The translations under genes and the position numbers were made by a program. From Pseudomonadota bacterium (GTDB lineage: Bacteria > Pseudomonadota > Gammaproteobacteria > Steroidobacterales > Woeseiaceae), in NCBI GenBank assembly GCA_027618995.1, contig JAQCGO010000009.1, forward strand, positions 1 through 62,093: a stretch of 62,093 nucleotides of DNA, given 5' to 3'. Positions 1 to 62,093 of this stretch are shown here, one piece after another (positions within the stretch are counted from its first letter, which is position 1; each line of letters opens with the position of its first letter). Below the pieces are notes generated by a model. That model had not been told where the DNA came from and ran no database searches. It was given only the letters and a program-made list of their open reading frames with translations.

Positions 1-382
1 GGATGCCGGCAACGCCGTTAATCCAGAACAAAATGAACTGATACAGCGCAAGCAACGAGAATACCGTGGTCATCAGCTGCGACATGGGGAAGACCCGCAT
101 CAGGAGGTGCAGTCGCACGGTGACAAAAACCACAATACAAAGCGCGAGCGCATGTTGGCCGAGGAGCGTGCCCTGTGCAACGTCGAGCACCAGGCCGACT
201 AGCCAGGCCGAGCCGACGCTCCACGAGCGCGGTAACCACATCGCGCAATAAATAAGAGTCAACGCCAGCCAGTCCGGGCGGAAGTTCGCCAGCCAATCGG
301 GCAGCGGCGCAATTGTCAGCAGCAACGCAATGACGATGCTGATGATGACGGGCAATCGCCTGGCCGAGCCGGCCCTACTCAT
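1..382 (-). CDS. mreD: Rod shape-determining protein MreD (3' part beyond window)
   Basis: Inner-membrane partner of MreC in the elongasome. The reading frame from the ATG at 382 gives MSRAGSARRLPVIISIVIAL and runs open to the window edge (about 127 residues; MreD is usually about 160). It shows several hydrophobic helices with short polar loops, including LTIAPLPDWLANFRPDW and GLVLDVAQGTLLGQHAL, the typical MreD pattern. The start overlaps the end of mreC by 8 nt, so the two are translationally coupled. The C-terminus lies outside the window. Confidence 0.9.
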   Translation of the reverse strand, partial: MSRAGSARRLPVIISIVIALLLTIAPLPDWLANFRPDWLALTLIYCAMWLPRSWSVGSAWLVGLVLDVAQGTLLGQHALALCIVVFVTVRLHLLMRVFPMSQLMTTVFSLLALYQFILFWINGVAGI

Positions 383-1235
383 CGGCGTCGTCCGCCGAAT
401 CGCCAGCCCAGATCAACAATACTTCGCGTACCTGGTCGAGCGCCGATGACGGCATCGCGGTGACATCGGCGAACGGTGCCTGCGGAATACGATTGACGGT
501 GTCGATGACGGCCACCGGATAACCAGCCGGGAAGGCACCACCGAGACCTGATGTCACCAGCACATCGCCAGCCCGAACATCGGCGTTGTTAGGCAGGAAC
601 GGCAAATCAAGCCGATCAAACGCGCCTGTGCCATTGGCAATCGTGCGCAAACCGTTGCGGCTGACTTCAACCGGCAGAGCGTGGCTGGGATCGCTGATCA
701 GGATCGCTTGCGACGTAGTCAGCCCGACCTCGAGCACCTGTCCGATGACTCCGTTCGCATCGACGATGGCCTGACCCTCATAGACACCATCGTGTGAGCC
801 GATGCCGATAACAATATTGTGCTGATACGGGTTGGCATCGACTGACATGATTTCGGCAACGCGGATTTCGTCGCGCGAACGTGGTCGCGCGTCGAGCAAT
901 TTGCGCAGCCGGTCGTTCTCTGCGCGTAAGGCGGTGAGTTGCAGTAACTCGGCACGTGTCAGCAGGCGCTCTGCTTCCAGACGCCCGACCTGCAGTTGCA
1001 GCGCATTGCGGTCCGCGACGCTTTCTGTCAGCCAGTTCCAAAGCCGGAACGGCGCATCGACCATTATTTGTGCGGGGTAGACCGCAGCGCCGATGGCCTT
1101 GCGTAGCGTGTCGAGATGATGTTGCCGGTGGTCGATGAACATGAGCACGATGCTCAATGCGACGCACACGAGTAAGCGAATGCCCAGTGCCGGAATTCTC
1201 GCGGGATTCGCGTTAGCGCTGCGGTATGTGGCCAT
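375..1235 (-). CDS. mreC: Rod shape-determining protein MreC
   Basis: Periplasmic scaffold of the cell-elongation machinery, linking MreB filaments to the PBP2/RodA synthase. The 286-residue product has one N-terminal transmembrane helix (about residues 15-33), a coiled-coil stretch (about 70-115, rich in Leu/Glu/Arg) and the C-terminal beta-barrel domain with the signature VIGIGSHDGVYEGQ and VTSGLGGAFPAGYPV. Length is near the family norm. It lies 50 bp downstream of mreB and overlaps mreD, so mreBCD is one operon. Confidence 0.97.
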   Translation of the reverse strand: MATYRSANANPARIPALGIRLLVCVALSIVLMFIDHRQHHLDTLRKAIGAAVYPAQIMVDAPFRLWNWLTESVADRNALQLQVGRLEAERLLTRAELLQLTALRAENDRLRKLLDARPRSRDEIRVAEIMSVDANPYQHNIVIGIGSHDGVYEGQAIVDANGVIGQVLEVGLTTSQAILISDPSHALPVEVSRNGLRTIANGTGAFDRLDLPFLPNNADVRAGDVLVTSGLGGAFPAGYPVAVIDTVNRIPQAPFADVTAMPSSALDQVREVLLIWAGDSADDADE

Positions 1236-1285
1236 TGCGAGCTAGCCTAGTCTGTGGGACACGATAACCAGCCCCTGATTGTGAC

Positions 1286-2368
<1,083 letters not shown>

Positions 2369-2464
2369 CTAACAATGAGCAGGACAATGCACAAGGCGGC
2401 GTGTATCATTGCGGCGCGCGCGTCTCAGGTCGGATTACGCGCCAGGAATAGCAGGAATTCTCCC

Positions 2465-2752
2465 GTGTCACTCAATAAAGAACAGGTTCAGCGAATTGCG
2501 ACGCTGGCGAGACTCAAACTCGCTGACGAAGAGGCTGCCGAGACGGTGCAAAAACTGTCGCGGATAGTCGCTTTCGTCGATCAATTGAGCCAGGCAAATA
2601 CCGACAACGTCACGCCAATGGCGCACCCGCTCAATGCATCACAGCGGCTGCGTGCGGACGTGGTCACGGAGCTGGATGATAGGGATCACGTGCAGGAAAA
2701 TGCTGCCGCCGTGCAGGACGGCCTGTACCTCGTACCCAAAGTCATCGAGTAG
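2465..2752 (+). CDS. gatC: Asp-tRNA(Asn)/Glu-tRNA(Gln) amidotransferase subunit C
   Basis: Small subunit of the GatCAB transamidase that converts misacylated Glu-tRNA(Gln) or Asp-tRNA(Asn) to the correct aminoacyl-tRNA. The GTG at 2465 gives a 95-residue protein starting MSLNKEQVQRIATLARL, which is the usual GatC length and N-terminus. A longer in-frame opening from 2375 would add 30 residues with no GatC homology. It ends with the characteristic ...DGLYLVPKVIE, 3 nt before gatA. Confidence 0.95.
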   Translation: MSLNKEQVQRIATLARLKLADEEAAETVQKLSRIVAFVDQLSQANTDNVTPMAHPLNASQRLRADVVTELDDRDHVQENAAAVQDGLYLVPKVIE

Positions 2753-2755
2753 GCC

Positions 2756-4222
2756 ATGGCCCAGGACCTGCACTTGCTGACGTTGACGCAAATTGCGGCT
2801 AGTCTTCGAAACGGCGATTTCTCGGCATGTGAAATCACCGATTTGTTGCTACGGCGCATAGAAGCCAGCGACGCATCACTTAACGCTTTCATCACCGTGA
2901 CGGCGGACCAGGCATTGGCGACGGCCAAACGTGCGGACGAGACGCGGGCTGCGGGCAAGGCGGGCGCCCTGAACGGTCTGCCGCTGGCGCACAAGGATAT
3001 TTTTTGCACACGCGATGTGCTGACCAGTTGCGGCTCCCACATGCTCGATAACTTCGTCGCGCCCTACGATGCAACTGTAGTGGAGCGTTTTGCCAACGCG
3101 GGCGCGGTCATGCTGGGTAAAACCAACATGGACGAATTCGCCATGGGCTCGTCGAACGAAACCAGTTTTTTTGGTCCGGTACACAACCCCTGGGACCTCG
3201 AACGTACGCCCGGAGGCTCGTCGGGAGGTTCGTCGGCCGCCGTGGCGGCGAGGCTTGCGCCGGCAGCGACCGGGACCGACACGGGTGGTTCGATTCGACA
3301 GCCGGCTGCGCTGACGGGCACGGTGGGGCTCAAGCCAACCTATGGGCGCGTCTCGCGCTACGGGATGATCGCGTTTGCATCGAGCCTGGATCAGGCTGGC
3401 GTCATCACCCGATCGGCTGAGGATGCAGCACTGTTGTTGGGCGTGATGGCGGGATTCGATGCGCGCGATTCGACCTGTATTGATCATCCGGTACCGGACT
3501 ACGTTGCGGGATTGTCCACGTCGCTCAATGGCCTGCGCGTCGGTATCGTGCGGCAACATTTCGATGCCGGTCTCGATGGCCAGACTGCGTTGGCGGTCAA
3601 AGCGGCTCTGGCGGTGCTGGAAGAACAGGGCGCGATACTGTCTGAAGTCGATCTGCCGAATCTTGATTTGTCGGTACCGACTTATTACGTCGTCGCACCG
3701 GCAGAATGTTCCTCGAATCTGTCCCGATTCGATGGTGTACGTTTCGGCCATCGCGCTTCCGATCCAAAGGATCTGTTCGATCTCTATTGCCGCAGTCGTG
3801 GCGAAGGATTCGGCGCTGAAGTGAAGCGGCGCATCATGACCGGAACCTACGTACTGTCGGCCGGTTATTACGACGCCTATTACCTGAAGGCGCAGCAGGT
3901 CCGGCAGCTGATTGCCGACGATTTCCGCAAGGCGTTTGCCGATGTTGATGTCATAGCGGGTCCCACGGCGCCGACGCCGGCATTTAAACTCGGTGACAAG
4001 ACCGATGACCCGATTACGATGTACCTGAACGACATCTACACCATTGGTGCCAACCTGGCGGGATTGCCCGCAATTTCAACACCCTGTGGTTTTGTCGCTG
4101 GCTTGCCGGTTGGCTTGCACCTGGTCGGACCGCCTTGGGGTGAGGAAGCGCTCCTGCGTTGCGCGCATCAGTACCAGCTGCAAACCGACTGGCACCTGGC
4201 ATGCCCGGAGGCCTACCGGTGA
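2756..4222 (+). CDS. gatA: Asp-tRNA(Asn)/Glu-tRNA(Gln) amidotransferase subunit A
   Basis: Glutaminase (amidase) subunit that supplies ammonia to GatB. The 488-residue protein shows the amidase signature: catalytic Lys in LAHKDIFCT, and the Ser-cisSer-Lys triad region [15 protein letters not shown] followed by [14 protein letters not shown]. Length is normal. It is the middle gene of gatCAB, and its TGA overlaps the GTG start of gatB. Confidence 0.98.
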
Positions 4223-5703
4223 AACCTGCATGGGAAGTGGTCATCGGGCTCGAGGTTCATACCCAGCTCGCCACCCGCAGCAAGATCTTCTCCGGCGCGG
4301 CAACGGAGTATGGCGCCGCGCCGAATACGCAAGCTTGCCTCGTCGATCTCGGTTATCCGGGCGTGCTGCCGGTGCTCAACGAGGAAGTCGTACGGATGGC
4401 ATGCAAGTTCGGCCTCGCGGTCAACGCGACGGTCGCAGAGCGTTCGGTGTTTGCCCGCAAGAACTACTTCTACCCGGATCTGCCCAAGGGTTACCAGATC
4501 AGCCAGTACGAGTTGCCGATCGTCAAACATGGTGAGCTGTTTATCCAGGGTGATGACGGCAGCGACAAGCGCATCGGTATTACGCGCGCGCACCTTGAGG
4601 AAGACGCCGGCAAGTCCATTCATGAGGGCCTGCAGCAATTTTCCGGCATAGACCTGAATCGGGCCGGCACGCCGCTGCTCGAGATCGTATCGGAACCGGA
4701 TCTGCGTTCGGCCAAAGAAGCCGTTGCCTACATGCGCAAGATTCACTCGATCGTTCGCTACCTCGGTATTTCCGACGGCAACATGCAGGAGGGCTCTTTT
4801 CGCTGCGATGCGAATGTCTCCGTTCGGCCACGCGGGCAAGATACCCTGGGCACGCGCGCCGAGCTCAAGAACCTGAATTCATTCCGCTTCGTCGAAAAGG
4901 CCATCAACTTCGAAGTGCAGCGGCAGATTGAGTTAATCGAGGATGGTGGCACAGTGGTGCAGGAAACACGCCTGTACGACTCGGACAAGGATGAAACACG
5001 GTCGATGCGTTCGAAGGAAGAAGCCAACGACTATCGTTACTTCCCGGATCCCGATCTTCTGCCGGTAGAGATAGAAAAGAGCTTCATCGACAGTGTCCGC
5101 GCCTCGCTGCCGGAGCTACCCGATGCCAAGCAGCAGCGCTTTGTAAACGAGTATGCACTGAAACCGGATGATGCTGACATCCTGACGCTGAGTCGCGCGC
5201 TTGCCGATTACTTTGAAGCGGCCGCCGCGGCAGGCAGCGCGAGTGCGCAGGTCGTTGCGAACTGGGTTCTTGGTGATCTGGCCGCAGCGCTGAACCGCGA
5301 CGGGCTGGAAATCGAAAACAGCCGGGTTACTGCGGCCGACCTGGCAGGGCTGGTCGATCGCATCGCCGATGACACCATCTCCGGCAAGATTGCCAAAGAA
5401 GTCTTCGAAATCATGTGGAAGCGAGGAGGTTCCGAGTCGCCGACAATTCCGGTACCCGCGGGCCAGTTAAGTCTTGCGGGTCAAATAATCAAAGAACTTG
5501 ATCTTGAACAAATTTCTGACACGTCGGCGATCGAAGCTGTCGTCGATGAAGTCATCGCCGCAAATCCGTCGCAGGTGGCCGACTACCAGTCCGGCAAAGA
5601 GAAATTATTCGGCTTCTTTGTTGGCAAAGTCATGCAGCAAACCGGCGGCAAGGCCAATCCCGGCCAGGTCAACGCCATCCTCAAGGCCCGGCTCAGCAAG
5701 TAA
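4219..5703 (+). CDS. gatB: Asp-tRNA(Asn)/Glu-tRNA(Gln) amidotransferase subunit B
   Basis: Kinase/transamidase subunit that phosphorylates and amidates the misacylated tRNA. I chose the GTG at 4219 (494 residues, starting [20 protein letters not shown]) because it overlaps the gatA stop as GTGA and has GGAGG at 4205-4209, nine bases upstream. The longer in-frame starts (4159, 4201) lie inside gatA. The kinase domain carries [26 protein letters not shown] and [11 protein letters not shown]. The C-terminal YqeY-like tail ends in ...[17 protein letters not shown], the tRNA-binding tail motif. Confidence 0.97.
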
Positions 5704-5721
5704 GCGTGGCATGCATTCTGC

Positions 5722-5775
5722 GGGAGGCCGCCATGCGGGCGACTTTTCCCTGTGGGAGGCCGCCATGCGGGCGAC
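5722..5775 (+). repeat. Two direct copies of a GC-rich REP-like unit
   Basis: Copies at 5722-5743 and 5754-5775 share the 22-base unit GGGAGGCCGCCATGCGGG+CGAC, and part of it is self-complementary. Inverted copies occur at 6054-6113, and variants lie at 29.9 kb and 32.05 kb. Position just after gatB and outside genes is typical of repetitive extragenic palindromes. No RAYT-type transposase gene is seen in the window. Confidence 0.8.
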
Positions 5776-6053
5776 TCCTTGCGGATCACCACACGGCCGT
5801 CGGTCCGGTCATTTCTCGCCGGGTCCCAGTTGAAACATTGTGGCAATCGACTGGCACGCCGTTCTATCGGTACGGCTCGCTGCACTTGAGTTCTCGGCGA
5901 GAAACGCCCCTCCCAACGGCCTTGCGAATATCGATCGGGGGTCGGCGTGCGGGATGTTCTTCGACCGAAGTAAAGCGCAGCGCAGCGAGCTCCCGTCAAG
6001 CGGGACCGAGGCATGAGGGAGAGTAATATCCCGAGCGCCGACCCAGTGTGGAA
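5776..6053. other. Non-coding spacer between REP-like arrays
   Basis: No gene is supported between gatB (ends 5703) and the regulator at 6173. The interval between the inverted repeat arrays holds a second repeat family. A 25-base block beginning GTTCTCGGCGAGAAAC lies at 5890-5914, and TAAAGCGCAGCGCAGCGAG at 5971-5989. Both blocks recur, with the 25-base block inverted, at 27288-27331. I see no tRNA, no clear terminator and no plausible short coding region here. Confidence 0.6.
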
Positions 6054-6113
6054 AGTCGCCCGCATGGCGGCCTCCCACGGCTGAAGTGGAAAGTCGCCCG
6101 CATGGCGGCCTCC
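6054..6113 (-). repeat. Two inverted copies of the REP-like unit
   Basis: The same 22-base unit as at 5722-5775, now on the minus strand, is found at 6054-6075 and 6092-6113 (GTCGCCCGCATGGCGGCC + TCCC). Together with the direct copies the four units can fold as a large inverted-repeat structure around a roughly 280-bp core, resembling a bacterial interspersed mosaic element. Confidence 0.8.
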
Positions 6114-6141
6114 CACAGGCTGTGTTAAGCTGTTTTGCCGT

Positions 6142-6165
6142 ATATATTAAGAAAGACTTATATAT
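6142..6165. promoter_or_regulatory. AT-rich imperfect palindrome, putative operator of the ArsR-type regulator
   Basis: The core TAAG-N5-CTTA (6148-6160) is flanked by ATATAT on both sides, 8 to 31 bases before the ATG of the ArsR-methyltransferase gene. It is the only strongly AT-rich segment nearby. ArsR-family regulators bind such short dyads and often regulate themselves. The assignment is inferred from position and symmetry only. Confidence 0.45.
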
Positions 6166-6172
6166 TTATATT

Positions 6173-7917
<1,745 letters not shown>

Positions 7918-7921
7918 GCTG

Positions 7922-10900
7922 ATGCTCGCCGATCGTCAAAAACGAATTGCTTCGCTGTTCGATGCGCTCGCGCATCGCATCCTGGTGCTGGATGGTGCGA
8001 TGGGCACCATGATCCAGAGTTTTGCGCTGACTGAAGATCAATATCGCGGTGAGCGCTTCGCCGACTGGGCAATCGACCTGCGTGGCAATAATGACCTGCT
8101 GTCGCTGAGCCGCCCGGAAGTCATTCGCGATATTCATCGCCAGTTCCTGGTGGCAGGCGCCGATATTCTCGAAACCAATACCTTCAACTCTAACGCTCCG
8201 TCGATGGGTGACTACGGCATGGAGGCCCTGGTACCGGAGTTGAATCTGAAGGCGGCGCGCCTGGCGCGCGAATGTGCCGATGAGCATGCGGCAAAGATCG
8301 GTGCGCCGCGCTACGTCGCAGGTGTACTTGGGCCGACCAATCGCACTGCGTCAATTTCTCCCGATGTGAATGACCCGGGTTTTCGCAATATTTATTTCGA
8401 CGATCTGGTCAGAACCTACGAACAGGCGGTTGCCGCGCTGATCGAAGGTGGCGTCGATTTCCTGATGGTCGAAACCATCTTCGACACGCTGAACGCGAAG
8501 GCCGCCATCTATGCGATAAAGCGCGGCTTTCAAAGCGCTGGGTTTTCTCTGCCCGTAATGATTTCGGGCACGATTACGGACGCCTCGGGACGAACCCTGT
8601 CGGGACAGACCGGCGAGGCCTTCTGGAATTCGGTAAGCCACGCAAATCCCTTCATGGTCGGTTTCAATTGTGCGTTAGGCGCGAGCGAGCTGCGACCGTA
8701 CGTCAGTGAACTCGCCCGCGTCGCCGCGACCGGCGTATCAGCGCATCCGAATGCCGGGCTGCCGAACGAGTTCGGTGAATACGATGAAACGCCGGAGCAG
8801 ATGGCCGCCGTCGTGGTGGAATTCGCGGAGAGCGGCTTCGTCAACATGATCGGTGGCTGCTGCGGTACGCGACCGGAGCATATTCGGGCATTGCGTGAGG
8901 CGACTTCGAACATCGCGCCGCGAGTGCTGGACAGGCCACCGACACGCTGCCGCGTGTCCGGGCTGGAAGCGCTGAACATTGGCCCCGATGATCTGTTCGT
9001 CAATGTCGGTGAGCGCTGCAACGTCACGGGCTCGGCCGTCTTCAGAAAACTGATCGAGGCGGACGACTATGCGGCCGCCGTGCAGATCGCCAGAGACCAG
9101 GTCGCCGATGGTGCGCAGATTATTGACGTCAACATGGACGAGGGCATGCTCGACTCCGAGAAGGCGATGCAGACGTTCCTGCACCTGATTGCCGCGGAGC
9201 CCGATGTCGCACGCCTGCCGATAATGATCGATTCTTCGAAGTGGTCGGTGATTGAAGCCGGCCTTAAATGCGTGCAGGGCAAGTCGATCGTCAATTCAAT
9301 CAGCCTCAAGGAAGGTGAGGAAACCTTTATCCGGCAGGCGGAACTGGTGCGCGCTTATGGTGCCGCTGTCATCGTTATGGCATTCGACGAGCAGGGTCAG
9401 GCCGATACGGTTGAGCGCAAAGTCGACATTTGCAAGCGCTGTTACAAAATCCTGACCGAGGTCGTTGGTTTCGACTCGAGCGACATCATTTTTGACCCGA
9501 ATATTTTTGCGGTGGCGACCGGCATCGAGGAACACTCTCGCTACGGCCTCGATTTCATCGAAGCGACGCGCAGAATCAAGGCAGAGATACCCGATGTTCT
9601 GGTCAGCGGTGGTGTCAGCAACGTGTCCTTTTCGTTTCGCGGCAATAACGTCGTGCGTGAGGCGATTCACTCGGTGTTTCTGTATCACGCGATTCGCGCC
9701 GGTATGGACATGGGCATTGTCAACGCGGGCCAGCTCGCGATCTACGAGGATTTACCGCGTGACCTGCGCGATGCGGTGGAAGACGTTGTACTTTGTCGTC
9801 GTGATGACGCGACCGAGCGGCTGCTTGAAGTCGCCGAACGTTTCCGCGGACACGCTTCGGGCGCGCAGGCGCGTGCGCAGGATCTCAGCTGGCGTGAGCA
9901 ATCCGTCGAGAAACGGCTGGAGCATGCATTGGTTAACGGTATCGACGAATATGTCGTTGCGGACGCCGAGGAAGCGCGGCTCGCGGCTGCACGGCCGCTG
10001 GCAGTCATCGAAGGACCGCTCATGGCAGGCATGAATGTTGTGGGCGACCTGTTCGGGGCGGGCAAGATGTTCCTGCCACAGGTGGTCAAGTCAGCGCGCG
10101 TCATGAAGAAAGCGGTCAGTCACCTGGTTCCTTTCATTGAAGAGGAACAGGATGGCGAGGTGAAGTCGAACGGCAAGATCATCATGGCGACCGTTAAAGG
10201 CGATGTACATGACATTGGCAAGAACATCGTCGGCGTCGTGTTGCAGTGCAATAATTTCGAGGTCATCGACCTGGGCGTCATGGTGCCGTGCGAAAAGATC
10301 CTGGAAGCGGCGCGGCGCGAGAACGCACAGATCATCGGCTTGTCCGGCCTGATTACACCGTCACTGGATGAAATGGTACATGTCGCCGGCGAGATGCAAC
10401 GGCAGGGGTTTGAATTGCCGTTGCTGATTGGCGGGGCGACCACGTCGCCGGCGCATACGGCGGTCAAGATCGAGCCGAAATACTCAGGCCCGGTGATCTA
10501 CGTCAAGGATGCCTCGCGCGCCGTCGGCGTGGCCCAGGCCCTGGTCGAGCCGGATTCGCGCAAGCAATTGGTCGAAAAATCGCGCCGCGATAATGCGCGC
10601 CGCCGCGAAGAACATTCGCAAAAGAAACGACTGAGCCCGCAGCTGTCCATCGCCGACGCACGCGAGCGGCGACATCAGTGCGACTGGGACAACTATGTCC
10701 CACCATCGCCGACCTTGCAGGGTCGACGCGTACTGCACGACATCGATCTGGACATCCTGCGGCCGTATATCGACTGGATGCCGTTTTTCAATGCCTGGGA
10801 ATTTCACGGCAAGTTTCCGAACATCCTGAGCGATGCGACCTATGGCGAAGCGGCGACATCGCTGTACGCGGACGCGACCGCGATGCTCGAACTCGTTGTT

Positions 10901-11641
10901 GCTGAGAAGTGGCTGCAGGCCAGGGCGGTGTTTGGCTTTTTCCCCGCCAATACGGCGGACCACGATGACGTGCTCGTCTATACGGACGAAAAACGCGCCA
11001 CTGTCAGCATGCGTCTATGTCACCTGCGACAGCAGCGCACCAAGCCGCCCGGCCAGGCGCAGAACTGCCTCGCTGATTTCGTCGCGCCCACCGGCAGCGG
11101 CAAGGCCGACTACATAGGTGCTTTCGCCGTTTCGGCCGGTTTCGGCATCGATGCACACGTGGCGCGCTTCGAAGCGCAGCATGATGACTACAGCGCAATT
11201 GTTCTGAAGGCGCTGGCGGACCGTCTTGCCGAGGCAACTGCCGAATACCTGCACGAACGCGTGCGGCGCGAATACTGGGGCTACGCGCCGAGCGAGAGTT
11301 TGTCGAACAACGAATTGATCCGCGAGGGCTATGTCGGAATTCGCCCTGCGCCCGGTTACCCGGCCTGCCCGGACCACACTGAGAAAGCCAAGCTCTGGGA
11401 GTTGCTGGGTGTGCAAGCGGTTATTGGTATGCAACTCACGGAATCGTTCGCCATGTTGCCGACCGCCGCCGTCAGCGGCTTCTATTTCTCGCATCCGGAT
11501 TCGCGCTACTTCGCGGTGGGTAAAATTGATCGCGACCAGCTGGAGTCGTACGCACAGCGCAAGAACATGAGTCTAGCCGAAGCGGAACGCTGGCTGATGC
11601 CCAACCTTGGCTTTGAGCCGGATGCGGCGGACGTCGCGTGA
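7922..11641 (+). CDS. metH: Cobalamin-dependent methionine synthase
   Basis: Transfers the methyl group from 5-methyl-THF through B12 to homocysteine. The 1239-residue protein has all four modules. The homocysteine domain starts at [10 protein letters not shown], with zinc ligands Cys250 (GFNCALG) and Cys313-Cys314 ([10 protein letters not shown]). The pterin domain (about 350-610) includes [11 protein letters not shown]. The B12 domain carries the DVHDIGKN motif with lower-axial-ligand His763. The AdoMet activation domain (about 900-1239) contains [12 protein letters not shown]. Start ATG 7922 is 4 bp after the metF stop. Full length and apparently intact, so the host needs cobalamin. Confidence 0.98.
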
Positions 11642-11771
11642 TCCGGCCCTAGTGCTTCTCGACTGAGTACAGGATATCGATCGACTGCGCCTCGCCCGCG
11701 CCGGCCTCCAGCGTTAGCCGATCCGACACCGCCTGGCGCAGACGGAGATTCGGCCTGATGCCGCATTGCTG

Positions 11772-12524
11772 ATGCAACGCTTCGTTTACTACCTTGCACT
11801 CATCATGCGCGGCATCAATATGAACCCAGGAGCTGAGCCGGACGACATGGTTGCTGTGCGAGTGGTGCTCGAGTCACGCAGAATTTTTTCCTCGCATCGA
11901 CGCAAGCTGCTGTCGGTAGGGGACCTTCGGCAGGCGTTACTCGGCGGCACGGGGCCAAAGTCAGTCGGCGATTTTGTCGCAAGTCTGACACGCTTCCTTG
12001 CGACCCGGATCGAAGCGGCGGTGGAGAATATTGAGGAATTAATAGAGAACCTGGATGAACAGATTGGTTCCGGTGAGATTGCGGAGGTCCGTACGCAGCT
12101 GAGTATCGCAAGGCGGCAGGCGGCAGCTATCCGACGACACCTAGCGCCGCAACGAGAAGCACTGGATCGCCTCGCGAGGTCGACTACGAGCATATTGACC
12201 GATCGCGAACTGATCGCGATTCGCGATGAAGGTGATCACGTTTCGCGCAACATAGAAGACCTGGACCTGGCTCGTGAGAATGCGCTGGTCGCACAGGAAG
12301 AACTAAGCAACCGTGTAGCGCAGGAGCAGAATACGCGCATGTATCTGTTGTCGGTGGTAGCCGCGATTTTTTTGCCACTGACATTTGCTACGGGTTTGCT
12401 CGGTATGAACGTTGCGGGCCTGCCGGGCACGACGAGTTCCAACGGCTTTGTAGTTGCCACGGTCGTGATGATCGGTCTCGGAATTGGCCTGGTAGTGTTC
12501 TTCAGATGGCGCAAGTGGCTTTAG
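11772..12524 (+). CDS. ZntB/CorA-like divalent cation transporter, N-terminally eroded
   Basis: The product matches the C-terminal three quarters of ZntB-type transporters: the RGINMNPGAEPDDMV strand region, the long stalk helix (about 60-190) and two C-terminal transmembrane helices with the GMN-type loop LLGMNVAGLPG. Intact homologues are about 320 residues; only about 250 are open here. In the same frame upstream, LAQTEIRPDAALL continues the similarity but is preceded by stop codons at 11715 (TAG) and further upstream (TGA), so the first 60-70 residues have decayed. The ATG at 11772 or TTG at 11766 may still be used. It converges on the MarR gene with a 4-bp overlap. Either a pseudogene or a shortened transporter. 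Confidence 0.75.
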   Translation: MQRFVYYLALIMRGINMNPGAEPDDMVAVRVVLESRRIFSSHRRKLLSVGDLRQALLGGTGPKSVGDFVASLTRFLATRIEAAVENIEELIENLDEQIGSGEIAEVRTQLSIARRQAAAIRRHLAPQREALDRLARSTTSILTDRELIAIRDEGDHVSRNIEDLDLARENALVAQEELSNRVAQEQNTRMYLLSVVAAIFLPLTFATGLLGMNVAGLPGTTSSNGFVVATVVMIGLGIGLVVFFRWRKWL

Positions 12525-13027
12525 GCCAGTCGCATTATCCTTCGCAACAGTCCGGCTAACTCCTCCTGCTCGGCAGCCGTCAGGTCGCGCAGACTTTCGC
12601 GTGCGGCATCGAGTCGATAGCGGATTGCCTCATCGATCACGCGTCGGCCCTTGGCACTCAGAAGCACGATGACGCCGCGGCGATCATCCTTGTCCGGACG
12701 CCGTCGCACCAGTCCGCGCTCCTCGAGCCGGTTGATTCGATTGGTCATGGCGCCACCACTGAGATCGGTTGCCCAGGCCAGCCTGGTCGCCGCCAACGCG
12801 AACGGCTGGCCCTGCCGCCGCAGGGCCGACAATACGTCATATTCCCAGAGCTCCAGCTCGAGTGGCTGCAATGCCCGATTGGCGTCGCGGTAGAACGCGC
12901 GGTACAGCGCCATGACACGAATGACGACGCTAAGCGGCGCAGTATCGAGCTCTGGCCGCTCCTCGGACCACTGCTGCAGTATGTCGTCTACTGCGTCATA
13001 CTTTGATGTGAAACTACTTGAGATCAA
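12521..13027 (-). CDS. MarR-family transcriptional regulator
   Basis: A 168-residue winged-helix regulator. The recognition segment AWATDLSGGAMTNRINRLEE and the wing VRRRPDKDDRRGVIVLLS (DxRx4-5 motif) are textbook MarR. The N-terminal 40 residues form the dimerisation helix. No adjacent divergent efflux or enzyme gene makes the target obvious: upstream is the acidic small protein (13235), downstream the convergent ZntB-like gene. The ligand is unknown. Confidence 0.92.
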   Translation of the reverse strand: MISSSFTSKYDAVDDILQQWSEERPELDTAPLSVVIRVMALYRAFYRDANRALQPLELELWEYDVLSALRRQGQPFALAATRLAWATDLSGGAMTNRINRLEERGLVRRRPDKDDRRGVIVLLSAKGRRVIDEAIRYRLDAARESLRDLTAAEQEELAGLLRRIMRLA

Positions 13028-13234
13028 ATTAAAATAGCAGATACTCCGCCCAAGAGCTGCCCTTTTTTTATTGAATCTCGATCATGGGAAATGCTGCCAA
13101 ACAGCAGGGCATTCACACCGCAACTGACACCGGTGACGCTGCACCGTGTCCCACTAATTCCACGACCTTGAGTACGCCTGGATCGGCGCGCCCGGGGTAT
13201 TCCGATACGATCCTGCAACAGAGGAGACTTTAAA

Positions 13235-13480
13235 ATGCGTCCGTTACTTGAGGACTTTGATGACATGGATGACTTCGACTTCGCCGACAATGCCGCGGTA
13301 GGCAAGGCAATGCGTGCACAGAAGCACGACGAACGTCGAAAGGGCAGCAAGAAACACGCTGCTCGGCATGCCGTCGACCCTGATGACGATTTCGACGACT
13401 TCGATTACGATGACGACGATCTCAGCGATTATGATGACGATGAGTTCGACGAACATTCCGGCGTGGATTTGGATTACTAG
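13235..13480 (+). CDS. Small highly acidic hypothetical protein
   Basis: 81 residues starting MRPLLEDFDDMDDFDFADN. It has an acidic head, a short basic centre (about residues 27-46, RAQKHDERRKGSKKHAARH) and an almost purely Asp/Glu/Tyr/Phe tail (about 49-81). A good ribosome site (CAGAGGAGA, about 13219-13227) precedes the ATG and a strong terminator follows, which supports a real gene despite the low complexity. No enzymatic motif; it could be a disordered binding or charge-buffering protein. I do not recognise the family with confidence. Confidence 0.7.
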   Translation: MRPLLEDFDDMDDFDFADNAAVGKAMRAQKHDERRKGSKKHAARHAVDPDDDFDDFDYDDDDLSDYDDDEFDEHSGVDLDY

Positions 13481-13486
13481 TCAAAC

Positions 13487-13517
13487 AAGAGGGGCGCCGA
13501 ATTGGCGCCCCTCTTTT
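13487..13517. terminator. Intrinsic terminator, likely bidirectional
   Basis: A perfect 12-bp stem (AAGAGGGGCGCC at 13487-13498 with its complement at 13504-13515) with a 5-base loop, followed by T residues, lies between the acidic-protein gene and the converging rimK stop. It can end transcription from both sides. Confidence 0.9.
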
Positions 13518-14422
13518 CATCCGGTACCACGCGTTCTTGTACGACCCTGGCGAGCATTTTTCTCGATGAATTCGATGATCATGCTGGCAACATCAATCTG
13601 AGTAGCAGTTTCGATTCCTTCGAGTCCGGGGCTCGAATTCACTTCCATCACGACGGGCCCACGCGAGGATCGCAATAAGTCCACGCCCGCGACGTTCAGC
13701 CCCATGACCTGTGCAGAGCGGACGGCCGTCAGGCGTTCTTCCTTCGTGATCTTGACTAATTTGGCCGACCCACCACGATGCAGGTTGGATCGAAACTCGC
13801 TTTCTTTGCCCTGGCGTATCATGGATGCGACGACCCTGTCGCCAATGACAAAGCAGCGGATGTCTGCGCCGCCGGCTTCCTTGATGAACTCCTGCACCAT
13901 GAAGTTTGCCTTCAAGCCGCGAAATGCCTCGATCACGCTTTCCGCCGCTTTTTTGGTCTCAGCAAGAACGACGCCAACTCCCTGGGTACCTTCGAGCAGT
14001 TTGATGACGACGGGGGCACCGCCGACCAGGTCGAGCAGGTCGTCAGTATCGCCTGGCGAATTGGCGAATCCGGTTCTCGGCAGACCGATACCTTTGCGCG
14101 ACAGTAATTGCGACGCGCGGAGTTTGTCACGGGAGCGCGTGATGGCGACCGATTCGTTGACCGAATAGACACCCATAACCTCAAACTGCCGCACTACGGC
14201 CGCGCCATAGAACGACACCGACGCGCCGATGCGCGGGATAATTGCATTCACGCCCCAGATCGCGTGGCCATTGTAGTGAATGCTCGGGTTGCTGCTGACT
14301 ATATTCATGTAGCAGCGCTTGTGATTGATAACCGGCATCTCATGGCCACGTTGCTCGCCCGCTTCAACGATACGCCGCGTCGAATAGAGATTTCTGTTGG
14401 TCGATAGTACTCCGATTTTCAT
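13517..14422 (-). CDS. rimK: RimK-type ATP-grasp glutamate ligase
   Basis: RimK adds glutamate residues to the C-terminus of ribosomal protein S6. The 301-residue product begins [20 protein letters not shown] and shows the ATP-grasp elements: [39 protein letters not shown] and the Mg-binding end [15 protein letters not shown]. It is the last gene of a minus-strand set with an AstE-like deacylase and a RimB-like protease, the RimK-associated partners known from pseudomonads and other gammaproteobacteria. Confidence 0.95.
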
Positions 14423-14437
14423 CGCGCTCCTCTGCGC

Positions 14438-15460
14438 TTAAGGCGCATGTGTTGCTGTGAATTGTTCCAGCTTTTCTTCAACGCGTGCGACGCTCTTGAA
14501 CGCAGCAATATTGAACAATGCATCGCCCTCATGGGCCAATGGCAGATTGCTGCGACCGATAACGATACCGTCGAACGGCGCAATGACAGGCTCCTCGTAC
14601 TCGCCTTGGGGGTCACCTACAATTGCAAGGTGCTGACCCTCGGTCACCCGGGCTCCTGGTTTTGCCCGGTGACTGACAATGCCGCTGACCGGTGCTCGTA
14701 CCCAACTGGTCGAGTCGGCGATGACCGGTTTGATGACTGGTCCTGCCTTCGCTTGCGGCAACATGCCGAGAAAGCGCATGACCTTCAAAATGCCGCTGAT
14801 TCCGGCCCGGATACTGAGGTCGTCGAATCGCAGTGCCTCGCCGGCCTCGTAAATCAACATCGGAAAACCGCGCTCAGAGGCACAAGCCCGCAGCGACCCA
14901 TCGCGAATATCAGAGTTCAGCACGACCGGGGCACCGAATGCTTTCGCCAGTGCGAGCGTTTTTTCATCGTCAATATTGGCGCGAATTTGCGGTAGGTTGA
15001 ATCGATTGATGGCGCCGGTATGCAGATCGATTCCGCAGTCGGCCTGTGAAACGATTTGTTTGATGAACGTATTCGCGAGACGCGCCTCGATCGAGCCTTT
15101 GGCACTGCCCGGGAATGAGCGATTCAGGTCGCACCGGTCGGGCAGGTAGCGTGACTGGTCCAGGAAGCCATGCACATTGACTACAGGCACCGCAATCAGC
15201 GTGCCCTAGAGCCCATTCAACAGCTTGCGTTTCAGCAGCCGGCGGATTATCTCGACGCCGTTCAATTCGTCGCCGTGTATCGCGGCCGAAACAAACAGAA
15301 CGGGCCCGGCGCGACGCCCGCAAATTACCTTAACGGGCATCGACACGGAGCCGCCGGTATACAGGTCCGCAATAGGCAGGTTGATCGCGGCACGTTCGCC
15401 GGGGCGAACCGTCGTTTCGCCGATCGTGATGGGCGTATTTTTCTTAATGTTCTCAGGCAT
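14438..15460 (-). pseudogene. Succinylglutamate desuccinylase/aspartoacylase-family protein interrupted by in-frame TAG
   Basis: Two open segments in the same frame together make one zinc-carboxypeptidase-like deacylase of about 340 residues. The N-part (15460 to 15209) carries AAIHGDELNGVEIIRRLL with the zinc HxxE motif. It stops at TAG 15206-15208 after LLNGL, and the frame continues GTLIAVPVVNVHGFLDQSRY and DLNRSFPGS to the normal stop at 14438. Homologues read straight through this point. The ATG at 15460 is preferred over the TTG at 15484 because it overlaps the upstream protease by only 8 nt. It is either an amber pseudogene or a single-base sequence error; an internal restart at ATG 15190 would lack the zinc motif. 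Confidence 0.85.
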
Positions 15461-15914
15461 GTTTTCTTTTGCGTCGTTTGCCAATCAGGTACGAGCGGGA
15501 CGGGTCAACCACGGCACGATTCTTAATCGCGGTACGGCCCAGTAGCATCCGAAAAATCATGTTGTCTCTTGCAGTCAGCGTACATTCGACCAACCAGACA
15601 TGCGTGCCGATGTGGATCGGCGTTTCGATGACCCAGCGCTTTTCCCTGTGACCACCTGAATCTCTGACAACTCGTTCGTCGATCAGGACAGCCGTGCAAA
15701 CAACAACGGTACTGTCGTCGCGCTGGCTCGGGTGGATTTTGAACTGTACGCTATTTACGCCGTTGTTATCGAATGGCTCTACCTCGAATGCATGCAATGC
15801 CGAGGTTCGTGCCCCGGTATCGACCTTGGCCTTGATGTTGCGCAGCCCCAGTTCGGGCAACTGCACCCATTCACGCCATCCCAGTGTGAGCAGATTGTTG
15901 TTCATGTCCTGCAT
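15453..15914 (-). CDS. RimB-like retropepsin-type aspartic protease (annotated 'ATP-dependent zinc protease')
   Basis: 153 residues from the ATG at 15914, which overlaps the last base of the mgtE stop (TAATG). The active-site motif KAKVDTGARTSALHA is that of the retropepsin-like family that accompanies rimK and regulates its polyglutamylation in Pseudomonas. The C-terminal half has MIFRMLLGRTAIKNRAVVD and ends in a basic tail (GKRRKRKHA). The longer opening up to 16415 lies inside mgtE and is not coding. Coupled to the deacylase gene downstream. Confidence 0.88.
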   Translation of the reverse strand: MQDMNNNLLTLGWREWVQLPELGLRNIKAKVDTGARTSALHAFEVEPFDNNGVNSVQFKIHPSQRDDSTVVVCTAVLIDERVVRDSGGHREKRWVIETPIHIGTHVWLVECTLTARDNMIFRMLLGRTAIKNRAVVDPSRSYLIGKRRKRKHA

Positions 15915-17290
15915 TACAGGGCGAGCGCCGGCAATACCTGGCTCGCAAGGCTGAGCAGCAAAAAGAATCCGCAAACATCGGTGACAGTGGTCAGCAGTGG
16001 CCCTGATGCGACGGCAGGGTCGAATTTGTATTTGCGCAGTATGAGCGGCACCGTTCCGCCAATGCATACGGCAATGACAGTATTTGCAGCGAGTGCTCCG
16101 CCGGCGACGAGGCCCAATGTTGCGTTGCCTTTCCAGGCCCACGTAACCAGACCCAATAGCAGACCCAGAGCAACGCCGTTGATTATGCCAACCACTGCTT
16201 CTTTGCGTAAAACTCGGAAAATGTCTTTTGGTGTCGCTGCACCAAGCGTCAATTCGCGCATGCTGACAGCGACCGCCTGGTTGCCCGAGCAGCCGCTCAT
16301 GTCTGAAACGATGGGCAAAAAGACCGCGAGCGTGATGACCGCTGTCAGCGTGTCTTCGTAGGCAGCGATAACACTCGCCGCGATGAGGTTCAAACCGATA
16401 TTGATGGTCAGCCATGACAGGCGGCGTCGCGATCGCACTAACGTCGGCATGCTGCGCAGCTCGTCGCCACCGATAATACCGGCCGCCTTGAGGTGATCGG
16501 ACTCGGCTTTCTCAGCGAGCGCCTCAAGTAATGACCGGCGACGTACGATGCCGAGCAATAATTTTTGCGCGTCGACTACCGGTACAGCGGCGATGTCGTG
16601 TTCATCGAAGAAATACTCCAGATCATCGAGCGTGGCATCCGGCGCGACCGTCAGAGCCGGTCGGGCCAACTCGCCAATCTTTTTGTCTGGATCGGCGAAC
16701 ACCAGGTCGCGAATACGAATGACGCCTTCCAGTTTACGTTTCTTCACGACCACGTAGATGTAATGCACGGTCAGCAGTGAGTAGTCGCGATCCTCTTTCA
16801 TCAAATCGTCGACCACGGAGCGCACCGTGCTCGCCATCGGATAGGCCGCGAATTCGGTCATCATCAGGCCGCCAGCCTGATCCGGATTGAACGCGATGAG
16901 CTCACGAACTTCGCTCGCATCTTCGTCATCGAGCTCGGCAATAATCGCGTCGGCGTCCGCATCATCGAGTTCGCCCAAAACGTCGGCCCGATGGTCGCTG
17001 GCGAGGCCTTCCACGATGTCGGCTGCTGCATCGGGCGACATGTCCTCGATCAGGTCGGCAACGTGCGCATCCGGAAGATCTTCGAGCAACGAGGTGGCCC
17101 GGGACGCCGGCAGAATCGACAGGAGTGCGCGCTGATCGTCCGGACTCAGGGAGAAAACGGTATGCAGTAACTCCGCGTGATCCAGCCCTTCCAGCGCAGC
17201 TTCAACCTGCTCGGCCGATGCCCCGTCCTCCAGCAAGCTGCTGATTGTCTGCCACGGCTTGCGGCGCGGTTTTTCCCGGGTATTTTCCAT
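15914..17290 (-). CDS. mgtE: Magnesium transporter MgtE
   Basis: 458 residues. The N-terminal superhelical domain (about 1-135) has repeated LLEDLPDAHVADLIEDM-like units. Two CBS domains (about 140-265) and a five-helix membrane domain (about 290-458) follow, with SDMSGCSGNQAVAVSMREL lining the pore. Mg2+ sensing by the acidic N and CBS domains gates the channel. Length is typical. First gene of the minus-strand set ending in rimK. Confidence 0.97.
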   Translation of the reverse strand: MENTREKPRRKPWQTISSLLEDGASAEQVEAALEGLDHAELLHTVFSLSPDDQRALLSILPASRATSLLEDLPDAHVADLIEDMSPDAAADIVEGLASDHRADVLGELDDADADAIIAELDDEDASEVRELIAFNPDQAGGLMMTEFAAYPMASTVRSVVDDLMKEDRDYSLLTVHYIYVVVKKRKLEGVIRIRDLVFADPDKKIGELARPALTVAPDATLDDLEYFFDEHDIAAVPVVDAQKLLLGIVRRRSLLEALAEKAESDHLKAAGIIGGDELRSMPTLVRSRRRLSWLTINIGLNLIAASVIAAYEDTLTAVITLAVFLPIVSDMSGCSGNQAVAVSMRELTLGAATPKDIFRVLRKEAVVGIINGVALGLLLGLVTWAWKGNATLGLVAGGALAANTVIAVCIGGTVPLILRKYKFDPAVASGPLLTTVTDVCGFFLLLSLASQVLPALAL

Positions 17291-17394
17291 TTTTCGTTCC
17301 TATCGTCGCGCGAGAAATGTATGCTTTCAGGCGTTCCTGATCGTGATTCAGCAACGGTCTATTTGCGTCTTTCTGCGGTCAACAGTCAACCTAT

Positions 17395-18693
17395 ATGCAA
17401 CGACCCATCGATGAATTTCGCCAACGGCGCACGCGTTACCTGGTGGCGGAATTGCTGCTGCTCAGCACCTGTTGCATCAACCTGGCAAAAGCGGATGCCT
17501 ACTCGGACGCGCGCGCGGAGCTGATAGCGGCTTACGAGGCGCGCAACTTTGTGGCCATGCAGGCAGCTGCCAACGATGCCCTGTTCGCGCGACCCGGTTA
17601 CCCGGGGGCATTGTTCAATCTTGCACTCGCGAAAACCCTGGGCGGCGATAGCGCTGGCGCGCTCGAAGTATTCAGTGCGCTAGTTGCGATAGGAGTCGAC
17701 TACGCGATTGCTGATATCGAAGACTTCGAGCCCTTGCAGCAAGCGGCTGGCTGGGCCGCGTATGCGGCGGCGGTCGCTGAACTGCAAAGACCCATAGGGG
17801 CGGCGAGCGTCGCTTTTACCCACGAGCGTGGCGATTTTATCCCCGAGGGCCTGTTGCTGCTCGATGGAGCGTTGTTTTTGGGAAGTGTTCGGCACGGCCA
17901 GATCGTACGAATTGGTGAGCGTGCGGCGATCATGAGCAATGCGGAAACGGCAGGCCACTGGAGCGTTTTCGGGATGCGGCTAGGCCCCGACGATGCCATC
18001 TGGTTCGCGAGTGCCGCGGTTCAGGAGTACGCCGCGGCCGATGACAATTCACTGGGCGCCACTGGCCTGTTCCGACTCGATCTCGCGTCAGGAGAGACTA
18101 CGGCAGCGGCCATTTTGTCGGGTGGCGAGGCAGGCATGGTATTCGGCGATCTCGTTTTCGCCGACGATGACACGATATTCCTGAGCGAAAGTCTGCAGGG
18201 CGCGTTGTATTGCTACAGGCTATCGACAGGCCGGATGGAACAGGTGATTGCGCCCGGTACGCTGCGCTCGATGCAGGGCCTCGTGCTTGACGAGAGCGGT
18301 GAGTACCTGTTCGTCGCCGACTACGTTGGCGGCCTGTTTCGGATTCGCCTGGCAGATTTTGCGATCGATCGCGTCGCGTCGAGCACGCCGATGAACCTGT
18401 TTGGCATCGACGGCCTGTATCGCTACGGCGATGAACTGATCGCCATTCAAAATGGCTATCACCCTAATCGCGTGGTCGCGTTCAAACTTTCGACCGACGG
18501 CAGTTCGATCGTTGGCCGTCGAGTTCTCGCTCGCAATCTGCCGGAATTTGACGAGCCGACGCTCGGCACGATCAGCGGTAGCGACTTGCTGTTTGTCGCT
18601 AACAGCCACTGGAATCGTTTCAGCCCGGACGGCACCCTGCCGGACGGCCTGAGCGGGCCGATCATTCTGCAGGTAAGTTTGCTGCAACCCTGA
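17395..18693 (+). CDS. Secreted TPR / SMP-30-like beta-propeller protein
   Basis: 432 residues with a probable signal peptide (YLVAELLLLSTCCINLAKA, about residues 15-33). A short TPR-like helical part (about 35-105) includes RPGYPGALFNLALAKTLGGD. A six-bladed propeller of the SMP-30/gluconolactonase/NHL type (about 130-430) has blades such as GLVLDESGEYLFVADYVGGL. The substrate is unknown; a lactonase-like metal site cannot be confirmed by eye. It starts about 100 bp from mgtE on the opposite strand and probably has its own promoter. Confidence 0.75.
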   Translation: MQRPIDEFRQRRTRYLVAELLLLSTCCINLAKADAYSDARAELIAAYEARNFVAMQAAANDALFARPGYPGALFNLALAKTLGGDSAGALEVFSALVAIGVDYAIADIEDFEPLQQAAGWAAYAAAVAELQRPIGAASVAFTHERGDFIPEGLLLLDGALFLGSVRHGQIVRIGERAAIMSNAETAGHWSVFGMRLGPDDAIWFASAAVQEYAAADDNSLGATGLFRLDLASGETTAAAILSGGEAGMVFGDLVFADDDTIFLSESLQGALYCYRLSTGRMEQVIAPGTLRSMQGLVLDESGEYLFVADYVGGLFRIRLADFAIDRVASSTPMNLFGIDGLYRYGDELIAIQNGYHPNRVVAFKLSTDGSSIVGRRVLARNLPEFDEPTLGTISGSDLLFVANSHWNRFSPDGTLPDGLSGPIILQVSLLQP

Positions 18694-18705
18694 GGGTGAC
18701 AATCA

Positions 18706-19191
18706 CTATTCGTCGATGCTGACTTCCATGATCGTCACGGCGTCGAGCGGTACATCCTGGTGCCCGCGTACGTTACCGGTTACGACCTTGGCGATGGCGT
18801 CGACAACGTCCATGCCATCGGTCACGCGGCCGAATACGGCATAACCGAAGTCTCGATCGCCGTGATCGAGAAAGCTGTTGTCGCGAAGGTTTATGAAGAA
18901 CTGCGAGGTCGCACTGTCGACCACGCCGGTGCGCGCCATTGCGAGCGTACCGCGCAAATTCTTTTCGCCGTTTGCGGCTTCGTTCTTGATCGGTGCACGC
19001 GTCGCCTTGCTATTCATGCTGGCGTCCATGCCGCCGCCCTGGACCATGAAATTTGGAATGACGCGATGGAATATCGTGTCATCGAAGTGGCCGTCGCGCA
19101 CGTACTGACGGAAGTTTTCGGTAGAAATCGGTGCCGCTTCGTCGAATAACTCAACGGCAATGTCCCCATGATTGGTCTTGATCGTAATCAT
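18706..19191 (-). CDS. ppiB: Peptidyl-prolyl cis-trans isomerase B (cyclophilin)
   Basis: 161-residue cytoplasmic cyclophilin. The ATG at 19191 gives [20 protein letters not shown], the standard PpiB N-terminus; a longer in-frame opening to 19299 lies inside prmC. Catalytic residues sit in [14 protein letters not shown] and [10 protein letters not shown]. It lies 10 bp downstream of prmC and is probably co-transcribed with it. Confidence 0.96.
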
Positions 19192-19201
19192 TTTGGCTCG
19201 C

Positions 19202-20056
19202 TTAAAGTCTGGCTGTGGTCGCTCGTGGCCGCCCAGCGTAATCGTCATAGCCCTTGATGTCACGCCAGGCGTCGGCTTCAAGTATCCCTGCGACAACATC
19301 TTGCTGCTCGTTGCCGTGTTCGAGGATCAGCATGCCACCTTCGGTCAGTATTGCTCTGCAGTCTCGCGACAAGGTGCGAATAGCATTGAGCCCGTCGCTA
19401 CCGGAAACAAGTGCGAGCTCGGGCTCCGCGCTAAGGGCGGCAAGCGCGGCGTCACCCAACGCAATATAGGGTGGATTTGAAACGATGACCTGGAATCTGG
19501 CGGCGCTGACCGGAGCAGTCCAGTCGCCAAGCAAGCAGTCTACGTTGGCGAGATCGAGGCTGCGCACGTTGAGTTTCGCGATGGCCAACGCGTCTGCGCT
19601 GCTGTCGACAGCCGTTACCCGGCAACTCCTTCGTTCATGTGCGATCGCGACCGCGATGGCGCCGCTGCCGGTACCAAGATCCAGGATCTGCCAGTCAGCC
19701 CGGCGTGGAATCTCGCGCAACGCCAGCTCAACCAGCAATTCAGTCTCAGGTCGTGGCACCAGTGTTGCCGGTGAAACCTGCAGTTCGAGCGACCAGAATT
19801 CGCGAACGCCGGTGATGTATGCCATCGGCAGGCCGGCCAGGCGCCGCTCGATCGTCGTCTCGAGCCTTGCGATAGCAAACTGATCCAAAGTGTCTTCAGG
19901 ATGCGCGAAAAGGTAGCTGCGTGGCATGTCGATGGCACGCGCGACCAATATTTCTGCGTCAAGTCGCGCCGAATCGCTGCAGGCGTGCAGTCTGTCACTG
20001 GCATCGGCCACTGCTTCTGCGATGGATCTGATTTTTGTAGTTGACGGCTCCGTCAT
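19202..20056 (-). CDS. prmC: Peptide chain release factor N5-glutamine methyltransferase
   Basis: PrmC (HemK) methylates the Gln of the GGQ motif in release factors 1 and 2. The 284-residue protein has the helical N-domain, the Arg/Glu motif [17 protein letters not shown] motif [16 protein letters not shown] and the catalytic NPPY in [11 protein letters not shown]. It normally follows prfA directly. Here cbs lies between them on the other strand, leaving only 19 bp between the prmC and cbs start codons. Confidence 0.96.
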
Positions 20057-20075
20057 CTGTCGGAACTATACGCGC

Positions 20076-21440
20076 ATGCAAGTCTATTCCAATATTCTCG
20101 AAATGGTCGGGCGGACGCCGATGCTGGAAATAAAGCGTCTCGACACCGGCCCGTGTCAGCTGTTCCTGAAGCTCGAGTTAATGAATCCGGGTGGTTCCAT
20201 CAAGGATCGCATCGGCATTTCGATGATCGAAGAGGCGGAGCGCCGTGGTGATATCAAGCCGGGTGACTTGCTGGTCGAAGCGACCGCCGGCAATACCGGT
20301 CTCGGTCTTGCGCTGGTCGCGGCGCAAAAAGGCTACCGATTGTTGTTGGTACTGCCGGACAAGATGAGCCAGGAAAAAATATTCAACTTGCGCGCGATGG
20401 GCGTGGAGGTTGTCCTGACCCGGTCTGACGTTGCAAAAGGGCATCCTGAGTATTATCAGGATCTGGGCCGGACGATAGCGGCGGAGCAGGGCGCTTACTT
20501 CATCAACCAGTTCGGCAATCCGGACAACCCGCTTGCGCACGAGCAAACCACGACTCCCGAAATACTCGAGCAGATGCAGGGTCGACTCGACGCCATCGTG
20601 CTGGGCGTTGGGTCTAGCGGTACCGTGAGCGGCATCTGCCAATACCTCAATGCGCATGCGCCGGACGTAGAAGTCATATTGGCCGATCCGGTTGGATCGA
20701 TACTGGCCGAATACATTAATACCGGTCGTCTGAGCAGCAAAAGCAGCAGCTGGCTGGTTGAGGGCATTGGCGAGGACTTTATCCCGGACATCGCCGATTT
20801 TTCGCGCGTGACCAAGGCCTACTCGATTAGCGACGCGGAGTCGTTCGCCAGCGCCCGCGAGTTGCTGCTGGCAGAGGGCCTGCTGGCCGGACCGTCTACG
20901 GGAACTCTGCTGGCCGCTGCGCTCAAATTTTGCCGCGAACAAACCACGGCGAAGCGCGTCGTGACCTTTGCCTGCGATACCGGCAATAAATACCTGTCGA
21001 AACTCTATAACGATTTCTGGATGGAGGATCAGGGCTTTATTCAACGCGAGCAATTCGGTGACCTGCGCGATCTTGTCGGTCGCCCCCACGGTGAACGCGC
21101 GACCATTACCGTCGGGCCGAGCGACGTACTAACCACGGCACACAACCGGCTGCGCAACGCAGGTTTTTCGCAATTGCCGGTCATGGATGAAGGCAAGCTG
21201 GTCGGCATCGTCACCGAGGATACGATTATCCAGCACGTGTTCGGCAAACCGGAACTTATGAACGCGTCCGTCGCCGACGCCATGGAGTCAGCATTCATCA
21301 GGCTCGACACGAATACGAGCATTAACAACCTGGTGGCCATGTTGAGCGTACAACCGTACGCAGCCATTCTGGATGGCGAGGAATTCGTTGGCCTGATTAC
21401 GCGCTCCGACGTATTGAATTATCTGCGGCGGCAGATGTAA
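20076..21440 (+). CDS. cbs: Cystathionine beta-synthase
   Basis: PLP enzyme condensing serine with homocysteine to cystathionine, the first step of reverse transsulfuration. The 454-residue protein starts MQVYSNILEMVGRTPMLEIK (ATG 20076). PLP Lys43 lies in NPGGSIKDRIG and the phosphate loop is EATAGNTGLGLAL. The C-terminal third (about 330-450) holds two CBS regulatory modules (DVLTTAHNRLRNAGFSQLPV and VGLITRSDVLNYL). No N-terminal heme domain. A cystathionine gamma-lyase-family gene at 41905 could complete the pathway. Confidence 0.95.
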   Translation: MQVYSNILEMVGRTPMLEIKRLDTGPCQLFLKLELMNPGGSIKDRIGISMIEEAERRGDIKPGDLLVEATAGNTGLGLALVAAQKGYRLLLVLPDKMSQEKIFNLRAMGVEVVLTRSDVAKGHPEYYQDLGRTIAAEQGAYFINQFGNPDNPLAHEQTTTPEILEQMQGRLDAIVLGVGSSGTVSGICQYLNAHAPDVEVILADPVGSILAEYINTGRLSSKSSSWLVEGIGEDFIPDIADFSRVTKAYSISDAESFASARELLLAEGLLAGPSTGTLLAAALKFCREQTTAKRVVTFACDTGNKYLSKLYNDFWMEDQGFIQREQFGDLRDLVGRPHGERATITVGPSDVLTTAHNRLRNAGFSQLPVMDEGKLVGIVTEDTIIQHVFGKPELMNASVADAMESAFIRLDTNTSINNLVAMLSVQPYAAILDGEEFVGLITRSDVLNYLRRQM

Positions 21441-21446
21441 CGACAA

Positions 21447-22529
21447 TTATTCAGACAGCGCTGCGAGCTGATCTGCCTGGTATTCGCTGGTCAGCGGCGC
21501 AATGACCTGCTCGAGGTCTCCCTCAAGCACCTCATCGAGCTTATATAGAGTCAGATTGATGCGGTGATCGGTCACCCGGCCTTGCGGGTAGTTGTAAGTG
21601 CGAATGCGCTCCGAACGGTCGCCGGTGCCAACCAACAAGCGTCGTTTCTCGGCTTGCTCGCTGGCCTGCGCCGAAACCTTGGCGTCCAGCAAACGGGCCT
21701 GCAGTAACGACATCGCACGCGCGCGATTCTTATGTTGCGACCGTTCATCCTGGCATTCAACGACAATACCCGATGGCAAATGCGTCAGGCGAATGGCCGA
21801 GTCGGTCTTGTTCACATGCTGGCCGCCCGCGCCGGACGCGCGATACGTGTCAACCCGCAAATCGGCCGGATTAATTACCTCTACTTCGATCTCGTCGGGT
21901 TCCGGCAATACAGCCACGGTACACGCCGACGTATGAATACGGCCCTGCGACTCGGTTGCGGGCACGCGCTGCACGCGATGTGCGCCCGATTCGAATTTCA
22001 GGCTTGCATAGATGCCGTCGCCGCTGACCCGGCTGATGACTTCCCGGTAACCGCCATGCTCGCCCTCGCGCGCGCTCAATACTTCTATATTCCAGCCACG
22101 AATCTCCGCGTAGCGTGAATACATGCGAAACAGATTGCCGGCAAAAATCGCGGCCTCATCGCCGCCGGTGCCGGCGCGCACTTCAAGAAACACATTGCTG
22201 TCATCGTGCGGATCGGTGGGCAACAGGGACTTTTGCAGTTCAATCTCGAGCTGTTCGCCGCTGGCCGTCAGTTTTTGCAGCTCTTCCTGACCCATGTCGC
22301 GAATTTCGGCGTCGCTGTCGGCGGCCATTTCCCTGGCGGCGGCAATATTCCTGGTCAACTTCGTGAAACTGGCAAACAGCCTGACTACCGGAGCGAGGCG
22401 CGAATATTCCTGCGACAGGCTGCGATACTGATCCTGGTTAGAGATGACCTCGGCCTCTGATAACAGCCCCTCCAGCTCTTCAAAGCGCTCCCGCAACGAG
22501 TCGAGCTTCTCGTGGATCGACGCTTTCAT
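21447..22529 (-). CDS. prfA: Peptide chain release factor 1
   Basis: 360 residues recognising UAA/UAG. The codon-recognition loop has the RF1-type PxT motif ([18 protein letters not shown]) and the catalytic loop is [18 protein letters not shown]. The N-terminal coiled coil is standard. Its ATG overlaps the hemA stop by 4 nt. Its GGQ glutamine is the substrate of prmC encoded 1.4 kb further on. Confidence 0.98.
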
Positions 22530-23788
22530 TCTTCAGTATCCTCATCGAGGTCAAACAGGATGCGCGCCGCGGCGATGATATCGGCGTTTGAATTCTCGGC
22601 GGCATCGCGCAGTCGTACACTTGGGTTGTGCAGTAATTTCTTCATCATCGCAGCCGTGGCGTACTCGATCACTTCAGCACTATCCATGCCCCGGGCAAGG
22701 CGGCGCCGAGCCTGATCAGCCACTTCATCACGTATCGACTGACCATGCTCACGAAGCGCCGTTATTATCGGGTTCGCTTCCTTGGCGCGCGCCATGTCGG
22801 TGTAACGCCGTATCTCGTCTTCGAGTATGCGGCTGGCGTCGATCGCTGCGGCTTCGCGATTTCCCTGCCCCTCGAGAATAACCTTGTCCAGATCATCAAT
22901 AGTGTAGAGGTACACGTCCGGAAGTTCGCCGACCGCCGCTTCGATATTGCGTGGCACAGCAATGTCGAGGGCGAACATCGGCTTGTGCCGGCGGAGACTG
23001 ACAGCAGCCTCCATTTGCGGCAGCGTTATCAGCACATCCGGGCTTGCCGTCGACGTAATCAAAATGTCCGCCTCAGGCAGGGTGCCGTGGAGCTCGGACA
23101 ACGGCACTGCGTAGCCATTGAACTGATTGGCCAGTCGCCGCGCCCGGTTCAGGTCCCGGTTGGCAACAAACAACCGGCCCAGGCCTTTCGCGGTCAGATG
23201 CTTTGCGACCAGTTCGATCGTGACGCCGGCGCCGACAAGTAAGGCAGTGTGCTGTGCAAACCCGGAAAAAAACTGACCGGCCAGGCTGACAGCCGCCGAG
23301 GCGACTGATACGGGGTTGGCGCCGATCTCGGTTTCGGTGCGAACCTTCTTCGCCACTGAGAAAGTGTGCTGGAACAATGCACCGAGGTGCTTGCCCAGCG
23401 TGCCCGCGCGCTCCGCGTCGCGAACCGAGTCCTTGAGCTGGCCGAGAATCTGCGGCTCACCGAGCACCATTGAGTCGAGGCCGCAGGCCACGCGAAAGAT
23501 GTGCCGTATGGCCGCGTCGTCTTCGAGCGCGAACAAATTGTTGGCGTAGGCCGGGTTCAGGTTGCCCTCGTTGTGCAACCAGGTCTGCAATGTGCCGCGT
23601 GCGGCATCACCGCCCATTAAGTAAAACTCGGTGCGATTGCAGGTCGACAACAACACGACTTCATCAATGTCGACCATTTCTTTCAGGCGCACGAGAGCCC
23701 GGTCTATGTTTTCCCCCGCGAAAACAACTTGTTCGCGAATTTCGACAGGTGCCGTGGTATGGTTCAGCCCGAGAATCTGCAGCCGCAT
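22526..23788 (-). CDS. hemA: Glutamyl-tRNA reductase
   Basis: Reduces Glu-tRNA(Glu) to glutamate-1-semialdehyde, the first committed step of C5 tetrapyrrole synthesis. 420 residues; [19 protein letters not shown] with the catalytic Cys50 in [11 protein letters not shown], the NADPH-binding segment ([16 protein letters not shown]) and the C-terminal dimerisation helices. Divergent from the TPR-lolB genes, as in other gammaproteobacteria. Confidence 0.98.
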
Positions 23789-23883
23789 AGTCGATAATTG
23801 TATGCGAACTGATGGCTCAGTTCCTTGTCTCTGTTATCCAATAACCGCAAACGCGGTTACCCAATTTGACTTGTAGGGTCCGA

Positions 23884-25584
23884 ATGCACCATTACCAGCG
23901 CTTTACTCCTGCCTTTTTACTAATGGCAGCCCTCGTACTTGCAGGCCCACACCCGATCTGGGCGGATTCCGACCCTGCCCTGGCGGCTGCCGGCCATATG
24001 ATTGAGGGTGAGAACGCTCTGCAGGCGGGCGATTATCTCAAGGCCGCGACCGAGTATCGAAAGGCCGCACAATTGAGCGACAACGTTGACGTTGCCCGCA
24101 ACGCCACCGAGATCGCAATCCGCCTCGGCTTCAACAAAGAGGCTCTGCTTAGCGTGCAGCGTTGGCTGGAGCTGGATGAGGACGACCAGGATGCGCAGGT
24201 CGTCTACGCCCAGTTGCAGTTGCGAGAGGGCAATATCCGGGAGTCCCGGCGCACCATCGAGAAACTGATTGATGACGGCGATGGCAAGAACGACCAGCGC
24301 CTGTTGGGTCTGTTACCGGTCCTGTCCGACGAGGACCCGCAAAACGCCGACAAACTCATGCGTGCGCTGGCGAAGCCCTACCCGGATTCCGCGCTGGCCA
24401 ATTATGCAACGGCCGTCATGGGGTTACAGGCGGGCGATGCGGAATACGCGATCGAGAAAGCGACCCGGGCGTCGGAACTGGAACCGACCTGGCTGAAACC
24501 CAAGCTGGTGCTCGGGCGAGCGTTGCTGTTGCAGGGCGACTCGGATAAGGCCATCGATTACATGGCGCGGATTATTGGTGATAGTCAGGATCCGGATCCC
24601 GACGCACGGATGGAACTCGCGTTGATGTATATGTCGGCCGATCAGGTGGAAAACGCCATGAGCCAGGTTAACCAGATCCTGTTGGAGCAGTCGGGTCGGA
24701 CCGATGCATTGCGCCTGATGGCAATTATCAATTTCCGGCAGAACCACCTTGATGCGGCACAGTCGGACTTTGAAGACCTGTTGGCCACTGGCCAATTCAC
24801 AATGGACGCACTGTACTATCTGGCGCGTATAGCCGATTTTCGCAACGACTTCGAACAGGCGGCGCAACTCTACCTGCAGGTCCGCGATGGCCAGTTCGCA
24901 GTGACCTCGCAGCGACGGGCCGCCGCATTGACAGCGCTGCAGCTTAACGAGCCCGAAGATGCGCTGTATCAACTGGACCGGTTCGGTGAACGCTATCCCG
25001 AGCATGCGGTCGATATGGTACTGGCTAAAGCACAATTGCTGACGGCCCTCGAGCGTAATGACGAAGCGCTGGAATTCTATGACAAGGCACTCGAGTTCCG
25101 GCCCGAAGATGAAGAGACAGCCATGGGTCGGGCCGCATTGCTGCTGCGCATGGATCGCCTGCAGGACGCGATCGACGCCTATCAAATTGCCTTGCGCCGC
25201 TTTCCCGATAGCGCGCAATTGATGAACGCGTTGGGTTATACGCTGGCTGATCGCACCGAGGACTACGACGAAGCGGACAAACTTATCCGCAAGGCGATCA
25301 AGCTGGAGCCCGAAAGCCCCGCAATCATCGACAGCCTGGGGTGGCTGCTGTACAAGCAAGGCAAATTCGTCGAGGCAGTGGAGCAACTGCAAATCGCCTA
25401 TAGTCGGTTCCCGGACCCCGAAGTCGCAGCACATCTGGTCGAAGCACTGGCAGAATTGGACCGCAATGACGACGCACTCGAACTACTGGAACAATCCGAG
25501 CGGCAAAATCCGGACAACGACTTGTTGCGCGGCGTTCGCGAGCGGCGCTATCCGGAAGCCGCGGCTATCTCGCAAGACGAATAG
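23884..25584 (+). CDS. Exported tetratricopeptide-repeat protein
   Basis: 566 residues from the ATG at 23884 with a signal peptide (TPAFLLMAALVLAGPHPIWA). About a dozen TPR units span the whole length, e.g. ALEFYDKALEFRPEDEETAM and GWLLYKQGKFVEAVEQLQIA. Proteins of this type sit between hemA and lolB in pseudomonads and relatives. A role as an envelope assembly scaffold next to LolB is plausible but unproven. Its 3' end may overlap the start of lolB. Confidence 0.85.
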   Translation: MHHYQRFTPAFLLMAALVLAGPHPIWADSDPALAAAGHMIEGENALQAGDYLKAATEYRKAAQLSDNVDVARNATEIAIRLGFNKEALLSVQRWLELDEDDQDAQVVYAQLQLREGNIRESRRTIEKLIDDGDGKNDQRLLGLLPVLSDEDPQNADKLMRALAKPYPDSALANYATAVMGLQAGDAEYAIEKATRASELEPTWLKPKLVLGRALLLQGDSDKAIDYMARIIGDSQDPDPDARMELALMYMSADQVENAMSQVNQILLEQSGRTDALRLMAIINFRQNHLDAAQSDFEDLLATGQFTMDALYYLARIADFRNDFEQAAQLYLQVRDGQFAVTSQRRAAALTALQLNEPEDALYQLDRFGERYPEHAVDMVLAKAQLLTALERNDEALEFYDKALEFRPEDEETAMGRAALLLRMDRLQDAIDAYQIALRRFPDSAQLMNALGYTLADRTEDYDEADKLIRKAIKLEPESPAIIDSLGWLLYKQGKFVEAVEQLQIAYSRFPDPEVAAHLVEALAELDRNDDALELLEQSERQNPDNDLLRGVRERRYPEAAAISQDE

Positions 25585-26176
25585 AGGCGGCAGTTGCCTG
25601 GCGCTGTTATGCGGCATGCTGCTTGCCGGCTGTGCGGCGCGACAGACAATACAGCTGCCCGAAATGGATGACTGGTCGACGCGCAGTGCTGTTTTGGGGC
25701 GCGCCGAAAACTTTGAGTTTTCCGGGCGCATCGCTGTCAGTGCCGGCGAAGATGGATTCAACGGCAAGATTCGCTGGCTCCAGGAGGGTGATACGTTCAA
25801 GGCCACGGTCGGCGGACCGCTCGGAATCGGCACCGTGCGGATTGAAGGGGATGGTCGCGCCATCGTGCACACCGACAAGGACGGCGTGCGCACCGTGCTT
25901 GAGGATGCGGAGCAGGAACTCCTGTATCGCTATGGCTGGACCATACCGGTCAGGAGCATGCGATTCTGGGCACTTGGGCTGCCAGACCCCACCGCGCCTG
26001 CGCAAACCGAGCTCAATTCCGAGCAGCAGCTTGCCAAATTGATCCAGCGCAACTGGACCGTGCAAATCTCGCGCTATCGCGTCAGCAGCGGTCAGAGCAT
26101 GCCGAATCTGCTTTCGGCGAGCAGCGCGGAAACGCGTATGCGAATCGTGTTCGACAAATGGTCGTTTTTTGACTAA
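25466..26176 (+). CDS. lolB: Outer-membrane lipoprotein LolB
   Basis: LolB receives lipoproteins from LolA and inserts them in the outer membrane. A lipobox (LLAGC, Cys at about 25631) follows a hydrophobic stretch CLALLCGMLLAGC. The body has FEFSGRIAVSAGEDGFNGKIRWLQEGDTF and the YRYGWTIPVRSMRFWALGLPDP segment typical of the family. The start is uncertain: the only ordinary start upstream of the signal sequence is the ATG at 25466, inside the TPR gene (119-nt overlap), whereas ATG 25616 would leave a five-residue signal. Confidence 0.85.
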   Translation: MTTHSNYWNNPSGKIRTTTCCAAFASGAIRKPRLSRKTNRGGSCLALLCGMLLAGCAARQTIQLPEMDDWSTRSAVLGRAENFEFSGRIAVSAGEDGFNGKIRWLQEGDTFKATVGGPLGIGTVRIEGDGRAIVHTDKDGVRTVLEDAEQELLYRYGWTIPVRSMRFWALGLPDPTAPAQTELNSEQQLAKLIQRNWTVQISRYRVSSGQSMPNLLSASSAETRMRIVFDKWSFFD

Positions 26177-26205
26177 ATTGCGCCGCACGTAAGAGGGGGA
26201 ATTAC

Positions 26206-26280
26206 TGGGGCGTGGCCAAGTGGTAAGGCATCGGGTTTTGATCCCGTGTACCGCAGGTTCGAATCCTGCCGCCCCAGCCA
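26206..26280 (+). tRNA. tRNA-Gln (anticodon TTG)
   Basis: A 75-base cloverleaf with encoded CCA. Acceptor arm TGGGGCG pairs with CGCCCCA, D arm GGCCAAGTGGTAAGGC, anticodon loop TTTTGAT (anticodon TTG), T arm with GGTTCGAATCC. It lies between lolB and prs as in many gammaproteobacteria. The GatCAB genes in this window may matter for charging it if GlnRS is absent. Confidence 0.97.
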
Positions 26281-26304
26281 TCTAGAAGCATACAGGGAGG
26301 CTTC

Positions 26305-27258
26305 GTGGATCTCGTAACGATGGCAGTATTTTCGGGCAACGCGCACCCGAAGTTGGCGCACGATATCGCACGTTGCCTGCACGTTCCTCTCGCGCGTGCC
26401 CATGTTGGCCGGTTTAGTGACGGCGAAATCAACGTCGAAATTCTTGAGAATATTCGCGGCCGCGAAACGTTTATTATCCAGCCCACCTGCCCGCCGACGT
26501 CCGAGAACCTGATGGAACTGCTGGTCATGGTCGATGCCGCGCGACGTGCGTCCGCCGCGCGTATCACCGCGGTTATTCCGTATTTCGGGTTTGCCCGGCA
26601 GGATCGCCGGCCTCGGTCGGCACGTGTTCCGATCACAGCCAAGCTGGTTGCGAAATTGATTGGTACGGCCGGCGTCGATCGTGTGTTGACGCTCGACCTG
26701 CACGCGGACCAGATCCAGGGATTTTTCGATATCGCCGTCGACAACGTCTACGCCTCACCGCTGCTGCTGAGCGATGTCTGGAAGCAGAAATACCGGGATA
26801 TGGTTGTTGTCTCGCCGGACGTGGGCGGTGTGGTTCGTGCCCGCGCGCTGGCAAAACGTCTCGACGACGCTGATCTCGTGATCATCGACAAACGTCGCGC
26901 CAAGGCCAATCAGTCCGAAGTCATGAATATCATTGGCGATGTGGAAGGCAAAAACTGCGTCATGATGGATGACATGGTCGATACGGCTGGCACGCTTTGC
27001 AGCGCGGCGGCAGCGCTGAAGAAACACGGCGCGAAATCAGTACAGGCCTACATTACGCACGCAGTCCTGTCCGGACCCGCCGTATCGAGGATCACCGAGT
27101 CGGAACTGGACGAGCTGGTCGTAACCGACACGATTCCCCTGAACGACGAGGCCATGGCCTGCAGCAAGATTCGCCAGCTCTCAACCGCCGAGCTGCTGGC
27201 CGAGACGATGCGCCGCATCAGCGACGAAGAATCGGTGTCGTCGCTCTACGTCGACTAG
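26305..27258 (+). CDS. prs: Ribose-phosphate pyrophosphokinase
   Basis: Makes PRPP from ribose 5-phosphate and ATP for nucleotide, His and Trp synthesis. 317 residues from a GTG start with AGGGAGG at 26293-26299. The ATP-binding region includes [32 protein letters not shown] and the PRPP loop [12 protein letters not shown] are classical. Standard length. Confidence 0.97.
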
Positions 27259-27287
27259 GTCCGGGCGACGTTCGATCTGGAGCCGGC

Positions 27288-27331
27288 GGGAGGGATGTTT
27301 CTCGCCGAGAACTAAAGCGCAGCGAAGCGAG
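27288..27331 (-). repeat. Dispersed repeat, second copy of the GTTCTCGGCGAGAAAC family
   Basis: The reverse complement of 27288-27312 matches 5890-5914 at 23 of 25 positions (GTTCTCGGCGAGAAAC core). Next to it 27313-27331 (TAAAGCGCAGCGAAGCGAG) matches 5971-5989 at 18 of 19. It lies in the 234-bp gap between prs and rplY. The internal TTCTCGCCGAGAA dyad may fold, but no run of T follows. Confidence 0.7.
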
Positions 27332-27492
27332 CCATTCCGGCGAGAAATATCCGGACTGCCGGCCTATAGAATTGAGCTTGGCCGGCGGCTGCGGATACGG
27401 TAAGATGCGCGGCCCCGCTCGGGACGGTCGCAGTTTCGGGCGAATCATCGCTGGAAAAATCCAGTAAAATCAATCAGATAGTGGAGTCAATC

Positions 27493-28170
27493 ATGGCTGA
27501 GAAATTCGTTCTGATTGCGGAACCCCGGGACGACAAAGGGAAAGGTGCGAGCCGCCGCCTGCGTCACGAAGGAAGAGTACCCGCAATCCTGTATGGCGGT
27601 GGTCGCGAGCCGCGCGCGCTGACGTTCGATCACAACAAGCTTTCGCATCAGATGCAGAGCGAATCGTTCTATTCGAGCATCCTCAGTATCCAGGTCGGCG
27701 ATGCCTCGCAGGCGGCTATCGTCAAAGACGTACAGCGGCATCCGGTCAGGGACGCGATCGTGCACATTGACCTGCAACGCATCCTTGAGGATCAGGAAAT
27801 CCGTATGCACGTTCCGATCCACTTCATCAACGAAGACATTGCGGTTGGCGTGAAAATTGGTGGCGGATCTGTATCGCGTCTGCTCACCGACGTTGAGGTT
27901 GTCTGCCTGCCGAGGTACTTGCCCGAGTATTTCGAAGTGGATATTGCCACGCTCGATGTTGACCAGATGCTGCATCTGTCAGACCTCAAAATACCCGAGG
28001 GTGTGGAGATTCCGGAACTGGCGCAAGGGCCGGAGCATAATCACCCGATCGTCGCCATCCATATCATCAAGGCCGCCGTGATTGAGGAAGATGTTCAAGC
28101 TGCGGTCGCCGGCGCCGAAGTACCGGTTGTTTCGGACGACAAGGATAAAGACACGGACAAAGACGCTTAA
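27493..28170 (+). CDS. rplY: 50S ribosomal protein L25/general stress protein Ctc
   Basis: Binds 5S rRNA. The long (CTC/TL5) form, 225 residues: L25 domain at the N-terminus (GKGASRRLRHEGRVPAILYG), a second beta domain, and a low-complexity acidic tail rich in Asp and Lys. I chose the ATG at 27493 rather than the opening at 27481 because it gives the canonical MAEKFVLIAEPRDDKGKGAS. Followed by a strong terminator. Confidence 0.95.
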   Translation: MAEKFVLIAEPRDDKGKGASRRLRHEGRVPAILYGGGREPRALTFDHNKLSHQMQSESFYSSILSIQVGDASQAAIVKDVQRHPVRDAIVHIDLQRILEDQEIRMHVPIHFINEDIAVGVKIGGGSVSRLLTDVEVVCLPRYLPEYFEVDIATLDVDQMLHLSDLKIPEGVEIPELAQGPEHNHPIVAIHIIKAAVIEEDVQAAVAGAEVPVVSDDKDKDTDKDA

Positions 28171-28190
28171 CGACGAGCGTCGCAACAGCA

Positions 28191-28217
28191 AAAGACCGCC
28201 TTGTGGCGGTCTTTTTG
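28191..28217 (+). terminator. Rho-independent terminator after rplY
   Basis: Stem AAAGACCGCC (28191-28200) pairs with GGCGGTCTTT (28205-28214), with a TTGT loop and a run of T directly after. Confidence 0.93.
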
Positions 28218-28234
28218 TTTAAGATGATTGCCCA

Positions 28235-28813
28235 ATGACGCACCTGAGTATTATTGCCGGTCTCGGTAATCCCGACGACAAGTACGAGAAAACCCTGCAC
28301 AACGCAGGCTTTTGGTACGTCGATGCGCTGGCCGGAAAATACGGCGGCGAATTTCGTCATGAGAAGAAATTTGATGCGGAGGTTGGTCGCATCGATATCG
28401 ACGGCGTGGAAATCTGGTTGCTCAAACCGCAGAGCTATATGAATCTGAGTGGCGGCCCGGTACGTGCGGCCCTGGACTACTACCGTCTGGCTGTGACGCA
28501 ACTGCTGGTGGCACATGACGACATCGATTTGCCACCGGGCACGGTACGACTTAAACAGGGCGGCGGACACGGCGGGCACAACGGCATTCGTGACGTCATC
28601 CGCCATTGCAGTGCCGACTTCATGCGTTTGCGCCTGGGCGTCGGGCACCCGGGGCAAAAGGACGAGGTTACGGGACACGTGTTGCAACGCGCTGCGGCAG
28701 ATGTCGAGGCGGCCGTGAAAAAGAATATCGACGAGGCGATTGCGGTCCTGCCGCTGCTGCTCGGCGACGGCCTGAACGCGGCAATGAAAAAGTTACATAC
28801 CAGGGAAGAATAG
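28235..28813 (+). CDS. pth: Peptidyl-tRNA hydrolase
   Basis: Releases tRNA from dropped-off peptidyl-tRNA. 192 residues: [20 protein letters not shown] with catalytic His22, [21 protein letters not shown] with the catalytic Asp, and [12 protein letters not shown]. Standard length; directly followed by ychF. Confidence 0.98.
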
Positions 28814-28814
28814 A

Positions 28815-29906
28815 GTGGCAATCAAGTGTGGCATCGTCGGGCTCCCCAACGTCGGCAAGTCAACGCTGTTCAATGCGTTGACGTCGGCCGATATTCCGGC
28901 CGAAAACTATCCGTTTTGCACGATCGATCCGAATGTCGGCATCGTGGCAGTGCCCGATCCGCGCCTCGCCGTTATCGCCGCGATAGTCCGGCCGCAAAAG
29001 ATCATCCCGACGGCCATGGAATTTGTCGACATTGCCGGGTTGGTGGCGGGAGCATCCAAGGGCGAAGGACTCGGCAACAAGTTCCTCGCCAACATTCGAG
29101 AAACGCATGCGATTGCGCATGTCGTGCGTTGCTTCGAGAACGATGATGTCACGCACGTGGCCGGCAGGATCGATCCACTGGACGACATCGAAACGATCAA
29201 TACCGAGCTTGCGCTAGCCGATCTTGATGCGGTCGAGAAGCAGCTCTACAAGGCGGAGAAGAATGCCAAGACCGCGCAAAAAGACGCGCTGCTCCTGCGC
29301 GATACGCTATTGAAAATCAAGGCACCGCTGGATGCGGGCCAGGCAGTTCGCTCGATCGAACTGGACGCAAACGAGCAAAAAATCCTGCGCGATCTGCACT
29401 TGTTGACGGCGAAGCCGGTGATGTACATCGCGAACGTCGACGAAAGCGGATTCGAAAACAACCCGCATCTCGATGCGGTGCGTGAGTACGCGGCGAAGGA
29501 CGGCTCCGCGGTGGTGGCGATCTGCGCCGCCATCGAAGCCGAGATCGCGGTGCTCGATGAGGCGGACAAGGCGGAATTTCTCAACGACCTGGGTATCGAT
29601 GAGCCGGGGCTCGACCGCGTGATTCGCGGTGGCTATGCGCTGCTTGGATTACAGACCTATTTCACGGCTGGCGAGAAGGAAGTGCGCGCCTGGACCACGA
29701 AAGTGGGTGCGACGGCGCCTGAGGCCGCCGGCGAAATACACACGGATTTTCAGAAGGGTTTTATTCGTGCCGAGGTTATCGCTTACAACGACTATGTCTC
29801 TGGTAACGGAGAGCAGGGCGCGAAGGAAGCCGGCCGGCTGCGACTCGAAGGCAAGGAATACATCGTCCAGGAAGGCGACGTCATGCATTTCCGATTTAAT
29901 GTCTGA
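28815..29906 (+). CDS. ychF: Ribosome-binding ATPase YchF (OLA1)
   Basis: 363-residue Obg-family P-loop ATPase. GTG start 1 bp after the pth stop. The G1 loop [14 protein letters not shown] is followed by [14 protein letters not shown]. The NxxE motif in IANVDE replaces the NKxD of true GTPases, as expected for this ATP-preferring family. The C-terminal TGS domain holds [13 protein letters not shown] and ends DVMHFRFNV. Confidence 0.98.
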
Positions 29907-29911
29907 ATGCT

Positions 29912-29988
29912 GTCGCCGGCATGGTCGCCTCCTACGTGGGAGGCCGCCATGTGGGCGAAATCATTGTGGGAGGCCGCCATGTGGGCGA
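29912..29988. repeat. REP-like repeat array after ychF
   Basis: A degenerate inverted copy (29912-29933) faces two direct copies (29938-29958 and 29968-29988) with exact 30-bp periodicity. The unit is GGGAGGCCGCCATGTGGGCGA, differing from the 5.7-kb copies at one base (CATGTG instead of CATGCG). The inverted pair can form a hairpin between the convergent ychF and bPH2 genes. Confidence 0.8.
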
Positions 29989-29994
29989 AATCAC

Positions 29995-31500
29995 CTAGTG
30001 CCAGGACTGCTGGCTGCTCTCCACGCGATACAAAATATAGTCACGCAATTGCTGCGCGGTAGCGTGCGCGATATATGGCACGCGCACATTCCCGGAGGCC
30101 ATGTACAGGCGCAGGCTGGCGAGATTCTTGCGGCGCTGAAAACGCGACTGCGTCACCGTGACGCGTTGTACTTTACGAAATAACAGCGCTACGGTCCGGA
30201 ATCCGAGCAGGCCCGAGCGGCACACCAGTTCGTCGTCATCGTGCAGGTAGCCGGCACGCTGCCAGCTGCGCCAGGAAACCAGCGCAACCAGCGGCAACCA
30301 GAGTAAGGCGACGAGTCCGACAACACCCCAGACAGCAGTGAAGGCCGTTGCCCACAGCATTGCCGGCATCAGGCCAACGTAAAGAATGCGCGAACGCAGG
30401 TAGTAGCGGGAAACCGGCTGAAATAAAGCGCTGCGCGGATCCTGCGTCAATCGTCCAGCGGCCGGCGACAGCATCAGCTTGCGCAGTTGATCGGCCTGGT
30501 CGGCCGTGACCACAGGAATCATGAACATCGTGCCCCTGCGCTGCTTGCGCCCGCTGATCGCCTGTCTTGCCGTCATAGTGAAGCGCCCGAGCCAGCTCTG
30601 CACAATGCCTTGTTGCAATCGCAGCGTCTGGAATTTCTGCAGATCCATCGCGTGTTCGTGGTGCGTCAGTAGACCGCCGGTCGATCGCAACGTGCGACCG
30701 TCCAGGAGTAGTTCGAAATTGTGATAACGCAGAAATGCGCTAGCGATCGACATGATGAGGAGCAGGGCGACGACGGAGAAAAAAATCATCACTACGATGA
30801 TGGCGCCTGTGCCGACATCGAGTTTGCTCGCATCGAACGCCGCAGACTCAACCGCTTTTTCGATGAACTGCTCGAATCGGTCGCCCATCTGCTCGAGCAG
30901 CGGGCCGACAAAGGCGAAAATTATCAACGCGCGGCGGTCGGCGAGTGCAATGCGAATCATGTCGCGCCAGTCGAGCTGCAACAAGGATGTCGAAGGCACT
31001 GCGGGCGCATCATCATCCGCCATTTCTGCTGCGTCACCGCGGCCAATTTTTTCCCGCAACGAATTCGCGAACTCACGCGTGACCGCCGGCAGGTTGCCTT
31101 CGCTGCCGGACGAGCCGGCTGTATCAAACGTGACAGTGACCAGTTTCAATACCCGATACACGGGATTCTGCTGCGTATTGACGCCCTGGATGCGATCAAA
31201 CTTGATGTCGAGCTGTTTCTTCTTGATCACGCCCGAACGGATCAGGATCGAATCTGTGCGAATCTGGTAGGTGAAGAACAACCAGCTCAAGACTGCGCCA
31301 CCCAGGATAGCGGTAGCGGCAAGGATGCCACCGAGAATCAGCTTGCTGACGAGGTCGCCTTGGTAGGCAACGGTGACAGCGAACAGTGGCGCAATGGATT
31401 GCCAGGCGTTGTTCACGATCAGGCGCAGCATACGGCCGAGGAAAAACAGGATCGCGTAGGGCGAGGTACGCTGCCAGGTAGCGCTGTCAGGCGTGTTCAA
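29995..31500 (-). CDS. bPH2 (DUF304) domain membrane protein, YdbT-like
   Basis: 501 residues with three bacterial PH-like domains alternating with paired membrane helices. These start SWLFFTYQIRTDSILIRSGV / IKFDRIQGVNTQQNPVYR (about 80-145), FLRYHNFELLLDGRTLRSTG (about 265-345) and the final YLHDDDELVCRSGLLGFRT (about 420-495). This matches the YdbT layout. Its partner, the small YdbS-like protein, is encoded just upstream with a 14-bp overlap. Function in the family is little known; some homologues confer antimicrobial tolerance. Confidence 0.88.
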   Translation of the reverse strand: MNTPDSATWQRTSPYAILFFLGRMLRLIVNNAWQSIAPLFAVTVAYQGDLVSKLILGGILAATAILGGAVLSWLFFTYQIRTDSILIRSGVIKKKQLDIKFDRIQGVNTQQNPVYRVLKLVTVTFDTAGSSGSEGNLPAVTREFANSLREKIGRGDAAEMADDDAPAVPSTSLLQLDWRDMIRIALADRRALIIFAFVGPLLEQMGDRFEQFIEKAVESAAFDASKLDVGTGAIIVVMIFFSVVALLLIMSIASAFLRYHNFELLLDGRTLRSTGGLLTHHEHAMDLQKFQTLRLQQGIVQSWLGRFTMTARQAISGRKQRRGTMFMIPVVTADQADQLRKLMLSPAAGRLTQDPRSALFQPVSRYYLRSRILYVGLMPAMLWATAFTAVWGVVGLVALLWLPLVALVSWRSWQRAGYLHDDDELVCRSGLLGFRTVALLFRKVQRVTVTQSRFQRRKNLASLRLYMASGNVRVPYIAHATAQQLRDYILYRVESSQQSWH

Positions 31501-32005
31501 TACTGCCCCCGGCTTTCTGCAGAACGAAAATGCGCAGCTGCTCGGCAGTCTGGTCAGCGAGACCGTCGATCTTCAGGTCGCCACCCGAGCCGCCGGCGGT
31601 AAACAACTGCAGGGTCGCAAGCGCGAATTTTCGATCGAAAGGAGTGCTGCTCGTCTCGACATGCTGAATGCGGTTGAATGGAATGGCCGTCACCGAGCGC
31701 CAGATCACGCCGTGTCGAAACAGGATGTCTCTGTCGCGCACCACATAACCGCGCTTGGGCAGCGACAGCGTGGGCCAGAGCAACAAGGCCGCACTCGATA
31801 CAGACCAGGGCAGCCAGATCAGAACAGCCTGCAACAGCTCGAGGCCGGCAAAAATCGTGATCAACAACAACGGAATTACGGTAGCGCCGACGGCGATCAG
31901 GGCCTGCAACTGGCGTAACCGCTTGTAGGCCGGGTGCAGCGCCTGCCATTGCACCGTATCAACCGACGGCAGAGAATCTGGTGCAACCTCTGGGTTCTCG
32001 AACAT
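31487..32005 (-). CDS. bPH2 (DUF304) domain membrane protein, YdbS-like
   Basis: 172 residues: two membrane helices (about 40-90, LQALIAVGATVIPLLLITIF and following) then one PH-like domain (GYVVRDRDILFRHGVIWR, IPFNRIQHVETSSTPFDRKF). The start lies at the ATG pair 32008/32005 behind GAGGGGAG; the longer opening to 32104 runs into a repeat. It pairs with the YdbT-like gene in the same operon. Confidence 0.87.
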   Translation of the reverse strand: MFENPEVAPDSLPSVDTVQWQALHPAYKRLRQLQALIAVGATVIPLLLITIFAGLELLQAVLIWLPWSVSSAALLLWPTLSLPKRGYVVRDRDILFRHGVIWRSVTAIPFNRIQHVETSSTPFDRKFALATLQLFTAGGSGGDLKIDGLADQTAEQLRIFVLQKAGGSIEHA

Positions 32006-32048
32006 CATTGCTCCCCTCAAATAACAGGGCGCATTATACGGACGGAGC

Positions 32049-32072
32049 GTGGGAGGCTGCCACGCGGGCGAC
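32049..32072 (+). repeat. Single diverged REP-like unit
   Basis: GTGGGAGGCTGCCACGCGGG (from 32049) is a compensated variant of the unit seen at 5.7 and 29.9 kb: both sides of the small palindrome have changed together (GCCGCCATGC to GCTGCCACGC). It lies upstream of the YdbS-like gene. Confidence 0.65.
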
Positions 32073-32155
32073 CAGCCAAACGACAATTCTTGACACCGGC
32101 GCACCCCACCCGGACAATTTCCGGCCCTCGCGGGCCCGGCGCTCGCAACGACATT

Positions 32156-32232
32156 GGTGATGTAGCTCAGATGGTTAGAGCGGCGGACTCATAACCCGCA
32201 GGTCGGTGGTTCAATTCCACCCATCACCACCA
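32156..32232 (+). tRNA. tRNA-Met (anticodon CAT), elongator type
   Basis: 77 bases with encoded CCA. Acceptor GGTGATG pairs with CATCACC, D arm AGCTCAGATGGTTAGAGC, anticodon loop CTCATAA, T arm GGTTCAATTCC. The paired first base (G-C) argues against initiator tRNA; a tRNA-Ile2 with lysidine at C34 cannot be excluded from sequence alone. It marks the boundary between core and accessory DNA. Confidence 0.93.
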
Positions 32233-32243
32233 CAATCCCTTCC

Positions 32244-32279
32244 AGAGCCGCCTAGAAAAATCCGAAACGGCTCTTTTTT
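32244..32279 (+). terminator. Rho-independent terminator after tRNA-Met
   Basis: Stem AGAGCCG (32244-32250) pairs with CGGCTCT (32268-32274), 17-base loop, then a run of six T. Confidence 0.85.
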
Positions 32280-32319
32280 GACCGTAAAAACAGCACTTCA
32301 CACGCAAATCCCGGGTCAG

Positions 32320-32560
32320 CTTTCCATGCAAATCAACATTATTATTTGTTCAGTGTGCCGCTACACCGCTGTGGCGATCTGGATGTCCTTGGTGCCACAC
32401 GGAAGATCACCCTCCCGGTGACCGGGAACGGCGCGATCCTCAGGTACCTGATCAACTCTTTCTTTGACGCCCCGCGCGATTGGATGTACAGCGACAGGTA
32501 GAACGTCTCGTGTGACACCTAGGAGCACTCATCATCCGGGAAGGTGCACCAGCGCCCCGG
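32320..32560 (-). pseudogene. Decayed IS30-family transposase fragment
   Basis: On the minus strand, frame pieces read TFPDDECS-stop-VSHETFYLSLYIQSRGASKKEL, then after a frameshift REGDLPCGTKDIQIATAV-stop-RHTEQIIML. These line up in order with the IS30 transposase blocks FPDD..MRVSHETIYxSLFIQARG, WEGDLxxG..xAIATLVERxTR..ML. Two stops and a frameshift show it is dead. The rest of the 430-bp gap between the tRNA terminator and 32708 has no gene that I can support. Confidence 0.8.
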
Positions 32561-32707
32561 ACAAATATTTGTAACAGCATCATGGTGCACAGCCGGGCCT
32601 GTGGTGTCCGGATTGCGGTCATTGCCCGAGCTTCTTCGCGGATGGTCATTTTTCCTCCGTTTCGCTAGACTCGGTAAACTCCATGGGCTGAAAAAGAGGA
32701 TAACAAA

Positions 32708-33556
32708 ATGCGGGAATTCTCACTATCGCGTCGCGCAATGTTGGGCAGTACCGCTGCACTGGGCCTTATGGGAATGGCGGCACCATGCATCGCGCCGGCA
32801 TCGGCCCCTACGACCAAGCGCGTTCCCGGATTTCAACTGTATACGGTCCGGGCATCGATGGCGACGGATGTGCCAGGTACGCTGCGTGCGATCGCCGGCA
32901 TCGGTTATCACGAAGTCGAATTTGCCGGCTACGGCGATCACTCGGCCCGGCAGATACGGGGCCTGCTTGACGAACTCGGTCTGCAATCGCCCAGCTCGCA
33001 TATGAATGCGCAACTGCTACGCAGTGATCCGCTGCCGCTGATCGAAACGGCAATCGAAATCGGCCACGATTACGTGACGATCGCCTACTTGAACCCTGAA
33101 GACCGGCAAACCATCGACGATTACAAGGGTTGGGCGGACACGCTCAACCGCGTCGGTGAGTTGTGCCGCGAAAACGGATTGCGGGTGGCCTATCACAATC
33201 ACGACTTTGAATTCACGTCACTTGGTGGTCAGGTGCCCTTTGATATTCTGCTCGACGAAACGGATCCTGCGCTGGTTGACTTCGAACTGGACTTCTTCTG
33301 GGTGCGTAAAGCCGGGCAGGACATCGTTCAGGTCCTGAGCAGGGCGCCCAACCGCTTTGCGATGGCACACATTAAAGACATGAACGAACAAGGCGAAATG
33401 GCGGACGTCGGTACCGGTGTCATCGACTTCCGGGATATTCTCGGTAACGAAGCCGCGTCCGGACTCCGTCACTTTTTTGTGGAACACGACCAGCCATCAG
33501 ATCCGTTCAAGTCCGCGGCAATCAGTCGCCCCGCGCTGGCGTCGATTCTAGACTAA
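32708..33556 (+). CDS. Tat-exported sugar phosphate isomerase/epimerase-like TIM-barrel protein
   Basis: 282 residues. N-terminal twin-arginine signal (LSRRAMLGSTAALGLMGMAA, about residues 6-25) then an AP-endonuclease-2/xylose-isomerase-like barrel (PF01261 type): FQLYTVRASM, YHEVEFAGYG, LRVAYHNHDFEF, VDFELDFFWVRKAG and FFVEHDQ supply the metal-site Glu/His/Asp residues. Related secreted enzymes act on keto-sugars in 3-keto-glycoside pathways, here an inference from neighbours. Converges with the Gfo/Idh/MocA gene with a 4-bp overlap. Confidence 0.88.
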   Translation: MREFSLSRRAMLGSTAALGLMGMAAPCIAPASAPTTKRVPGFQLYTVRASMATDVPGTLRAIAGIGYHEVEFAGYGDHSARQIRGLLDELGLQSPSSHMNAQLLRSDPLPLIETAIEIGHDYVTIAYLNPEDRQTIDDYKGWADTLNRVGELCRENGLRVAYHNHDFEFTSLGGQVPFDILLDETDPALVDFELDFFWVRKAGQDIVQVLSRAPNRFAMAHIKDMNEQGEMADVGTGVIDFRDILGNEAASGLRHFFVEHDQPSDPFKSAAISRPALASILD

Positions 33557-34710
33557 AGCGCTACCCAGCCTGCGCCGGATTCACTTGAACGCACGGCGGC
33601 CTCGACAAAGGCAACCCCTTTGAGGCCGTCCTCGCCGGCAGGAAACACGAGCTCAGCATCGACGTTGCTGCCATCACGATGGGCCCGGATCGCGGCCGCG
33701 ATCTCGGTATAAATGCTCGCAAATGCCTCGAGGTAACCCTCGGGGTGGCCAGCGGGAATTCGACTCATGCGACATGCATCCGCACCCGCAGCTGCGCCGC
33801 CGCGAGTGATTCTCTGTGCCGAACCGCCGAGTGTCGTGAACCAGAGTTCATTGGGTGCTTCCTGCCGCCAGCTGAGGCCGCCTTTGTCGCCATAGACACG
33901 CAGTGACAGGCCATTCTCGTTACCGACCGCAACCTGGCTGGCCCACAACATGCCTTTTGCGCCGCCTTTAAAGCGCAACAACAGCGCCGCGTTGTCGTCG
34001 AGGCGACGACCCTCGACGAAACGCGAGAGGTCCGCGCACAACGATTCGAGAGTCAGGCCTGTAACGAACGTCGCAAGTTGATAAGCGTGGGTTCCGATAT
34101 CGCCTATGCAGCCACCCGCCCCCGATTTCGCGGGATCGGTGCGCCAGGCGGCCTGCTTCTGTCCTGTCTGCTCGATTGCATCGGCGAGCCAGTCCTGTGC
34201 GTATTCCGCCTGCACCAGCCGGATGTTACCGAGTTCGCCACTGGCAACCATTGCCCTGGCCTGGCGAATCATCGGGTATCCCGAGTAGTTGTAGGTCACG
34301 GCGAGAATGCGGTTGGCGCGCGCTGCAGCATCGATCAGTTCCCGCGACTGCTCGCTTGTTACGGTCAGCGGCTTGTCGCAGATGACATGAATGCCCGCGT
34401 CGAGAAATGCCTTTGCGATAGGGTGATGCAGGTGATTCGGAGTGACGACGGCGACGACTTCGATGCCGTCCTCACGGGCTGCCTCGGCCGCAGCCATGTC
34501 AGCAAAGTTTGCGTACGAGCGCTCATCATCGATACCAATTTCGCGTGCCGAGGCCGCTGCGCGTTGCGGGTCGGACGACAGCGCCCCGGCGACGAGCACG
34601 TATTCATCGTCGATCCGGGCCGCAATACGATGCACGTTGCCGATCAATGCTCCCTGTCCGCCGCCGACCATGCCGAGTCGAATCCGCCGGCCGCTCAATT
34701 TGCTACTCAT
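33553..34710 (-). CDS. Gfo/Idh/MocA-family NAD(P)-dependent oxidoreductase
   Basis: 385 residues. Rossmann N-domain with RLGMVGGGQGALIGNVHR, VVTPNHLHHPIAKAFLDAG and the catalytic Lys motif HVICDKPLTV. C-domain with GAGGCIGDIGTHAYQLATF carrying the active-site Asp and His. The ATGA overlap with the downstream-barrel partner (34707-34710) shows translation coupling. A paralogue with the same landmarks (HRxAA, AGAxSSD, GHPxGYLEAFA) is at 57228. Probable role: reduction/oxidation of a keto-sugar. Confidence 0.93.
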   Translation of the reverse strand: MSSKLSGRRIRLGMVGGGQGALIGNVHRIAARIDDEYVLVAGALSSDPQRAAASAREIGIDDERSYANFADMAAAEAAREDGIEVVAVVTPNHLHHPIAKAFLDAGIHVICDKPLTVTSEQSRELIDAAARANRILAVTYNYSGYPMIRQARAMVASGELGNIRLVQAEYAQDWLADAIEQTGQKQAAWRTDPAKSGAGGCIGDIGTHAYQLATFVTGLTLESLCADLSRFVEGRRLDDNAALLLRFKGGAKGMLWASQVAVGNENGLSLRVYGDKGGLSWRQEAPNELWFTTLGGSAQRITRGGAAAGADACRMSRIPAGHPEGYLEAFASIYTEIAAAIRAHRDGSNVDAELVFPAGEDGLKGVAFVEAAVRSSESGAGWVAL

Positions 34711-35774
34711 TTGGGGTTCCGGCCAAGACCCAGCACCGCACGATTTGTATCGGCATCAATGTCCGTGGCGGCGAAATCGTCAAACGCGCGTTCGGTCACG
34801 CGAATTATGTGATCGGCAATGAACTTCGCCCCCTCGCGTGCCCCATCCTCGGGGTGTTTGAGGCAGCACTCCCATTCGAGTACGGCCCAGCCAGTGAAGT
34901 TGTATTGCGCGAATCTGGAGAAGATGCCGCGAAAATCGATCTGGCCATCGCCCAGAGAGCGAAAGCGACCGGCGCGATCGGCCCACGGCTGGTAGCCACC
35001 GTAAACGCCCTTGCGTCCGGTCGGATTCAGCTCCGCATCCTTGACATGGAACATTTTGATGCGCTCATGATAGATGTCGATGTGTTGCAGGTAGTCGAGG
35101 GCCTGCAGTACGTAATGACTCGGGTCATAGAGCATGTTGCAGCGGGGATGATTGTCGACTCGCTCCAGGAACATCTCAAAGGTGATGCCATCGTGCAGGT
35201 CCTCGCCCGGATGAATCTCGTAACACAGGTTGACCCCGGCCTCGTCAAAAGTATCGAGAATCGGCCGCCAGCGATTCGCCAGTTCGTCGAACGCCTCTTC
35301 GACGAGCCCCGCCGGCCGCGGCGGCCAGGGATACACGTAAGGCCACGCCAGCGCCCCCGAGAACGTTACATGCTCGGTTAGCCCCAGGTTTGCGGACGCT
35401 TTTGCAGCATGTAACAACTGCTCGACGGCCCATCGTTGCCGGGCATTGGGATTGCCCCGTACTTCGGGCGCTGCAAAGCCGTCGAACAACGCGTCGTAGG
35501 CCGGGTGAACAGCAACGAGTTGTCCCTGCAAATGTGTCGACAACTCAGTGACCTGTATGCCGTGCGTATCCAGAATCGCACGCAAATCGTCACAGTAGGA
35601 TTTGCTTTCCGCCGCCTGTGCGAGATCGATGAACCGGAGGTCCCAACTCGGAATCTGCACGCCAACGAAACCAAGCGAGGCTGCCCACTCGGCAATGCTG
35701 TCAAGATTATTGAACGGTGCCTCGTCCCCAGCGAACTGGGCAAGAAAAATCGCGGGACCTTTTATAGTTTTCAT
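34707..35774 (-). CDS. Sugar phosphate isomerase/epimerase-family TIM-barrel protein
   Basis: 355 residues, no signal peptide. Xylose-isomerase-like barrel with FVGVQIPSWDLRF, VNLCYEIHPGEDLHDG (Glu and His metal ligands), YDPSHYVLQALDYLQ, MFHVKDAEL and WAVLEWECC (final Glu). First gene of a two-gene operon with the Gfo/Idh/MocA oxidoreductase. The exact sugar is unknown; homologues often occur in inositol, keto-glucose or C-glycoside catabolism. Confidence 0.9.
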   Translation of the reverse strand: MKTIKGPAIFLAQFAGDEAPFNNLDSIAEWAASLGFVGVQIPSWDLRFIDLAQAAESKSYCDDLRAILDTHGIQVTELSTHLQGQLVAVHPAYDALFDGFAAPEVRGNPNARQRWAVEQLLHAAKASANLGLTEHVTFSGALAWPYVYPWPPRPAGLVEEAFDELANRWRPILDTFDEAGVNLCYEIHPGEDLHDGITFEMFLERVDNHPRCNMLYDPSHYVLQALDYLQHIDIYHERIKMFHVKDAELNPTGRKGVYGGYQPWADRAGRFRSLGDGQIDFRGIFSRFAQYNFTGWAVLEWECCLKHPEDGAREGAKFIADHIIRVTERAFDDFAATDIDADTNRAVLGLGRNPK

Positions 35775-35857
35775 TAGATCTGCCGGCTGTTGTCAACTGC
35801 CCAAGAATGAACGTGCCCGCCGCATATTTCAAGGACGGGAATCTGGCCGCATCGATC

Positions 35858-36814
35858 TCAACTACCAGGCGTGATGACGATGTTGCGGAACTCGATAGGC
35901 CCATGATCGCCCTGCAACATCAGCGGACCGGCGCTTTCTTCATCGCTGTCGAGCGCACCGCCCGTGATCCCCGGAATCTCGTGCTGCGAGATCACTTCTA
36001 TCCCGTTGAGTTTGATGGAGATTCGCCGGCCAATGAGCTCGATGTGCATCGACTGCCAGTCGTTCGGTCTCGCGGCCGCGTTCGTTCGTGGTGCGATGAA
36101 GCCATACAACCCGCCGATGCGCAGCGAGTCGACGGCCATGCCCCGGTCGTCCTGGATCTGGACTTCGTAGCGGCCCCTGAGATAGACGCCGCTGTTGCTC
36201 CCCGGCGGATAACGAAACTCGAGCTGCAACCTGAAATCATCGAAGCGCGCCTCGGTAACCAGATCCACGCAAGGTGGCGTCGCGCTCAGGATCCCGCTCG
36301 CGACGGTCCAGCAACCAGCATGATTCGGGGACCTCGGGCGCCAGCCCGACAACCCGGCACCGATCAAATCGACCGGCTCGTCCCACTTGCCCACCTCCGT
36401 ATGTGCCAGCGACGGCGCCCGGACCCCGGTCCACGTAAAGCTTTCGCAATCGCCGATGCGGGTCTGTCCGGACAGGCGATCACCCTCGAGCATACCGTCG
36501 AAGATGAGCTCGCCTTCGCCCCATTGCTCCCACTGCAGGGGTATGCGTACCTGCAGGCGATCGTCAGCAAAACTCACGGTTGTTGCGTGCCGCTTGCTGC
36601 CGGATTGCCCGACAAAATCCGCCATCAACTCGGTTTCCTTACGCAGGCGGATCTCCACCCATGACGGATATTCCCCGCCCGGTCCCTGCACGGTCAGGTC
36701 CCAGCGGCCCAGTATGGGATCCGCAAACCCGCGTGGCGGCGACTCTTCGGCACTTGCTGTGGCCGCGAGCAGAAGCGCAACGGCCGGGAATACGCTGCTG
36801 ACTTTGAGTTTCAT
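35858..36814 (-). CDS. Secreted DUF1080 (3-keto-glycoside hydrolase-like) protein with extra N-terminal domain
   Basis: 318 residues; signal peptide VFPAVALLLAATASA (about residues 8-22). Residues 28-130 form a beta-rich module (RWDLTVQGPGGEYPSWVEIR). Residues 145-318 are the concanavalin-like DUF1080 fold: LQLEFRYPPGSNSGVYLRGR, YEVQIQDDRG, DWQSMHIELIGRRISIKLNG, GPLMLQGDHGPIEFRNI. DUF1080 proteins have been shown to cleave 3-keto-glycosides. It faces the GMC dehydrogenase cluster divergently (about 90 bp). Confidence 0.87.
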   Translation of the reverse strand: MKLKVSSVFPAVALLLAATASAEESPPRGFADPILGRWDLTVQGPGGEYPSWVEIRLRKETELMADFVGQSGSKRHATTVSFADDRLQVRIPLQWEQWGEGELIFDGMLEGDRLSGQTRIGDCESFTWTGVRAPSLAHTEVGKWDEPVDLIGAGLSGWRPRSPNHAGCWTVASGILSATPPCVDLVTEARFDDFRLQLEFRYPPGSNSGVYLRGRYEVQIQDDRGMAVDSLRIGGLYGFIAPRTNAAARPNDWQSMHIELIGRRISIKLNGIEVISQHEIPGITGGALDSDEESAGPLMLQGDHGPIEFRNIVITPGS

Positions 36815-36907
36815 AACCCGATGCTACAATACCCGCGCATGGCTTGCGATACACTGACAACCCGATAAGCAAATTCACTAACCAAGGGCCACCCTGGAAT
36901 ATCGAGC

Positions 36908-38593
36908 ATGGCAACAGAAACCTACGACGCAATTGTAGTCGGCTCCGGCATCTCGGGAGGCTGGGCCGCGAAGGAACTGACGGAAAAGGGACTGAATGTG
37001 CTGCTGCTCGAGCGCGGCAAGAATGTTGAACACATCAAGGACTACGTCAACGCGCGCAAGGCGCCATGGGAGTACCCGCACCGCGGCGGCCGGACCTACG
37101 CAATGGAGGAAGCGTATCCGGTCCTGAAGCGGGATTACCCCCTCAACGAGAAAAATCTCGACTGGTGGGCCTCGGACCGCGATTCACCGTACACCGAAGT
37201 CAAGCGCTTCGACTGGTATCGCGGCTACCAGGTGGGCGGGCGATCATTGATCTGGGGCCGTGTCAGTTTACGGCTCAGCGATCTCGACTTCGAAGGGAAT
37301 GCGAAAGACGGTGTCGCGGTGGACTGGCCGATACGCTACGCGGATATCGCACCGTGGTATTCGCACGTCGAGCGCCATGCCGGCATTTCGGGCTCGGTCG
37401 AGCACATGCCGCAGTACCCGGACGGCGAGTTCATGCCGCCGATTCCTTTGAACTGCGCGGAGGAGCTGGTCGCGAAGCGCGTGCGCGGCGAGTTCGACGG
37501 CAAGCGGCGCATTGTGAACGCGCGGGTCGCCAACATCACTCAAGCATTGCCCGGACGAGCGCCTTGTCAATACCGGGACGCTTGCTGGCTGGGGTGCCCT
37601 CACGGCGCCTATTTCAGCACACAGTCTTCGACATTACCGGCGGCGATGGCGACCAATCGCCTGACGCTAAAGCCCTGGTCCATTGTGACTGAGCTCATCT
37701 ACGATAAGGACAAGCGGCGAGCGTCCGGTGTGCGGGTGATCGACGCGGTCACCGAGACGACTACCGAATACAACGCGAAGATTGTGTTTCTTTGCGCGTC
37801 GGCCCTCAACTCGACCTGGCTCCTGATGCGCTCAGCGAAGGATGTGTGGCCGGAAGGTCTCGGTTCCAGTTCCGGTCAGCTGGGCCGCAATCTCATGGAC
37901 CACCATTTCCGTGTCGGGGCTTCGGGCCGTATCGACGATCCGGCGGTCAATGACAAGTATTACTACGGCCGCCGACCTTGCGGCTTTTACATTCCGCGTT
38001 ATCGAAACGTGGAACGACAGGATCGCGACTACCTGCGCGGTTTCGGCTACCAGGGCAGCGCAAGTCGTGACGGCTGGTCGCGTGCCGTGCGGGAGCTGGG
38101 TGTCGGCGGGGAATTCAAGGACGAGATGGCGAGGCCGGGCGACTGGCAAATCGGCGCGACCGCATTCGGCGAGATGCTGCCGAACCCGGACAACCGCATA
38201 ACCATCGACGAGACCCGCACGGACAAATGGCATCTGCCGGTCCTCGCAATCGACTGCGCGATCGGGGAAAACGAACACCGGATGCGCGTCGACATGATGA
38301 ACGACATGGCCGAGACGCTCAACGCAGCCGGCGTGAAGGACGTCAGCGCGTTCGAACGCGACTACGCGCCGGGCATGGGCATCCACGAAATGGGCACGGC
38401 ACGTATGGGACGCGATCCGAAGACGTCGGTTTTGAATGGCTGGAACCAGGTTTGGGATGCACAGAATGTGTTCGTCACGGACGGCGCGTGCATGACTTCC
38501 TCCGGTTGCCAAAATCCGTCCTTGACCTACATGGCACTGACCGCGCGTGCCGCTGACTATGCCGTCAACGAACTGAAGCGCAGGAATCTTTAG
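36908..38593 (+). CDS. GMC-family FAD-dependent oxidoreductase (sugar dehydrogenase large subunit-like)
   Basis: 561 residues. FAD-binding VGSGISGGWAAKEL (about 11-24) and LLLERG; QVGGRSLIWGRVSLRL; active-site region GIHEMGTARMG and TDGACMTSSGCQNPSLTYMA with the catalytic His/Asn pair zone. Its operon partner encodes a gluconate-2-dehydrogenase-subunit-3-like protein, the arrangement of membrane-linked sugar 3-dehydrogenases and gluconate dehydrogenase. Probable role: C3 oxidation of a glycoside or sugar, with electrons passed to a cytochrome not found in the window. Confidence 0.92.
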   Translation: MATETYDAIVVGSGISGGWAAKELTEKGLNVLLLERGKNVEHIKDYVNARKAPWEYPHRGGRTYAMEEAYPVLKRDYPLNEKNLDWWASDRDSPYTEVKRFDWYRGYQVGGRSLIWGRVSLRLSDLDFEGNAKDGVAVDWPIRYADIAPWYSHVERHAGISGSVEHMPQYPDGEFMPPIPLNCAEELVAKRVRGEFDGKRRIVNARVANITQALPGRAPCQYRDACWLGCPHGAYFSTQSSTLPAAMATNRLTLKPWSIVTELIYDKDKRRASGVRVIDAVTETTTEYNAKIVFLCASALNSTWLLMRSAKDVWPEGLGSSSGQLGRNLMDHHFRVGASGRIDDPAVNDKYYYGRRPCGFYIPRYRNVERQDRDYLRGFGYQGSASRDGWSRAVRELGVGGEFKDEMARPGDWQIGATAFGEMLPNPDNRITIDETRTDKWHLPVLAIDCAIGENEHRMRVDMMNDMAETLNAAGVKDVSAFERDYAPGMGIHEMGTARMGRDPKTSVLNGWNQVWDAQNVFVTDGACMTSSGCQNPSLTYMALTARAADYAVNELKRRNL

Positions 38594-38601
38594 GCTTTTC
38601 T

Positions 38602-39228
38602 ATGACGAACAAAAATTCACAGCCTCTGCTCTGGACACGCCGGGAAGCGATCCTGAGAGCGAGTGCGGCTCTCGGTGGTGCGACACTTATCGGTCAGGCA
38701 CTGATGTTGGCCGGTTGCGAGCGCGATCCGGCCGAAGCACCGGCGGCAAAGGATCCTCGAGACGAGTTGTTTAGCGATGCGGACGTGGCGCTGCTGGACG
38801 AGATCGCCGAGACCATATTGCCGGAAACCGACACACCCGGCGCTAAAGCCGCTGGTGTCGGTCCGTTTATCGCCCTGATGGTCACCGACACTTATTCTCC
38901 GCAGGATCAGGGCGTGTTCAAGGAGGGGTTGGCGACAATCGACCGTGAATGCCAGCAGACCTACGGCAAGAACTTCGTCGAATTGTCGTCAGCAGAGCGG
39001 CTGGGCATTGCCGAACGCCTCGACCGTGAGCAGTTTGACGCAGGCGACGCGGTGCATTATTTCCGCATGTTGAAAGAATTGACGGTACTGGGGTTCTTCA
39101 CTTCGGAGACCGCGTACAACGAGATACTCGAGTACGTTGAGTCGCCGGGTCGCTACGACGGCTGCAGGGAACTTGGCCCGGATGTGCGCATGCTCGCCGG
39201 CCATGGCTCGGGCCCATTCAACACGTGA
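38602..39228 (+). CDS. Gluconate 2-dehydrogenase subunit 3-family protein
   Basis: 208 residues. N-terminal Tat-like signal (WTRREAILRASAALGGATLI, about 11-30) ending in a lipobox-like LAGC. The rest is the PF13618 helical domain with LLDEIAETILPETDTPGAKA and LGFFTSETAYNEILEYV. Small subunit that accompanies and exports the GMC flavoprotein encoded 8 bp upstream. Its stop overlaps the next DUF1080 start as GTGA. Confidence 0.92.
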   Translation: MTNKNSQPLLWTRREAILRASAALGGATLIGQALMLAGCERDPAEAPAAKDPRDELFSDADVALLDEIAETILPETDTPGAKAAGVGPFIALMVTDTYSPQDQGVFKEGLATIDRECQQTYGKNFVELSSAERLGIAERLDREQFDAGDAVHYFRMLKELTVLGFFTSETAYNEILEYVESPGRYDGCRELGPDVRMLAGHGSGPFNT

Positions 39229-39995
39229 TACGCGTATTGGCATTGCTGCCGCTGCTGGCTGGCTGCGCGGAGCCTGGTGAAAAGTGGATCCCGCTTTTCG
39301 ACGGTGAGAGTCTCGATGGATGGACGCCGAAGATCAGCAGGTATCCGGCGGGAGTGAACTTCGCTGATACGTTTCGCGTTGAAGACGGTGCAATCACTGT
39401 CGCTTATGACGGCTACGATTCCTTCGACGCGAGATACGGACACCTGTTCTTTGAAACACCGTATACCCATTATCGATTGCGACTCGAGTACCGCTTCGTT
39501 GGCGAACAGGTACCCGGCGTCGAGGGGTGGGCATGGCGCAACAGCGGCGTGATGTTTCACGCCCAGGCGCCGGAATCGATGCCGGACGGACAGGATTTTC
39601 CAATCTCGATCGAGTTCCAGTTCCTGGGCGGCCGGGAGGACGGCGGGCCGCGGCCGACGGCCTCGATGTGTTCACCCGGTACGGAAGTAGACATCAGCGG
39701 CACGCGAGCCACTGACCATTGCATATCGGCGGCAGCGCCGACCATTGTGGGCGATGACTGGGTGCGGGTTGAATTGCTCGTTGAAGGTGCCGACCGCGCC
39801 GTGCATTACGTCGAGGGCGAGCCAGTGATCGAGTACGGCAACCTGTCCGTCGGCGGGGGCGTCGTCAACGGTTACGATCCGGCCATGAAGACCGACGGAA
39901 AACCGCTCTCTGGCGGCCGCATCGCACTACAGAGTGAAAGCCACCCGGTCCAGTTCCGGCGCATTGAACTACTGGATCTGCAGAACAGATCCTGA
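39225..39995 (+). CDS. DUF1080 (3-keto-glycoside hydrolase-like) lipoprotein
   Basis: 256 residues from a GTG start overlapping the upstream stop by 4 nt. Lipobox LLAGC at residues 11-15, then one DUF1080 fold: WIPLFDGESLDGWTPKI, HYRLRLEYRFVGEQVPG, NSGVMFHAQ, IEFQFLGG, DDWVRVELLVEG, and the closing GRIALQSESHPVQFRRIEL. Being translationally coupled to the GMC dehydrogenase subunits supports an oxidise-then-cleave pathway for a glycoside. Confidence 0.92.
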   Translation: MIRVLALLPLLAGCAEPGEKWIPLFDGESLDGWTPKISRYPAGVNFADTFRVEDGAITVAYDGYDSFDARYGHLFFETPYTHYRLRLEYRFVGEQVPGVEGWAWRNSGVMFHAQAPESMPDGQDFPISIEFQFLGGREDGGPRPTASMCSPGTEVDISGTRATDHCISAAAPTIVGDDWVRVELLVEGADRAVHYVEGEPVIEYGNLSVGGGVVNGYDPAMKTDGKPLSGGRIALQSESHPVQFRRIELLDLQNRS

Positions 39996-40054
39996 ATCAT
40001 GTTGTATTTGAGTAGACCTCAAATGCACAGGTCAAAGTAAAAGAGGAATTAAGA

Positions 40055-40498
40055 ATGCTCAGGAAACATTGGTTTACGCCTACTCTCGGATTGGCAATTT
40101 TCGCATCAGGCGTGATATCCGGGAGTTTCATTCAGTTCAACGGTGTTGCCGCGGCACAGTCACCCGATCGAGTGTTTGAGCTTCGGACCTACACAACACA
40201 TCCAGGTCGCCTCGACGCGCTACATGCGCGGTTCGAGGATCATACGATTGCGCTGTTTGAACGGCACGGAATGACGAACATCGCATATTTCGTTCCGCAA
40301 GATGCCCCGCTCGCCGAAAACACGCTTATCTATGTCCTGGCGCACGACAGTCGTGAGGCAGCCAAAGCCAGTTGGGCCGCATTCCAAGCAGATCCGGATT
40401 GGCAAAAGGCTCGCAAAGCATCGGAAAGTGACGGGCCGATTGTAGATAAAGTGGAAAACGTCTTCATGGATGCGACGGACTATTCGATGATGAAGTAA
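40055..40498 (+). CDS. Exported NIPSNAP-family protein
   Basis: 147 residues: signal peptide or anchor (LGLAIFASGVISGSFIQFNG, about 12-31), then a NIPSNAP/dimeric alpha-beta barrel domain starting VFELRTYTTHPGRLDALHAR and YVLAHDSREAAKASWAAFQADP. Ribosome site AGAGGAA precedes the ATG. NIPSNAP proteins commonly accompany secreted sugar-oxidation clusters; the function is unknown. Confidence 0.9.
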   Translation: MLRKHWFTPTLGLAIFASGVISGSFIQFNGVAAAQSPDRVFELRTYTTHPGRLDALHARFEDHTIALFERHGMTNIAYFVPQDAPLAENTLIYVLAHDSREAAKASWAAFQADPDWQKARKASESDGPIVDKVENVFMDATDYSMMK

Positions 40499-40592
40499 AA
40501 AGTCAGATTAGATTCGGCCTTTGCGGTTAGACTCGTTTCAGCAATTTTTTCGGAACCGCAAAAAAACAAATCCAAAAAGGGTATCGTTCTAG

Positions 40593-41891
40593 GTGGAAAG
40601 GCAAAAGTTTTCGTCAAAATTTTCTTCGACATTGACTTTTATCGGTGTTGCTGTCGGCCTTGGAAACGTCTGGCGATTTCCCTACATGATGGGCGAATAC
40701 GGCGGATCGGCTTTCCTTATTGTTTATCTATTGTTCACGATATTTCTGGCTATTCCGGGATTGACGGCCGAATGGACGCTTGGCCGAGCGACAGGTAAGG
40801 GACCAATCGGTGCGTTATCAAGCGTCCTTGGCAAGACCTGGGGACGTCGAATTGGCGGTTTGATCGTCTTCACGATGATTATATCGACGTCTTACTACAT
40901 CGTTGTCATTGGAAACGTTGCATTTGCGGCAGTGTTCTCGATATTCAATGGCTTCTCCGAATCAACAATTGCGGAATTCGACGGGCAGATGTCAAACGGC
41001 TGGCTGCAGTACGTTTTTGGACTGGTCGTCCTGGGGTTTGCGATGTTGGTTTTACATTTGGGCGTCAACAAGGGTATCGAATCGGTGAGCCGTCTTTTCG
41101 TTCCCTTTTTTGCGTTCGTTATTTTATATCTGGTTGTAAACGCTCTGTTTCTGCCCGGCGCACTGGCTAAGGTAGCCGAGTTTCTAAAGCCAGATTTTTC
41201 TGTGTTGACCGCAGAACACATATTCGCCGCGTTGGGTCAGTCATTTTTCTCTGTCGGTCTCGCCGGAACGATAATGGTCATTTATGGTTCCTATATGCCG
41301 GCGGATCAAAATATGCTGACAACGGCATCATTTACCGCCCTGGGAGATGTCGGTGCAGCGATTTTGGCATCACTATTTCTTATTCCGACAATACTCGTCT
41401 TCAATCTGGATCTGTCACAAGGACCAACACTAATTTTTTCGACCTTGCCGAAACTGTTTAGTGTGATGGCGGGTGGCCGAGTGCTGGGCAGCGGTTTCCT
41501 GCTTGCGCTTTGTTTGATCGCGTTTCTTTCGGCGATTGGTGCTCTCGAAGCAGTTGTTGGCAGTATCAGTGAGGAAATGAAACTGCGATCCAGTCGCAGC
41601 ATCATTATCCTGATAATTCTGTTAATCGAGGCAGCAATAATGCTGCCGAGCTCTTTGGATCCCAATATCATTGGCGTACTGGACTTAATTTTCGGTTCTG
41701 GAATGCAAATGCTCGGCAGTGCGATCGCTGTGACTACGGTGGCATGGGGGCTTGGGCGACTCGCCACCAAGGCGCAGATTTTCGGCTCGGCGGATAGATC
41801 TTGGCACGATACATATTTTGCGTGGTTGAAGTGGGTTTTGCCGGGCGTGATGTTCATCGTGCTGGCTGGTTATCTGGTAAGTAATCTGTAA
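40593..41891 (+). CDS. Sodium-dependent transporter, NSS (SNF) family
   Basis: 432 residues, about eleven or twelve membrane helices. The family signature IGVAVGLGNVWRFPYMMGEYGGSAF forms the Na+ and substrate sites of helix 1, here present as two short blocks from residue about 14. GTG start. NSS proteins move amino acids. The next gene is a sulfur-amino-acid PLP enzyme, so a methionine, cystathionine or cysteine-related substrate is a reasonable guess. Base composition is more AT-rich than the neighbours upstream. Confidence 0.93.
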   Translation: MERQKFSSKFSSTLTFIGVAVGLGNVWRFPYMMGEYGGSAFLIVYLLFTIFLAIPGLTAEWTLGRATGKGPIGALSSVLGKTWGRRIGGLIVFTMIISTSYYIVVIGNVAFAAVFSIFNGFSESTIAEFDGQMSNGWLQYVFGLVVLGFAMLVLHLGVNKGIESVSRLFVPFFAFVILYLVVNALFLPGALAKVAEFLKPDFSVLTAEHIFAALGQSFFSVGLAGTIMVIYGSYMPADQNMLTTASFTALGDVGAAILASLFLIPTILVFNLDLSQGPTLIFSTLPKLFSVMAGGRVLGSGFLLALCLIAFLSAIGALEAVVGSISEEMKLRSSRSIIILIILLIEAAIMLPSSLDPNIIGVLDLIFGSGMQMLGSAIAVTTVAWGLGRLATKAQIFGSADRSWHDTYFAWLKWVLPGVMFIVLAGYLVSNL

Positions 41892-41904
41892 TTCAGGAAT
41901 CGAT

Positions 41905-43056
41905 ATGACGCGAAGTTTTTCGACAAGGGCGATCCACGCGGGCGAAGGCAGGGACGATACGACGGGCGCGCACAATACGCCAATTTATCAAACAGCTACT
42001 TTCGCTTTCGATCGAGCGGAGGATTTTGCAGCGGCTATAGAGCTTGCGGTCGATCCAGATAGAAAAAGTCCTCTAGACAACTTTTTTTATTCCCGTACAG
42101 CCAACCCGACCAATGCTGCATTGGAGAATAAACTGGCTTCGCTCGAGTGTGCAGAGGCGGCCCTGGTGACATCATCAGGAATGTCTGCCGTGGCTATCTC
42201 GATCATGATTTCGGCAAAATCGGGCGATCATGTCATTGTCACCAATGACCTGTTCGTTATAAGCAGGCAGTTTTTCGAACAGGATTGCGCCGCGATGGGG
42301 ATTGAGGTGTCGATGTTCGATGTTCGCGACATTGGTCAGGCGCGAGCCGTCATCAAACCGAACTCGACAGCTATTTTTGTTGAGACTGTGACAAACCCGA
42401 ATATCTACATTGCAGATCTCGCCGCTTACAGAGAGTTAGCTGATGAACACGGTCTCGTACTCATCGCAGACAACACGTTTTTGAGCCCGTATCTTTGTCG
42501 ACCTGTCGAGCAAGGAGCGGACATAGTTCTGCATTCTGCGACTAAGTACATCAGTGGTCATGGAGATACGATTGCTGGCGTGCTCTCAGGCTCACGGGAC
42601 ACAATTGATCGCGCCCGCACTAAGATGGATTCGTTCGGGCAATGCCTTAGTCCTATTGCGTCATGGCTTGTCATGCGTGGTGTCAGGACCTTGCCACTGC
42701 GGATGCGCCAGCATTCAGAAAATGCCCAAGCGCTGGCGGAGTATCTTGAAGTGCACCCGAAGGTGGAGTGGGTAAAATATCCTGGCCTACCAAGTCATTC
42801 GCAATACGAGTTGGCGAAAACGTCTTTACCGAATGGATGCGGCGGCATTTTAAGTTTCAGAATAAAAGGGGGAACCGACGAGATGAATCAGTTCGCAAAT
42901 AGTAATAAGTTATTTGCTATATGCGTAAGTCTTGGTGACGTGTTTACTTTAATTTACCCGCAGCCATGGCGGGACAATCTGATTCGTGTCTCGGTCGGTT
43001 GTGAGGATGCCAGTGATATCGTCGGAGAATTCGAGGCTGCTTTATCGAAGCTGTGA
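41905..43056 (+). CDS. Cys/Met-metabolism PLP-dependent enzyme (cystathionine gamma-synthase/lyase family)
   Basis: 383 residues. STRAIHAGEGRDDTTGAHNTPIY is standard for the family; FFYSRTANPTNAALENKLA binds PLP phosphate; the PLP Lys lies in LHSATKYISGHGDTIAG. The substrate-pocket stretch SLGDVFTLIYPQPWRDNLIR differs from the usual SLGGVESLI.HP..MTH form, so the exact reaction (gamma-lyase, methionine gamma-lyase or another) is open. Together with cbs at 20076 it could complete reverse transsulfuration. 13 bp after the NSS transporter and likely co-transcribed. Confidence 0.9.
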   Translation: MTRSFSTRAIHAGEGRDDTTGAHNTPIYQTATFAFDRAEDFAAAIELAVDPDRKSPLDNFFYSRTANPTNAALENKLASLECAEAALVTSSGMSAVAISIMISAKSGDHVIVTNDLFVISRQFFEQDCAAMGIEVSMFDVRDIGQARAVIKPNSTAIFVETVTNPNIYIADLAAYRELADEHGLVLIADNTFLSPYLCRPVEQGADIVLHSATKYISGHGDTIAGVLSGSRDTIDRARTKMDSFGQCLSPIASWLVMRGVRTLPLRMRQHSENAQALAEYLEVHPKVEWVKYPGLPSHSQYELAKTSLPNGCGGILSFRIKGGTDEMNQFANSNKLFAICVSLGDVFTLIYPQPWRDNLIRVSVGCEDASDIVGEFEAALSKL

Positions 43057-43359
43057 TGTTCTTTATCGATGCCGGGTGCAACCCGCACGGGAAACGTTGC
43101 ATGCGCAGCAATCCGACTCCTAACCTATTAATTCTAAAGAGCAATTACTTGTTACCGACATATCATTGCGTGGAATTATTTGCAGACGGTACAGAAGTTA
43201 CGGTAAAGTAATGTAATCGTTTTCAAAACGAACAATTATTATAAACAGCCTTTGAGGTAATGCTGCAGAGCACGAATATTTCGGCGATCTGACAGCAACC
43301 GGGGACATTGCGGTCACGCTTGATGACGCCAAAGTGCGAAGCGGGGATGAGGTACTAAG
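43057..43359. other. 303-bp spacer with operator-like palindrome and short coding remnants
   Basis: No complete gene. Open-frame scraps read VELFADGTEVTVK-stop and then, just before the FG-GAP gene, EHEYFGDLTATGDIAVTLDD..DEVLR-stop, ending in the TGA that overlaps the ATG at 43360. These look like C-terminal ends of lost exported proteins. The AT-rich centre holds the palindrome at 43217-43231 and probably the promoter. Confidence 0.5.
43213..43231. promoter_or_regulatory. Putative LacI-family operator upstream of the FG-GAP genes
   Basis: GTAATCGTTTTC (43213-43224) differs by one base from the site before xylB, and overlaps a perfect palindrome TCGTTTTCAAAACGA (43217-43231). Located 129-147 bp before the first FG-GAP ATG in AT-rich DNA. 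Confidence 0.45.
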
Positions 43360-44703
43360 ATGAACAGAACTCAGCGCGTTATAGCATTGATACTTACCTG
43401 CTCTTTCTTAACCGCCGGCGCGCAAGCCGACGAGTTTGTTATTCGTGATTTTGAGAAACAACAACTGACCACTGTCTATTGGTCGGAAGGCGCGAGTTTC
43501 GGCGACTTTAATCAGGATGGTCATCAGGATGTCGTCAGTGGACCGCACATGTGGCTGGGGCCCGACTTCAAGCACCGTTACGAATACTATCCGCCCGTGG
43601 CGCCGACCAAGCGGCTGCCATATGATTTTGGGTATTACTCGAACGACAATTTCTTTTCATTCGTTTACGACATCAATGGGGACGGCTGGCCAGACGTCCT
43701 GACGGCGGGACTTCCCAATACCCCTGCTTACTGGTACCAGAACCCGGGCAAGTCCTTCAGTGGTCCGGGTCCGGAGCGACCGGAGCACTGGGAGCGCTAC
43801 TTCGTCACAGACGCTGTTAAGAACGAAGCACCTGATTTCAAAGACCTTACCGGCGATGGGGTGCCAGAACTGTTGATGGCTTACAGCAAACATTACGGCT
43901 ATGTCTCGCCGAACCCTGTAGCGCCGACGCTTCCCTGGATCTTTCACCCGATTTCGACCCATGAAGAGGAGATTCATCACTACACCCACGGCATGGGAAT
44001 TGGGGATATCGACGGCGACGGACGCAAAGACTACATAACCGGGGATGGATGGATGCGACAACCCGCCTCACTGCAAGACGGTCAAGATTGGGAGTATCAC
44101 CCGTTCGCATTCGTTAATCGGCAGACCAACCGCGTGTTCTGTTGTTTCACCGGCGGAGGCAATATGTATGCCTATGACGTGAATGGCGACGGGCTCAACG
44201 ATGTTATTACCAGTAAGGACGCACACGGTTGGGGTCTGAGCTGGTTTGAACAAATCCGTACCGGCAAAAAGATCACTTTCAAGGAGCATATTATTCTGAG
44301 CCATCAGGAGGAAAATACTGACAACCCTTATGGGGTTCAATTCTCCCAGCTCCACGCTGTTGAGCTTGTTGACATCGATGGCGATGGCTTAATGGACATT
44401 TTGACCGGCAAGACCTACCGGGCTCACGACTTCGGCGACCCCGGGTCCCGACAGGACCCGGTGGTCTATTATTTCCGGCTCACGCGCGAGGATGGCCAGG
44501 TTGAATATATTCCTCATCAGATCGATGATCAGGCGGGCATCGGACGGCAACTGGTAAGCGGAGACCTCAACGGAGATGGGCTGGTCGATTTTGTAGTCGG
44601 CAACAAAAATGGGGCCTTTGCCTTTACCCAAAAGGTTAGAAACGTCGACCAGGAGGAATGGGAAAAGGCTCAGCCGGTCCGGATCGAGAATTTTAGAGAC
44701 TAA
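43360..44703 (+). CDS. Secreted FG-GAP/VCBS-repeat beta-propeller protein, copy 1
   Basis: 447 residues; signal peptide VIALILTCSFLTAGAQA (about 7-23). Repeated FG-GAP blades with calcium-type loops: SFGDFNQDGHQDVVSGP, DINGDGWPDVLTAG, DLTGDGVPELLMAY, DIDGDGRKDYITGD, DVNGDGLNDVITSK, DIDGDGLMDILTGK and DLNGDGLVDFVVGN, i.e. seven blades. No catalytic signature is recognised. Tandem with a near-identical copy 38 bp downstream; upstream of the xylose regulator. Possibly a periplasmic or surface carbohydrate-binding or lyase-like propeller. Confidence 0.88.
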   Translation: MNRTQRVIALILTCSFLTAGAQADEFVIRDFEKQQLTTVYWSEGASFGDFNQDGHQDVVSGPHMWLGPDFKHRYEYYPPVAPTKRLPYDFGYYSNDNFFSFVYDINGDGWPDVLTAGLPNTPAYWYQNPGKSFSGPGPERPEHWERYFVTDAVKNEAPDFKDLTGDGVPELLMAYSKHYGYVSPNPVAPTLPWIFHPISTHEEEIHHYTHGMGIGDIDGDGRKDYITGDGWMRQPASLQDGQDWEYHPFAFVNRQTNRVFCCFTGGGNMYAYDVNGDGLNDVITSKDAHGWGLSWFEQIRTGKKITFKEHIILSHQEENTDNPYGVQFSQLHAVELVDIDGDGLMDILTGKTYRAHDFGDPGSRQDPVVYYFRLTREDGQVEYIPHQIDDQAGIGRQLVSGDLNGDGLVDFVVGNKNGAFAFTQKVRNVDQEEWEKAQPVRIENFRD

Positions 44704-44741
44704 TAAAGCCAGTACTATCCGACTGGAGATGAGGCACTAAG

Positions 44742-46088
44742 ATGAACAGAACTCAGCGCGTTATAGCATTGATACTTACCTGCTCTTTCTTAACCGCCGG
44801 CGCTCAAGCCGACGATCTTGTTATTCGCGAATTTGAAAAACAGCAACTGACCCCCGTCTATTGGTCGGAAGGCGCCAGTTTCGGCGACTTTAATAAGGAT
44901 GGTTATGAGGATGTCGTCAGTGGACCGCACATGTGGCTCGGGCCCGACTTCAAGCACCGTTACGAATACTATCCGCCCGTGGCGCCGACCAAGCGGCTGC
45001 CATATGACCGCGGGTATTACTCGAACGACAATTTCTTTTCATTCGTTTACGACATCAATGGAGACGGCTGGCTGGACGTCCTGACAGTGGGGCTTCCCAA
45101 TACCCCTGCTTACTGGTACCAGAACCCGGGCAAATCTTTCAGCGGTCCAGGTCCGGAGCGACCGGAGCACTGGGAGCGTTACTTCGTCACAAACGCTGTT
45201 AAGAATGAAGCACCAACATTCGAAGACCTTACCGGCGATGGGGTACCAGAACTGTTGATGGCTTACAGCAAACATTACGGCTATGTCTCACCGAACCCTG
45301 TAGCGCCGACGCTTCCCTGGATCTTTCACCCGATATCGACCCATGAAGAGGACATTCATCACTACACCCATGGTATGGGAGTTGGGGATGTCGACGGCGA
45401 TGGACGCGCTGACTTTCTGGAAGGGAACGGATGGATACAACAACCCTCGTCCCTGAAAGGCGATTCTGATTGGACTTATCATCGCTTTCCCTTCATCGAT
45501 CGGTCGGGTTCCGAGCAGTGGGATAGCTTGAAGGGTGGAGGCGATATGTATGCCTATGACGTGAATGGCGACGGGCTCAACGATGTTATTACCAGTAAGG
45601 ACGCACACGGTTGGGGTCTGAGCTGGTTTGAACAAATCCGCACCGGCAAAAAGATCACCTTCAAGGAACATATTATTCTGAGCAAGCAGGAGGAAAATAC
45701 TGACAACCCTTATGGGGTTCAATTCTCCCAGCTCCACGCAGTAGAACTTGCTGACATCGATGGTGATGGGCTGAAAGATATTGTGACCGGCAAGACCTAC
45801 CGGGCTCACGACTTCGCCGACCCCGGGGCACGACAGCCCGCGGTGATCTATTATTTCCGGCTCACGCGCCAGGATGGCGAGGTCGAGTACATTCCTCATC
45901 AAATCGATGACGACTCGGGCATCGGACGGCAACTGGTAAGCGGAGACCTCAACGGAGATGGGCTGCTCGATGTGGTGGTCGGCAATAAGAATGGGGCCTT
46001 TGTCTTTATCCAAAAGGTTCGTCAGGTCGGCCAGGAGGAATGGGAAAAGGCTCAGCCGGTCCGCAGCGAGGGTTTTGCACAACGGTAA
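44742..46088 (+). CDS. Secreted FG-GAP/VCBS-repeat beta-propeller protein, copy 2
   Basis: 448 residues, same signal peptide and same seven DxDGDG-type blades as copy 1. The two differ by scattered substitutions except for residues about 227-266, where they share little: copy 1 has GWMRQPASLQDGQDWEYHPF and FCCFTGGGNMYAYD, copy 2 has GWIQQPSSLKGDSDWTYHRF and WDSLKGGGDMYAYD. The 20 bp before each ATG (GATGAGG..CTAAG) are also duplicated, so the unit carried its ribosome site. Ends at a hairpin before the convergent lacI-type gene. Confidence 0.88.
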   Translation: MNRTQRVIALILTCSFLTAGAQADDLVIREFEKQQLTPVYWSEGASFGDFNKDGYEDVVSGPHMWLGPDFKHRYEYYPPVAPTKRLPYDRGYYSNDNFFSFVYDINGDGWLDVLTVGLPNTPAYWYQNPGKSFSGPGPERPEHWERYFVTNAVKNEAPTFEDLTGDGVPELLMAYSKHYGYVSPNPVAPTLPWIFHPISTHEEDIHHYTHGMGVGDVDGDGRADFLEGNGWIQQPSSLKGDSDWTYHRFPFIDRSGSEQWDSLKGGGDMYAYDVNGDGLNDVITSKDAHGWGLSWFEQIRTGKKITFKEHIILSKQEENTDNPYGVQFSQLHAVELADIDGDGLKDIVTGKTYRAHDFADPGARQPAVIYYFRLTRQDGEVEYIPHQIDDDSGIGRQLVSGDLNGDGLLDVVVGNKNGAFVFIQKVRQVGQEEWEKAQPVRSEGFAQR

Positions 46089-46096
46089 TTGCTGAT

Positions 46097-46127
46097 ACGA
46101 GCCAGAATGCCAGACATTTTGGCTCGT
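46097..46127. terminator. Hairpin between convergent FG-GAP and LacI-family genes
   Basis: ACGAGCCA (46097-46104) pairs with TGGCTCGT (46120-46127), and the inner GAATG/CATTT extends the stem to about 13 bp with a CCAGA loop. No long T run follows, so termination strength is uncertain, but the position between convergent genes fits a bidirectional terminator. Confidence 0.6.
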
Positions 46128-46130
46128 TAG

Positions 46131-47156
46131 CTAGCTGGCTGGTTTGGCAACAGACCGCCTGATCACCAGTTTGTGAGGCACGATTTCGGGTGAGCCAGCT
46201 GCGCCATTGCCCGTTTCGATCTGGCGACATAGCCGGTACATGACCCGCTCACCGATTTCTTCGGCAGGCTGACTGATCGTCGTAAGCGGCGGATCGGTGA
46301 CTTCGGCGTAGCGAATGTCGTCGAACCCAACGATCGAAATGTCACGCGGGACTTGCAGTCCGGCAGACTTGATCTCGTGAAGGCAACCAATGGCCATTTC
46401 GTCGTTTGCACAAAAAATCGCGGTCGGCTTATTGCCATGATTCATCAAATTGCGAGTGGCCTTTCGCGCCCCCGCAATAGTGAGGTCACCGTCAACAACC
46501 CAGCCATCTTCTATCGACAATTCGGCATGTCTCATTGCAGCGCGGTAGCCGAACTCCCTGTCCTTTGTCAGCAGTGATGAACTTTGTCCGCACACCATAG
46601 CGATACGCTTATGTCCCTGTGAAATCAGGTAATTGGTTGCCTCTTTCGCTGCGGCTATATTGTCAATGTGCACACTCGGAAAGTCGGCCAATTCAGGCGA
46701 CACGGTTTCGCAGCCAATAACAATTGGCAGCCTGCGGTTGTTCTTCGCCGATAGAACTTCGTTACCAAAGGGTGACGTGCTGGCCACCAAAATGATGCCG
46801 TCTGTCTGATTCGAAACAAGCATCGCGCCAATCTCATCGGCGGTCATCTTGTTGAACTCTGTTTCCTCAATCAGGACGGAGTAGCCTTTTGCCCGTGCCG
46901 CGACGTGAATGCCGCTCATCACGGCGGTAAAAAACGGGTCGCCTATAGACGGCAGCACCACCATAACGATATTCGTGCGACCACGTCGAAAGCTCTGCGC
47001 CAGCGTATTTGGCGAGTAGCCTGTCTGACAAATTGCATCCTGAACTTTAAGCCGCGTCTTCTCGGTGACCTTTTCAGGATTGTTGATGCATCTCGAGACG
47101 GTGGCAATCGACACGTCGGCAAGTCGCGCAACTTCCTTAATGGATACGTCTGACAT
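46131..47156 (-). CDS. LacI-family transcriptional regulator, probable xylose-regulon repressor
   Basis: 341 residues. LacI helix-turn-helix at residues 5-25 (SIKEVARLADVSIATVSRCI) and hinge NTLAQSFRRGRTNIV. Periplasmic-binding-protein-like effector domain with VLPSIGDPFF, TDGIILVAST, AIFCANDEMAIGCL and ISIVGFDDIRYAEV. Divergent from the aldose epimerase, and the site at 47258-47269 lies in the shared promoter region. Similar sites before xylB and the FG-GAP genes suggest the regulon. The effector is likely xylose or a xylose derivative (inferred). Confidence 0.92.
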   Translation of the reverse strand: MSDVSIKEVARLADVSIATVSRCINNPEKVTEKTRLKVQDAICQTGYSPNTLAQSFRRGRTNIVMVVLPSIGDPFFTAVMSGIHVAARAKGYSVLIEETEFNKMTADEIGAMLVSNQTDGIILVASTSPFGNEVLSAKNNRRLPIVIGCETVSPELADFPSVHIDNIAAAKEATNYLISQGHKRIAMVCGQSSSLLTKDREFGYRAAMRHAELSIEDGWVVDGDLTIAGARKATRNLMNHGNKPTAIFCANDEMAIGCLHEIKSAGLQVPRDISIVGFDDIRYAEVTDPPLTTISQPAEEIGERVMYRLCRQIETGNGAAGSPEIVPHKLVIRRSVAKPAS

Positions 47157-47257
47157 GTCCTGCGCCTCAGAATCTTCTTGTTACGGAACAGTATCGACTG
47201 ACGCCCTGGTCAAAGGTAGCCTACGGGACGAAGTAAGTGGATTTGGCCAGTAGCAGC

Positions 47258-47269
47258 GTATACGTTTAC
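47258..47269. promoter_or_regulatory. Putative LacI-family operator in the regulator/epimerase promoter
   Basis: GTATACGTTTAC, a one-mismatch palindrome with the central CG typical of LacI-family operators, lies 28 bp before the epimerase ATG and 102 bp before the divergent regulator gene. Confidence 0.55.
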
Positions 47270-47296
47270 AATTGATTGATCAATCGACCTTCGCAA

Positions 47297-48316
47297 ATGG
47301 AAAATCCAGTGCAGTCAAGTGATTCAACAAAATCGATCGAAGCAATAACGCTGAGATCACTCGCGGGTATGGAGGTGACGCTATTGAATTTTGGCGCGAC
47401 CATTCAAGCCATACGTGTGCCAACCGAATCTGGTGTTGTTGATGCCGTGCTTGGCTACGCGAATCTCCGCGATTATTTGCGTGACAAGTTCTACATGGGT
47501 GCGACGGTAGGGCGTTTCGCGAATCGCATAGCTGCTGCGCGTTTTCGGATTGACGATAATGCCTTTTCAGTAGATCCGAATGAGACGCAGACCGGAAACT
47601 GTCTGCACGGTGGCAGGGAAGGCTTTCATCAACGCTTTTGGCAAATGCACGCGCCGGAAAACGAAGCCGCGGTCCAATACTCCTATGTGTCTCCTGACGG
47701 CGAAAGCGGTTTTCCGGGAAAACTGGAAGTCACCGTTAAATATCAAATAGTTACTGACTTTTCACTGGTCATTGATTTCGAGGCGACAACAGATTCAGAC
47801 ACGGTCGTGAATCTCGTCAACCACGCCTATTTTAATCTCGACAAGCGTCAAAGTTCGATCGATACACATGACATCCAAATCGAGGCATACCAATACACGC
47901 CTGTTGATAGTGCCAAGATTCCTAGCGGTGAAATTCGTGATGTAGAGGCCACAAGATTTGACCTTCGTCGCCGCACAGCGATGCGTACAACGAGCTCAGA
48001 GGATAGTCAACGCCGACAGTACGACCATAATTTCGTTTTGAAAAACGGCGACGGAATGCTGCGCAGGGTTGCCACGCTATCGTCTCCGCAGAGCGGCCTG
48101 AAGATGCACCTGCATACAACTCAAGTTGGACTACAACTCTACACCGGCGAATATCTCACCGATCCTTTTCGACCGCGTGCCGGACTGTGTCTGGAAGCCC
48201 AGGGTTTCCCCGATGCGCCAAATCAGCCGGCTTTCCCATCCGCGCGATTGGCACCTGGAGACGTCTATCAACACCGCACAATCTACGAATTTGTGCCCGG
48301 CAAGCCTTATTCTTAG
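47297..48316 (+). CDS. Aldose 1-epimerase
   Basis: 339 residues from the ATG at 47297 (a TTG at 47276 would overlap the operator region). Interconverts alpha and beta sugar anomers before phosphorylation or isomerisation. GalM landmarks: GATVGRFANRIAAARF, NCLHGGREGFHQRFW (catalytic His), VNLVNHAYFNL (second His), YDHNFVL and the catalytic Glu in LCLEAQGFPDAPN. Placed before xylB/xylA, so it probably serves as xylose mutarotase. Confidence 0.92.
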   Translation: MENPVQSSDSTKSIEAITLRSLAGMEVTLLNFGATIQAIRVPTESGVVDAVLGYANLRDYLRDKFYMGATVGRFANRIAAARFRIDDNAFSVDPNETQTGNCLHGGREGFHQRFWQMHAPENEAAVQYSYVSPDGESGFPGKLEVTVKYQIVTDFSLVIDFEATTDSDTVVNLVNHAYFNLDKRQSSIDTHDIQIEAYQYTPVDSAKIPSGEIRDVEATRFDLRRRTAMRTTSSEDSQRRQYDHNFVLKNGDGMLRRVATLSSPQSGLKMHLHTTQVGLQLYTGEYLTDPFRPRAGLCLEAQGFPDAPNQPAFPSARLAPGDVYQHRTIYEFVPGKPYS

Positions 48317-48375
48317 CCGTTTTCACGTGTTGTAGACCACGGCATTTGTAAGTTCGCCGCATCCCAGTCTAAAAT

Positions 48376-48387
48376 GTAAACGTTTTC
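48376..48387. promoter_or_regulatory. Putative LacI-family operator before xylB
   Basis: GTAAACGTTTTC, a near-palindrome around a central CG, 32 bp upstream of the xylB GTG. It matches the epimerase site at 10 of 12 positions and the FG-GAP site at 11 of 12. Confidence 0.55.
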
Positions 48388-48418
48388 TTTCTACTGATCT
48401 CGGGATGGTCCAAGACCT

Positions 48419-49903
48419 GTGTCAACAGTCCTCGGCATCGATCTGGGTACGCAAGGCGTCAAAGTCGTCTTTTATGACTTTTTGGCTCGCGAGACCGTTG
48501 CTGTGGAAAGTGCGCCGCTCGACATCTATCAGACAGAAGAAGGAATTGCCGAACAACAGGCGCACTGGTGGATAAATGCCCTCCGACAGGCTTTGCAACA
48601 AGTCGGAAAAGATGTTCGCCAAAGTGTCGCAGCGATCGGTGTTTCAGGCCAGCAACATGGTTTCGTGCCACTAAACAAAGCTGGCGAGGTTCAGGCGCCG
48701 GTCAAGCTCTGGTGTGACACGTCAACAGCCGTTGAATGTGACGCAATCATGGACGACTTCGGTGGCTACAACGCTTGTATCGAAGAAGTCGGCAATCCTG
48801 TATTACCCGGCTATACGGCATCCAAAATACGCTGGTTCAAAGACTATCACCCAGGCCTGTACGAGCAGATGGACTCTATTCTGCTGCCGCACGACTACTT
48901 GAATTTCTATTTGACAGGCGAGCGCAGCATGGAGGCCGGCGATGCATCAGGAACCGGCTTCCTGGAGGTCAAAACCCGCAATTGGTCAGAGAAGATGTTG
49001 GCCGCAATAGATCCGTATCGGGATCTGAGAGAGTGTCTGCCAGACGTAAAGCTGAACAACGGACCGATAGGTGAATTGCTGCCGTCGATTGCAAAGGAAC
49101 TGGCCTTACCCCCCGGAGTTCCGGTATCAATCGGCGGCGGCGACAACATGATGGGTGCATTGGGTACTGGCAACGTTACCGCGGGCGTCGTCACCATGAG
49201 CCTTGGTACGTCCGGCACCGTATTCGCCTATTCAGACAAGCCCGTCATCGACAGGAAAGGCAATATTGCCGCGTTCTGTTCGTCAACAGGCGGCTGGTTG
49301 CCATTGCTGTGCACGATGAATTGCACTGTTAGTACCGAGCTGATGCGCAATCTGGTGCGAGCCGATATCGCGGGTTTCGAGGCGCAGCTGGAGGCCTCGA
49401 ACAGGGGGGCCAACGGCGTCATTACAGTGCCGTACTTCAATGGTGAGCGCACGCCGAACCTGCCCGACGCAAAAGGTTGCGTTTTGGGTCTGGACAGTCG
49501 CAATGCGCGCCCTGAAAACATTCTTCGGTCAGCGGTTGAGGGGGCGACGTTTGCGCTTCGATTTGGCCTCGATGAATTGACCAAACTCGGAATATCCGCG
49601 GAGCAGATCGTTCTCACCGGAGGTGGCGCGAACAGCGCGACCTGGCGACAAGTCGTCGCCGACATTTGCGACACGCCGGTTACGGTTCTCAAGCATGACG
49701 AAGGCGCAGGTTTTGGTGCCGCATTGCAGGCGCTGGGGATGCTCGAAGACCGGTCCGATGACTGGGGTAAATTGGTCGGTGAACATCTGCAACGGGACCC
49801 GGAGCGGAGCCTGGATCCGCGTCCGTCAGCGGTCGATTTTTACATTGATACTTACAAAGAATATCAGCGAGCTGCCGAAAAAGTCGCCGAGCTCTATAGC
49901 TGA
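48419..49903 (+). CDS. xylB: Xylulokinase
   Basis: Phosphorylates D-xylulose to xylulose 5-phosphate. 494-residue FGGY kinase: GTG start giving MSTVLGIDLGTQGVKVVFYD, phosphate motif; ISVSGQQHGF-type AIGVSGQQHGFVPL with the Met/Gln-His-Gly substrate loop; GGGDNMMGALGTGNV; LTGGGANSATWRQVVADI adenosine motif. Followed 27 bp later by xylA. Confidence 0.96.
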   Translation: MSTVLGIDLGTQGVKVVFYDFLARETVAVESAPLDIYQTEEGIAEQQAHWWINALRQALQQVGKDVRQSVAAIGVSGQQHGFVPLNKAGEVQAPVKLWCDTSTAVECDAIMDDFGGYNACIEEVGNPVLPGYTASKIRWFKDYHPGLYEQMDSILLPHDYLNFYLTGERSMEAGDASGTGFLEVKTRNWSEKMLAAIDPYRDLRECLPDVKLNNGPIGELLPSIAKELALPPGVPVSIGGGDNMMGALGTGNVTAGVVTMSLGTSGTVFAYSDKPVIDRKGNIAAFCSSTGGWLPLLCTMNCTVSTELMRNLVRADIAGFEAQLEASNRGANGVITVPYFNGERTPNLPDAKGCVLGLDSRNARPENILRSAVEGATFALRFGLDELTKLGISAEQIVLTGGGANSATWRQVVADICDTPVTVLKHDEGAGFGAALQALGMLEDRSDDWGKLVGEHLQRDPERSLDPRPSAVDFYIDTYKEYQRAAEKVAELYS

Positions 49904-49930
49904 ACAATTATCCAACCATGAGGCAATAAC

Positions 49931-51280
49931 ATGAGTCGTACAGTGTTTACGGGGGGCAAGCGCTACTTTCCAGGTGTCGGTCAAATCAAACACGAAGGGC
50001 CTGATTCCGACAACCCGTTGGCATTCAAGACCTATGACCCGGAACGTGTCGTTGCCGGCAAAACAATGGAGGAACATTTGCGCTTTGCCGTTTGCTATTG
50101 GCACTCATTCTGCGCAGAAGGCGGTGATCCGTTCGGGCCGGGCACGCGCGTACACCCGTGGAAAGTCGCCGGTGATCGACTGGCGAATGCCACCCAGAAA
50201 TTGGACGCCGCATTCGAGTTTTTTACCAAACTCAATGTGCCGTACTGGTGTTTTCATGATTTCGATATGGCCTGGGAAGGCAATAGCGTTGCTGAATCGG
50301 AAAAAAACCTGCAGACGGTTGTCGATCTCGCGAAGGAACGACAGAAAGCGACCGGCATGAAGTTGCTTTGGGGAACAGCAAACACTTTTTCCAATCCTCG
50401 CTATATGAACGGTGCGGCTACCAACCCGAACTTCGAAGTTCTGGCCTATTCTGCATCGCAGGTCAAGGCAGCTATCGACGCGACGATAGAGCTGGGCGGT
50501 GAAAACTATGTGTTCTGGGGCGGTCGCGAAGGATATGCGTGCCTGCAGAATACCGATACCAAACGCGAGCTGGAGCACTTTGCGCTGTTTCTGGAGAAAG
50601 CCAGGGACTACGGTCGTGCAAACGGTTTTGCAGGCACATTTCTGATTGAACCGAAACCGATGGAGCCGATGAAGCACCAGTACGACTTTGATGCACAAAC
50701 GGTCATCGGATTTCTTCGTCACCATGGATTGGCTGGAGACTTTAAGCTGAACATCGAAGCCAATCACGCAACGTTGGCGGGCCACACGTTCGCACACGAC
50801 CTGCGCATGGCTACGGACGCAGGGCTGCTCGGGTCTGTTGACGCGAATCGTGGTGACCCGCAGAACGGTTGGGACACCGACCAGTTTCCCAGTGATTTGT
50901 ATGATTGCGTGCACGGCATGATGGTTGTGCTAGAGGCCGGTGGTATTGGCAACGGTGGTTTCAATTTCGATGCCAAGGTAAGACGAGAATCGACAGATCC
51001 AAATGACCTGTTCATTGCCCATATCGGTGGCATGGACTCGTTCGCGCGCGGGCTTGTTATCGCCGATCGTGTTCTCAGTGACTCGCGGTCCGCAATATTG
51101 CGGTTCGGCCGTTACACCAGTTTTGACTCCGGTAACGGCAAGCGTTTCGAAGATGGTAAATTGGACTTCCTAGCATTGCGTGACATTGCTGCTGCGAATG
51201 GGGAGCCACAACAGATCAGCGGCAAACAGGAATTGGTTGAAAATATTATCAACGATTACATATTCAGGGGCGACTGCTAA
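49931..51280 (+). CDS. xylA: Xylose isomerase
   Basis: Converts D-xylose to D-xylulose in the cytoplasm. 449 residues, the long (class II) form. [13 protein letters not shown] carries the catalytic His, [16 protein letters not shown] is the signature, [17 protein letters not shown] provides metal-site residues, [18 protein letters not shown] and [17 protein letters not shown] the second metal site. Downstream of xylB in one operon. Confidence 0.97.
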
Positions 51281-51319
51281 TCACGGCAGGCCGAAAGGGT
51301 TATCATAACTTCCTTATCG

Positions 51320-53473
51320 ATGTCCCGAGCTTTTATGACCCAGGCCTTTATGAAAGGTATTGCACTATCTGCTCTTTGTCTCGGGATTTTCGTTTCCTCC
51401 TGCTCTGATAGCGAACAGGCTGTATTTACGGCAAGCGACTGGCCCGCATACGGCGGGCAGAACAACGGCAATCGCTATTCCACACTTACGCAAGTCAACC
51501 GCGCCAACGTTTCTCGGCTGAAACCAGCCTGGCAGTTCAACATGGATGATGCCGGGGCGTCTCAGACCCAGCCGATCGTCGTCGGCGGGGTCGTGTACGG
51601 ACTAACACCGACTCTCGACGTTATTGCTCTCAACGGCGCATCAGGCGAGCTATTGTGGTCATTCAGTGGACTCGATGGTCCGAGCTATTTTAAGGGGCCT
51701 TCCCGCGGACTCTCGATGTGGAAGAACGGCGACAAAGAGATCCTCTTCGTCGGTCTCGTCGACAAATTAATTGCTATCGACCCCGACAACGGTGAGCTGG
51801 TCGCTGAATTCGGAGACGATGGTGTTCTGGACCTTCGTACGGGTCTGCCGGGCGATACAAGCCGATTCTACGTTTCCTTGTCGTCACCAGGGGTGATATA
51901 TCGCGATACTATTATCGTAGGATTCAGAACAGCGGAAAGTCCGCCCGCCGCACCCGGCGACATACGAGCGTTTGACGTCAGGACAGGTAAGCTTGTCTGG
52001 TCGTTCCACACGATTCCTGCGGCGGGTGAATTCGGTGCTGATACCTGGCCGGAAAATGCCAGGGCCACGCAGGGCGGAGCGAACGCATGGGCCGGTTTCG
52101 CTCTCGATGAAGAACGTGGCATCGTCTATGTGCCCACAGGCTCAGCAGTACCAGATTTCTTTGGCGGCGAAAGAGCAGGGGATAATCTTTTTGCCAATTC
52201 CCTGATTGCGCTGGATGCGACGACCGGCGAGCGAATCTGGCACTTTCAGGCCGTTCGGCACGACATCTGGGACCGCGATTTTCCTGCACCGCCTTCTCTC
52301 GTTACGGTTCAGCGCGAAGGTAAGGCGATCGATGCCGTGGCGCAAACGTCGAAACAGGGATACGTCTATTTGTTCAATCGGGTGACCGGTGAGTCACTCT
52401 TTCCGATAGGGGAGCGCACTGCGTCGCCCAGCTCTATTGCAGAAGAACAGACCGCGACTTCGCAACCAATGCCGACAGCCCCAGAGCCATTCGCAAGGCA
52501 GACGTTGACAGCAGACATGCTGACCACGCGCTCACCCGAAATGAACGATTGGGCGCGAGAGCAGTTCAGCAACTTTATAAGTGCGGGCCAGTTCGTACCG
52601 TTTAGTACTAAACAGCCTACGGTCGTTTTTCCCGGCTTCGACGGCGGCGCCGAATGGGGCGGCGCAGCGATCGATCCCGGAAGAGGAATCATTTACATCA
52701 ACAGCAATGACATCGCGTGGACCGGAGCGTTGGCGGCCAGCCCTGACGGCATGGGATTCGCCGAGGCCTTGTACCAAGCTCAGTGCGCCGTTTGTCATGG
52801 TGTCGACAAGCAAGGTGCCCCGCCAGAGTTTCCTGCGCTCATCAATGCGCCCGAATCTCTGTCACCCGAAGACGTACGCAACATTATTCGGCGCGGCATC
52901 GGCCGGATGCCGGGGTTCCCGGCATTGGCGCCAGAGGCCGTCGATGGTCTGACGGACCTTGTCCTCAATCCCGAAAGCGCCAGGTCGAGCAGCAGTCAGG
53001 AAGACTCGGTTCCGTCCTCGTCTTCTGCCGGAAGCGACGTTCCCTATAGATTTACCGGCTACCATCGGTTCCTCGATCCTGATGGCTATCCGGCTGTCGC
53101 ACCACCTTGGGGTACGCTGAACGCGATTGATCTCAATACCGGGGAGTACCTGTGGAAGGTCCCATTTGGCGAACATCCCGAGCTGAAGGCGCAGGGACTC
53201 GAAACTACCGGCAGTGAGAATTATGGCGGACCCGTCTTAACCGCAAGCGGATTGCTGTTCATCGGAGCAACCCTGTTCGATCGAAAATTCAGAGCCTACG
53301 ATGCCGCGACCGGGGAGTTGCTTTGGGAATATGAGATGCCGTATTCGGGGATGGCAACGCCGGCCGTCTACATGGTCGACGGCAGACAGTACATTGTGAT
53401 TGCAACGAGCAACTCGCGAAACAGACGGGCACCGCAAGGTAGCGCGTACATCGCCTTTGCGTTGCCAGAATAA
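51320..53473 (+). CDS. PQQ-dependent dehydrogenase with internal cytochrome c segment
   Basis: 717 residues; lipoprotein-like signal (GIALSALCLGIFVSSC, Cys28). Eight-bladed quinoprotein propeller with DWPAYGGQNNGNRYSTLTQV, QPIVVGGVVYGLTPTLDVIA and W-motif blades. A heme c domain (about residues 480-570) with Cys489-x-x-Cys492-His493 (CAVCH) and the distal-type GRMPGFPALAP is inserted before the last blades (LNTGEYLWKVPFGEHPEL, FRAYDAATGELLWEYEMPYS). It should oxidise aldoses in the periplasm and pass electrons to the heme. No pqq biosynthesis genes are present here. Its place after xylA suggests xylose or a related sugar as substrate. Confidence 0.92.
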   Translation: MSRAFMTQAFMKGIALSALCLGIFVSSCSDSEQAVFTASDWPAYGGQNNGNRYSTLTQVNRANVSRLKPAWQFNMDDAGASQTQPIVVGGVVYGLTPTLDVIALNGASGELLWSFSGLDGPSYFKGPSRGLSMWKNGDKEILFVGLVDKLIAIDPDNGELVAEFGDDGVLDLRTGLPGDTSRFYVSLSSPGVIYRDTIIVGFRTAESPPAAPGDIRAFDVRTGKLVWSFHTIPAAGEFGADTWPENARATQGGANAWAGFALDEERGIVYVPTGSAVPDFFGGERAGDNLFANSLIALDATTGERIWHFQAVRHDIWDRDFPAPPSLVTVQREGKAIDAVAQTSKQGYVYLFNRVTGESLFPIGERTASPSSIAEEQTATSQPMPTAPEPFARQTLTADMLTTRSPEMNDWAREQFSNFISAGQFVPFSTKQPTVVFPGFDGGAEWGGAAIDPGRGIIYINSNDIAWTGALAASPDGMGFAEALYQAQCAVCHGVDKQGAPPEFPALINAPESLSPEDVRNIIRRGIGRMPGFPALAPEAVDGLTDLVLNPESARSSSSQEDSVPSSSSAGSDVPYRFTGYHRFLDPDGYPAVAPPWGTLNAIDLNTGEYLWKVPFGEHPELKAQGLETTGSENYGGPVLTASGLLFIGATLFDRKFRAYDAATGELLWEYEMPYSGMATPAVYMVDGRQYIVIATSNSRNRRAPQGSAYIAFALPE

Positions 53474-53477
53474 ACCT

Positions 53478-53496
53478 CCTTATTCGCGAAATAAGG
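53478..53496. other. Intercistronic hairpin after the PQQ dehydrogenase
   Basis: CCTTATT (53478-53484) pairs with AATAAGG (53490-53496), loop CGCGA; no T run follows. It may stabilise or process the mRNA rather than terminate it. Confidence 0.45.
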
Positions 53497-53523
53497 TATG
53501 CAGGGCAACCAGGGACAGGAATA

Positions 53524-54789
53524 ATGTTCAATGCGACCTCGGCGCGACTCGGCGCAATGATGTTTCTCCAGTTTTTTGTATGGGGTGCGTGGTACGTCAC
53601 GATAGGCAACTATATGGCGGCGCATGGCATGGTCGACCTTGCACACTGGCCGTACACCGTAAATCCCATCGCTGCCATCATCGCGCCGATTTTCCTGGGC
53701 TTGGTTGCGGATCGCTTTTTTGCGGTCGAAAGAGTGCTCGGTACCCTGCATATCCTCGGTGGACTTATCATGTTCGCGGTGCCGCACGCGACGCAAACAC
53801 CCGGTTTGTTCGTTCTGCTGCTGCTGTTTTACAACATGTGCTACATGCCAACTTTGGGCCTGGCGAACTCGCTGGTGTTTCACAACATCGAAAACCAGGA
53901 GCGCCAGTTCCCGATGATCCGCGTATTCGGCACGATCGGCTGGATCGTCGCCGGACTTTTCATCGGCTTTGTCCTCGGACTATTCAGCGGTGAAGAGTTG
54001 CCCGACCGGACGCCGTTGCCGCTCTATACTACGGCGATTGCAAGTCTGGCGCTTGGCGCTTACAGCTTCACACTGCCACACACTCCGCCACCTGCTGCCG
54101 GCCAGCCGGTGTCTGTTCAGAGTATCGTGGGCGCCGACGCTTTGCGTTTGCTTGGCAGCCGATCTTTCTACATCTTCATCGGGTGTTCTTTCCTGATATG
54201 TATCCCGCTCGCTGCTTACTTTAGCTTCGCACCGATTTTCGTCGCCAATAGCATTTACGATCAGGGGGTAAGCAATTCGCTCGTCGATGTGCTGCCGAAT
54301 CCTTCCTCATTGATGAGCATTGGGCAGATGTCGGAGATAGTATTCATGTTGCTGATGCCGCTATTGTTCATGCGTTTGGGTGTGAAGTGGATGTTGGGCA
54401 TCGGTATGGGCGCATGGATCTTGCGTTATGCGCTGTTCGCTTTCGGAGCACCCGATGCGGTGTTCTGGATGGTCGCCGGAGGGATATTGCTGCATGGGAT
54501 CTGTTATGACTTCTTTTTCGTCACCGGTCACATCTACGTCGATAAGAAATCGACGCCAGCCGTGCGTGGCCAGGCTCAGGGCCTTCTCGTATTTGTGACC
54601 TACGGACTTGGTATGCTTGTCGGCGCGCAGATTGCCGGTGCGCTCTTCAACAGGTTCCTGGGTGACGCGAGCTTGTTGACGCTGGAGCGTTGGCAAGACT
54701 TCTGGTTGGTGCCGGCGGGGTTCGCGATGCTTGTCCTCGTGTTGTTTATGATGACTTTCAAGGACGACGTCGAGCGCGCTTCGGACTAG
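53524..54789 (+). CDS. MFS transporter, nucleoside:H+ symporter (NupG/XapB-like) family
   Basis: 421 residues, 12 predicted membrane helices. N-terminus ATSARLGAMMFLQFFVWGAW, the loop GLVADRFFAVERVLG after helix 2, and PMIRVFGTIGWIVAGLFIG are typical of the NHS family. Many members near carbohydrate clusters move sugars rather than nucleosides, and following xylBA it probably imports a pentose or pentoside. Ribosome site GGACAGGAAT precedes the ATG. Confidence 0.9.
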   Translation: MFNATSARLGAMMFLQFFVWGAWYVTIGNYMAAHGMVDLAHWPYTVNPIAAIIAPIFLGLVADRFFAVERVLGTLHILGGLIMFAVPHATQTPGLFVLLLLFYNMCYMPTLGLANSLVFHNIENQERQFPMIRVFGTIGWIVAGLFIGFVLGLFSGEELPDRTPLPLYTTAIASLALGAYSFTLPHTPPPAAGQPVSVQSIVGADALRLLGSRSFYIFIGCSFLICIPLAAYFSFAPIFVANSIYDQGVSNSLVDVLPNPSSLMSIGQMSEIVFMLLMPLLFMRLGVKWMLGIGMGAWILRYALFAFGAPDAVFWMVAGGILLHGICYDFFFVTGHIYVDKKSTPAVRGQAQGLLVFVTYGLGMLVGAQIAGALFNRFLGDASLLTLERWQDFWLVPAGFAMLVLVLFMMTFKDDVERASD

Positions 54790-54815
54790 GCAGTACCCGT
54801 ATAAGGAGATAGCTT

Positions 54816-55658
54816 TTGAATCCATTGAAAATTTTGGCGTTTGGAGCGCATCCCGATGATGCTGAACTTAATGTCGGTGGATGTGCAGCCATGTGGGTAG
54901 CTCAAGGGCATAAAGTCAAATTTGTATCAACAACAAATGGCGATGTGGGGCATGCGTTCAAGTCTGGTAAAGAGCTGGCAGAAATTCGTAGAAAAGAAGT
55001 AGAAGCAGCCGCAGAAGTATTGGGAATTGAGACTGAAGTAATGGACGTTCACGATGGTGAACTCATGCCATCACTCGAAAATCGTTTAATGTTTCTCAAA
55101 TACATTCGTGAATGGGAAGCTGACATCGTTATTGGACATCGCCCTTATGACTATCATCCTGATCACCGGTATACGGGAGTATTGATGCAGGACGCGGCAT
55201 TTATGGTGACTGTGAAATATGTTCTTCCTGAAATTCCCTGCTTAACTCGCAACCCGGTGTTCTTATACTCTTACGATCACTTTCAAACACCAGTTCCTTT
55301 TAACCCTACCATTGCCGTTCCTATTGATTCCGTAATAGACAAGAAACTGGATGCCCTATGGTGCCTGGAGTCGCAAATTGAGAGTTATTGGTATAAAGAA
55401 AACTTTGTCGACGTAAATCCTGTCCCCACTGAACCAGAGGCCAGGGCGGTCAGAAAACAGGAATTTTTTGATCGATGTCTTTGGAAGCCTGGTTGGAGCA
55501 AGCAGGCCGATCAATATAGAGAGCTGATTCGGCACACGTATGGAGCTGAAATAGCCATACAAACTAAATATGCGGAAGCCTTTGAAGTCTGTGAATATGG
55601 TAGACAGCCGACTCAAGAGGAACTGAAAAACGTTTTTCCAAATATTGGTATCCAGTGA
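54816..55658 (+). CDS. PIG-L/LmbE-family deacetylase
   Basis: 280 residues from a TTG start with AAGGAG at 54803-54808. Zinc motif AFGAHPDDAELNVGG (HPDDxE) near the N-terminus and the third ligand region HRPYDYHPDHRYTGVL. The family removes N-acetyl groups from sugars. Base composition is clearly more AT-rich than the genes before it, and no export signal is seen, so it was probably acquired separately. Last plus-strand gene of the cluster. Confidence 0.92.
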   Translation: MNPLKILAFGAHPDDAELNVGGCAAMWVAQGHKVKFVSTTNGDVGHAFKSGKELAEIRRKEVEAAAEVLGIETEVMDVHDGELMPSLENRLMFLKYIREWEADIVIGHRPYDYHPDHRYTGVLMQDAAFMVTVKYVLPEIPCLTRNPVFLYSYDHFQTPVPFNPTIAVPIDSVIDKKLDALWCLESQIESYWYKENFVDVNPVPTEPEARAVRKQEFFDRCLWKPGWSKQADQYRELIRHTYGAEIAIQTKYAEAFEVCEYGRQPTQEELKNVFPNIGIQ

Positions 55659-55750
55659 CTTGAGGTTCAGCTTTCAGTGCAATCGTGGACGTGGCCTTCC
55701 GTCTATATCCGGGATCCGGCAACGTTTCGTTCATGTCCACCACTACCCGG

Positions 55751-57019
55751 TCAGTCTGAGTACCCCATCTGCCGCAAACCCAATGCAGACAGGTCCTGTT
55801 TGGTGAATCGACCGTCGAAATCTACCTCGAAGTCGTCGGCCGCAAAGTCTGGCGCAGAAAGACCAGCCTCGAACGCCGTCTGCTGCAGCTTCGCGTAGAC
55901 ACGATTTTTGGCGCAGTCGGGGACTGGCGCGATGTACATCACGCTGGAATAGTCGGTGCCGCGATGTTCATCCTCGACCCCGTGCAATACGTCGGGATGC
56001 CAAAACACGGTGTCTCCTGGCTCCACTTGCGGAATGGATCCGTAGCCTCTCAGCAGCAGATCGTGGTAGTCCTTCACGACGATCATCGCGCGACACGCGG
56101 CTGCGCCGCACAACTCGTCGTCCGGAACATCGTCTTGCAGTGCCCGTAGCAGCATCCAGACCATTGCGTTAGCCACGGGTAGGAGTTGCAGTGTGCCGTC
56201 ATTGGGTCCTTGCGGTGTGAGCGCCGTCCAGCCTTGAAACGTTCGGAACATTCGACAGACCGCGGGTGAGGGAATCTCTGCAATCTCTGTCCGGCCCCAA
56301 GCCTCGAACGGGTCATACTGCGTGAGGTCACCGCCGAAGACATGACGATAGACCTTGCCACTGTAGGCTGGGTCGATCCATCGCTCGATTGAGCCAGCAT
56401 CGACGTGCGGCGACAGTCCGAGCGAGACGTCGCCCGCTCGGCGAAATCGCACACGATCGGCATAAAGCAGATCGTGATCGGGATCGAATACAAGTCCATC
56501 CGGCGAGTTTATGCGCCAAAGCCTGTTCAGGAAACGCTTTACCGCGGCCATCGCCGGATTGGTTCGCGCCTCCATTTGCGGTCGCGACCAGTAGACTCCG
56601 TAGATCTGCGGCTTGTCGCTCGCCAGGGTGCTGAAGTAATTGTCGACGGCACCGCTGCTGGAGAGCTTCTCGAGGTAGTTGTTATTTGTTAAGTATTCGT
56701 CGAGTTGCTGGTTCCAGTCAACGACGCGCTGGTCCTCGAACACGTTTCGAATCACAAGGCACCCGCGCTGGCGAATTTTGTGTTTCTGTTCTTCTGTTAC
56801 TCGGTTGAGTTGATCGAAGTCGAAATCGGGCACCGGCTGAATGCCTTGAGCACGCTCCTGAACTATTTCTTCTATCTGGGATTCAACGGACCGAGTGATA
56901 CTTGCAAAGCGTGCCGGCATATCAGTAATTTGGGCACGCAGTTTGCGCTTGGTATCGACAATCCGCGCCCGGTGAGGCTCGTTCGCGGCATTGGCTCTTT
57001 GTCGAGCTTCCTGGATCAT
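55751..57019 (-). CDS. DUF1479 (YbiU-like) putative Fe(II)/2-oxoglutarate oxygenase
   Basis: 422 residues. The central jelly-roll part has SLGLSPHVDAGSIERWIDP (HxD metal ligands) and EPGDTVFWHPDVLHGVE (distal His), with SSVMYIAPVPDC near the C-terminus. Overall length and these blocks match DUF1479 proteins such as E. coli YbiU. The substrate is unknown. Faces the PIG-L gene convergently. Confidence 0.88.
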   Translation of the reverse strand: MIQEARQRANAANEPHRARIVDTKRKLRAQITDMPARFASITRSVESQIEEIVQERAQGIQPVPDFDFDQLNRVTEEQKHKIRQRGCLVIRNVFEDQRVVDWNQQLDEYLTNNNYLEKLSSSGAVDNYFSTLASDKPQIYGVYWSRPQMEARTNPAMAAVKRFLNRLWRINSPDGLVFDPDHDLLYADRVRFRRAGDVSLGLSPHVDAGSIERWIDPAYSGKVYRHVFGGDLTQYDPFEAWGRTEIAEIPSPAVCRMFRTFQGWTALTPQGPNDGTLQLLPVANAMVWMLLRALQDDVPDDELCGAAACRAMIVVKDYHDLLLRGYGSIPQVEPGDTVFWHPDVLHGVEDEHRGTDYSSVMYIAPVPDCAKNRVYAKLQQTAFEAGLSAPDFAADDFEVDFDGRFTKQDLSALGLRQMGYSD

Positions 57020-57227
57020 GATTCCTCGGCTACGGGATGCGTCGTCACTGCCCTGCGAAGTGTCATTCTACAACGGGCGTGAAGCCACCACGAATCAATC
57101 GATCAATTTCACCACCAGGCACCCAGAGCACGACGGCACGCTGGCATTGATCCAGGATTCCTGCAGCAGCCGCTACCGGCCCCTTGATCTGGATGTTTGA
57201 GGCAGCCCAAGGTTGTTCCTTAGCGGA
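57020..57227. other. 208-bp spacer, possible C-terminal coding remnant
   Basis: The minus-strand frame that ends at about 57070 reads IQIKGPVAAAAGILDQ / CQRAVVLWVPGGEIDRLIRG before a stop and is in frame with the end of the oxidoreductase at 57228, beyond its TGA. It could be a remnant of a lost gene or chance. I see no complete gene, terminator or RNA here. Confidence 0.3.
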
Positions 57228-58433
57228 TCACTGCTTAGCAGTTACGGTATCGACGCCGTCCAGCCGGGTCCAGGCCGATTGGTTGCGGCTGCTGATCAGC
57301 GCCGCACGAATAAAGCGCATCGTAGCAACACCATCCGCTACCGAGGCACAGCCGGTGCCCTCATGCGCCGGGTAATTTCGTACGGCGCGGGCGAAGCCCG
57401 TGTAGAGATTCGCGAAAGCTTCGAGATAGCCCTTCGGATGCCCGCCTGGCGTGCGGCATGCTGCTATGGCTGGCTCTGACAGATAAGCGACGTTGGCACC
57501 AGGGCGCAAGACCTGGTCGGGCTTGCCGCGCTGCTTGATCATTAACGTATCGGGTGCTTCCTGGGCCCAGAAGATGCTGCCGGCGTCTCCATAAACCTCA
57601 ATACGATGAGCATTTATCGCGCCGTTGCACACCTGGCTGGCGGATAGCAGGCCGGATGCGCCGTTGGCGAGGTGAAACATCGCTGCGCCATCGTCGTCAA
57701 TCGTGCGTCCGGGTATAACGCTGCGCAGCTCCGCCGCAACCTCAGTGATGCTGAGCCCCGTCATAAACTCGACCAGGTTGAAGGCGTGAGTACCAATGTC
57801 GGCGAACGAGCCAGATTCGCCGCTGCGCGCTGGGTCGTTACGCCAAATTGCCTGTTTGCTTGCCGTGGTATCTTCCTCGCGCGACAACCAGTCCTGCAGA
57901 TAACTGACCGCAACGCGACGAATCTCACCGATCTCACCGGCCGCAATTCGTTCACGCGCCTCTTTGACGAGTGGGTACCCTGTGTGCGTGTGCGTTAGTG
58001 CGAAGAGCAGGCCACTGTCATGAACCGCATCTTCAATACGAAGCGCATCGTCTAGGTGACCGGCGAGCGGTTTGTCGCAAATAACGTGAAAGCCCGCAGC
58101 TAATGCTGCACACGCCGCGTCCGCGTGCGAATCGTTTGGCGTCACAATGGACACACACTGAATCCGCTCGTCTGGCGATAAATCGGCTTCCCGCTCTAAC
58201 ATTTCAGCGAATGTTCCGTATGAACGATTCGCCACCAGTCCCAGCTCGACGCCGAAGGCCCTTGACGCATCCGCATCGCTGCTGAACGCGCCGGCAACGA
58301 GGTCGAAGTCGCCTGCGATATTCGCGGCTGTCCTATGGGCTGCGCCAACAAGTGCGCCCCTGCCGCCGCCGATCATTCCCATTCGAATTTTGTCTGTCAC
58401 GTCGTTCCGCTGCGAACCGTTTTCGCCCAGCAT
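57228..58433 (-). CDS. Gfo/Idh/MocA-family oxidoreductase (paralogue of 33553-34710)
   Basis: 401 residues. GMIGGGRGALVGAAHRTAAN nucleotide-binding N-terminus, IVTPNDSHADAACAALAAGF, HVICDKPLAGHL with catalytic Lys, and GESGSFADIGTHAFNLVEF. Shares unusual landmarks with the first copy (GGxxGALxGxxHRxAA, AGAxSSD, GHPxGYLEAFAxxYT), so the two are paralogues with probably related keto-sugar substrates. ThuA lies upstream on the same strand; ThuA plus a Gfo/Idh/MocA protein (ThuB) is the known trehalose/3-keto-disaccharide pair. Confidence 0.93.
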   Translation of the reverse strand: MLGENGSQRNDVTDKIRMGMIGGGRGALVGAAHRTAANIAGDFDLVAGAFSSDADASRAFGVELGLVANRSYGTFAEMLEREADLSPDERIQCVSIVTPNDSHADAACAALAAGFHVICDKPLAGHLDDALRIEDAVHDSGLLFALTHTHTGYPLVKEARERIAAGEIGEIRRVAVSYLQDWLSREEDTTASKQAIWRNDPARSGESGSFADIGTHAFNLVEFMTGLSITEVAAELRSVIPGRTIDDDGAAMFHLANGASGLLSASQVCNGAINAHRIEVYGDAGSIFWAQEAPDTLMIKQRGKPDQVLRPGANVAYLSEPAIAACRTPGGHPKGYLEAFANLYTGFARAVRNYPAHEGTGCASVADGVATMRFIRAALISSRNQSAWTRLDGVDTVTAKQ

Positions 58434-58510
58434 CCTTTACTGTGCCGGTATCAGCGTAATCTGACGAAGGCTTACCGGACCGATCGCCTTGAAGACCAGG
58501 GCCGATTCAA

Positions 58511-59278
58511 CTATTCGAAAGCTTTCCCGCCAGTTGCAGCCCACCACACGGCGCCCAGAATATGTTGTCTATACCAAGGATTGTCATAAATTCCTTCTGG
58601 ATGTCCCAGGCCTGTATGAAAAGACCGGCCCCCTTCAAAATCTTCCTGGTACCAGGCTATCGGATGGTAATTCGGCATTTTCCCGCCGGTAAAGGTGCTT
58701 TCATCAACTGTCAGAGCAACTTCAATGTTGTCCGACAATTCCAAATAGTTGTACCACTCCTCGGTAAGCACCCATTTATTGGGTATATGGGCGGTTGCTG
58801 GGTGATTCGGTTTTTCGTTGTTAACGATTGCGGTCGATATGCCCGGGTTTGGATGACGATTCCACACGCCACCAACCAACTTCACATACCACGGCCACTC
58901 CATCATCGTGAACGAGGCTGAGTGAATTGCTACAAACCCCCCTCCCTGGCGCATATATGCTTGCAGCGCTTTTCTTTGATCTTCATTCAGAATATCTCCG
59001 GACGTATTCATGAACACTATGGCATCCATTTCGTTCAGATTTTCCTGATCGTCAAAGATGTCCGATTGAGTAGTCCAGGTGAGAGCAAAATGATTATCCT
59101 GGGCTAGCTCTTTGAACATCTGCACGCCGTTCGTAACAGAATGGTGTTGATAATCGAGGGATTTCGTGAACAAGAGGACCCGAAATTGCTCCTGATTCTG
59201 CTCAATGCGTTGTGCATATGAACTGGTACTTACCAATGTAAACAACCCAAGCAGAACAACTATTATTTTTCTGGCCAT
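58511..59278 (-). CDS. ThuA-domain (trehalose utilisation-like) secreted protein
   Basis: 255 residues from the ATG at 59278 (signal KIIVVLLGLFTLVSTSSYA); an ATG at 59311 would put 11 polar residues in front. ThuA/class-I-glutaminase-like fold: RVLLFTKSLDYQHHSV, AIVFMNTSGDILNEDQRKAL, GGGFVAIHSASFTMMEWPWY, WYQEDFEGGRSFHTGLGHPE and HILGAVWWAATG. AT-rich compared with the following gene. The frame stops just after the ThuA domain, and a different frame carries a short remnant that ends next to the oxidoreductase gene (58437-58520). Confidence 0.92.
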   Translation of the reverse strand: MARKIIVVLLGLFTLVSTSSYAQRIEQNQEQFRVLLFTKSLDYQHHSVTNGVQMFKELAQDNHFALTWTTQSDIFDDQENLNEMDAIVFMNTSGDILNEDQRKALQAYMRQGGGFVAIHSASFTMMEWPWYVKLVGGVWNRHPNPGISTAIVNNEKPNHPATAHIPNKWVLTEEWYNYLELSDNIEVALTVDESTFTGGKMPNYHPIAWYQEDFEGGRSFHTGLGHPEGIYDNPWYRQHILGAVWWAATGGKAFE

Positions 59279-59317
59279 GACTTTGTCGACCCATTTAGTT
59301 TGAATCATCATAATGTT

Positions 59318-60475
59318 TTACTTCTTAGTAACTTTAGTAGGAGTCAGTTTGCTATCAGAAGAGCGTGTCCCAAGTTTGCCTGCACTGCCATTTCCCCAGC
59401 AGTAGATTTCATCGCCTGAAGAAACACCACATGCATGATCAACACCAATGGTTAATTCCTTGAATTCTACGTTAGCTGATACAGCGACAGGCTCGGTTCG
59501 CATGTCCGTCGTTCCGTCGCCCAACTGCCCCGATCCGTTTACACCCCAACAATACGCCTTGCTATCTGTTGAAATTCCGCAGGTTTGAAAGACTCCAGTC
59601 GCAAGCGAGGCAAAAGAAATATTTCCGTTAATCTGTCGTGGCGTTCTTAGATTCTCGATAACGCCCAAAGCATCGGCGGTACCAATTCCCAATTTGCCAT
59701 ATCGGCCGCGCCCCCAACAAACGGCGTTATCCGCTGTAGTTACAGCGCACACATGATCGAGGCCGACACTTATTGAGTCTGGTTGGAAATCAAACTCGCC
59801 TGCCACTAGTCCAGGTGTGAGAGATCTGAAAGGATTGCCATCTCCGAGGCCCAGTAAATTGCCAAAGTCGCTTGCTCCCCAGCAATATGCGTCCCCACTT
59901 GTTGTAATGCCACATGTTGTTGCTGATCCGGCATTTATCGAGCCAAATTTATGTCCACCTGAAACAGGTACCGGTACCAGCGAGCCCTTGACTGAATCAT
60001 TTCCAAGAATTCCATCTTCATTTCTTCCCCAGCAAAATGCGTCGCCATCGGTCGTTATGCCACAGGTATGAGCCATGCCGGCATCGATGTGCTCAAACGA
60101 CAAGCCACCGGACACTGCGACGGGAGCCGAGCTGTTCTCAGAAGAGCCGTTCCCGAGTCTCCCGTATCGTCCCCGTCCCCAACAATAAGCATCATTGTCA
60201 GCGGTTACGCCACAGGCGTGATCCCAACCAACACTAATCGACTTGAATCGAAGGCCTCCAGAAACGGCAACGGGAGTCATACTGGATTCGGTAGAACCGT
60301 TTCCCAACTGACTTACTGAATTATCTCCCCAACAATAAGCCGTTCCATTTGATTTCAGCACGCATGTGTGGTTCTCACCGGCGCTTAACGTTTCTGAATG
60401 AGCTGGTACAGAAGCGATGACTAATACAAACAATAAGGCTAAGAATAAGTAACTTTTGCTAAGTGTAATGTTCAT
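59318..60475 (-). CDS. Secreted RCC1-like seven-bladed beta-propeller protein
   Basis: 385 residues; signal peptide YLFLALLFVLVIASVPAHS (about 9-27). Seven repeats of about 50 residues with the core C(G/A)(I/V)(T/S)xxxxAYCWGxxxxGxLGxG, e.g. CGVTADNDAYCWGRGRYGRL and CGISTDSKAYCWGVNGSGQL. Each blade has a conserved Cys pair, suggesting one disulfide per blade, fitting an extracytoplasmic location. Function unknown. AT-rich, probably acquired. Confidence 0.9.
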   Translation of the reverse strand: MNITLSKSYLFLALLFVLVIASVPAHSETLSAGENHTCVLKSNGTAYCWGDNSVSQLGNGSTESSMTPVAVSGGLRFKSISVGWDHACGVTADNDAYCWGRGRYGRLGNGSSENSSAPVAVSGGLSFEHIDAGMAHTCGITTDGDAFCWGRNEDGILGNDSVKGSLVPVPVSGGHKFGSINAGSATTCGITTSGDAYCWGASDFGNLLGLGDGNPFRSLTPGLVAGEFDFQPDSISVGLDHVCAVTTADNAVCWGRGRYGKLGIGTADALGVIENLRTPRQINGNISFASLATGVFQTCGISTDSKAYCWGVNGSGQLGDGTTDMRTEPVAVSANVEFKELTIGVDHACGVSSGDEIYCWGNGSAGKLGTRSSDSKLTPTKVTKK

Positions 60476-60667
60476 ATTGGTAGGTTTCTTTGTTTTGATT
60501 TTAGGATTCTGTGTTTTGATTCAATGGACTAAGCACAAGGATTTCCATTATTAGGTCACTAATTAACAATCTATCGATTTAACCAGGATGATTGAGACTT
60601 TGTGTGATTTTTATGTATTCTACGTACACGATATCATATAATGTTTTTGCCGTGGTCGCGCGAGTTT

Positions 60668-60960
60668 ATGGTCGCGAGCAACTTGTTTGCGACGCTTGCC
60701 GGCTGTGTCTTCTTCATGGCGATCGTTGCGTGGGTCTCGTATTAAAAGACCAAAGGGGAGGTCGATACAAGCGACGGATATTTCCTCACGGGCCGAGGTT
60801 TAACGGGCGTATTCATCGCCGGGTCGATGTTGCTGTCGAATCTGTCAGCGGAACAACTCGTTGGCGTTAATGGTTCGGCTTATGGTTCTAATCTCAGCAG
60901 TATGGCGTGGGAGGTCACGGCCGTTTTTGCCACGATCTGCATGGCGCTGATGTTTCTGCC
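60668..60960 (+). pseudogene. Sodium:solute symporter (SSS/SGLT-like) 5' fragment, truncated by the IS element
   Basis: The frame from ATG 60668 reads MVASNLFATLAGCVFFMAIV..WVSY, TAA (60743-60745), then KTKGEVDTSDGYFLTGRGL and LLSNLSAEQLVGVNGSAYGS, MAWEVTAVFATICMALMFLP. This is the helix 1-2 region of SSS sugar transporters (DYFLAGRSL..NLSTEQLVGLNG). It has a nonsense codon and is cut at about 60958 where IS sequence begins. Nothing else is seen in the 190 bp between the RCC1-like gene and this start. Confidence 0.85.
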
Positions 60961-61038
60961 CCCCGGCGGCCACCTTAAACTCCCCCATCTGTGGCCGAGT
61001 CAAAATCCCTCATCTGCGAGCAGCGGGACGGTGACTGT

Positions 61039-61806
61039 TTACTTGCTCCTGGCGCGCATTGCAACTTGAGCCGCGGTTTCTTTGAGTCGCCAGCTTTTGC
61101 CGTCGAACTTGAGCAGATGCGAGTGGTGCATCAGACGATCGAGCAGCGGCGTAACGATTACGACGTCTCCCAGCAGCTTCGGCCAGTCATCGCCGGGCCG
61201 GTTGGAAGTCACGATCTTCGATAGCTTTTCGTAGCGGGTCATAAGTACGTCGGCGAGTTCTTCGCCGGCAGCGGCGGGCAGCTTGCGCAAGAACAGATCG
61301 TCGATGATCAGGAGGTCGGCGGTTTTCATCTGCGCGCGTTACTTTCGTAGCGCGCCGAGTTCGCGGGCCTCGTGGATTTCATCGATCAGCTGATGTGCCT
61401 CGCGGTAGAGGACCTTGTAGCCGCGCTGCACGGCGAGTTGGGCGAGTGCCTTGGCGCAGTGACTCTTGCCGACGCCAGGCGGTCCGATGAAGAGCGCGTC
61501 CTCGCGTGCCTCGATGAACTTCAGCGTCGCAAGCTCAAGCATGGCGCGCTTCGGCAGTCTTGGGTTGTAGCCCCAGTCGAGGTCCTTGAGATCCTTGCGC
61601 TCGGGGAGCCCGGATTGGCTGAAGCGCCGCTCGAGCAAGCTGGAGGGGCGACGGTCGAGTTCGTCCTGCACGAGACAGGCGAAGGCTTCGACGAAGTCCA
61701 TCTCGTGATGGGCGACCTGCAGCGCCCGGGCTTCAAGGGTGGCGATCATGCCGGACAGGCGCAGTGACTTGAGCGCGCGTTCGAGTTCAGTAAGAGACAT
61801 GCTCAT
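61039..61806 (-). pseudogene. istB: IS21-family helper ATPase IstB with in-frame nonsense codon
   Basis: AAA+ helper for IS21 transposition. Starts MSMSLTELERALKSLRLSGM (ATG 61806). P-loop FIGPPGVGKSHCAKALA; DELDRRPSSLLERR; then GALRK followed by TAA (61339-61341) and RAQMKTADLLIIDDLFLRKL in the same frame, with Walker B IIDD and the C-terminal ITSNRP-like VTSNRPGDDWPKLLGD. A TTA (Leu) to TAA change would explain the stop. Total about 255 codons, normal for IstB. Confidence 0.9.
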
Positions 61807-62093
61807 CGGGGGTTCCTCAGCACGTCGAAACGCTCGGGATCGCGGGCCTTCAAGCCGCGCACGAAACGCGTGACCGAGTTGTAGCGGTGCTCGAAGCCGT
61901 GCTGCTCGAAGAGATCCTGGTAAATCGCCACGGCATTGCGGCCGAGCCCGACCTGTTCCTCGATCCAGCTTCGATGCGACTCGCAGGCCGAGCTTGCGCT
62001 TCGGCGCAGCCGGTGGCCGGGGTGGGGGATTTTCACCGTCCTCCACCGCCGAGCCGGTGGCCATGGGGGATTTTGACTGATATCGGCGGATCG
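61803..62093 (-). pseudogene. istA: IstA transposase N-terminal fragment lacking the DDE core
   Basis: The frame is open from the window edge to 61803: ...SACESHRSWIEEQVGLGRNA, VAIYQDLFEQHGFEHRYNSV, TRFVRGLKARDPERFDVL, then RNPR-stop overlapping the istB ATG. This matches the region before the catalytic domain of IS21 transposases. The following roughly 300 or more residues with the DDE triad are missing, i.e. an internal deletion joined to the last codons. Confidence 0.75.

What the first reader, a model, noticed from the sequence alone, without database searches (positions are those of the whole stretch)
32708..39995. Putative 3-keto-glycoside degradation cluster with both exported and cytoplasmic arms
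Seen: a GMC flavodehydrogenase plus its Tat-type small subunit, two DUF1080 proteins (one lipoprotein coupled by GTGA to the dehydrogenase, one secreted with an extra N-terminal domain), a Tat-exported and a cytoplasmic xylose-isomerase-fold protein, and a Gfo/Idh/MocA oxidoreductase. Known: DUF1080 proteins hydrolyse 3-keto-glycosides, and GMC/Gfo enzymes make or reduce 3-keto sugars. Inference: oxidation at C3, cleavage of the keto-glycoside outside the cytoplasm, isomerisation, then reduction inside. The divided layout and double DUF1080 are unusual enough to be a distinct variant.
Basis: partly seen in the sequence, partly recalled or inferred. Interest (0 to 1): 0.75.

Follow-up and report, generated by a model that had tools for sequence, protein, structure and literature searches.

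The report
Sugar-cutting cluster with divergent lyases
This is one bacterium's version of a known gene set that cuts sugars off other molecules by oxidising them first; the gene set itself is common, but both of its DUF1080 proteins lack the histidine of the studied enzyme, which places them in two unstudied branches of that enzyme family.

Summary
The pathway idea is largely right; two enzyme roles and the claim of rarity are not. The cytoplasmic TIM-barrel protein is 70.6% identical to the solved 2-hydroxy-3-keto-glucal hydratase. The Tat-exported one keeps all eight metal/catalytic residues of the A. tumefaciens O-glycoside beta-eliminase. Likely route: C3 oxidation and beta-elimination outside the cytoplasm, import of the unsaturated keto-sugar, then hydration and reduction inside; no isomerisation. 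Content is not unusual: 16 of 34 Pseudomonadota loci found by the GMC protein hold all six families, and of 18 loci fetched because they hold a Glu-class DUF1080, all have a GMC gene and 17 a second DUF1080. What is new is narrower: neither window DUF1080 has the histidine (H275) of the B. theta eliminase/hydratase. One has Glu there (clade of 14 rows, support 100), the other Asp plus an undescribed N-terminal domain (clade of 4, support 99). The genome's two other PF06439 copies lack it too. Best read as a new variant of a known pathway with two uncharacterised DUF1080 classes.

The parts
32708..33556 (+). OGEx: Tat-exported PF01261 TIM-barrel protein, 282 aa; O-glycoside beta-eliminase (OGE) homologue
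   Evidence: Pfam; best PDB match 8bvk (A. tumefaciens OGE) E 1.6e-26; 33% identity; all 8 AtOGE metal/catalytic residues kept; twin-Arg signal
33553..34710 (-). GFO: cytoplasmic Gfo/Idh/MocA oxidoreductase, 385 aa; predicted 3-keto-glucose reductase
   Evidence: Pfam; PDB 3v5n 509 bits; a GFO gene found with HYD in 85 of 88 loci
34707..35774 (-). HYD: cytoplasmic PF01261 TIM-barrel protein, 355 aa; 2-hydroxy-3-keto-glucal hydratase homologue
   Evidence: PDB 8ro4 E 6.4e-176; 70.6% identity over 350 positions
35858..36814 (-). D1080N: Sec-exported PF06439 protein, 318 aa, with an undescribed N-terminal domain of about 125 aa; Asp class (LQGDHG)
36815..36907 (.). 93-base divergent intergenic region between the two operons
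36908..38593 (+). GMC flavodehydrogenase, 561 aa, without signal peptide; predicted glycoside 3-dehydrogenase (LacA/GlycDH-like); C220-x5-C226-x3-C230
38602..39228 (+). SUB3: PF13618 small subunit with twin-Arg signal and lipobox
39225..39995 (+). D1080L: PF06439 lipoprotein, 256 aa; Glu class (LQSESHP)
40055..40498 (+). NIPSNAP-family protein; link to the pathway not tested
53524..54789 (+). PF03825 nucleoside/H+ symporter-like permease; its homologues sit beside HYD/GFO in relatives; candidate importer, outside the cluster here

Best explanation
A glycoside-utilisation cluster of the oxidation, elimination, hydration and reduction type. The GMC/PF13618 dehydrogenase, exported by the Tat signal of the small subunit, oxidises the sugar at C3. 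The Tat-exported OGE homologue (beta-linkages) and the two exported DUF1080 proteins (predicted alpha- or differently linked 3-keto-glycosides) cut the glycosidic bond by beta-elimination, giving 2-hydroxy-3-keto-glucal. This is taken up, perhaps by a PF03825 permease, hydrated by HYD and reduced to the free sugar by GFO in the cytoplasm. The two DUF1080 proteins belong to Glu and Asp classes that lack the His needed for hydration in the B. theta enzyme, so I predict lyases with little or no hydratase activity that rely on HYD. Shown here: gene content, homology, residues, signal sequences, co-occurrence. Inferred: reactions, substrates, importer, division of labour.
For: HYD is 70.6% identical to PDB 8ro4, named 2-hydroxy-3-keto-glucal hydratase. 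OGEx keeps E39 H66 H132 H134 E161 D163 H189 E233 of AtOGE (residues taken from PMC10628242, passages). The same enzyme set (GMC with Tat partner, OGE, HYD, Gfo) is published for A. tumefaciens and Rhizobium. GMC+SUB3+DUF1080+TIM+HYD+GFO together in 16 of 34 Pseudomonadota loci found by GMC alone and on plasmids of Gammaproteobacteria, Alphaproteobacteria and Bacteroidota. OGE-homologue rows in GMC loci with SUB3 carry a signal by script in 35 of 36, the 36th by eye; without SUB3 in 0 of 4 rows. PF03825 permease in 13 of 22 HYD-bearing GMC loci. DUF1080 core residues N, E, Q, W, Q kept in both window proteins. The B. theta DUF1080 enzyme eliminates 3-keto-alpha-glucosides, and its H275N variant does so without hydration (PMC13273386, passages).
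Against: No activity tested. OGEx is only 33% identical to AtOGE. No lacB-like small cytochrome c next to the cluster; in the window the only plausible CxxCH is in a 717-aa PQQ protein at 51320, and own-genome matches to the Xanthomonas cytochrome lie there and on two other contigs. The permease is 13.5 kb away. His-class DUF1080 also occurs in clusters that have HYD, so loss of His does not follow from having HYD. In the Caulobacteraceae loci a His-class copy stands near the Glu-class one, so the Glu class need not be the cutting enzyme there. The export/SUB3 match rests on a single contrast on the tree.
Confidence: 0.75

Rival explanations
1. One reading: DUF1080 proteins hydrolyse the 3-keto-glycoside and the TIM-barrel proteins isomerise the sugar before reduction.
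For: Pfam name 3keto-disac_hyd; Price et al. propose a periplasmic 3'-ketolactose hydrolase; elimination plus hydration equals net hydrolysis.
Against: HYD and OGEx match a hydratase and an eliminase, the latter with full active site; the His needed for hydration in the B. theta enzyme is missing in both DUF1080 proteins.
Confidence: 0.12
2. OGEx does the cutting, and the two non-canonical DUF1080 proteins are sugar-binding or otherwise non-catalytic accessory proteins.
For: Both lack His at the H275 column; the Glu class also lacks Asp135 (8v31-fragment numbering) in 14 of 14 rows (13 Gly, 1 Arg); below the DUF1080 structures the D1080L model matches lectin-type domains; a His-class copy accompanies the Glu class in Caulobacteraceae loci.
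Against: The column holds H, E or D in 51 of 52 rows; the Glu class is one side of a branch with no other residue in it, and 18 of 18 further loci found by D1080L similarity also show Glu; E130, Q132, Q239 and N101 are kept.
Confidence: 0.25
3. The cluster acts on something other than glucosides, such as galactosides, inositols or sulfated algal sugars, with the same chemistry.
For: The TIM and GFO proteins also hit inositol-pathway models far below their cut-offs; substrate cannot be read from sequence.
Against: The 70.6% match to a hydratase acting on the glucose-derived glycal.
Confidence: 0.2

Closest known systems
A. tumefaciens GlycDH/TAT-OGE-HYD-Gfo pathway (Bitter et al. 2023, PMC10628242, sections 7 and 14 and passages read; Kastner et al. 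2024, not held, only its citation and passages of later papers seen)
   Same: GMC dehydrogenase with Tat partner, OGE-type TIM-barrel lyase with the same metal residues, hydratase at 70.6% identity, Gfo reductase
   Different: Two added DUF1080 proteins; two divergent operons plus a separate OGE gene; OGEx only 33% identical to AtOGE
Caulobacter LacABC plus DUF1080 (Price et al. 2022, PMC9007349, section 10 read)
   Different: No lacB-like cytochrome or transporter inside the window cluster; that LacA is GMC and LacC PF13618 is recalled; classes of the two Caulobacter DUF1080 proteins not checked here
B. thetaiotaomicron BT2157 3-keto-glycoside eliminase/hydratase (PDB 3osd, and by near-identical sequence 8rr2, 9fbe, 8tda)
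   Same: Same family and fold, same near-invariant N, E, Q, W, Q positions
   Different: H275 replaced by Glu or Asp in the window proteins; the B. theta cluster uses BT2158, a periplasmic glycoside 3-dehydrogenase, of the Gfo type (the window's GFO weakly hits the BT_2158 model; cluster make-up otherwise recalled)

Membership tests
A. tumefaciens-type oxidation/elimination/hydration/reduction pathway | C3 dehydrogenase (GMC) with Tat partner | tested here: met
   GMC and PF13618 with twin-Arg signal; C3 activity itself not tested
A. tumefaciens-type oxidation/elimination/hydration/reduction pathway | OGE lyase with E39 H66 H132 H134 E161 D163 H189 E233 | tested here: met
   8 of 8 in OGEx
A. 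tumefaciens-type oxidation/elimination/hydration/reduction pathway | 2-hydroxy-3-keto-glucal hydratase | tested here: met
   by sequence: 70.6% identity to 8ro4
A. tumefaciens-type oxidation/elimination/hydration/reduction pathway | Gfo-type 3-keto-glucose reductase | tested here: inconclusive
   Family and 509-bit match to 3v5n, named only 'Oxidoreductase'
A. tumefaciens-type oxidation/elimination/hydration/reduction pathway | enzyme activities | not testable with these tools
   none
LacABC-DUF1080 (Caulobacter type) | LacA (GMC), LacC (PF13618) and exported DUF1080 together | tested here: met
   the family names of LacA and LacC are recalled
LacABC-DUF1080 (Caulobacter type) | LacB cytochrome c in the cluster | tested here: not met
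   No small exported CxxCH ORF in the window near the cluster; own-genome matches to a cluster cytochrome lie at 52739 (PQQ protein) and on contigs C59 and C12
LacABC-DUF1080 (Caulobacter type) | lactose growth phenotype | not testable with these tools
   none
PF06439 3-keto-glycoside eliminase/hydratase | family match and fold | tested here: met
   Pfam; models match solved members, (low-confidence models, mean pLDDT 60.7 and 64.4)
PF06439 3-keto-glycoside eliminase/hydratase | His275 (QDHG) | tested here: not met
   Asp in D1080N, Glu in D1080L
PF06439 3-keto-glycoside eliminase/hydratase | metal (Ca) site | not tested
   A calcium site is recalled; no residue list was at hand

The most novel reading that the evidence does not exclude
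PF06439 holds two further catalytic classes, Glu (window D1080L) and Asp with an N-terminal domain (window D1080N), that cleave 3-keto-glycosides by elimination with an acid residue in place of the histidine. They do not hydrate the product, and so depend on the cytoplasmic hydratase; with the exported OGE they give one periplasm several stereo- or linkage-specific lyases that feed one intermediate.
Probability: 0.35. Interest if true: 0.6.

Novelty: new variant of a known kind. Interest (0 to 1): 0.42.

Why it matters
The GMC branch of the 3-keto pathway turns up in many more loci than the few studied cases, and one alignment column splits DUF1080 proteins, at present named alike 3-keto-disaccharide hydrolase in Pfam, into at least three classes. 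If the Glu and Asp classes are lyases without hydratase activity, they would be useful for making 3-keto-glycals and would explain why a separate hydratase is kept.

Tried and rejected
Rejected: that the double DUF1080 or the exported/cytoplasmic division is unusual. Rejected: that an exported OGE is new against A. tumefaciens. The 10 other rows of the 8bvk clade (56.5-62.2% identity to the 8bvk stretch) carry signals by script, and so by eye do the Halomonas plasmid homologue (61.7%) and the Rhizobium pTi6.2 fragment (71.8% over 131 residues), which are not in the tree. The paper says that all its enzymes were designed with an N-terminal Strep-tag, so the lack of a signal in the 8bvk chain may come from the construct (inference). 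Rejected as statistical proof: exported OGE with SUB3; only one independent contrast exists.

Led nowhere: Pfam scans of the D1080N N-domain (0 families for the domain alone at E up to 10; in 3 homologues only PF06439 and one sub-threshold hit outside the domain); a viral-contig scan with D1080L (3 pattern matches, no relative); AlphaFold models that show the family fold but not the N-domain or the place of the shifted histidines. Kastner et al. 2024 and Arellano et al. 2010 are not held, so what they say is recalled or seen through citing papers.

Limits of the counts: the own locus is left out of the 34. In one search TIM rows without the HHH pattern (one listed exception, L113) were left out; rows without HH or HE at sites 132/134. 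L053 and L209 are the same record, counted as two of the four rows without SUB3; several rows come from close relatives. The signal-peptide calls are a home-made script, not SignalP; L203 was missed by it and L069 probably wrongly called. In the tree the export labels were a hand-set list of nine cytosolic rows, all other labelled rows counted as exported; L021 is an odd long branch there.
Full report
What is there. The window lies in a genome of 2.54 Mb in 76 contigs. On the minus strand D1080N, HYD and GFO follow one another (83 bases, then an ATGA overlap). On the plus strand GMC, SUB3 and D1080L follow one another (8 bases, then the GTGA overlap, which joins SUB3 to D1080L). The two units diverge from 93 bases. 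OGEx is a separate plus-strand gene that converges on GFO.

The two TIM-barrel proteins look like a lyase and a hydratase, not isomerases. HYD matches PDB 8ro4, 2-hydroxy-3-keto-glucal hydratase, at E 6.4e-176 and 70.6% identity over 350 positions. OGEx's best solved relative is 8bvk, the A. tumefaciens O-glycoside eliminase (33% identity). The metal ligands, the catalytic His and the alternative-site residues given in PMC10628242 (passages) are all kept, 8 of 8. In a wider set 44 of 57 rows, 8bvk included, carry all eight. PMC10628242 (sections 7 and 14 read) describes the same set in A. tumefaciens: GlycDH, eliminase, hydratase, Gfo reductase; the Tat partner used there is from Rhizobium. 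The whole words transport, export, signal peptide and cytosol do not occur in its text, nor does any word beginning with periplasm.

Compartments. Among OGE-homologue rows in loci with a GMC gene, those with SUB3 carry a signal in 35 of 36 by script; the 36th (L203) begins with what looks by eye like a Sec signal. Those without SUB3 have none in 4 of 4 rows, two of which are one record. So in these loci oxidation and cleavage sit on the same side of the membrane. The tree shows only one independent contrast, so this is a pattern, not a test. The 10 other rows of the 8bvk clade all have signals by script, so an exported eliminase is the usual state there and probably also that of A. tumefaciens.

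How common the set is. A search with the window's GMC in 398 Pseudomonadota genomes found it in 27 including the own one. Around the 34 other places SUB3 is present in 32, DUF1080 in 21, HYD in 22, GFO in 22, a TIM-barrel in 24, and all six families in 16. By comparison, among 79 loci fetched by HYD alone (L018-L096), DUF1080 is present in 5 and GMC in 8, while a GFO gene is found with HYD in 85 of 88 loci (L018-L105). Named examples with all six families are plasmids of Xanthomonas sacchari, Palleronia, Paracoccus, Hymenobacter, Sphingomonas and Novosphingobium; the Ketogulonicigenium plasmid cluster shows no DUF1080. A PF03825 permease lies in 13 of the 22 HYD-bearing GMC loci, in 10 of them within 80 bases of HYD or GFO; the window has one at 53524, 13.5 kb off. 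Congeners hold the halves apart: G040 has D1080N-GMC-SUB3 (L211) and OGE-HYD-GFO (L101), G039 has GMC-SUB3-D1080L (L130), and G003 and G010 have HYD-GFO-SUB3-GMC-OGE with no DUF1080 in the fetched stretch. HYD itself was found in only 11 of 99 genomes of the relatives search, the own one included.

DUF1080 residues. The PDB titles 8rr2 and 9fbe are 3-keto-glycoside eliminase/hydratase; 8tda and 8v31 are 3-keto-2-hydroxy-glucal-hydratases BT2 and AL2. In the alignments, 9fbe differs from 8rr2 in having Asn for His in QDHG. A later paper uses the H275N variant of the B. theta lyase, deficient in hydration (PMC13273386, passages). I take the two to be the same change; this is an inference from the match. 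In 52 aligned DUF1080 domains (51 rows and 8v31) that column is His in 33, Glu in 14, Asp in 4 and other in 1. The Glu and the Asp rows each form one side of a branch (SH-aLRT 100 and 99, short search; the column itself was part of the tree data). Window D1080L is in the Glu class and D1080N in the Asp class. The genome's other two PF06439 copies have neither motif nor the canonical one. N101, E130, Q132, W172 and Q239 (numbers of the 8v31 fragment used as query) are kept in 51 or 52 of 52 rows.

Are these classes linked to the pathway? For the Asp class, each of the three full-length homologues found by D1080N similarity (G040, G728, Gemmatirosa plasmid 2) lies near a GMC gene: adjacent in G040 and G728, and about 2-3 kb away in Gemmatirosa, and all share the N-domain. 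The class looks rare: 1 of 397 other phylum genomes, 1 of 98 other relatives, 0 of 368 other class genomes, 1 plasmid record covering at least 80% of the query; these samples may overlap. For the Glu class, 19 of 61 genomes of one alphaproteobacterial genus hold a D1080L homologue. G755 of the same family coincides with a Phenylobacterium record in contig length and OGE sequence, so the family is Caulobacteraceae by inference. In the 18 fetched besides G795, a Glu-class gene (LQSEG) and a GMC gene occur in 18 of 18, with HYD, GFO, TIM and the permease in 18 of 18 and a second DUF1080 in 17 (L247's contig ends first; in 16 of the 17 the script printed a His motif). G795's own locus (L189) has the same families. 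Against this, of 9 stretches fetched by D1080L similarity without regard to GMC (and four of the five regions), a GMC gene lay in 4 (L123, L130, L131, L133), and only 3 of 98 other relatives had a D1080L match.

Reading. Price et al. [quoted passage not shown] That gene list fits the Caulobacteraceae loci seen here, so the same kinds of enzyme are probably already known to matter in vivo, but I could not fetch those genes to see their class. I therefore hold the pathway as likely (0.75), the roles of the two DUF1080 proteins as open, and the cluster as a new variant of a known kind, not a new system. The AlphaFold models support only the family fold (mean pLDDT 60.7 and 64.4) and were built from relatives, so they are not independent of the sequence match.

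In print. Searches of the open library for DUF1080 with 3-keto, lacABC, 3-keto-glycoside and related terms listed no paper whose title or abstract start describes Glu or Asp classes. Most subscription papers are not in that library, and PMC9765024 (section 9 and passages) says that three putative active-site positions were mapped on 240 family members without naming the residues in what I read, so variation at this column may have been seen before.

Noticed in passing
window 43360-46088: Two FG-GAP-repeat-type proteins (447 and 448 aa) in tandem with the same first 24 residues and a signal-like start, apparently a recent duplication (only the first was scanned against Pfam).
   Followed up: no
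window 46131-60475: A second sugar locus: LacI regulator, aldose epimerase, FGGY kinase, weak PF01261 match, PQQ dehydrogenase with cytochrome domain, PF03825 symporter, PIG-L, a second Gfo/Idh/MocA gene next to a ThuA (trehalose utilisation) gene. A Gfo+ThuA pair recalls the rhizobial ThuAB 3-keto-trehalose system (recalled).
   Followed up: partly
window 40000: G+C falls from about 60% to 49% just after the cluster ends.
   Followed up: no
L021, L022, L027, L034-L036, L038-L041, L043, L048: SAR11 (Pelagibacteraceae) genomes carry HYD+GFO at 73-75% identity to the window's HYD, with no GMC or DUF1080 found in the fetched stretch.
   Followed up: no
L219:8893-9399: A Ti plasmid (pTi6.2, Rhizobium rhododendri) carries a shortened OGE gene with a twin-Arg signal beside a sugar phosphate isomerase/epimerase, a Gfo/Idh/MocA gene and an ABC transporter.
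   Followed up: no
L127:8899-11541: A haloarchaeal plasmid (Natronococcus) encodes a Glu-class DUF1080 domain in an 881-aa frame annotated as PQQ-dependent sugar dehydrogenase.
   Followed up: no
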